In this document: positions 1 to 27,293 of the stretch, one piece after another
Layout of the letters: the number at the start of each line of letters is the position of its first letter
Position numbering within the stretch: the stretch's first letter is position 1
IMG/VR virus record: IMGVR_UViG_3300007734_000538
Coordinates: 1 to 27,293 of that record
Strand: one strand, 5' to 3'
DNA: 27,293 nt
Source of the DNA: a virus
The notes under the pieces: generated by a model
Databases searched by the model: none
What the model saw: only the letters and a program-made list of their open reading frames with translations
Told to the model about the DNA's origin: nothing
Position numbers and translations under genes: made by a program

Positions 1-2
1 AG

Positions 3-155
3 CAAACAAGCGCTGCTACATCTGCAACTAATCCGCTATACAGCACTACTGTTTTGGTCAATAACACCACAGACATTAACGGCGCTGTGGCAGATATTGC
101 TACACAGAGCATTACATTTACCTGTAATTCACCAATCGTAATTACAACAAGCTGA
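3..155 (+). CDS. Major tail (tube) protein, C-terminal part, genome A
   Basis: This is the end of a gene that begins before the window; the open frame runs from base 3 to the TGA at 153-155. The 50 visible residues match the C-terminus of the complete tail protein at 15649-16068 almost position by position: both contain NPLY, then LVNNTTDINGAV, then DI(A/G)TQSITFT. The product would polymerise into the tail tube around the tape measure protein. The tail-chaperone gene follows 24 nt later, the same order as in genome B. The identity of the pair as tail tube rests on position (before the chaperone and tape measure genes) and on size, not on a diagnostic motif. Confidence 0.8.
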   Translation, partial: QTSAATSATNPLYSTTVLVNNTTDINGAVADIATQSITFTCNSPIVITTS

Positions 156-179
156 GAATAAAGAAAAGGGGCTAACACA

Positions 180-437
180 ATGGCAAAACTCAAAATAACA
201 AGGGCAGACGGCAGCGTATCGGAGCATCCGATAACGCCACGTATTGAGTATGCCTTTGAGTTATATGCAAAAAAAGGTTTTCACAAAGCCTTTAGAGATG
301 ATGAAAAACAGAGCGATGTGTATTGGCTAGCCTGGGAGTGTTTACGCACAAGCGGGCAAACCGTACCGATGTTTGGGGCAGAGTTTTTAGAGACCTTAGC
401 TAAGGTTGAGGTGTTGGACGATGACCCTTCGCAATAG
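180..437 (+). CDS. Tail assembly chaperone, short form (gpG-like), genome A
   Basis: This 85-residue protein is the short product of the tail assembly chaperone locus, which helps load the tape measure protein during tail assembly. It aligns without gaps to the protein at 16092-16349 (shared AKKGFHKAFRD and EKQSDVYWLAWE). It ends in an acidic tail (LDDDP) just before the stop, the usual place for the frameshift that makes the long form. An AAAGGGG stretch lies upstream of the ATG. Position between tail tube and tape measure genes supports the call; the protein itself has no catalytic motif. Confidence 0.8.
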   Translation: MAKLKITRADGSVSEHPITPRIEYAFELYAKKGFHKAFRDDEKQSDVYWLAWECLRTSGQTVPMFGAEFLETLAKVEVLDDDPSQ

Positions 438-604
438 TGGGGCGCGGTAGTTTTGGTTACCTGGTTGCACAGCTAGCCGTTGAGACGGGAATCGCGCCCC
501 AGTATTTACTCGACCTTGATACACAGATGTTTAAGAATATATTAAAAGTTCTTAACGATAAAGCTAAGGAGCAGCAAAATGCCCAACGTAGAAATAAGAG
601 GTAA
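180..604 (+). CDS. Tail assembly chaperone, long form by -1 frameshift (gpGT-like), genome A
   Basis: A second open frame in -1 continues from the end of the short form. Shifting at the proline codon (C CCT TCG, 425-431) reads CCC TTC GCA and stays open to the TAA at 602-604. The added part ends with a stretch (GIAPQYLLDLD and a basic tail) that matches the -1 extension in genome B (GIAPQQLLDLD, ending SRRR). Both extensions overlap the next gene by exactly 26 nt. The extension has no good start codon of its own. The site is a poorer slippery heptamer than the CCCTTTA in genome B because the A-site codon is TCG, so the exact slip may be a P-site event. Confidence 0.72.
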
Positions 605-1184
605 CAACGATCTACGTAAAGCATTACGCCGTTTTGCACCTGACTTAGAAAAAGAGTTACGCCTAGAATTGCGCGCCGCTTTAATGCCTGTAGTGATTCA
701 GGCCCGTGGTTTTGCACCGTCTAATTCACCTATGAGTGGCTGGGCGGCACGGTCATTTAGTGAGGCTAGATTCCCATTTTATGAGCAAAGCACTATTACT
801 AAAGGTATTGGGTTAAGTACTGGCCCAAGTAAGCCTAACAAAAATGGCTTTAGTGCTATGGCTACTATTTATAACGCCTCACAAGCTGGAGCGATTTACG
901 AAACTGCAGGGCGCAAAAACCCAACAGGTCAGCCGTGGGTTGGGCCTAAGGCTGGCGGGGCTAGTAAAAAATATAGCCGATCTAGTAACCCTAAAGCTGG
1001 CGCGCAGTTCATTACTAATTTACCGCCGCTTGTATTTAGTAGGGAAGGCGTAGGCCGTATGCTTTACCGCGCTTGGGCAGCTAATCAAGGTGTAGCTCTA
1101 GGCGCTGCTATGAAAGCAATTAGCAATACTAAGATTAAGTTTTACGATAGAGCCAATACCTCAGCGCTTAAAAAGGCTGCATAA
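579..1184 (+). CDS. HK97 gp10-like tail/neck protein, genome A
   Basis: This 201-residue basic protein has the same length as its genome B counterpart at 16491-17096. Shared landmarks are RxFAPDLxKEL near residue 20, SPMSGWAxRSFSEA near 50 and GQPWVGPKAGG near 125. The N-terminal helical region resembles HK97 gp10-type proteins, which complete the neck or tail. It lies inside the tail block, after the chaperone and directly before the tape measure gene, with a one-base TAATG overlap that suggests coupled translation. An AAGGAG stretch precedes the ATG. The exact structural role (tail completion versus minor tail) cannot be settled from sequence. Confidence 0.6.
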   Translation: MPNVEIRGNNDLRKALRRFAPDLEKELRLELRAALMPVVIQARGFAPSNSPMSGWAARSFSEARFPFYEQSTITKGIGLSTGPSKPNKNGFSAMATIYNASQAGAIYETAGRKNPTGQPWVGPKAGGASKKYSRSSNPKAGAQFITNLPPLVFSREGVGRMLYRAWAANQGVALGAAMKAISNTKIKFYDRANTSALKKAA

Positions 1185-3046
1185 TGGTACAAAAATCAGG
1201 CGTTAATGTTCATATTGGTAGCGAGTTCGATGCTAAAGGATTTAAGCAAGCTCAGAGTGCCCTGGCTAAATTAAGTGGCTCAGCTAAAAAGTTAGCAGGG
1301 GCCGTTGGCCTTGCATACGGTGCTAAGGCGCTTGTGGCTTATGGCAAGGCATCTATGAAAGCTGCAGCTGACGATCAAAAGGCACAAAAGATATTAGCCC
1401 AAAACCTTAAAAACGTAGGTTTAGCTTATGCCTCAGTAGATGCTGAGAGTTTTATAAAATCAATGGAAACCCAAACGGCTATCCTTGATGATCAATTAAG
1501 GCCTGCCTATAGTCAATTAGCGCAAGTAACTGGCTCAGCTAGTAAAGCTCAGGAGCTAATGACTTTAGCTTTCGATGTCTCTAGTGGCAGCGGTTTGGAT
1601 TATGCCAGTACTGTAGATATTTTAAGCCAGGCTTATGTGGGTAACACAAAAGGCTTAAAGCAACTTAATTTAGGGCTTACACAGGCTGAGTTAAAAACTA
1701 TGGATTTTGCTCAGATACAAACCAAACTACGCCAAAACTTTGCTGGCGCAGGTGGCGTAGCCCTTGACTCTTATGCAGGATCAATGGCACGGCTGGGTGT
1801 TGCTACATCTAATGCTAGTGAAACTATTGGCACAGCTCTATTAGATGCCATTATCAAGATAAGCGGCAGTAACGGCGTTGACGGCCTTATTAGCAAAATA
1901 GATACGCTAGCCTCAGCCTTTGCATCTGTTGTAACTCAGGTAGGTAATGCCGTAGCAGCCCTTACGGGCACAGCTGCACAAAAGGCTTTTAGCCCTGGCT
2001 ATTACGTAAGTGGTGGCAAAGCGGGTGGTAAGACAGTAGGCCCAACAGGTGCGGGCAATATGGCCCTGAGTGTATTAAGCCAAGATACTCAAAAGTCAGA
2101 TTTAGCAGCTAAAAAGAAAGCTGAAAATGACGCTATTAGACGTAATAAAGAATTAGCCGCTTTAGCTAAGTCACAGGCAAAAAGCGCAGCGGATACATTA
2201 AAAGCTAAAAAAGAGCAAGCCGCTTTAGATAAGGCAACGGCTGCAGCTCAATTAGCTTTAGGTAAAGGCACCGATGTTTTTGATATGGAGAAAATCCAAC
2301 TTAACGCAGCTCTAATCGGCCAGGCTGAGGCGTTGGGTAAAGCGACAACTGGGGCACAGGTTTTAGCTATTGCCAATGATGTGCAGCGCTTAAAAGTAAA
2401 ACAAGATATTTTAACTTTAGAGGATGCAATAGCCTCAAAAGATGTTAAGCGTATTGAGGATGCTACTAAGCAACTTAATGAGGACTTAAAGATATTAGGT
2501 ACCTTGCAGAGCCAAAACTTTACCTTGCTAAGTATTGCTACAATCTTAAACAGCTTAAAACCTAAATCACTTATAGATCAAGAAAACTTAGATATAGCCC
2601 TAGCCAAGATTAAAGCTATGTTGGATTTACTCGCTGGCGGTAATGGCAAAGTTACTGCTACAACTCCAAGCGGCCCAAGTAGCGGCGGGCCTAGTAGCGG
2701 CAATCCGCTATTCCCTAATCAGCCAAAGCTTGAAAAGTTAACAGGTAAAGAGTCTATAGATGCAATTATTGAGGTAACCGATTCTGTAGCAGTATTAGCC
2801 GATATAATGGCTCAAATACAAGAGGAACAAAATTACAAAGACTATATATCTCTTGTAGCCTTCCAAAAGAAACTAGGAGACTTAGGCGGCTATAGCGCTA
2901 ATATGAATACAGGGCGTGGCTATGGGGCAGGCAACGTAACTGTAACTGTAGTGGATAAGACCAGCGGCCTTATAGAGGTAGTACAAAATGCCGTACAAGA
3001 AAATAACAGGTTTGGTAATAACCTTAATTTTGCTGGGGCATTATGA
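1184..3046 (+). CDS. Tape measure protein, genome A
   Basis: This is the longest gene of genome A (620 residues). The protein is rich in Ala, Lys, Gln and Leu with long predicted helices, as expected of a tape measure that sets tail length and may enter the cell envelope with the DNA. A hydrophobic, Gly-rich segment lies near residues 35-50 (GAVGLAYGAKALVAYG). A Ser/Gly/Pro linker is found around residues 490-510. It aligns along most of its length with the 609-residue protein at 17096-18925 (shared LDDQLRPA/LDDELRPA, SQAYVG/QKAYLG, VLSQDTQ/VSSQDTQ, LNSLKP/LDSLKP). About 600 residues would give a short to medium tail. Its ATG overlaps the upstream stop by one base. Confidence 0.85.
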   Translation: MVQKSGVNVHIGSEFDAKGFKQAQSALAKLSGSAKKLAGAVGLAYGAKALVAYGKASMKAAADDQKAQKILAQNLKNVGLAYASVDAESFIKSMETQTAILDDQLRPAYSQLAQVTGSASKAQELMTLAFDVSSGSGLDYASTVDILSQAYVGNTKGLKQLNLGLTQAELKTMDFAQIQTKLRQNFAGAGGVALDSYAGSMARLGVATSNASETIGTALLDAIIKISGSNGVDGLISKIDTLASAFASVVTQVGNAVAALTGTAAQKAFSPGYYVSGGKAGGKTVGPTGAGNMALSVLSQDTQKSDLAAKKKAENDAIRRNKELAALAKSQAKSAADTLKAKKEQAALDKATAAAQLALGKGTDVFDMEKIQLNAALIGQAEALGKATTGAQVLAIANDVQRLKVKQDILTLEDAIASKDVKRIEDATKQLNEDLKILGTLQSQNFTLLSIATILNSLKPKSLIDQENLDIALAKIKAMLDLLAGGNGKVTATTPSGPSSGGPSSGNPLFPNQPKLEKLTGKESIDAIIEVTDSVAVLADIMAQIQEEQNYKDYISLVAFQKKLGDLGGYSANMNTGRGYGAGNVTVTVVDKTSGLIEVVQNAVQENNRFGNNLNFAGAL

Positions 3047-4284
3047 CAGTACCAATAATTAACGCTGTTATTAACTTTAGTACTGGGCCTAGCTTTGCTC
3101 AGGCGATGATTTTAGACAGCGGCATATTAGGCACCAATATCCTGGCCGATGCAGCTAGCGTTATTGTGGACGTATCAAACGTAGTAGATAGTATTGAGAC
3201 AAAGCGCGGGCGTAACCCTCAGGCTGACCAATTCCAAACGGGTAGCCTTACTATGCGTATCGTTGACCAAAACGGTGATTTTAACCCACAAAACCCAGCC
3301 AGCCCGTATTACAATTTATTAACGCCTATGCGTAAAGTGCAGATTACTGCTACATACGGGGCAACTACTTACCCTATTTTTGCTGGCTTTATTACTAGCT
3401 ATACAACTACTACACCTAAAAATGCTAATGACGTGGTTTACACGGTTCTAACCGCCGTGGACGCTTTTAGGCTTGCACAAAATGCACAGATCAGTACCGT
3501 AGCGGGCACCTCAGCAGGGCAACTTAGCGGTGCAAGAATTAACGCCTTGTTAGATGCTATTAACTGGCCAGCAACGATGCGTGATGTGGATACGGGCCTC
3601 ACCACTATGCAGGCAGACCCTGAAGGCACAGCCCGCACAAGCCTTGCAGCTATGCAAACGGTAGAGACTAGCGAGTATGGCGCCCTATATGTGGATGCCG
3701 CTGGCTCGTTTGTTTTTCAAGATCGCGCAGTTACCGCTGGCAGTAGTGGCCGTACACCTGTAGTTTTCAACGATAACGGCTCAGGTATTGGTTACTTTAA
3801 TGCGGTATGGCGCCTTGACGATACGCTAGTTTATAACTCAGCCAGTATCACCCGTACAGGTGGCACAGCCCAGGTAGCCATAAACCAAGCCAGCATAGAT
3901 AAGTACTTTGTGCATAGTTACAACCAACAAAACCTGCTAATGCAAACCGATGCTGTGGCCCTGGACTATGCACAAGCATACGTAGCATCTAGGGCTGAAA
4001 CCTCTATACGATGCGATGCTATTCAGCTAGACCTTTATACAGATAGTTACACAGCTGGCACCGTTGCAGCGCTAGGCCTTGACTACTTTGATCCTGTAAC
4101 TATTACAACTAACCAACCTGGGGGTTCAACCCTTACTAAGACTTTGCAGGTGTTTGGCGTGGCTCAAAGCATTACGCCTAACAGCTGGAAAACAACACTT
4201 ACCACTTTAGAGCCAATTATTGACGGCTTTATATTAGACTCAGCAATATACGGCTTGCTTGACAGCGGCGTATTAAGTTATTAA
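3043..4284 (+). CDS. Distal tail / minor tail protein, genome A
   Basis: This 413-residue protein follows the tape measure gene with an ATGA overlap and equals its genome B counterpart (18922-20163) in length, though the two have diverged widely. It has the look of baseplate hub or distal tail proteins: a beta-rich N-terminal part with ITATYGATTYPIFAGFITSY (compare VFGGTVSDF in B), a middle part with ESxxGALYVDAAGSFVFQDR (B: LGTLYEDKQGRVSYADADHR), and a beta-rich end. Such proteins link the tail tube to the fibres. No enzymatic motif was seen. The role is inferred from gene order and the conserved pair. Confidence 0.65.
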   Translation: MTVPIINAVINFSTGPSFAQAMILDSGILGTNILADAASVIVDVSNVVDSIETKRGRNPQADQFQTGSLTMRIVDQNGDFNPQNPASPYYNLLTPMRKVQITATYGATTYPIFAGFITSYTTTTPKNANDVVYTVLTAVDAFRLAQNAQISTVAGTSAGQLSGARINALLDAINWPATMRDVDTGLTTMQADPEGTARTSLAAMQTVETSEYGALYVDAAGSFVFQDRAVTAGSSGRTPVVFNDNGSGIGYFNAVWRLDDTLVYNSASITRTGGTAQVAINQASIDKYFVHSYNQQNLLMQTDAVALDYAQAYVASRAETSIRCDAIQLDLYTDSYTAGTVAALGLDYFDPVTITTNQPGGSTLTKTLQVFGVAQSITPNSWKTTLTTLEPIIDGFILDSAIYGLLDSGVLSY

Positions 4285-4295
4285 GGAGCAATAAA

Positions 4296-4901
4296 ATGGC
4301 AGCTGGACTAGGTTTTAAGACCTTTACTACTGGCGAGGTACTTACGGCAGCTGACACTAACGGCTACCTAATGCAAGGCGTGTTGGTGTTTGCCTCATCC
4401 GCGGCACGATCTGCAGCTGTGACCTCACCACAAGAGGGGCAATACTCATACCTTAAAGATACAAACAGTACTGAATATTATGACGGTAGCGCCTGGGTGG
4501 CAGCGCCCGTAGGTGATATAACAGCCGTGACTACAGCCGTAACCTCAGGCCTTACAGGCGGTGCTAGCAGCGGTGACGTAGCCCTATCTCTATTGCTTAA
4601 TTTCAATGCTCAAACTGGTACTACTTATACCCTGGCATCTACTGACCTTAACAAGTTAGTAACTACATCTAATGCCTCAGCTGTAACTGTGACCGTGCCA
4701 CCTAGCGTATTTAGTGCAGGGCAACAGATTAACGTGCAAAGCATAGGCGTAGGTCTTACCTCTTTTGCGCAAGGTTCCGGTGTAACGATTACCTCAACAG
4801 GTGCAGTATCTACAGCCCCAGTACTACGCGCTCGTTATTCAGCTGCCACAGTTATATGCACAGGTAGCAATACGTTTACTATTGTGGGCGACCTGAGCTA
4901 A
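4296..4901 (+). CDS. Tail fibre / adhesin-like protein, genome A
   Basis: This 201-residue Ser/Thr/Ala/Val-rich protein looks like a fibre or spike: repeated short beta segments such as AVTVTVPPSVF and GVTITSTGAVS, and almost no Cys or charged clusters. The N-terminal part (FTTGEVLTAADTN) resembles the start of many phage fibre proteins that attach to the tail. A strong AAGGAG ribosome site lies upstream of the ATG. It is followed by three related fibre-tip genes. The genome B gene at the same place (20163-21011) joins an N-terminal fibre part to a tip-like domain, so genome A may have split these roles into separate proteins. Confidence 0.55.
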   Translation: MAAGLGFKTFTTGEVLTAADTNGYLMQGVLVFASSAARSAAVTSPQEGQYSYLKDTNSTEYYDGSAWVAAPVGDITAVTTAVTSGLTGGASSGDVALSLLLNFNAQTGTTYTLASTDLNKLVTTSNASAVTVTVPPSVFSAGQQINVQSIGVGLTSFAQGSGVTITSTGAVSTAPVLRARYSAATVICTGSNTFTIVGDLS

Positions 4902-5470
4902 TGGCCCCAATTTTAGGCATTTTAGCAAGTGCCAATTATCCGAGAGTAACTAGCTCTTATGAGTCTATTGCTACAACTACAATTGGAAGTGGTGGAGCAT
5001 CTACCATTACCTTTAGCAGCATCCCTAGTACATATACGCATTTACAAGTGCGCTATTTAGCCCGCACAAATAGAGCAGATGTTCAAGATTTAATCCGCTT
5101 TAGATTTAATTCTGATAGTGGTACAAATTACGCCTATCACTGGTTGCGCGGTGACGGTGCTACTGCCGATGCAAGCAACGCATCTTCAACTGCTTCTCCG
5201 TGGACGGCTATTATTGCTGGCGGTAATGCTTCTGCAAGCCAATTCGGAGCAGGTGTCAGTGATGTACTTGATTATAAAAATACTAATAAATACAAAACAA
5301 CACGAACATTAAGCGGTGTTGATACTAACAGTGCAGATGGACGTATTATGTTTTTAAGTAATCTATGGATGAATACCGCTGCTATTACATCTATTGAAAT
5401 TGCACCTAATTATGGAACTTCTTTTAATCAATACTCATCCTTTGCCCTATACGGAATTAAGGGAGCATAA
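4901..5470 (+). CDS. Receptor-binding / fibre-tip paralogue 1, genome A
   Basis: First of three adjacent paralogues. It has 189 residues, with an N-terminal extension that the other two lack. Shared landmarks in order: TFSSI-S-YT-L, then F-N-D--NY, R--GDG/GNG, then LW-NTAAI-SI, and finally S-F-LYGI near the C-terminus. This is a beta-sandwich-like, Ser/Thr/Asn-rich pattern typical of small receptor-binding domains. The ATG overlaps the upstream stop by one base. The three genes look more AT-rich than the tail genes before them. Function as a receptor-binding protein is inferred from position and repetition; no family name is claimed. Confidence 0.55.
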   Translation: MAPILGILASANYPRVTSSYESIATTTIGSGGASTITFSSIPSTYTHLQVRYLARTNRADVQDLIRFRFNSDSGTNYAYHWLRGDGATADASNASSTASPWTAIIAGGNASASQFGAGVSDVLDYKNTNKYKTTRTLSGVDTNSADGRIMFLSNLWMNTAAITSIEIAPNYGTSFNQYSSFALYGIKGA

Positions 5471-5472
5471 CA

Positions 5473-5973
5473 ATGGCTGCTGGATCTACATACACTCCCT
5501 TAGCAACACAGACTCTAAGCTCTGCTGCTGCAACTGTTACATTTTCTAGCATTTCAGCGGCTTACACAGATTTAGTATTGGTATTTGCTGGTACAACTGT
5601 TACGACTGCTAATAATTTATCTTTGCAATTTAATGGCGATACTGCTAGTAACTATTCAATGACCCGTATAAGAGGAAATGGCACTACCGCAAGTTCAGCT
5701 CGTTTCACAAGTCAAATTTTAATGCTTGGGCCTAACATTGATATTACATCTACAACAATTTCTCCTGTTATTTGGCAAATACAAAACTATTCCAATACGA
5801 CTACATATAAAACTGCTTTGGCAAGAGGTGGTGGTTCTGATTCAGAAACGGCGGCGATTGTTGGATTGTGGAGAAATACTGCCGCAATTAATCAAGTGGT
5901 TGTTCTTGTCAATGGAAGCCAAAATATAGCCTCTGGCTCAACCTTTACACTCTATGGAATCGCGGCTGCATAA
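5473..5973 (+). CDS. Receptor-binding / fibre-tip paralogue 2, genome A
   Basis: Second paralogue, 166 residues, starting 2 nt after the first. It keeps the TFSSISAAYTDL start, FNGDTASNYS, RGNG, LWRNTAAINQV and FTLYGIAAA landmarks, but the middle has diverged strongly from its neighbours. Loss or change in the middle with conserved ends is what one expects if the edges form the fold and the centre contacts the host surface. A GGGAG stretch precedes the ATG. Confidence 0.55.
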   Translation: MAAGSTYTPLATQTLSSAAATVTFSSISAAYTDLVLVFAGTTVTTANNLSLQFNGDTASNYSMTRIRGNGTTASSARFTSQILMLGPNIDITSTTISPVIWQIQNYSNTTTYKTALARGGGSDSETAAIVGLWRNTAAINQVVVLVNGSQNIASGSTFTLYGIAAA

Positions 5974-6476
5974 TGCCTAATACATATACTTTAATTGCAT
6001 CTAATACTTTATCTTCAAGTGCTGGATCAGTTACTTTTAGCTCTATCGCATCTACTTATACGGATTTACTCGTAAAAGTTAGCTCACGCACAGACAACAC
6101 AGATACTCCTATTTACATTTATTTTAATTCTGACACGACTAATGCTAATTATTCCGTGCGCAGAGTTTTGGGTAGTGGCTCTGCTGCATCATCAGGTTCA
6201 TTTTCAGCCCCTTATGTAATTTATGCCGATGTCTCCACTTATACTGCTAGTACTTTTGGTAATGCTGAGGTTTATATTCCCAATTATTTAGGCTCTAGCA
6301 ATAAATCAATGTCCATTGATTCTGTCAATGAAAATAATGCAACAGGAGCAGAGGCGGTTTTAACGGCAGGCCTTTGGTCAAATACCGCTGCAATTACATC
6401 TATTAAGTTTCAACCATTAACGGGTAATTTTGCTACTTACTCAACCTTTTACCTCTACGGCATCAAGAACTCATAA
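5973..6476 (+). CDS. Receptor-binding / fibre-tip paralogue 3, genome A
   Basis: Third paralogue, 167 residues, overlapping paralogue 2 by one base (TAATG). It has TFSSIASTYTDL, FNSDTTNANYS, RVLGSG, LWSNTAAITSI and FYLYGIKNS at the matching places. It is closest to paralogue 1 in the C-terminal third (NTAAITSI in both). It ends the fibre cassette; the small coiled-coil gene follows. The three could form a heteromeric tip or be alternatives kept side by side; the sequence does not decide. Confidence 0.55.
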   Translation: MPNTYTLIASNTLSSSAGSVTFSSIASTYTDLLVKVSSRTDNTDTPIYIYFNSDTTNANYSVRRVLGSGSAASSGSFSAPYVIYADVSTYTASTFGNAEVYIPNYLGSSNKSMSIDSVNENNATGAEAVLTAGLWSNTAAITSIKFQPLTGNFATYSTFYLYGIKNS

Positions 6477-6484
6477 GGAGAAAT

Positions 6485-6700
6485 ATGACTACAGCAATCG
6501 AAATCAACTGCGAGACAGGCGAAGTAATCGAGCGTGAACTAACTGCCGATGAATTGGCACAGCGTGAGGCCGATGCTCAAGCTGCCGAGGCAGAAAAGGC
6601 AGCCAACGACAAAGCCGCAGCTGACAAAGCTGCAGCGCGCCAGGCCGTCTATGCAAAGCTCGGACTAAGTGCCGATGAAATCGCAGCCCTTGCAGACTAG
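6485..6700 (+). CDS. Small coiled-coil protein next to fibre genes, genome A
   Basis: A 71-residue protein with a beta-like start (INCETGEVIERELTADE), a long Ala/Glu/Lys helix and an end of the type AKLGLSADEIAALAD. The genome B protein at 21011-21229 has the same three parts (ATGEEIEREMTAEE, helix, AKLGITAEEAKLLLG). Small proteins of this form are often found directly after fibre genes in actinophages and other phages; their role is not established, and fibre folding is one possibility. A strong AAGGAG ribosome site lies just upstream. Confidence 0.65.
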   Translation: MTTAIEINCETGEVIERELTADELAQREADAQAAEAEKAANDKAAADKAAARQAVYAKLGLSADEIAALAD

Positions 6701-7157
6701 CTACAACGGTTGGCCAGCATCTAAGGATCAGGCCGAGATAGGCATTAAGGCCTACGCAGTAGAGGGCACAAGCCTTAAACTGCGTTGCGCCGAGACGGTA
6801 GCGCCGTTGCTGATTAACTTTGCTAAAGAGTTTAACGAGCTAATAGAGCCGCTAGAGGGCGGGGCGCTAGATGACTGGGGCTACTGCTACCGTATGGTGC
6901 GAGGCACTACCGACAAAATTAGTAACCACAGTAGCGGCACAGCTATAGATCTCAATGCCTCAAAACACCCGCTAGGTCAGTTAGGTACTTTTGATGCTGC
7001 AAAGGTGCCAATGCTTAGAGCGCTGGCTCATAAGTACGGCCTGACCTGGGGCGGGGATTACAAAAGCCGTAAAGATGAGATGCACTTTGAGATAGCACTA
7101 AGCCCTGAAAAGGTCAGGGCGTTAATTACAAAGTTAGGATTAGAAAATGCCAACTAG
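6675..7157 (+). CDS. Endolysin, VanY-type M15 D,D-carboxypeptidase/endopeptidase, genome A
   Basis: A 160-residue peptidase that would cut the peptide part of the cell wall at lysis. The zinc site of family M15 is visible: SNHSSGTAID (His85 and Asp92 counted from the ATG at 6675) and DEMHFEI (Asp134, His137). There is no separate cell-wall binding domain or signal peptide. The start is uncertain: GTG at 6669, ATG at 6675 and TTG at 6690 are all in frame and overlap the upstream gene; I chose the ATG. The holin-like genes follow shortly after. The lysin at the same place in genome B (21226-21654) carries a different arrangement of the M15-like motif and is at best a distant relative. Confidence 0.8.
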   Translation: MKSQPLQTSYNGWPASKDQAEIGIKAYAVEGTSLKLRCAETVAPLLINFAKEFNELIEPLEGGALDDWGYCYRMVRGTTDKISNHSSGTAIDLNASKHPLGQLGTFDAAKVPMLRALAHKYGLTWGGDYKSRKDEMHFEIALSPEKVRALITKLGLENAN

Positions 7158-7404
7158 CGCACAGGTAAGCGTAGGCGCAACTGCCACAGTATTAGTAGCT
7201 GCAACAGGCTTTGACCAAACCGTATGGCTGCATAACTCAGGCGGCGGTGTGGTTTATATTGGAGCTGCAAACGTCTCAACTACAAACGGTTATAAGCTAG
7301 ATAATGGCGATAAAATGGAGTTACCAGTAGGCGATAATGAGGGCCTTTACGGCGTTACCACATCAGGCACTAACACGGTGTGCGTACTCAAACAAATCAA
7401 CTAA
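7147..7404 (+). CDS. Small beta-rich protein of unknown function, genome A
   Basis: An 85-residue protein with alternating Val/Thr strands (VSVGATATVLVAATG), HNSGGGVVYIG and a closing CVLKQIN. It looks like a small beta-barrel or jelly-roll domain of the sort used in decoration or fibre proteins. It overlaps the lysin gene by 11 nt and has no counterpart at the same place in genome B. No catalytic motif or signal peptide is visible. It could be a structural add-on; I do not recognise a named family. Confidence 0.5.
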   Translation: MPTSAQVSVGATATVLVAATGFDQTVWLHNSGGGVVYIGAANVSTTNGYKLDNGDKMELPVGDNEGLYGVTTSGTNTVCVLKQIN

Positions 7405-7422
7405 GGGCACTAAGGAGCAATA

Positions 7423-7614
7423 ATGAATAAAAAAGCGATAACAGCTGCCCTGTACTCTTATGGCCGTGCAGCTTTAGCAAGCGTAGCCGCGCTTTATATG
7501 TCAGGTATTACTGACCCTAAAGTATTGGCTAACGCCCTTGTAGCAAGCCTTATAGCCCCTATTCTCAAAGGCATTGACCCTAAGGAAAAACAGTTTGGCT
7601 TAGGCGCTAAGTAA
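7423..7614 (+). CDS. Holin-like small membrane protein, genome A
   Basis: A 63-residue protein with two hydrophobic stretches, about residues 12-27 (AALASVAALYM) and 33-48 (VLANALVASLIAPIL), and a Lys-rich end. Size, two membrane spans and position directly after the lysin are as in r1t-like actinophage holins, which open the membrane at lysis. It corresponds in position to the 48-residue protein at 21651-21797. A strong AAGGAG site lies upstream. A holin call from sequence alone is always tentative. Confidence 0.6.
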   Translation: MNKKAITAALYSYGRAALASVAALYMSGITDPKVLANALVASLIAPILKGIDPKEKQFGLGAK

Positions 7615-7829
7615 TGAATCAGGCCCAGTCATATGTAGCTTTGCTATTGGGGATAGCAACGCTGAGTGGCTTTATGGCTGGGCTTGTTAGACACCTTGTT
7701 AAGTACTACCTGGCTGAGTTAAAGCCTGACGGTAACGGGGGCCATAATTTAAGGGGGCGCGTAGATCGTATAGAGCAGCGCGTTGACAAGATTTACGAGA
7801 TGCTCTTGGAGGACAGGTTAGCCAAGTAG
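7614..7829 (+). CDS. Second lysis-cassette membrane protein with coiled coil, genome A
   Basis: A 71-residue protein with one membrane span near residues 8-30 (VALLLGIATLSGFMAGLV) followed by a charged helix (DRIEQRVDKIYEMLLEDR). It overlaps the holin-like gene by one base. Genome B has the same design at 21794-21943, with RLNQRVDEIYNILLER at the end, so the pair is conserved. One transmembrane helix plus a short coiled coil fits a holin partner or lysis regulator. Confidence 0.55.
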   Translation: MNQAQSYVALLLGIATLSGFMAGLVRHLVKYYLAELKPDGNGGHNLRGRVDRIEQRVDKIYEMLLEDRLAK

Positions 7830-7933
7830 GGCGTGTCGCGTTGCCTTTTGTCGGTGGGTGGGTTCATACTTTAACCACACGCTGAGAGGGCTACTCAGGT
7901 AGTAGCTTTATCGGCCTTAACAAAGGGCGAAAG
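7830..7933 (+). promoter_or_regulatory. Intergenic region before the early genes, genome A
   Basis: This is one of the few real gaps in genome A and separates the lysis cassette from the early genes. A possible promoter is TTGCCT near 7845, about 18 bases before CATACT near 7866. A short inverted repeat GCTACT-caggt-AGTAGC at 7890-7906 is followed by TTTAT and could be a weak terminator or a leader hairpin. The matching region of genome B is 22912-23012. No sequence is shared between the two, so the promoter call is weak. Confidence 0.35.
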
Positions 7934-8095
7934 ATGAACAGTTTAGATTTAATGGTAGTAGGTATGCTGTGTTTGTTTGTTGGTTTATTTATTTATGCAG
8001 CTTACGAGATTGGCTACAAAGTAGGCCTGGGTGAAGGTTACCTACGTGGCCGTAATATTGCTAAGGCGCTACGTGAACACGAGGCCTCTAAATGA
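7934..8095 (+). CDS. Small single-span membrane protein, genome A
   Basis: A 53-residue protein with an N-terminal membrane span (MVVGMLCLFVGLFIYAAY) and a basic cytoplasmic tail (GLGEGYLRGRNIAKAL). The genome B gene at 23013-23162 has the same plan: span, then KGFNEGKREGLVVAK. The shared G-x(2-3)-EG-x-R pattern after the span supports homology. It is the first gene of the early block and overlaps the next one by ATGA. Function unknown. Confidence 0.6.
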   Translation: MNSLDLMVVGMLCLFVGLFIYAAYEIGYKVGLGEGYLRGRNIAKALREHEASK

Positions 8096-8694
8096 GTAAT
8101 TTTCTTGAAGGATACGAGGACGTTAACGCCAGGATTATTAGGGCGCGGGCCGAGTACCCAACTTTGCGTTTAGTGGCATATATTGAGGATATAGACATAA
8201 CAAAAGGTTATATTCTTGTTAAAGGTGAAGCCTACAAAAACTACGAGGATGAAAAGCCAAGCGCTGTTGATTATGCCTTTGAGATGCGTTCAGATCGTGG
8301 TGTAAACCTCCATTTTTGGGTAGAAAATGCGATTACCAGCTGCTACGGGCGCGTTATAGGCCTATTAACACCAGGCGGTATTGCCAGGAGTACAAAGCAA
8401 GATATGGAAAAGGTAGAGGCGTTAAGCGCTAAAGATGTAGCGCCAGTAAGTGATGATCTGTGGGCTACTACACCCGTAGCACAAACCATAGAGGCAGTTA
8501 AAAATGAGCTAGGCGGTGTTTACCTACAAGGCAAACCTGAGTGCATCCACGGGGCACGGGTATGGCGAGAGGGTGTAAGTGCCAAGACCAACAAAAAATG
8601 GGGCAATTACAGCTGTATCGAAAAGAGCAAGGCAACACAATGTGAGCCAGTTTGGTATATGCAGACCTCAACAGGTTGGGCGCCACAAGTATGA
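8092..8694 (+). CDS. Single-strand annealing protein-like early protein with C-terminal zinc-binding part, genome A
   Basis: A 200-residue homologue of the protein at 23423-24085. The N-terminal half has DRGVNLHFWVENAITSCYGR, matching the DRGVNATSALENCETSAIGR stretch of genome B; ExCETSAIGRAL-type segments occur in Rad52/ERF-type phage annealing proteins, so a recombination role is likely but not certain. After a linker (DDLWATTPVAQ, matching DYWTTPVGQ) comes a C-terminal part with CxHG-x(4)-WREG, then W..Y.C and a last C before VWY, which looks like a zinc-binding domain. The genome A copy has lost the ETSAIG signature, so it may have drifted in function. Confidence 0.5.
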   Translation: MSNFLEGYEDVNARIIRARAEYPTLRLVAYIEDIDITKGYILVKGEAYKNYEDEKPSAVDYAFEMRSDRGVNLHFWVENAITSCYGRVIGLLTPGGIARSTKQDMEKVEALSAKDVAPVSDDLWATTPVAQTIEAVKNELGGVYLQGKPECIHGARVWREGVSAKTNKKWGNYSCIEKSKATQCEPVWYMQTSTGWAPQV

Positions 8695-8882
8695 GCGATC
8701 AATACGAGCTAATAAACCTGCAGGCGATGACAGGCAAACTCTTTATAGACGGTGAGCTAGCAGCTGAGTACAAGGTTGAACAATGCGACAAATGCGCTAT
8801 GGTCACGCAGTTAGATCAGTTTGGCTATCAAAAGAGCGACCCTAAAGAAAATATCATATGGTTTTGCAAAGGTTGCCGATGA
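8691..8882 (+). CDS. Small zinc-ribbon protein, genome A
   Basis: A 63-residue protein that starts at an ATGA overlap with the upstream gene. It has EQCDKCAMVTQ and ends WFCKGCR, giving a CxxC...CxxC zinc ribbon. The protein at 24087-24287 in genome B has INCQLCNE and WQCRKCKAVNG at the same places and follows the same gene. Function unknown; nucleic-acid binding is a reasonable guess. Confidence 0.6.
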   Translation: MSDQYELINLQAMTGKLFIDGELAAEYKVEQCDKCAMVTQLDQFGYQKSDPKENIIWFCKGCR

Positions 8883-9265
8883 TAGAAAACGAGCAAGAGC
8901 TGTTTAATTACATCAAAGGTTGGTATTTGAGCGATTTAGAAAAGAGCAAAGACCAATACGACAGCCACGACTGCACCAGTACAATTTATAGGCTACATAT
9001 AGAGCTAAAGTGCAGGCATACGCATTACGATGAGCTAATCCTGGAGCGCGATAAATACGAGGCGCTGACACAAGAGGCCGAGCGCCTGGGCTTTACGCCG
9101 TTTTATGTCAATGCCACACCTAAGGGCATCTACGCCTTTAATCTTAAGAAAACTAAAGTTACGTGGACGGTTAAAAAACTGCCTGCCAAGACAGAGTTTG
9201 ATAGCGAGGGCCAGGTTGATAAGACCGTGGCCCTTTTGCCTGTTGCCGAGGCGGTGCAGCTATGA
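8879..9265 (+). CDS. PD-(D/E)XK-like nuclease, genome A
   Basis: A 128-residue protein starting at an ATGA overlap. The segment YDSHDCTSTIYRLHIELKCR has an acidic residue followed by a strand with E-L-K, the hallmark of the PD-(D/E)XK nuclease core, and is followed by a helix with charged residues and FYVNATPKGIYAFNL strands. Short proteins of this type act as resolvases or restriction-like nucleases. The genome B gene at 24365-24844 is also a candidate of this fold but is not clearly homologous, so the same job may be done by different genes. Confidence 0.45.
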   Translation: MIENEQELFNYIKGWYLSDLEKSKDQYDSHDCTSTIYRLHIELKCRHTHYDELILERDKYEALTQEAERLGFTPFYVNATPKGIYAFNLKKTKVTWTVKKLPAKTEFDSEGQVDKTVALLPVAEAVQL

Positions 9266-9423
9266 GTGAGTCAATACGTTTTGAGTGCCGCAGTTGTAAG
9301 AAAATCACAGCGCAGATAGAGCGCATAGTTACAGATAACCTGCCTGAAAACGTTAAGGTTTTACAATGCACAGTATGTAGCAAAATGAGTGTTTGCTTGT
9401 TGGTTACTTATGCCGATGTATGA
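9262..9423 (+). CDS. Small zinc-ribbon protein, genome A
   Basis: A 53-residue open frame that begins at an ATGA overlap with the nuclease-like gene and ends at TGA 9421-9423. It has FECRSCKKIT near the start and LQCTVCSKM near the end, a CxxC...CxxC zinc ribbon. Exact coupling to the upstream gene and the two Cys pairs support a real gene. No counterpart was seen at the same point in genome B, though both genomes have several small zinc-ribbon genes here. Confidence 0.5.
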   Translation: MSESIRFECRSCKKITAQIERIVTDNLPENVKVLQCTVCSKMSVCLLVTYADV

Positions 9424-9577
9424 ATATGAGTGCGTAGCTTGTAATATTCGTTGCGAATTTGAGCGATCCATACACGATGTAAACGTACCTATGTGCTGTG
9501 GCTTTGCTATGCGCCAAGTGTACGGGTCAATCGGTGCCATATTCAGGGGCACAGGTTGGGGCAAGGATGCTAAATAG
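9410..9577 (+). CDS. FmdB-like zinc-ribbon protein, genome A
   Basis: A 55-residue protein with the FmdB-type pattern: MPMYEYECVAC at the start, CCGFAMRQVYG in the middle and a Gly-rich end (GAIFRGTGWG). FmdB-like proteins are small putative regulators with a CxxC...CxxC-type zinc ribbon. The genome B protein at 24766-24939 has MPAYDYRCKQC, CTYCNEPMVKV and FKGKGFYS at the same points. The ATG at 9410 gives the typical start. The stop TAG lies directly before the paired DnaA boxes in both genomes. Confidence 0.7.
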   Translation: MPMYEYECVACNIRCEFERSIHDVNVPMCCGFAMRQVYGSIGAIFRGTGWGKDAK

Positions 9578-10046
9578 TTATCCACAGGAGTTATCCACAG
9601 GGGCTAATAACTGTGGAAACACGCCCAACACTACGCTCAAAGTTGCGCGGTGTTTGACACTACCGCTAGCATCACAACTCGCTGGCGAGCCGCTGAGGCG
9701 GATAGCTCGCGGGCGATGTTTGGTGCTTTTGGGCGTGCTTTGTTTAATTGGGATTACGCCAGCAAAAGCTTACGATCCAAACGTAGAGAGCTATAAGTTA
9801 TATGCTCATATGAAGTTATCTAATGATAAGCAATATAGATGCTTAGTTATATTGTGGCGTAGTGAGAGCCAATGGAACCCTAAGGCAAAGAATCATAAGA
9901 GCAGCGCATACGGCATACCTCAGCTATTAAAGATGACAGAGACCAATCCATATAAGCAGATAGACTTAGGCATTAAATATATTATTAAACGTTATGTTAA
10001 TCCTTGTGCAGCTTTAGATCATCATAAGAAAGTAGGGCATTACTAA
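9567..10046 (+). CDS. Membrane-targeted lysozyme-like (APF-type/SLT) muralytic enzyme, genome A
   Basis: A 159-residue protein if it starts at the ATG 9567, which overlaps the FmdB-like gene by 11 nt; the start is uncertain. A basic stretch (EPLRRIARG, 41-49) precedes a hydrophobic segment (residues 51-63) ending in TPAKAYD, which reads as a signal peptide with a long N-region. The mature part has the lysozyme-like pattern of aggregation-promoting-factor C-terminal domains: YRCLVILWRSESQWNPKA with the likely catalytic Glu100, then AYGIPQ and YIIKRYVNPCAAL. It would cut cell-wall glycan outside the membrane. Genome B has the same gene at 24983-25438. It is separate from the M15 lysin, so a role in DNA entry or spread is also possible. 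Confidence 0.7.
   Translation: MLNSYPQELSTGANNCGNTPNTTLKVARCLTLPLASQLAGEPLRRIARGRCLVLLGVLCLIGITPAKAYDPNVESYKLYAHMKLSNDKQYRCLVILWRSESQWNPKAKNHKSSAYGIPQLLKMTETNPYKQIDLGIKYIIKRYVNPCAALDHHKKVGHY
9572..9602 (+). other. Paired DnaA boxes, candidate replication origin, genome A
   Basis: Two perfect DnaA boxes TTATCCACA, in direct repeat, lie at 9578-9586 and 9591-9599, 13 bp apart. The 31-nt block from AAATAG to GGG matches 24934-24964 in 30 of 31 positions, although in genome A it lies inside the lysozyme reading frame and in genome B between genes. That makes a DNA-level function likely. Neither genome encodes a recognised initiator, helicase or polymerase, so loading of host replication proteins by DnaA is the simplest reading. 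Confidence 0.65.
9685..9710 (+). other. Conserved stem-loop in the lysozyme leader, genome A
   Basis: GCGAG (9685-9689) pairs with CTCGC (9706-9710), and inside it CCGC (9690-9693) pairs with GCGG (9698-9701) around a TGAG loop, leaving a short bulge on the 3' side. The same two-stem shape occurs at 25072-25101 in genome B, where the inner stem is CCCC/GGGG, so one inner base pair is exchanged with pairing kept. It lies in the coding part for the basic stretch before the membrane segment. Confidence 0.4.
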
Positions 10047-10376
10047 GTGAAGGCTAAAGACCCTAGAGATAACAGGCGCTATAAGGCTAGGCGCTTACAG
10101 GTGCTAAACGCCGGCGGCTGGGTGTGTTATTACTGTGGCCAAGAGGCTAGCCAGGTTGACCACGTAATTCCTATAGCTAGTGGTGGTGACCCTATGAGTC
10201 TAGACAACCTTGTGCCTGCCTGTAAGCGATGCAATCTTAGTAAGGGTAAGAAGTCACAGGGGCTTTTTTTAGCCACAGCGGACACCCCCCCTGTCTTTCT
10301 CGACTATATCTCCCCGATGCAGTCCGAACCGATGCTGGACAGTCCGTTTAAGACCCGACCCAGTCCAGACCAATGA
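10047..10376 (+). CDS. HNH endonuclease, genome A (3' end from genome B)
   Basis: A 109-residue HNH nuclease that starts with GTG one base after the lysozyme stop. Key residues are CYYC (27-30), DHVIP (38-42), NL (54-55) and CKRCN, giving the zinc-bound HNH core. HNH proteins directly before the large terminase are common in cos phages and take part in cutting at cos together with terminase. The C-terminal tail (TPPVFL then DSPF) is shared with the second copy at 25429-25767 and spans a conserved DNA block. The codon style changes from A to B within this tail, so the gene is a hybrid of the two genomes. Confidence 0.85.
   Translation: MKAKDPRDNRRYKARRLQVLNAGGWVCYYCGQEASQVDHVIPIASGGDPMSLDNLVPACKRCNLSKGKKSQGLFLATADTPPVFLDYISPMQSEPMLDSPFKTRPSPDQ
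10260..10298 (+). other. Candidate cos site, A|B junction
   Basis: Two blocks in the HNH 3' end match the second HNH gene: GGGCTTTTTTTA (10260-10271; 11 of 12 identical) and ACCCCCCCTGTCTTT (10284-10298; 15 of 15). Their spacing is identical in both copies and corresponding bases are 15,382 bp apart. Third codon positions are kept here (ACC CCC CCT GTC TTT), unlike in the rest of the gene, so the DNA itself seems to be constrained. Upstream looks like genome A, downstream like genome B. Position beside HNH and terminase fits a cos site. The cut position and overhang cannot be read from the sequence. Confidence 0.55.
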
Positions 10377-10437
10377 CAACTAAGCCCAGAAAGTCCAAAG
10401 CCCTACGAGGGGCAACCAAGCCAAGGCTTCACAGTCC
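10320..10437 (+). repeat. CAGTCC iterations after the candidate cos site
   Basis: CAGTCC occurs at 10320, 10340, 10361 and 10432, with a near copy AAGTCC at 10391. Spacings of 20, 21, 30 and 41 are close to whole helical turns. The copies fall in different reading frames, so they are not a peptide repeat. At the second site one copy lies at 25703, the same distance from the C-run (22 against 21 bases), and GGACTC (25719) is the opposite-strand form. They could be terminase binding sites of a cosB type. Confidence 0.4.
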
Positions 10438-11797
10438 ACTTCTCAAGGGCGAAAACAAGCTGCAAGATGTCAAAGACCTATGTGACATCGTAAAGATGCC
10501 CTTGATGCCATGGCAGGAGTTTGTCCTCAAGGACATGCTCACTGTGGACAAGAAAGGCATGTGGATTCGTAAAACAAACCTCATTCTCGTAGCTAGACAG
10601 AACGGAAAGACGCATCTGGCGCGTATGTTGATTTTGGCTCACTTGATTAAGTGGAATACCAATGTCCTAATTATGAGCTCTAACAGAAGCATGGCTTTAG
10701 ACACCTTCCGACAAGTAACTCACCTACTGGAGACCAATGACCACCTTAAAGGATTCGTCAAACAGATCAGACACGCCAACGGCACTGAGTCAATTGAGAT
10801 GCTCTCTGGAGCAAGGCTCGATGTTGTTGCAGCAACTAGAGACGGCTCTCGCGGTCGATCAGTCAATGGATTGCTCTACATCGATGAAGTCCGAGAGATC
10901 ACAGAAGATGGATTTAGAGCTGCTACTCCTACAACTAGAGCTCACCCAAACTCTCAGACGCTTCTTACCTCTAATGCAGGAGACGCTTTCAGCACTGTAC
11001 TCAACGACCTACGAGAAAGAGCCATCGACTACCCGCCCAAGTCTTTTGGATTCTATGAATACTCAGCTCCTCAATACTGCAAGATAACCGATCGCGATGC
11101 ATGGGCTCTGGCTAACCCCTCTTTGGGATACACCATCACAGAAGAAGCGATTGAAGAAGCGATTGCTACTTCGCCGATTGAAAACACGCGCACAGAGACT
11201 CTTTGCCAATGGATCGATTCGTTAAGCAGTCCTTGGCCTCATGGAATCTTAGAAGATACCAGCGATTCAGAGCTTGAAATGTCCGTTGGGGCTTATACTG
11301 TATTCGGTTTCGATGTCAGTCCTTCACGCAGGAACGGATCATTGGTCGCAGGACAACTTCTTCCAGATGGAAGGATTGGCATCGGGATTCTAGAGACCTA
11401 CAGCTCGCAAGTTGCCATCGATGAGTTAAAGATGGCAGCTTCTATCAAGGCTTGGTGCGACATCTATAAGCCAAGGCTTGTTACCTTTGACAAGTACGCA
11501 ACCCAGACAATTGCAGACCGCTTAGCCAATGCTGGAGTTATGGTCGAGGATGTTTCAGGGCAGCAGTTCTACAAAGCCTGTGGAGATCTCTTAGAAGGCT
11601 TGGTCAATCATCGAGTCGTTCACAATGGGATGGAAGAATTGATCCAGCAGATGAATAACTGTGCAGCCAAGGTCAATGATTCAGCTTGGCGCATTATCAA
11701 GAGAAAGAGTGCTGGAGATATCTCAGCTCCTATTGGTCTGGCAATGGTCGTAAGCAAGTTAATGCTTCCAGTGGCTAAGCCACAAATATATGCCTAG
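10373..11797 (+). CDS. Terminase large subunit, genome B
   Basis: The 474-residue packaging motor. The ATPase part has Walker A ARQNGKT (residues 74-80), Walker B LLYIDE (Asp171, Glu172) and a TSNAG coupling motif; the C-terminal nuclease part begins near FGFDVSPSRR (about 310) and includes FDKYATQT. It starts at an ATGA overlap with the HNH gene. It aligns nearly throughout with the genome A copy at 25757-27193, making it among the best conserved genes of the pair. No small terminase gene was found on either side; the HNH protein or an unrecognised small protein may fill that role. Confidence 0.93.
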   Translation: MTTKPRKSKALRGATKPRLHSPLLKGENKLQDVKDLCDIVKMPLMPWQEFVLKDMLTVDKKGMWIRKTNLILVARQNGKTHLARMLILAHLIKWNTNVLIMSSNRSMALDTFRQVTHLLETNDHLKGFVKQIRHANGTESIEMLSGARLDVVAATRDGSRGRSVNGLLYIDEVREITEDGFRAATPTTRAHPNSQTLLTSNAGDAFSTVLNDLRERAIDYPPKSFGFYEYSAPQYCKITDRDAWALANPSLGYTITEEAIEEAIATSPIENTRTETLCQWIDSLSSPWPHGILEDTSDSELEMSVGAYTVFGFDVSPSRRNGSLVAGQLLPDGRIGIGILETYSSQVAIDELKMAASIKAWCDIYKPRLVTFDKYATQTIADRLANAGVMVEDVSGQQFYKACGDLLEGLVNHRVVHNGMEELIQQMNNCAAKVNDSAWRIIKRKSAGDISAPIGLAMVVSKLMLPVAKPQIYA

Positions 11798-11849
11798 ACA
11801 CACCTTGATTGGTATGTCAAATACTTGACATGTGCTACCATTTATGTCT
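11798..11849 (+). promoter_or_regulatory. Late promoter with palindromic operator before portal, genome B
   Basis: A perfect inverted repeat ATGTCAA-atac-TTGACAT lies at 11814-11831. It is followed by TGC-TACCAT (TACCAT 11836-11841), an extended -10 type element, exactly 14 bases before the ATG at 11850. In genome A the -10-like TATAAA is also exactly 14 bases before the portal ATG. No Shine-Dalgarno sequence precedes either ATG, so a leaderless or nearly leaderless transcript is likely. The palindrome would be a natural repressor or activator site. Confidence 0.5.
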
Positions 11850-12971
11850 ATGGGTCGCATATTGCAAACATTCGGGCTAGAACCTAAGCCACAATTACAA
11901 GCTCAGTCCGCACCTCAGGTGCTTGGCGAGTATTCACCTTATGCGATGCCTTTCCAATATGCATTTATTGGTAGAGAAGAAGCTCTCAGTGTTCCAGCAT
12001 TGATGCGTTGTCGCAATTTACTCTGTGGAACTATTGGAGCAATTCCTTTAGAGCTTTACAAGAAATCCACTAATGAAGAACTTGGCTCACCAGCATGGTT
12101 AGAGCAACCTTCATATTCACAGCCACGATCAGTGACAATTGCTTTCACTGTTGAATCGTTGCTCCTATATTCGCAAGCCTTCTGGAAAGTGGTTGAAGTT
12201 TATTCTGAGGACGGACGCCCTTCTCGCTTTGAGTGGATCGCTAACAATCGCGTAACTGCAACTCTAGATAGCACTAACACTTTTGTTAAATCTTACGCAG
12301 TTGATGGAATGACTTTACCGATGGATGGTTTAGGAAGTTTAGTAACTTTCCAATCTTTGCTTCCTGGTATTCTCAGTACTGGAGTCCAAACAATTCGCGC
12401 TGCTATTGATGTTCAGAAAGCAGCATCGATTGCAGCTGCTACTCCAATGACAACTGGTTTCATTCAGAACTCAGGTGCTGATCTTCCACCGGCAGAAGTT
12501 CAAGGATTATTAGCGGCTTGGAAGAAAGCCCGCATGAATAACTCTACTGCTTACCTTACAAGCACTTTAGATTATAAGACTGTTGGATTCTCACCTAAAG
12601 ACATGATGTACAACGAGGCAATCCAGAATCTTGCAACTGAAATTGCCCGCTTGTGCAATGTTCCAGCAATCTATGTCTCAGCAGATCAGAACTCAAGTTA
12701 CACATATCAGAATGTAAATGATGAGCGCAAGCAATTCTTAACGCTATCTCTACAGCCTTTCATTACAGCAATCGAAGATCGCCTATCAATGGATGACATT
12801 ACTGCTCGCGGTAATGTTGTTAAGTTCGATATCGATAAGAACTTCTTGCGTACTGACCCACTGCAAGAGCTTGCAGTAATTGAAAAACTCCTAGCCCTAA
12901 ATCTTGTTACTCAGGAACAGGCTATGGAAATGACAGATCTAACACCTAACGGAAGCAATGGTCTAGAATGA
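11850..12971 (+). CDS. Portal protein, genome B
   Basis: A 373-residue HK97-type portal, forming the ring at the capsid vertex through which DNA is packaged. Seen in order: ALMRCRNLLCGTIGAIPLELY (an early helix typical of these portals), LLLYSQAFWKVV, and the C-terminal part with LCNVPAIYVSADQNSSYTYQN and KFLTLSLQPFITAIEDRLS-like residues. I chose the ATG at 11850 because its MGRILQTFG start matches MGLLSALGI of genome A; ATG 11844 is possible. It ends with an ATGA overlap with the protease-capsid gene. Confidence 0.9.
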   Translation: MGRILQTFGLEPKPQLQAQSAPQVLGEYSPYAMPFQYAFIGREEALSVPALMRCRNLLCGTIGAIPLELYKKSTNEELGSPAWLEQPSYSQPRSVTIAFTVESLLLYSQAFWKVVEVYSEDGRPSRFEWIANNRVTATLDSTNTFVKSYAVDGMTLPMDGLGSLVTFQSLLPGILSTGVQTIRAAIDVQKAASIAAATPMTTGFIQNSGADLPPAEVQGLLAAWKKARMNNSTAYLTSTLDYKTVGFSPKDMMYNEAIQNLATEIARLCNVPAIYVSADQNSSYTYQNVNDERKQFLTLSLQPFITAIEDRLSMDDITARGNVVKFDIDKNFLRTDPLQELAVIEKLLALNLVTQEQAMEMTDLTPNGSNGLE

Positions 12972-14518
12972 ACCAAGTAATTACCTTCTCAGCTGATCTA
13001 ACAGCAGATTCAGCAAGTCGCACAATCTCAGGCAAGATCGTGCCTCTTAATGTTGAAGCAGGATCTACAAATATGGGCAAGGTAATCTTTGCCTCTGGAT
13101 CTATTGAGATTCCAGATCCTAAGTCAATCAAGTTGCTTAATCAGCATGACATCAAGAAGCCTCTCGGACGCGGAGTAACTTTCAGCGAGTCAGAAGATGC
13201 GATTCACGCAGTATTCTCTATTAGTCGCTCACAGCGCGGTACAGAAGCTCTTATCCTTGCAGAAGAAGGATTGCAAAGCGGTCTGTCAATCGGTGCAGAA
13301 GTCCTCAAGTCAAAGATCAAGGACGGCATTACATATGTTTCTGCTGCTCGCTTGGTCGAAGTAAGTTTAGTAACCGAGCCAGCATTTAAATCTGCTCAGG
13401 TTACTGATATTGCAGCAGAAGAATCTGCTGTAGAAGAACCAACCCAACCAACAGAAAGCGAGACAGCCATCGTGGAAGAAACCACTTCAGCAGTCGAAGC
13501 AACACCAGTTGAAGCACCAGCGGTCGAAGCTGCTCGCCCAACTGTATCAGCAGCATACTTTACAAAGCCACGCATTGAAATCACTGCAGCTAAGTATGCA
13601 GAGAACACAATCCGCGCAGCACTAGGCGATGAGTCAGCTCGTCAATACCTACGCGCAGCGGATGACACTTCGGACAATAGCGGTTTGGTGCCCACCCGCC
13701 AGCTCCAAGAAATCATCAACCCATTGGGTACAACAATCCGTCCATCAATCGAAGCAATCTCACGCGGAGTGCTTCCAGATGCAGGTATGACATTCGAGAT
13801 CCCAAAGATCACAGCAATGCCAACAGTTGCAATCACAGCAGAAAACGCAGCATTCTCAGACACAGACCAGAACTCATCATTCTTGTCAGTAGATGTTAAG
13901 AAGTATGCAGGACAGCAGACATTCTCTGTTGAATTGCTAGATCGTACATCTCCAGCATTCTTTGATGAGCTAGTCCGCAACATGGGAGCAGCTTACGCAA
14001 AGGCTACAGATGCAGCAGTTAACGCAGCACTTATCGCAGGTGCAACAGCAGACGGAACAACCACAACAACATACCCAACAGCTTCAGAGTTGCTAGGAAT
14101 TGTTGCTCGCGGTTCAGCTTCTGTTTACAACGCAACACTAGGCTTGCCTAACCCATTCGCTCGCAACATGATCGTTAACACATCACAGTGGTCAAACATC
14201 ATGACACTCAACGACAATGGACGCCCAATTTACACAGCAACAAACCCAATGAACGCTGGCGGATCAGTTGTTCCTACAGCTCTACAGGGTAATGTCGCTG
14301 GTCTCAACCTCTATGTAACACCAAACACAGCTTCAGGTACAGACACAGACGGATCAATCGTCATTGTTAACCCAGATGCTTACACATGGTATGAGTCACC
14401 TAACTACCGCTTGCGCGCAGAATCAACTGCAGCAGGTTCAATCACAATCGGTTACTACGGCTTTGGCGCAATCGCGACTAAGGTCGGAGCAGGTGCATTC
14501 AAGAACAACAAGGCGTAA
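12968..14518 (+). CDS. Prohead protease fused to major capsid protein, genome B
   Basis: A 516-residue protein combining two head functions. Residues 1-145 are a prohead protease of the HK97 (S78) kind with LNQHD (His60) and GLSIGAE (Ser107), the probable catalytic pair. Residues 150-190 are an acidic Glu/Thr/Ala/Pro linker resembling a scaffold or delta domain. From about 195 on it is an HK97-fold capsid protein (SGLVPTRQLQEII, AISRGVLPDAG, PNPFARNMIVN, YYGFGAIATKVGAGAF). The protease would cut itself free at maturation. Such fusions are known in small actinophages. The gene uses many A- and C-ending codons (gca, aca, tca, atc), as expected for a highly expressed gene. Confidence 0.9.
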   Translation: MNQVITFSADLTADSASRTISGKIVPLNVEAGSTNMGKVIFASGSIEIPDPKSIKLLNQHDIKKPLGRGVTFSESEDAIHAVFSISRSQRGTEALILAEEGLQSGLSIGAEVLKSKIKDGITYVSAARLVEVSLVTEPAFKSAQVTDIAAEESAVEEPTQPTESETAIVEETTSAVEATPVEAPAVEAARPTVSAAYFTKPRIEITAAKYAENTIRAALGDESARQYLRAADDTSDNSGLVPTRQLQEIINPLGTTIRPSIEAISRGVLPDAGMTFEIPKITAMPTVAITAENAAFSDTDQNSSFLSVDVKKYAGQQTFSVELLDRTSPAFFDELVRNMGAAYAKATDAAVNAALIAGATADGTTTTTYPTASELLGIVARGSASVYNATLGLPNPFARNMIVNTSQWSNIMTLNDNGRPIYTATNPMNAGGSVVPTALQGNVAGLNLYVTPNTASGTDTDGSIVIVNPDAYTWYESPNYRLRAESTAAGSITIGYYGFGAIATKVGAGAFKNNKA

Positions 14519-14532
14519 GCCCATTTAAGTCG

Positions 14533-14570
14533 CTCTGAGGGGTAGTAGCCCTCTACCCCTCAGAGTCTTT
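14533..14570 (+). terminator. Strong hairpin after the capsid gene, genome B
   Basis: A 13-bp perfect stem, CTCTGAGGGGTAG (14533-14545) with CTACCCCTCAGAG (14553-14565), with a 7-base loop and followed by TCTTT. It sits in the short gap between the capsid and connector genes. It looks like a partial terminator or an RNA-stabilising hairpin that would raise capsid output over downstream genes. The T run is short, so full termination is unlikely. Confidence 0.6.
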
Positions 14571-14584
14571 AGAAAGGATTGCAC

Positions 14585-15148
14585 ATGGCACTTACAACAG
14601 TCGCAGAACTCCGCGCAACACTCGGAGTCGGTACTTTGTATCCAGACGCAACCCTTCAAGAAGTCTGTGATAGTACGGATGTAGTCCTTCTGCCTATGCT
14701 TTGGCAGAACGAGCTTTACAATACCCATCAAAGTCTCACAAATAATGTGGCAACTCTTTATTTCAATGAAAGTATTTCTAAATACTTCTATGTTGGTCAG
14801 AGCATAACGATCACAAAGAATGGAAGCCCTTATAACGGCACAAAGACAATCACTGCAATTGGTGTTAATTCGCTTTCTTATGCTGCAACTGGAGCAGATC
14901 AAAGCATTCATGCAGTACAACCTTTTGGCACTGTGTCAGGTTCAGCAACTGATTATTCAACTGATACAGCAGTCCAGCAAGCAGCTTTAATGATATCTGT
15001 TGAGATCTGGCAAGCGCGTACAGCCACCCTTTCAGGCAGTAACGCTGTCGATTTCCAGCCAAGCCCTTACCGAATGAGCGCACAGCTTCTCGCTAAGGTG
15101 CGAGGATTGATCGCACACGCGCTAAGCCCTAATTCGATGGTGGGATAA
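14585..15148 (+). CDS. Head-tail connector protein (gp6-like), genome B
   Basis: A 187-residue protein following the capsid hairpin. The start ALTTVAELRATLGVG, then LYPDATLQEVCDSTDVVLLPML, is typical of gp6-like connector (adaptor) proteins that bind under the portal. A middle beta-rich insert (YNGTKTITAIGVNSLSYAA) precedes the helical C-terminal part with IWQARTA and RGLIAHAL. The ATG at 14585 has AAAGGA 6 bases upstream. It overlaps the next gene by one base. Confidence 0.65.
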   Translation: MALTTVAELRATLGVGTLYPDATLQEVCDSTDVVLLPMLWQNELYNTHQSLTNNVATLYFNESISKYFYVGQSITITKNGSPYNGTKTITAIGVNSLSYAATGADQSIHAVQPFGTVSGSATDYSTDTAVQQAALMISVEIWQARTATLSGSNAVDFQPSPYRMSAQLLAKVRGLIAHALSPNSMVG

Positions 15149-15540
15149 TGCCTGTTGCCATCACTACTCTTAGAACTACATTAGCAACCGCACTAGTCGA
15201 TAACGCTAAGTGGCAGACTTTTGCCTTTCCACCAAGCACAGTCCTTGCTAACTCTGTAATCGTGTCTCCAGATGATCCTTATCTGACACCAAGCAACAAC
15301 CAACACATCACGATTAGCCCAATGGCTAACTTCAAGATCATCATGACAGTGCCACTTTTTGACAATGAGGGCAACCTTAACGGCATCGAGGACACAGTCT
15401 GTGGCGTGTTCGCAAAGCTCGCTGCATCATCTTTGACCTATAATGTAAGCGCAATAAGCGCACCAAGTATTCTCAACGCTGCATCGGGAGACCTTCTCAG
15501 CTGCGAGATGTCCGTATCAATCCTAACGAGTTGGAGCTAA
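15148..15540 (+). CDS. Head-tail joining / tail terminator-like protein, genome B
   Basis: A 130-residue protein placed between the connector and the tail tube genes. It has a helical start (LRTTLATALVDN), a strand-rich middle (ANSVIVSPDDPYL, ISPMANFKIIMTVPLFD) and SLTYNVSAISAPSIL near the end, the general pattern of tail terminator and joining proteins. The role is inferred from position and size. Confidence 0.5.
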   Translation: MPVAITTLRTTLATALVDNAKWQTFAFPPSTVLANSVIVSPDDPYLTPSNNQHITISPMANFKIIMTVPLFDNEGNLNGIEDTVCGVFAKLAASSLTYNVSAISAPSILNAASGDLLSCEMSVSILTSWS

Positions 15541-15542
15541 AC

Positions 15543-15644
15543 ATGTCCGAGTGGGAACAAGAAAACGCTGACTTCCTGAAGAAAATCGGGCAAGTAAGCA
15601 CACCAGCACCAAAGCCAGCATCTACTAAGAAAGACGAGGAATAA
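15543..15644 (+). CDS. Small Lys/Pro-rich peptide, genome B
   Basis: A 33-residue open frame beginning 2 bases after the previous stop and ending 4 bases before the tail tube gene. It reads MSEWEQENADFLKKIG and ends in a Pro/Ala/Lys tail with KKDEE. A GGAG stretch about 6 bases before the ATG and the tight fit between neighbours suggest it is translated. It may be a small structural or assembly peptide. Confidence 0.5.
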   Translation: MSEWEQENADFLKKIGQVSTPAPKPASTKKDEE

Positions 15645-15648
15645 TCTC

Positions 15649-16068
15649 ATGGCTGTATTTCTAAATAACAAAGTCGGTGTGAAGATTAACTCCGTTGATC
15701 TTTCAGACCATGTCACAGCAGTAACAATCAACCGCGTATTCGATGAGCTAGAAGTAACCGCAATGGGTGACTCATCACATAAGTTCGTTAAGGGTCTAGA
15801 GTCATCAACAGTGACAATTGACTTCCTCAATGACACAGCATCTGCAAATGTATTGGCAACACTACAAGCAGCCTGGGGTACAACTGTTACAGCAGTATTC
15901 CTACAGGAAAAGGGAACAGCAGTATCTGCTACTAACCCTCTTTACACTGTCTCACTACTAGTGAACAACACAACAGACATCAATGGTGCTGTTGGTGACA
16001 TTGGCACACAGTCAATCACATTTACTGCTAACTCAACTGTTGCAGTAACAACAACAGGCACATTCTAA
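15649..16068 (+). CDS. Major tail (tube) protein, genome B
   Basis: A 139-residue protein with a beta-rich pattern: VFLNNKVGVKINSVDLSDHV, AVTINRVFDELEVTAMGD and a C-terminal part LLVNNTTDINGAVGDIGTQS. The DELEVTAMGDSSHK stretch recalls tail tube proteins, where the loop before the second strand pair packs against the next ring. The C-terminal part is nearly the same as the fragment at 3-155. It has few rare codons, fitting a highly expressed structural gene. It directly precedes the tail chaperone gene. Confidence 0.75.
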   Translation: MAVFLNNKVGVKINSVDLSDHVTAVTINRVFDELEVTAMGDSSHKFVKGLESSTVTIDFLNDTASANVLATLQAAWGTTVTAVFLQEKGTAVSATNPLYTVSLLVNNTTDINGAVGDIGTQSITFTANSTVAVTTTGTF

Positions 16069-16091
16069 AAAACTAAACAAAGGGGCAAACC

Positions 16092-16349
16092 ATGGCAAGA
16101 CTAAAGATAGTTCGACAAGATGGAAGTGTACTAGAAGGCGAGATCACTCCAGCAGTGGAGTATGCCTTCGAGCAGTACGCTAAAAAGGGCTTCCATAAGG
16201 CGTTCCGCGATGAAGAAAAGCAAAGCGATGTCTACTGGTTAGCATGGGAAGTAACACGCAGGTCAGGTGAGTCTGTTAAGCCTTTCGGGATGGACTTCAT
16301 CGAAACCCTTAAATCGGTTTCGGTTGAGGATTCAGACCCTTTAGCTTAA
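16092..16349 (+). CDS. Tail assembly chaperone, short form (gpG-like), genome B
   Basis: An 85-residue protein the same length as the one at 180-437, with shared YAFEQYAKKGFHKAFRD and EKQSDVYWLAWE stretches. It ends EDSDPLA at TAA 16347-16349. The slippery sequence lies exactly 243 bases downstream of the start codon's first base, the same distance as in genome A, so the geometry of the site is kept. An AAAGGGG stretch lies upstream of the ATG. Confidence 0.82.
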   Translation: MARLKIVRQDGSVLEGEITPAVEYAFEQYAKKGFHKAFRDEEKQSDVYWLAWEVTRRSGESVKPFGMDFIETLKSVSVEDSDPLA

Positions 16350-16516
16350 AGCGCGATCTTCCATTCACCTATCTAATCGCTCGCTTGAGCATTAGATTGG
16401 GGATTGCGCCACAGCAGTTATTAGATCTAGACAAGATCATGCTCGATGCATTAGTGCAAGGGCTTAAAGATGAAGCAAAAGAGGTGAGCGATGCGAGTAA
16501 AAGTAGAAGGCGTTAA
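16092..16516 (+). CDS. Tail assembly chaperone, long form by -1 frameshift (gpGT-like), genome B
   Basis: At 16337-16343 the sequence is C CCT TTA in the reading frame, a canonical X XXY YYZ slippery heptamer. Moving back one base reads CCC TTT AGC and stays open to TAA 16514-16516, giving about 59 added codons with LGIAPQQLLDLD and a basic SKSRRR end. Genome A has a matching -1 extension. The extension overlaps the next gene by 26 nt in both genomes. This is the classical gpG/gpGT arrangement of long-tailed phages. Confidence 0.82.
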
Positions 16517-17096
16517 GCAAACTCGCAAGGCTATTCGCCAGTTCGCTCCAGATCTAAATAAAGAATTGAACAAAGAACTTAGAATCGCACTAGCTCCTAT
16601 TGCTAAAAAGGCTAGAGGTTTTGTGCCTTCTGATTCTCCTATGTCTGGTTGGGCTGGTCGCTCATTCTCCGAGGCTAAGTTTCCTATTTATAACGCTGGC
16701 ACTATTCGTTCTGGCATTGGCTTTACTACCAAGCAAGGCAGAACTACTAAGTCTGGTTTTACTTCTAATGCCACAATCTTTAATAAGTCTGTTGCCGGTG
16801 CAATCTATGAAACAGTAGGTAGAGCCAATAATGGACAAGGGCAACCTTGGGTCGGCCCTAAAGCAGGTGGTACTTCTAAGAAAGTAAGCCGATCTAATAA
16901 CCCTAATGCTGGAACTAAGTTCATCGAGAATCTTCCACCATTGACCAGCAGCTTAAAGGGTCGAGGTCGCTTGATCCTCAAAGCGTGGGCGCAAGATCAG
17001 GGCAAGGCTTATGGCGCAGCGATCAAAGCAATCGACAAAGCAGAGCGCAAGTTTTATGACAGATCTAAAACTACTACTTTTAGTAAGGCTGCATAA
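16491..17096 (+). CDS. HK97 gp10-like tail/neck protein, genome B
   Basis: A 201-residue basic protein, partner of 579-1184. Landmarks: RQFAPDLNKELNKELR near residue 20, SPMSGWAGRSFSEAKFP near 50, GQPWVGPKAGGTSKK near 125 and KFYDRSKTT near the end. It is basic throughout. Its TAA overlaps the tape measure ATG by one base. The start lies within the -1 chaperone extension. Confidence 0.6.
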   Translation: MRVKVEGVKQTRKAIRQFAPDLNKELNKELRIALAPIAKKARGFVPSDSPMSGWAGRSFSEAKFPIYNAGTIRSGIGFTTKQGRTTKSGFTSNATIFNKSVAGAIYETVGRANNGQGQPWVGPKAGGTSKKVSRSNNPNAGTKFIENLPPLTSSLKGRGRLILKAWAQDQGKAYGAAIKAIDKAERKFYDRSKTTTFSKAA

Positions 17097-18925
17097 TGGC
17101 TATAGATATTAACATTGGCTCGAAACTCGATGGCAAAGGTTTTAAGCAAGCCGACACAGCGATTACTAAACTAAACAAAAGCACTAAGAGTCTTACTCGA
17201 AATCTTGGCTTGGCACTTGGTACAGCTGCAATTATCTCTTTTGGTAAAGCATCCGTTAAGGCTTTTGCAGAAGATGACAAAGCAGCCAGAGCATTAGGTC
17301 AGACTCTTAAAAATCTAGGACTTGCTTACGGCTCAAATGCAGCCACAGTTAATGGCTTTATCTCTCGCCTAGAATTACAGACTGGCGTGCTTGATGATGA
17401 ACTTCGTCCAGCCATGGATCGCTTATTGCGTGCTACAGGCGATGTCACTAAGTCTCAGGAATTGTTAGGACTTGCCTTAGATATTGCAGCGGGCACAGGT
17501 AAGAGCTTGACTCAAGTGAGCCAATCGCTCCAGAAAGCATATCTGGGGCAAACTCAGGCATTAGGTCGCTTGGGTGTAGGACTTACAAAGGCAGAGCTTA
17601 CATCCTCATCATTCGAGGAGATCCAAGCGCGCTTATCGACACTCTTTGCAGGTCAGGCTACAGAAGCAGCTGATACCTATGCAGGTTCATTGGCTAGATT
17701 AAGTGTTGCAGGAAATAACGCCAAGGAAACTATTGGCAAGGGTCTAGTCGATGCTTTTGTGACTGCATCTAACTCATCTTCCATTGATGACTTAATCAGT
17801 AAGATCGATCGAGCAGCTGAATCAATTGCTGGCTTCCTTCGTGAAACTGGAAAGTTTATTCAGATCACCAAAGACATCTTTAAGTTCGAGTTATTCGCAC
17901 CATCTGGCGGTTTATTCGGTGATGGCAAGGGCTTTGGCAACATCTCAATGACTGTATCCTCACAGGATACCCAGCGTGCAGATGCAATTGCTAAAAAGAA
18001 TGCAGCTGCATTGGCTAGACTTACAGGAGTTCAAGCCGCTAATCAGGCAAAGATTCTCAAAGATAAGCGACTACAAGCAGCAATCGATAAGGCTAACCTT
18101 GCTCTCAACAAAGGCAGCGAAATCTTTGATATGGACAAGATCCAGATTGCAGCAGCTCTTACATCGCAGGCTGAGCAACTAGGCAAGGCAACCAGTCAAT
18201 CACAGATTCTTCAGATTGCCAATGACACAGCACGCCTTAATGTAAAGCGTTCAATCCTTGACCTAGAAGATGCTATTGCTGCTAAGGATGAAGCAGCCAT
18301 CATCGCTGCAACCAATAAACTCAATGCAGACCTCAAAGTCCTTGGGGCATTGAGTATGCAGAATGTAAAGCTCGCAGATATCAAGTCTATTCTTGATAGC
18401 CTAAAACCTGTTGATTTAATCAATCAAAGTAACTTAGACAAAGCATTAGCCAGCATCCAAGAGATGCTTAAACTTCTTGCACAAGCCAATACACAGGCTA
18501 AAGCAGCAATACCTACCAGTGCATCTTTAGGTTCTGGAATCCCATCTGGTGATTACATTGCGCCTATTTCCACAACTGGTGGATCTATTGATGCAATTTT
18601 AGAATATGCACAAGCAGCAGCAGCTCGCGCTAATGCCTTCGCAGACTTGCTAGACATGGAGAATGCATCGGCTGCAAGTCAGATGGCTTCTACTATTGAT
18701 CTAGAATCAATTGCTCGCTCATCCCTTCTCCAGGGTCTTTCAGGCGGTGCAGGTGTAGCAGGTGCTGTAAGTGGCTCACGTTATGCAGCACAAGCTGCTA
18801 ATGCTTACAACATTACAATTCAGGCTGGTATCGGTGATCCAGAGGCTATCGCTAGAGCTGTGGAAGATGTCGTTCGCCAGTCATACCAGCGTGGCACAAG
18901 CGCAACAGGACTTCTTGCAGTATGA
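17096..18925 (+). CDS. Tape measure protein, genome B
   Basis: A 609-residue helical protein. The N-terminal part NIGSKLDGKGFKQADTAI matches genome A (IGSEFDAKGFKQAQSAL), and a hydrophobic stretch sits near residues 38-52 (LGLALGTAAIISFG). A middle Ala/Lys/Gln-rich region carries ALNKGSEIFDMDKIQ, also found in A as ALGKGTDVFDMEKIQ. The C-terminal part (QAANAYNITIQAGIGDPEAI) differs from that of A. Its length should set a tail about equal to that of genome A. Confidence 0.85.
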   Translation: MAIDINIGSKLDGKGFKQADTAITKLNKSTKSLTRNLGLALGTAAIISFGKASVKAFAEDDKAARALGQTLKNLGLAYGSNAATVNGFISRLELQTGVLDDELRPAMDRLLRATGDVTKSQELLGLALDIAAGTGKSLTQVSQSLQKAYLGQTQALGRLGVGLTKAELTSSSFEEIQARLSTLFAGQATEAADTYAGSLARLSVAGNNAKETIGKGLVDAFVTASNSSSIDDLISKIDRAAESIAGFLRETGKFIQITKDIFKFELFAPSGGLFGDGKGFGNISMTVSSQDTQRADAIAKKNAAALARLTGVQAANQAKILKDKRLQAAIDKANLALNKGSEIFDMDKIQIAAALTSQAEQLGKATSQSQILQIANDTARLNVKRSILDLEDAIAAKDEAAIIAATNKLNADLKVLGALSMQNVKLADIKSILDSLKPVDLINQSNLDKALASIQEMLKLLAQANTQAKAAIPTSASLGSGIPSGDYIAPISTTGGSIDAILEYAQAAAARANAFADLLDMENASAASQMASTIDLESIARSSLLQGLSGGAGVAGAVSGSRYAAQAANAYNITIQAGIGDPEAIARAVEDVVRQSYQRGTSATGLLAV

Positions 18926-20163
18926 CATGGCTTCCAGAATGGCGTATTACTGTAGGCACTACTGTCTATACCAATGTAACCGCTGTTAGTGTCACTACTG
19001 GTCGCATCGATATCGATCGCCAATGCCAAGCAGGTTATGCTCGGATGGATATCGTCAATTCAACCAATGCCCTCTTTGACATCGATGTTACCGATTCTCT
19101 AACTCTAGAACTCAAAGATAGCGGTGGCACATATGTGCCTGTATTTGGTGGCACAGTTTCAGACTTTACGACATCCGTCAGAAGTCCAGAGGAAACAGGC
19201 TTTGTCACTATTGGCACAATCCTTGCAGTCGGCGCATTGGCTAAACTGCCTAAAGCCATTTACACAGCTGCTGTTGCTCATGACCTTGATGGCGTTCAGA
19301 TCTCAACTATTCTTTCGGATCTTCTTGTCAATCAATGGCAAGAAGTAGCACCTACTCTTACATGGGCTGCTTATGATCCAACTACTACATGGGCTAATGC
19401 CGAGAATGTTGGACTTGGTGAGATCGATACTGGTCTATATCAAATGGATAACCTTAGCGCAGCTGATCGCAATACACAGACTTTAGTCCAGCAGATAGCA
19501 GACAGCGCACTAGGTACGCTCTACGAGGATAAGCAGGGGCGAGTGTCATATGCAGATGCGGATCATAGAAGCACTTATCTAGCAGCTAATGGCTCAACTG
19601 AGTTAGACGGCAATTACGCTTCTCCAGCCAGCGTTAAGTCAATCCTACAGATTGGTAAGATTCGCAACAGTGAGATAGTGCGCTATGGCAACGACTATGG
19701 CAGTACATACTCAGCCACAGATGATCCATCGATTGCTACTTATGGACGCTATCAGAGATCCTTCGACTCTAATATCCGCTATCTGGCAGACATCACAGAC
19801 ATTGTCAGTCGCGATCTAGCCCTACGCGCTACACCTAGAACTCAGCTCGATCAGATCACTTTCAGACTTGACAATCCTCTTATGCCAGATGTCCTTAGAG
19901 ATGACCTTATAAACCTTTTCTTTGGCGAGCCAGTAGTTATTACTAACCTGCCCTTTAACATGTTCGAGGGCTACTTCTCAGGCTTTGTAGAGGGCATCTC
20001 TATGAGAGCCACTCCAACCTTTGTGGACATCACTATCTATGTCTCACCTACAGATTTCTCACTTATTGCCCCAACATGGGAAACAGTAATTCCAACTAAC
20101 ACCATCTGGAGTGGCGTAAATGGTACACTACAATGGTCTAAAGCGATCGGAGCTCTAACCTAA
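18922..20163 (+). CDS. Distal tail / minor tail protein, genome B
   Basis: A 413-residue protein overlapping the tape measure gene by ATGA. It shows VTTGRIDIDRQCQAGYARMDI near the start, YVPVFGGTVSDFTT near 70 and LGTLYEDKQGRVSYADADHR in the middle, the same arrangement as in the genome A protein. The end is beta-rich (FVEGISMRATPTFVDITIYV). Such proteins attach to the tail tip. No enzyme motif was seen. Confidence 0.65.
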   Translation: MTWLPEWRITVGTTVYTNVTAVSVTTGRIDIDRQCQAGYARMDIVNSTNALFDIDVTDSLTLELKDSGGTYVPVFGGTVSDFTTSVRSPEETGFVTIGTILAVGALAKLPKAIYTAAVAHDLDGVQISTILSDLLVNQWQEVAPTLTWAAYDPTTTWANAENVGLGEIDTGLYQMDNLSAADRNTQTLVQQIADSALGTLYEDKQGRVSYADADHRSTYLAANGSTELDGNYASPASVKSILQIGKIRNSEIVRYGNDYGSTYSATDDPSIATYGRYQRSFDSNIRYLADITDIVSRDLALRATPRTQLDQITFRLDNPLMPDVLRDDLINLFFGEPVVITNLPFNMFEGYFSGFVEGISMRATPTFVDITIYVSPTDFSLIAPTWETVIPTNTIWSGVNGTLQWSKAIGALT

Positions 20164-21011
20164 TGGCAACAACAACCCCTAACTTCGGCTGGCCTGTACC
20201 GACCAGTACCGACCTAGTCAAGAATGGCGCAACCGCCATCGAGGGTCTAGGCGATGCAATCGATGCTTCACTGCTTGATCTCAAAGGTGGCACTACTGGT
20301 CAAGTGCTTACAAAGGCATCTGGAACAGACATGGACTTCTCATGGACTGCTGTAGATCCTTTAGTTATTCTCGATGCTAAAGGCGATCTCATCACAGCAA
20401 CAGCTGCTGACACACCTGCTCGCTTGGCAGTAGGAACAAACAATCAAGTCCTCACAGCAGATTCAAGCACATCAACAGGCTTAAAGTGGGCTACACCTGC
20501 CACAAGCACAAGCGGTATGACATTAATTAGCCGACAAACAGCATCAAATGTCGCTTCACTTTCAATGGACTCTGTATTTTCATCTACATACAAGAGCTAT
20601 GTAATTTTCATTGAAAAGTTTTACGCTGCAACCGCAGCAGATGATCTTCTTTTTAACATACGATATGGAACGACTGATCAGACAACGGCATATTATGGCG
20701 CATCAGGTGCAATAAAAAATGATGGCAGTGCTTTAACAAATACGGGTACAAATAATGGCTCGGCTTTTATTTTGACAACAGATAGTGCATCAAGTGCTTC
20801 TAACTTTGTAATCAATCTCAATCAAGTGGGTCAAGGTTCTGGCCCATTACCAGCATGGCATGGAACAGGTTTCCGTCAGGAACAAGGTAATGCCGCGATA
20901 TTTTTTGGTGGGCTTGTTTATGCTGCACAAGCTTATACTGGTATTAAGTTTAAGTCATCATCATCAAACATCACAATCGATGTTGCAATTTACGGATTGG
21001 CGGCAAGCTAA
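20163..21011 (+). CDS. Tail fibre with receptor-binding-like end, genome B
   Basis: A 282-residue protein with two parts. Residues 1-115 look like a fibre stem attached to the tail (FGWPVPTSTDLVKNGATAIE, then GQVLTKASG and NQVLTADSS repeats with Gly/Thr turns). Residues 118-282 resemble the three fibre-tip paralogues of genome A in outline: VFSSTYKSYVIF, FNIRYG, and the end IKFKSSSSNITIDVAIYGLA like the LYGI ends. Genome B thus has one joined gene where genome A has an adhesin plus three tips. The TAATG overlap couples it to the previous gene. Confidence 0.6.
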   Translation: MATTTPNFGWPVPTSTDLVKNGATAIEGLGDAIDASLLDLKGGTTGQVLTKASGTDMDFSWTAVDPLVILDAKGDLITATAADTPARLAVGTNNQVLTADSSTSTGLKWATPATSTSGMTLISRQTASNVASLSMDSVFSSTYKSYVIFIEKFYAATAADDLLFNIRYGTTDQTTAYYGASGAIKNDGSALTNTGTNNGSAFILTTDSASSASNFVINLNQVGQGSGPLPAWHGTGFRQEQGNAAIFFGGLVYAAQAYTGIKFKSSSSNITIDVAIYGLAAS

Positions 21012-21229
21012 TGGCAGACCTAATCAAGATTTATGATCACGCAACTGGTGAAGAAATTGAGCGCGAAATGACCGCAGAAGAACAAGCGATCCGCGATAAA
21101 GAAGTCAGCGACCATCTTGCAGCAAAGGCAATTAAAGATGCTGAAAAAGCTGCCCAAGAATCTGCTAAGGCAGATCTTTTGGCTAAGTTAGGTATCACCG
21201 CAGAAGAAGCCAAACTTCTACTTGGATGA
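21011..21229 (+). CDS. Small coiled-coil protein next to fibre gene, genome B
   Basis: A 72-residue partner of 6485-6700: ATGEEIEREMTAEE, then a long charged helix, then LLAKLGITAEEAKLLLG. It starts at a TAATG overlap with the fibre gene and ends at an ATGA overlap with the lysin gene, so it seems to be translated as part of a fibre-lysis unit. Function unknown. Confidence 0.65.
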   Translation: MADLIKIYDHATGEEIEREMTAEEQAIRDKEVSDHLAAKAIKDAEKAAQESAKADLLAKLGITAEEAKLLLG

Positions 21230-21654
21230 AACCAAGACTTTCTAAGGCTGCTATTCAATTACGAGAGCAGATCGATGACTCGTTCCCAGATCGTGACCGG
21301 ACATCGGATGGTTGGATCGGTGATACCCGACATGCTCATCGTGTATCAGATCATAACCCTGATGCTAATGGCTGGGTTCGTGCCATCGATGTCGATCGTG
21401 ATCTCTTTAAGGGGTCAAAGCCAGACATCATGCCAGATCTTGCAGATCAGCTTCGTGTCGCTTGCAAGTCTAAATCAGAAAAGCGTATTAGTTACATCAT
21501 TTTTGATGGACGGATCTGCTCCAAAGTCCTTAACTGGCGTTGGAGAAAGTACACAGGGGCTAACAAACACACTAAGCACTGCCATGTTAGTTTTAAGAAA
21601 GAAGCTGACAATGATGGGGCTTTTTATCAAGTATCTATGTTAGGCGGAGAATGA
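21226..21654 (+). CDS. Endolysin, M15-like zinc peptidase, genome B
   Basis: A 142-residue enzyme of the kind used as lysins in many actinophages. Metal-site candidates are HRVSDHNPDANGWVRAIDV (residues 38-56, with Asp42, His43 and Asp55) and KHCHVSF (His118, His120). The pattern is related to the M15 fold but differs from the VanY-type SNHxxGxAID of genome A. It lacks a wall-binding domain and signal peptide, so it depends on a holin. Start ATG overlaps the previous stop. Confidence 0.7.
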   Translation: MKPRLSKAAIQLREQIDDSFPDRDRTSDGWIGDTRHAHRVSDHNPDANGWVRAIDVDRDLFKGSKPDIMPDLADQLRVACKSKSEKRISYIIFDGRICSKVLNWRWRKYTGANKHTKHCHVSFKKEADNDGAFYQVSMLGGE

Positions 21655-21797
21655 TGAAAAACATGAAGAACCCTGCAATCCTTGCTGCTGGAGCATTCCT
21701 AGCTGCTTGGGCTTCAAGCAATTTTGACCTTGATTACCGAGCAATCCTTTGGGCTGTGCTGTCTGGTGTATTCGGTTATGCGAGCCCTAAAAAGTGA
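21651..21797 (+). CDS. Holin-like small membrane protein, genome B
   Basis: A 48-residue protein starting at an ATGA overlap (a second ATG at 21654 has better spacing to GGAG). Two hydrophobic stretches, AILAAGAFLAAWAS and AILWAVLSGVFGYA, end in SPKK. The YRAxLWAVLSGVxGYAxPKK-like end is what I recall from actinophage r1t-like holins. It follows the lysin gene directly, as in genome A. Confidence 0.6.
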   Translation: MMKNMKNPAILAAGAFLAAWASSNFDLDYRAILWAVLSGVFGYASPKK

Positions 21798-21943
21798 CAC
21801 AATCGGACTTCTTCACATTCTACCTAGCAACGCTTGGAGTAATCGGTGGGCTTGCAGGTTATGTAATCACTCATCTGCTATCTGAGATCAAGCGACTCAA
21901 TCAGCGTGTCGATGAGATCTATAACATACTTCTAGAGCGATAA
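21794..21943 (+). CDS. Second lysis-cassette membrane protein with coiled coil, genome B
   Basis: A 49-residue protein read from GTG in a GTGA overlap with the holin gene. One membrane span near residues 8-26 (YLATLGVIGGLAGYVI) is followed by EIKRLNQRVDEIYNILLER, matching the helix of the genome A protein. The conserved span plus coiled coil supports a real gene despite the small size. Confidence 0.55.
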   Translation: MTQSDFFTFYLATLGVIGGLAGYVITHLLSEIKRLNQRVDEIYNILLER

Positions 21944-21950
21944 TTTTGCC

Positions 21951-22175
21951 ATGGCAAGAAAAGAGACAAAGGCTCTAGAGGAGCAAGGCTACTCAAAGCT
22001 CGATGCTTATTGCATTGGATTGCATGAGTATTACAAGTCTTTACGCAAAGCGGGATTCTCAGAGGGCATCACTTTATTCATGATTACAGATGTGCCATCT
22101 TATCCGCGTTGGATCTTGCCTGATCCAGTCGAACCAGAGAAGTTCGGCGATTACGAAGATGAGGATGATGACTAA
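21951..22175 (+). CDS. Unknown small acidic protein, genome B
   Basis: A 74-residue protein with an N-terminal helical part (KALEEQGYSKLDAYCIGLHEYY), a Pro-rich middle (YPRWILPDPVEP) and a strongly acidic end (DYEDEDDD). It lies between the lysis cassette and the metallophosphoesterase gene, overlapping the latter by 8 bases. There is no counterpart in genome A. I do not recognise it; the acidic tail might bind a basic partner. Confidence 0.55.
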   Translation: MARKETKALEEQGYSKLDAYCIGLHEYYKSLRKAGFSEGITLFMITDVPSYPRWILPDPVEPEKFGDYEDEDDD

Positions 22176-22911
22176 ACGCAGATACCTGGTGATCTCGGAT
22201 TTACAAATCCCCTATCATCATGAGCAAGCAGTTAAGAATCTTATCAAGTTAGTAAAGCGCGAGAAGTTCGATTTAGTTCTCAACACCGGTGATGAGCTCG
22301 ATATGCAGAGCCAATCAAAGTGGGCTAAAGGCACACACCTAGAGTATGAGGGGCAGTTAGATGCAGACAGAAGTCTGGCTCAAAACATCCTCTGGGATCT
22401 CGGAACGACTGACATCACTAGATCCAACCACACAGATCGTCTATACCACACTCTCGTTAGAGGAGCTCCTAGCCTCATCGGACTTCCAGAACTCGACTAC
22501 TCCAACTTTATGGGCTTCAATGAGCTGGGGATACGCTTTCACAAAAAGCCCTTTGAGTTTCACAGAGGCTGGGTCTTAGTCCATGGCGATGAAGGATCGA
22601 TGAACTGCAATGCTGGACTTACAGCTCTTGGGCTGGCTAAGAAGTTCGGCAAGTCTGTAGTCTGTGGACACACCCACAGGGCTGGCATCAGTGCCTTCAC
22701 AGAGGGCATAGGAAGCCAATACAGGACTTTGTGGGGCGTAGAGGCAGGAAATGTTATGGATAAGAAGAAAGCCTCTTATCTCAAGGCTGGCAGTGCTAAT
22801 TGGCAGATGTCTGTGGCAGTCATAGAAACCCATGGAAACCATGTGAGCCCTATGCTAATTCCCATCAACAAGGATGGATCTTTCACGCTTTACGGCAAGT
22901 TATACGCCTAG
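22168..22911 (+). CDS. Metallophosphoesterase, genome B
   Basis: A 247-residue calcineurin-like phosphoesterase. The metal-binding motifs in order are ISDLQIPYHH (Asp11; Gln in place of the usual His, with His17/18 near), NTGDELD (Asp42), SNHTD (Asn87, His88), VHGDE and GHTHR near residue 168. Possible substrates are nucleotides or phosphorylated ends of DNA or protein; phage versions are often of unknown target. Start ATG 22168 has GAGG just upstream. It is absent from genome A and ends at the promoter gap before the early genes. Confidence 0.82.
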   Translation: MTKRRYLVISDLQIPYHHEQAVKNLIKLVKREKFDLVLNTGDELDMQSQSKWAKGTHLEYEGQLDADRSLAQNILWDLGTTDITRSNHTDRLYHTLVRGAPSLIGLPELDYSNFMGFNELGIRFHKKPFEFHRGWVLVHGDEGSMNCNAGLTALGLAKKFGKSVVCGHTHRAGISAFTEGIGSQYRTLWGVEAGNVMDKKKASYLKAGSANWQMSVAVIETHGNHVSPMLIPINKDGSFTLYGKLYA

Positions 22912-23012
22912 ATCGTTATCAATTCGTTACCTAAATATACTGGATTCGTCTGACATTTATGTCACACTAACTCTGTAGCCAATCAAGGGCATTGGCACAG
23001 ATAGGAAAAACA
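22912..23012 (+). promoter_or_regulatory. Early regulatory gap with palindrome, genome B
   Basis: A perfect inverted repeat TGACAT-tt-ATGTCA lies at 22951-22964, and a TATACT element (22936-22941) just upstream could be a -10 box with a weak -35. The half-site TGACAT/ATGTCA is the same as in the palindrome before the portal gene, and the 10-mer CATTTATGTC (22954-22963) also occurs at 11839-11848. One regulator might act at both places. The gap separates the metallophosphoesterase from the early block. Confidence 0.45.
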
Positions 23013-23162
23013 ATGAGCTTTGAGATGCCAATCATCGTATTGCTTTTAGCAGCTAATGCATTATGGTATTTAGTAGGCTGGGCTAAGGGCTTCAACGAGG
23101 GCAAGCGTGAGGGTCTAGTGGTTGCTAAATCATTTCAGCGAGTGACAACAGATGCGCGCTAA
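23013..23162 (+). CDS. Small single-span membrane protein, genome B
   Basis: A 49-residue protein with an N-terminal span (IIVLLLAANALWYLVG) and a basic tail with KGFNEGKREGLVVAK. It has the same place and plan as 7934-8095 in genome A. AGGAAAAA precedes the ATG. It overlaps the next gene by 11 bases. Function unknown. Confidence 0.6.
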   Translation: MSFEMPIIVLLLAANALWYLVGWAKGFNEGKREGLVVAKSFQRVTTDAR

Positions 23163-23430
23163 TGAGATCCTCTTATCAGCAACCGACACTATCCGCGAGC
23201 GTGGGCTTTCATATGGTCACCCTCAAGATAACTTGCGACACACAGCAATGCTCATCTCAGCATACTTACAGACACCGATACATGACTATCAAGTCGCAGG
23301 GATCATGGTGCTTGTTAAACTTGCTAGGACTAATCAGTCAGCCCAACACATCGACAACTGGGTCGATCTCTGCAGCTATGGCGCACTCGCAGGGCAACTA
23401 GCCACAGAGGAGAACGATCTATATGTTTAA
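23152..23430 (+). CDS. DUF6378-like phage protein, genome B
   Basis: A 92-residue helical protein with ATDTIRERGLSYGHPQDNLRHTA near the start and MVLVKLARTNQSAQHIDNWVDLCSYGALA near the middle. The RGxxYGxPxxN and K.AR....H.DN..D...Y motifs are those of the DUF6378 family often found in phages and seemingly related to nucleotide-handling helical folds; its activity is not established. It has no counterpart in genome A and overlaps both neighbours. Confidence 0.65.
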   Translation: MRANEILLSATDTIRERGLSYGHPQDNLRHTAMLISAYLQTPIHDYQVAGIMVLVKLARTNQSAQHIDNWVDLCSYGALAGQLATEENDLYV

Positions 23431-24085
23431 TCTAGCCGATTACGAGACAGTTGAGGTGCGACTTGAAAGGTTTATTAAGGACTATCCAGATTTCCGTATT
23501 GCAACAGAGCTGGAAGTTGTCGAGAAGGATCGATACATTGTTAAGGCTTATCTTTACAAAGGGATTGGCGCAACTATCGCATGGGCAACAGGATACGCTG
23601 AGGAAAAGATTACTGACCGAGGCGTTAATGCAACTTCAGCATTGGAGAATTGTGAGACTTCGGCAATCGGCAGAGCGCTTGCAAATGCAGGTTATGCAGC
23701 TAAAGGAAAGCGCCCAAGCCGAGAGGAAATGACCAAGGTCGTAGCTTCTAAGCCAGTTAAAACACCGGTACAAGATGTCGTACAAGACGATCAGGACTAT
23801 TGGACAACGCCTGTAGGTCAGTACAACAAAGTAGTCGATGCACCAGTCACATTGGAAAAGGCTATGGAGAACATCGCAGCTGTAATGGGAACAGGCGAAG
23901 CTCAAGAAGCACCATCTTGTAAGCATGGTCATATGACATGGCGTGAAGGCACTAAGAACAATAAGGCTTGGGGCGGTTACTTCTGCTCTGTAGTCAATCA
24001 TCAGGGTGGCGAACCTAAGTGTCCTACTGTCTGGTATTCATTATCATCAACAGGAAAGTTCGAGCCACAGAAAGCGTGGGCATAA
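23423..24085 (+). CDS. Single-strand annealing protein-like early protein with C-terminal zinc-binding part, genome B
   Basis: A 220-residue protein. The stretch GVNATSALENCETSAIGRAL (residues 70-89) resembles Rad52/ERF-type annealing proteins, where a helix of this kind packs in the ring; this makes a recombination or concatemer-forming role likely but not proven. A Pro/Val/Asp-rich linker (about 105-150) is followed by a C-terminal part with CKHGHMTWREG, GGYFC and CPTVWYSLS, probably binding zinc. The same two-part design is kept in genome A. It overlaps the previous gene by 8 bases. Confidence 0.55.
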   Translation: MFNLADYETVEVRLERFIKDYPDFRIATELEVVEKDRYIVKAYLYKGIGATIAWATGYAEEKITDRGVNATSALENCETSAIGRALANAGYAAKGKRPSREEMTKVVASKPVKTPVQDVVQDDQDYWTTPVGQYNKVVDAPVTLEKAMENIAAVMGTGEAQEAPSCKHGHMTWREGTKNNKAWGGYFCSVVNHQGGEPKCPTVWYSLSSTGKFEPQKAWA

Positions 24086-24086
24086 C

Positions 24087-24287
24087 ATGGGCTATGTAGA
24101 GTTTTACAACGAGACAACAGGCGAATGGACTAACATCGAGGATGTGCCACTGTATGACACGATCAATTGTCAGCTGTGCAATGAGCCCACAGAAGCTCAT
24201 GACATTGTTGCAGAGATCAAGTTTAAGGACGATCAGCCAATTGTAGGCGCATGGCAATGCAGAAAGTGTAAAGCAGTCAATGGATAA
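24087..24287 (+). CDS. Small zinc-ribbon protein, genome B
   Basis: A 66-residue protein with INCQLCNEPTEAHD and WQCRKCKAVNG, a CxxC...CxxC zinc ribbon, in the same place as 8691-8882 in genome A. It begins 1 base after the previous stop. The start MGYVEFYNETTGEW has beta character. Function unknown. Confidence 0.62.
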   Translation: MGYVEFYNETTGEWTNIEDVPLYDTINCQLCNEPTEAHDIVAEIKFKDDQPIVGAWQCRKCKAVNG

Positions 24288-24381
24288 GCAAGATCTGATT
24301 CATTTCCTATACTTAGCAGTAGCAGTATTAGCTGCATGGGGTGGATATATCATGGGTGTTGCTAGTGGCAACCCAGCATAG
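24280..24381 (+). CDS. Small single-span membrane peptide, genome B
   Basis: A 33-residue open frame starting 8 bases inside the end of the zinc-ribbon gene. It has one hydrophobic segment (FLYLAVAVLAAWGGYIMGVA). The overlap geometry and the clear span suggest translation, but there is no counterpart in genome A, so the call is modest. Confidence 0.45.
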   Translation: MDKQDLIHFLYLAVAVLAAWGGYIMGVASGNPA

Positions 24382-24844
24382 AAAACACAGAGGCTTCCGA
24401 ACAGAACGCGTAGTCGCACAGTACCTATCGACTGTGTGGAGTGGTGCAACTGTCGGAAGGGGTAGCGGTAAGGATATAGTCAATGTTCCGTTCGATGTTG
24501 AAGTCAAAGCCCGCGCTGGATTTCAACCATTGGCTTACATTCGTCAATTGAAAGCTCGTACAGCTCTTTCGGGGGAATTGGGCTTTGGAGTGATTAGACT
24601 CAACGGACAAGGTGAAGATGCGCGTGAGTATGCCGCCATCATCCGTCTAGAAGATCTCTTACCGCTACTCCAATTAAGATATGGTCATATAACCAGCGAA
24701 CCCACAGAAGCAGACATTGACCGCTGCACAGCCTGTGGGTCTTACATGATACAGAGGTGCTTAACATGCCAGCCTATGACTACCGATGCAAGCAGTGCAA
24801 TCTCAGTCAAGAGATTACCCATGGATGGCACGATCGACCAGTGA
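24365..24844 (+). CDS. PD-(D/E)XK / Holliday-junction-resolvase-like nuclease with zinc ribbon, genome B
   Basis: About 159 residues if read from the GTG at 24365; GTGs at 24341 and 24356 are also in frame and no ATG is available. The start (HRKHRGFRTERVVAQYLS) is typical of Hjc-like and related resolvases. The nuclease core shows GRGSGKDIV (Asp37) followed by FDVEVKAR (Glu46, Lys48), the D...E-x-K signature. A CTACGSYMIQRCLTC zinc ribbon lies near the C-terminus, overlapping the next gene. It would cut branched DNA, useful before packaging. Confidence 0.6.
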   Translation: MATQHRKHRGFRTERVVAQYLSTVWSGATVGRGSGKDIVNVPFDVEVKARAGFQPLAYIRQLKARTALSGELGFGVIRLNGQGEDAREYAAIIRLEDLLPLLQLRYGHITSEPTEADIDRCTACGSYMIQRCLTCQPMTTDASSAISVKRLPMDGTIDQ

Positions 24845-24939
24845 TTCCATGCACCTATTGCAATGAGCCGATGGTCAAAGTCATAGCAGCTGCACCAGCA
24901 CACTTCAAGGGCAAGGGCTTCTACAGTACGGATAAATAG
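24766..24939 (+). CDS. FmdB-like zinc-ribbon protein, genome B
   Basis: A 57-residue protein with MPAYDYRCKQC, CTYCNEPMVKV and FKGKGFYSTDK, matching the FmdB pattern and the genome A protein at 9410-9577. A GAGG stretch about 8 bases before the ATG supports the start; a GTG at 24757 is possible. Its reading frame overlaps the end of the nuclease gene. The stop TAG is the first part of the conserved DnaA block. Confidence 0.72.
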   Translation: MPAYDYRCKQCNLSQEITHGWHDRPVIPCTYCNEPMVKVIAAAPAHFKGKGFYSTDK

Positions 24940-24964
24940 TTATCCACAGAAGTTATCCACAGGG
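24934..24964 (+). other. Paired DnaA boxes, candidate replication origin, genome B
   Basis: Perfect TTATCCACA boxes lie at 24940-24948 and 24953-24961 in direct repeat. The block differs from 9572-9602 at a single base (GAAG against GGAG between the boxes). Here it lies between the FmdB-like stop and the lysozyme ribosome site, so it is not held in place by coding. The surroundings are only mildly AT-rich, so the melting region is not obvious. Confidence 0.65.
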
Positions 24965-24982
24965 TAACAATAAGGAGACATT

Positions 24983-25438
24983 ATGAAACGACACACCGCT
25001 CTGACCAGCACTTATGTTAATGGATTTGACAGCGATGGTACGCTAACGGCGCAGAGCCTCTTAAAGGCTCACCGCGAGCCCCTGAGGGGCGTAGCTCGCG
25101 GGGTGCTAGTAGCTATTGGGATATCTCTGTTTCTAGTGCCTAGTGCTGGTGGCTCTAAACCAGTGCAATATGTAACCTATAAACAATTCGCATTACATCA
25201 ATTAGGTTATGATTATGAGCAATATAAATGCTTATCAAAGCTCTATGGTAAAGAGAGTGCTTGGAATCCTAAAGCTCGTAATGGATCACATTATGGAATA
25301 CCACAAGGAAGATCTATCTATCTATCCAAGGTTGATGGTTATAAGCAAGTACAATGGGGATTAGATTACATAGCACATCGCTATGATGCTAATACTTGCA
25401 AGGCTTATGAACACTGGAAGGCTAAGGGATGGCATTAG
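24983..25438 (+). CDS. Membrane-targeted lysozyme-like (APF-type/SLT) muralytic enzyme, genome B
   Basis: A 151-residue protein with a clear ATG start and a strong AAGGAG site. Residues 31-40 are the basic REPLRGVARG stretch, followed by a hydrophobic segment (VLVAIGISLFLVPSAGG, 41-57) that acts as signal or anchor. The outer part has YKCLSKLYGKESAWNPKA with probable catalytic Glu91, then YGIPQ, QWGLDYIAHRYDANTC and a final KGWH, the pattern of aggregation-promoting-factor C-terminal lysozyme-like domains. It would hydrolyse cell-wall glycan. It precedes the HNH gene, overlapping it by 10 bases. Confidence 0.78.
   Translation: MKRHTALTSTYVNGFDSDGTLTAQSLLKAHREPLRGVARGVLVAIGISLFLVPSAGGSKPVQYVTYKQFALHQLGYDYEQYKCLSKLYGKESAWNPKARNGSHYGIPQGRSIYLSKVDGYKQVQWGLDYIAHRYDANTCKAYEHWKAKGWH
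25054..25101 (+). other. Two stem-loops in the lysozyme leader, genome B
   Basis: The first hairpin is GAGCCT-cttaa-AGGCTC (25054-25070). The second has an outer stem CCGCGAG (25072-25078) with CTCGCGG (25095-25101) and an inner stem CCCC (25079-25082) with GGGG (25086-25089) around TGA. The second is the same shape as 9685-9710 in genome A, with one inner base pair changed on both sides. Both lie within the coding region for the N-terminal stretch. Confidence 0.4.
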
Positions 25439-25767
25439 ACAAGTTAAACACCAGACGCTATAGAGAGCAGCGCGAACGCATATTCTCTAGAGATGGTCGA
25501 GTCTGCCAGATCTGTGGAACAGACGAAGGTGAGATGCACATCGACCACATAATCCCACGCAAGGCTGGCGGAGATCACAGCATGGATAACCTTCGTGTCC
25601 TGTGCAAGGCGTGCAACCTACGCAAGGGCGCGCTTAATGATGGGGTTTTTTTATCGAGGACGGCTACCCCCCCTGTCTTTTTCAAACCTTCTCTCTCCAA
25701 GACAGTCCAAGTCGTTCCGGACTCACCCTTTTCTAAACCAGATACATTGGATTTCGATGCAGAATGA
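25429..25767 (+). CDS. HNH endonuclease, genome B (3' end from genome A)
   Basis: A 112-residue HNH nuclease with CQIC (26-29), DHIIP (39-43), DNL (53-55) and CKACN. It aligns along its whole length with 10047-10376 but with many changes. The C-terminal tail holds TPPVFF and DSPFSKP. Codons are B-like up to the conserved C-run and A-like soon after, so this too is a hybrid gene. The ATG lies within the last codons of the lysozyme gene. Confidence 0.85.
   Translation: MALDKLNTRRYREQRERIFSRDGRVCQICGTDEGEMHIDHIIPRKAGGDHSMDNLRVLCKACNLRKGALNDGVFLSRTATPPVFFKPSLSKTVQVVPDSPFSKPDTLDFDAE
25642..25680 (+). other. Candidate cos site, B|A junction
   Basis: GGGGTTTTTTTA (25642-25653) and ACCCCCCCTGTCTTT (25666-25680) match the first site in sequence and spacing. 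Between the blocks the 12 bases differ (TCGAGGACGGCT against GCCACAGCGGAC), so the two blocks are kept while their spacer is not. Upstream is genome B, downstream genome A. Confidence 0.55.
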
Positions 25768-27193
25768 TGTGGAATTAAGCCAGACTCAACGAGGGGTCGG
25801 GCTAATTGGCAGTACCACACCTAGAGTTCACACGCCTTTACTTAAAGGTAAAAGCAAAGCGGACGAGGTGGCCGATCTAGCTGAGAGGATCGGTCTACCT
25901 TTAATCCCCTGGCAAAGATTTGTACTAGATGATTTGTTATGTGTAGACGATCAGGATAACTGGCGTAAAAAGACAGCTCTAATACTGGTAGCACGTCAAA
26001 ATGGTAAGACCCATTTAGCACGAATGCTTATATTGAGCCATCTATTCTTATGGGGCTCTAAGAATGTGCTGGGCATGTCTTCTAATCGAAATATGGCACT
26101 AGATACATTTAGGCAAGTTACATTTACGATAGAAGATAATCAATTTTTAAAAGACCAGGTAAGACAGATACGCCTGGCTAATGGCCAAGAATCTATAAGC
26201 CTACTTAATGGCGCAAGGTATGAAATAGCAGCCGCAACCAGAGATGCACCACGTGGTAAGACTGCCGATTTCTTATATATAGACGAATTACGTGAATGGA
26301 CAGAAGAAGCCTTTACAGCTGCATTACCTGTTACACGTGCTAGGCCAAATTCAATGACTTTAATGACAAGTAACGCAGGTGATGGATTTAGCACTGTGCT
26401 TAATGATCTTAAAGAGCGCTGTTTATCATACCCGCCGGAGAGTTTAGGTTATTACGAATGGTCAGCGCCTCAACACTGCAAGATACATGATCGTAAAGCC
26501 TGGGCATTAGCAAATCCGGCACTTGGCCATTTGATTTCAGAGCAGACACTGGAAGAATCAGTCAATACAAACAGCGTAGAAGCTACACGTACTGAGATGT
26601 TATGCCAGTGGATAGATAGTGCTGTCAGCCCCTGGGTATATGGATCTATCGAAGCATGTAGTGATAGCACATTAGAAATCCCTGTCGGGCCAATGACTAT
26701 AATGGCATTTGATATTGCACCGACAAGGCGATCTGGTGCGCTCGTTATGGGTCAATTAAAAGATGGCAAGATAGCAGTAGGTCTAGCCCAATTATGGTCT
26801 AGTGAAGTAGCTGTAGACGAAGTTAAAATGGCTAGTGATATTAATGAATGGGCAAAAAAGTACCACCCACATAAAATTATGTTTGACAAATACGCCACAC
26901 AAACTCTAGCCACTAAATTAGAACAAAGCGGATGGCGCATAGAGGATTGTAGTGGCCAGGCGTTTTACCAGGCATGCTCAGACTTATCAGATGCTCTGGC
27001 TAACGTTAGATTAGTACATAGTGGGCAAGCGGACTTAGTACAGCACCTTAATAACTGTGCAGCTAAGACTAATGATGCTGGTTGGCGTATTATTAGGCGT
27101 AAATCGGCTGGCGATGTTACAGCTGCAATAAGCCTTGCTATGGTTGTATCTCAATTAACTAAACCACAACAAACTGCGCAAATCTTTGTGTAA
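25757..27193 (+). CDS. Terminase large subunit, genome A
   Basis: A 478-residue packaging ATPase/nuclease if read from ATG 25757 (a longer open frame begins at 25595 but runs through the HNH gene and cos block in another frame and is not supported). It has Walker A ARQNGKT (79-85), Walker B FLYIDE, TSNAGDGFST and the nuclease stretch MAFDIAPTRRSGA and FDKYATQT. It aligns with 10373-11797 nearly throughout. Codons are strongly TTA- and ATA-rich, the style of genome A and not of the preceding 15 kb. The ATG overlaps the HNH stop by 11 bases. Confidence 0.93.
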   Translation: MQNDVELSQTQRGVGLIGSTTPRVHTPLLKGKSKADEVADLAERIGLPLIPWQRFVLDDLLCVDDQDNWRKKTALILVARQNGKTHLARMLILSHLFLWGSKNVLGMSSNRNMALDTFRQVTFTIEDNQFLKDQVRQIRLANGQESISLLNGARYEIAAATRDAPRGKTADFLYIDELREWTEEAFTAALPVTRARPNSMTLMTSNAGDGFSTVLNDLKERCLSYPPESLGYYEWSAPQHCKIHDRKAWALANPALGHLISEQTLEESVNTNSVEATRTEMLCQWIDSAVSPWVYGSIEACSDSTLEIPVGPMTIMAFDIAPTRRSGALVMGQLKDGKIAVGLAQLWSSEVAVDEVKMASDINEWAKKYHPHKIMFDKYATQTLATKLEQSGWRIEDCSGQAFYQACSDLSDALANVRLVHSGQADLVQHLNNCAAKTNDAGWRIIRRKSAGDVTAAISLAMVVSQLTKPQQTAQIFV

Positions 27194-27194
27194 C

Positions 27195-27232
27195 TTGCAC
27201 TAAATGTCCTAATTATGGTATAAAGTATACAT
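27195..27232 (+). promoter_or_regulatory. Late promoter before portal, genome A
   Basis: TTGCAC (27195-27200), 18 bases, TATAAA (27219-27224) form a recognisable promoter. Transcription would begin around 27231, so the portal ATG at 27233 would be leaderless or nearly so; no ribosome site is present. A short inverted repeat GTATA-aag-TATAC (27218-27230) overlaps the -10 element. It corresponds in position to 11798-11849 in genome B. Confidence 0.55.
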
Positions 27233-27293
27233 ATGGGTCTATTGTCTGCTTTGGGTATAACCAAAAAAACTGAAACTGTCCAAGCGCAATACG
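27233..27293 (+). CDS. Portal protein, N-terminal fragment, genome A
   Basis: The first 20 residues (MGLLSALGITKKTETVQAQY) of a gene that continues past the end of the window. Place, start (compare MGRILQTFGLEPK) and the QAQ stretch match the portal at 11850-12971. The open frame runs to the last base. Confidence 0.7.
   Translation, partial: MGLLSALGITKKTETVQAQY

Follow-up and report, generated by a model that had tools for sequence, protein, structure and literature searches.

In lambda, the packaging site has the layout cosQ-cosN-cosB, with cosB on the side that is packaged first. In HK97, the HNH protein gp74 stimulates cos cleavage together with terminase and the DNA ends carry 3' overhangs (PMC9410871). 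Arthrobacter cluster AN phages have 11-base 3' cohesive ends (PMC5513430), and 13-base 3' ends have been published for Arthrobacter cluster AK (Korravirus; Pumancara, KU160661, and Joann). Freshwater 'miniphages' of ~15 kb, some of them predicted to infect Actinobacteria, are described by Kavagutti et al. 2019, where circular contigs were taken as complete (PMC6802176). A literature search for a cos site within an ORF returned no relevant paper; a 'wraparound gene' match concerned a circularly permuted mycobacteriophage and is thus not comparable.

The DNA analysed here (the window) is an entire IMG/VR record of 27,293 bp. The first-pass annotation had singled out a 15/15 identical block at the 3' ends of two HNH genes as a candidate cos site. 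Indeed, ACCCCCCCTGTCTTT occurs twice without a mismatch, at 10284-10298 and 25666-25680, and no more than these 2 matches are found in the window when up to two mismatches are allowed, against 0.01 expected; chance as the source of this repeat is excluded. The partner motif described with it, GGG(C/G)TTTTTTTA, lies at 10260-10271 and 25642-25653, separated from the block by a 12-base spacer at both copies. The two copies belong to two HNH-TerL modules in the same orientation, 15,382 bp apart. The original two-copy observation was an understatement: the arrangement, as the pattern TTTTTTA-N12-ACCCCCCCTGTC, is present in at least 120 IMG/VR contigs, which among the matches listed are mostly fragments or 15-18 kb long. 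We conclude, with a probability of roughly 95%, that the block is the cos site of a large family of uncultured tailed phages of ~15-16.5 kb with 13-nt 3' overhangs situated in the HNH ORF, and that the window is a mixed concatemer of such phages.

The proposed position of cos within the HNH gene is borne out in 170 of the 174 spanning sites: there, the reading frame identified from the CxxCN motif of HNH continues open across cos. HNH ORF 1 (10047..10376, plus strand; PF01844, E=1e-10) and HNH ORF 2 (25429..25767, plus strand; PF01844, E=8e-14) each run into a terminase gene on the same strand. The first of these encodes TerL of the phage that we call phage B (10373..11797; phrog_9, E=5e-62; Pfam TerL_nuclease/ATPase), its ATG overlapping the HNH stop (ATGA) at 10373, and the second encodes TerL of the right-hand neighbour of B (25763..27193), 58% identical to the other TerL. 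The HNH gene therefore adjoins both TerL and cos, as in systems of the HK97 gp74 type. Across the family, the HNH stop usually falls 25 codons past cos (118 of 174 sites), near or overlapping the TerL start, and the HNH domain (residues 26-69) lies wholly to the left of the cut.

To the left of the overhang, the sequence T TTT TTA is in the HNH frame, encoding Phe-Leu (TTT TTA) within a T7A tract on the plus strand at 10264..10271 and 25646..25653. Conservation of this left half could reflect a programmed -1 frameshift signal, given that T TTT TTA is in frame in 163 of 172 HNH ORFs. However, no conserved -1 product follows, since the shifted frame stops after 1 to 50 codons, and after a single codon in 34 of the 163, while in Arthrobacter phage Decurro the HNH gene closes with a T6 tract near cos, which fits a cos element. 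We consider frameshifting improbable and take the tract as a probable part of the cos site. It is conserved in bases as well as codons: among 72 dereplicated sites holding the 13-mer, it is 93-99% T overall and 97-99% T at positions -21 to -18, and a conserved AC directly precedes the overhang in the left flank.

The first-pass annotation had asked for virion DNA ends to be located by read-start pile-ups. With contig ends from independent metagenomes standing in as a proxy for such pile-ups, the ends fall at single bases on either side of a 13-mer. With a downstream anchor, 56 contigs have their start in the 60 nt upstream of it, 35 of them at a single base directly after CCCCCCTGTCTTT; with an upstream anchor, 40 contigs stop no more than 90 nt from it, 26 of them at a single base, ...TAC, directly before this 13-mer. 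For uniformly distributed ends, such clustering is bounded at <1e-38. In contigs anchored on TerL, 19 of 38 start exactly 74 nt before TerL, which is the same start, and its position is unchanged in relatives whose TerL identity ranges from 46% to 98%, among them carriers of overhang variants such as CCCCCCTGCCTTT. About one third of the contig ends near cos lie at other bases, as expected from incomplete coverage. Two further TerL contigs (L440 and L445) have unrelated sequence upstream of the start region, and are likely other assembly joins.

The 13-mer is absent from left-hand and right-hand contig ends alike. Blunting in library preparation removes 3' overhangs and fills 5' overhangs; bases missing from both sides therefore signify a 3' overhang of 13 nt. 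In the libraries 3300045999 to 46031, by contrast, the overhang is retained. Left pieces keep it and continue into a tail of only C and T in 13 of 15 cases (the exceptions being L236, with one A, and L104, with no tail); in two of these pieces (L021 and L087) the Illumina adapter AGATCGGAAGAGC follows the C/T tail, and in seven right pieces a purine tail is joined exactly to CCCCCCTGTCTTT. Low-complexity tails are typical of libraries made with the Accel-NGS 1S kit (PMC6612421), with which these samples, judging from their tails, appear to have been prepared. One contig of 16,048 bp (G023) has the overhang, with tails, at both ends and is thus a complete linear genome. Blunted and tailed libraries together place all four strand ends, and with them cut positions, overhang and polarity, and two-site contigs have periods of 15.3-16.9 kb, one genome length between sites. 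In the window, cosN copy 1 has its overhang CCCCCCTGTCTTT at 10286..10298 (plus strand), as given by contig ends and by tail junctions on both strands in relatives, with nicks at 10298/10299 (top) and 10285/10286 (bottom). By sequence identity and the evidence from relatives, cosN copy 2 has the identical 13-nt overhang at 25668..25680 (plus strand), with nicks at 25680/25681 (top) and 25667/25668 (bottom). Direct terminal repeats or headful (pac) packaging do not fit these single-base ends, which share only the 13-nt overhang.

Contigs might also end here as an assembly artefact, if the assembly graph branches at a block common to coexisting phages, and many phages in the same samples do have in common the block and some of its flanking sequence. 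Contigs that result from graph branching overlap in their shared words, yet here the same 13 bases are missing from either side, which leaves a gap instead of an overlap. Moreover, non-genomic tails and Illumina adapter sit at those very bases, and the ends are sharp to a single base across many samples and divergent sequences. We give this explanation very little credence, and retain physical DNA ends at cos as the origin of the contig ends.

On these coordinates the window comprises the right-hand part of one phage (A), at 1..10285 (plus strand), matched by two relatives (L114 and L055) that end at cos, followed by phage B, complete from cos to cos at 10286..25680 (plus strand; repeat period 15,382 bp), and then by the left end of another phage. 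A second contig, L206 (IMGVR_UViG_3300007735_000378), matches window positions 10265-21829 at 99.9% and also has a period of 15,382 bp, but its neighbours are a third phage's right end on the left and another phage's left end on the right. As a nearly identical unit occurs between two different sets of neighbours, B is a discrete unit. In a third contig (L149, 90% identical to B), the match to 21227-25708 runs straight into the match to 10260 onward, which is the native junction of B. Unlike neighbours meet at cos in other two-site contigs as well. The window is thus A, B and another phage joined through cohesive ends, not one virus. It could instead be a natural larger phage, or a tandem prophage, with two packaging modules: the record is single, 27,293 bp long, and its two module sets point the same way. 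Against this, L206 carries the 15,382-bp unit B at 99.9% identity with other phages on both sides, L149 links the right end of B directly to its left end, and a search of 84,980 genomes of bacteria and archaea gave one weak match (24%) and no close relative; we regard a single larger element as scarcely plausible.

The joined-phage reading bears on the two HNH genes, which had been described as widely diverged. Their products are 40% identical over 114 columns, but because the window consists of phage pieces joined at cos, each HNH gene in it is chimeric. ORF 1 has its N-part from phage A and its last 25 codons from phage B, and ORF 2 its N-part from B and its C-part from the next phage. Besides the packaging module, phage B carries a fused prohead protease-capsid gene (12968-14518), as in Arthrobacter cluster AN phages, and, in its non-structural part, a metallophosphoesterase gene (22090-22911; phrog_221, E=3e-65). 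The public viral contigs L206, L088/L101, L289/L291 and L051/L145, each exceeding one unit in length, are composites of different phages joined at cos, and inflate genome sizes in databases.

The element had been delimited at 10260-10298. A real signal is present there, but the functional element is longer and extends to ~10366. On the right, a cosB-like region on the plus strand (10310..10366) consists of CTCCCCGA followed by CAGTCC at 10320, 10340 and 10361. In flank profiles built from sites holding the 13-mer, the CTCCCCGA block extends to +19 after the overhang, and AGTCC clusters at +23, +43 and +63/64, with a spacing of 20 or 21, occurring 106 times in 75 dereplicated right flanks versus 9 times in shuffles. 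These repeats fall in different codon phases, and so they are not a protein repeat. By analogy with lambda, the T7A tract on the left is probably cosQ-like and the TCCCCGA and AGTCC repeats on the right probably cosB-like, the two acting as recognition elements. Farther left, ~700 nt from cos, lie paired perfect DnaA boxes (TTATCCACA) at window positions 9571-9602 and 24933-24964. Across the family, TTATCCAC is found within 1200 nt left of cos in 115 of 161 sites, at 1.11 per kb versus 0.05 per kb farther left, and the DnaA-box pair is a candidate replication origin using host DnaA.

How far the overhang itself is conserved was judged from loci fetched independently of it, by DNA patterns outside the block and by TerL. 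Of these loci, 118 had sufficient sequence on the left side of TerL, and 115 of the 118 contain the exact 13-mer CCCCCCTGTCTTT; its holders include phages with TerL identity as low as 46%, and more distant relatives have variants such as CCCCCCTGCCTTT at the equivalent place. A peptide pattern retrieved 91 HNH ORFs after dereplication, and in these the codons of the block are almost invariant (ACC in 91, CCC in 89, CCT in 91 and TTT in 91), as are the upstream Phe-Leu codons (TTT in 91, TTA in 87), and the Val codon is GTC in 81 and GCC in 8, these Val-to-Ala overhang variants having all other bases unchanged. Elsewhere in these HNH ORFs, CCC makes up 3% of Pro codons, ACC 10% of Thr codons and TTT 23% of Phe codons. 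The annotation had read the retained third codon positions as a DNA-level signal, to be abandoned if relatives kept the peptide TPPVF but varied its codons; in the 91 ORFs, relatives keep peptide and codons alike, the synonymous positions being frozen, and the signal is borne out. Judged by these counts, the block is constrained as DNA and not by its peptide alone. Conservation for the protein only, with TPPVF and GVFL as an HNH motif, agrees with a conserved peptide in frame in 170 of 174 sites, but is refuted by the codon counts and has next to no probability, since synonymous positions are frozen to codons rare elsewhere in the HNH ORFs, Val-to-Ala variants keep the remaining bases, and the AGTCC repeats recur in different codon phases.

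We propose that terminase would place its top-strand nick directly after CCCCCCTGTCTTT and its bottom-strand nick 13 bases farther left, leaving 13-nt 3' overhangs and splitting the HNH ORF after codon ~84. The HNH protein and the adjoining TerL probably make both nicks, as proposed by analogy with HK97 gp74 and terminase, and packaging would start from the TerL end. In the virion, the HNH gene is divided between the genome ends, and is restored on annealing and ligation; on the linear virion DNA, transcription of the split gene would be expected to run off the end. Because the overhang is near-identical family-wide and its reading frame never varies, two different phages can join by their ends with the HNH ORF still intact. 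Mixed junctions may have formed in the test tube instead of in cells, which is favoured by the randomness of the neighbours, and, as a packaged unit remains bounded by cos at either end, such joints would not be inherited. It is conceivable, though on balance unlikely, that mixed concatemers arise in the cell, where the genomes of co-infecting phages would be joined and their chimeric HNH genes would stay intact; HNH synthesis would then be tied to a cleavable cos, because the HNH gene is complete only on joined DNA.

With fixed and unique ends read from contigs, the exact genome ends of widespread, uncultured small freshwater phages can be established without culture, and a packaging site proves to be written within the codons of a gene. 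The near-universal sticky end accounts for composites like this record, which public databases list as a single virus of 27 kb, and leads one to expect many others; its 13 bases offer a handle for finding complete family members. It also raises a testable question, namely whether co-infecting phages of the family really join their genomes.

A search for DNA matches to the cos region among deposited phage records found none. The best cultured portal matches belong to Arthrobacter cluster AN. Decurrovirus of this cluster (Decurro, KT355471, 15,524 bp) has the same genome size and a fused protease-capsid, and the HNH gene is its last; the final HNH codons, close to the genome end, contain a T6 tract, similar to the arrangement here. 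However, the Decurro HNH gene stops 27 nt before the end, which leaves cos beyond the ORF, and its overhang and spacing are different. With only ~29% portal identity and no DNA match at cos, the family is not a close sequence relative of Decurrovirus. The best cultured TerL matches (~29% identity) are Arthrobacter phages too, cluster AK among them, whose 13-base ends equal the 13 nt found here and whose last gene is also HNH, 79 nt before the end; its genomes of 43 kb, unrelated overhang sequence and cos outside the HNH ORF set it apart. HK97 shares 3' overhangs and an HNH protein, but differs in the length and sequence of the overhang and uses a separate small terminase, of which none was recognised in unit B. 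The miniphages of Kavagutti et al. are alike in habitat and in size class, the family falling at their size peak, and from relatives and literature the host is likely to be freshwater Actinobacteria. The order cosQ-cosN-cosB of lambda is resembled as well, with AGTCC every ~20 nt on the TerL side as the candidate cosB. Thus, cos packaging with an HNH protein and terminase is already known, and what is unusual here is a cos site inside the HNH ORF.
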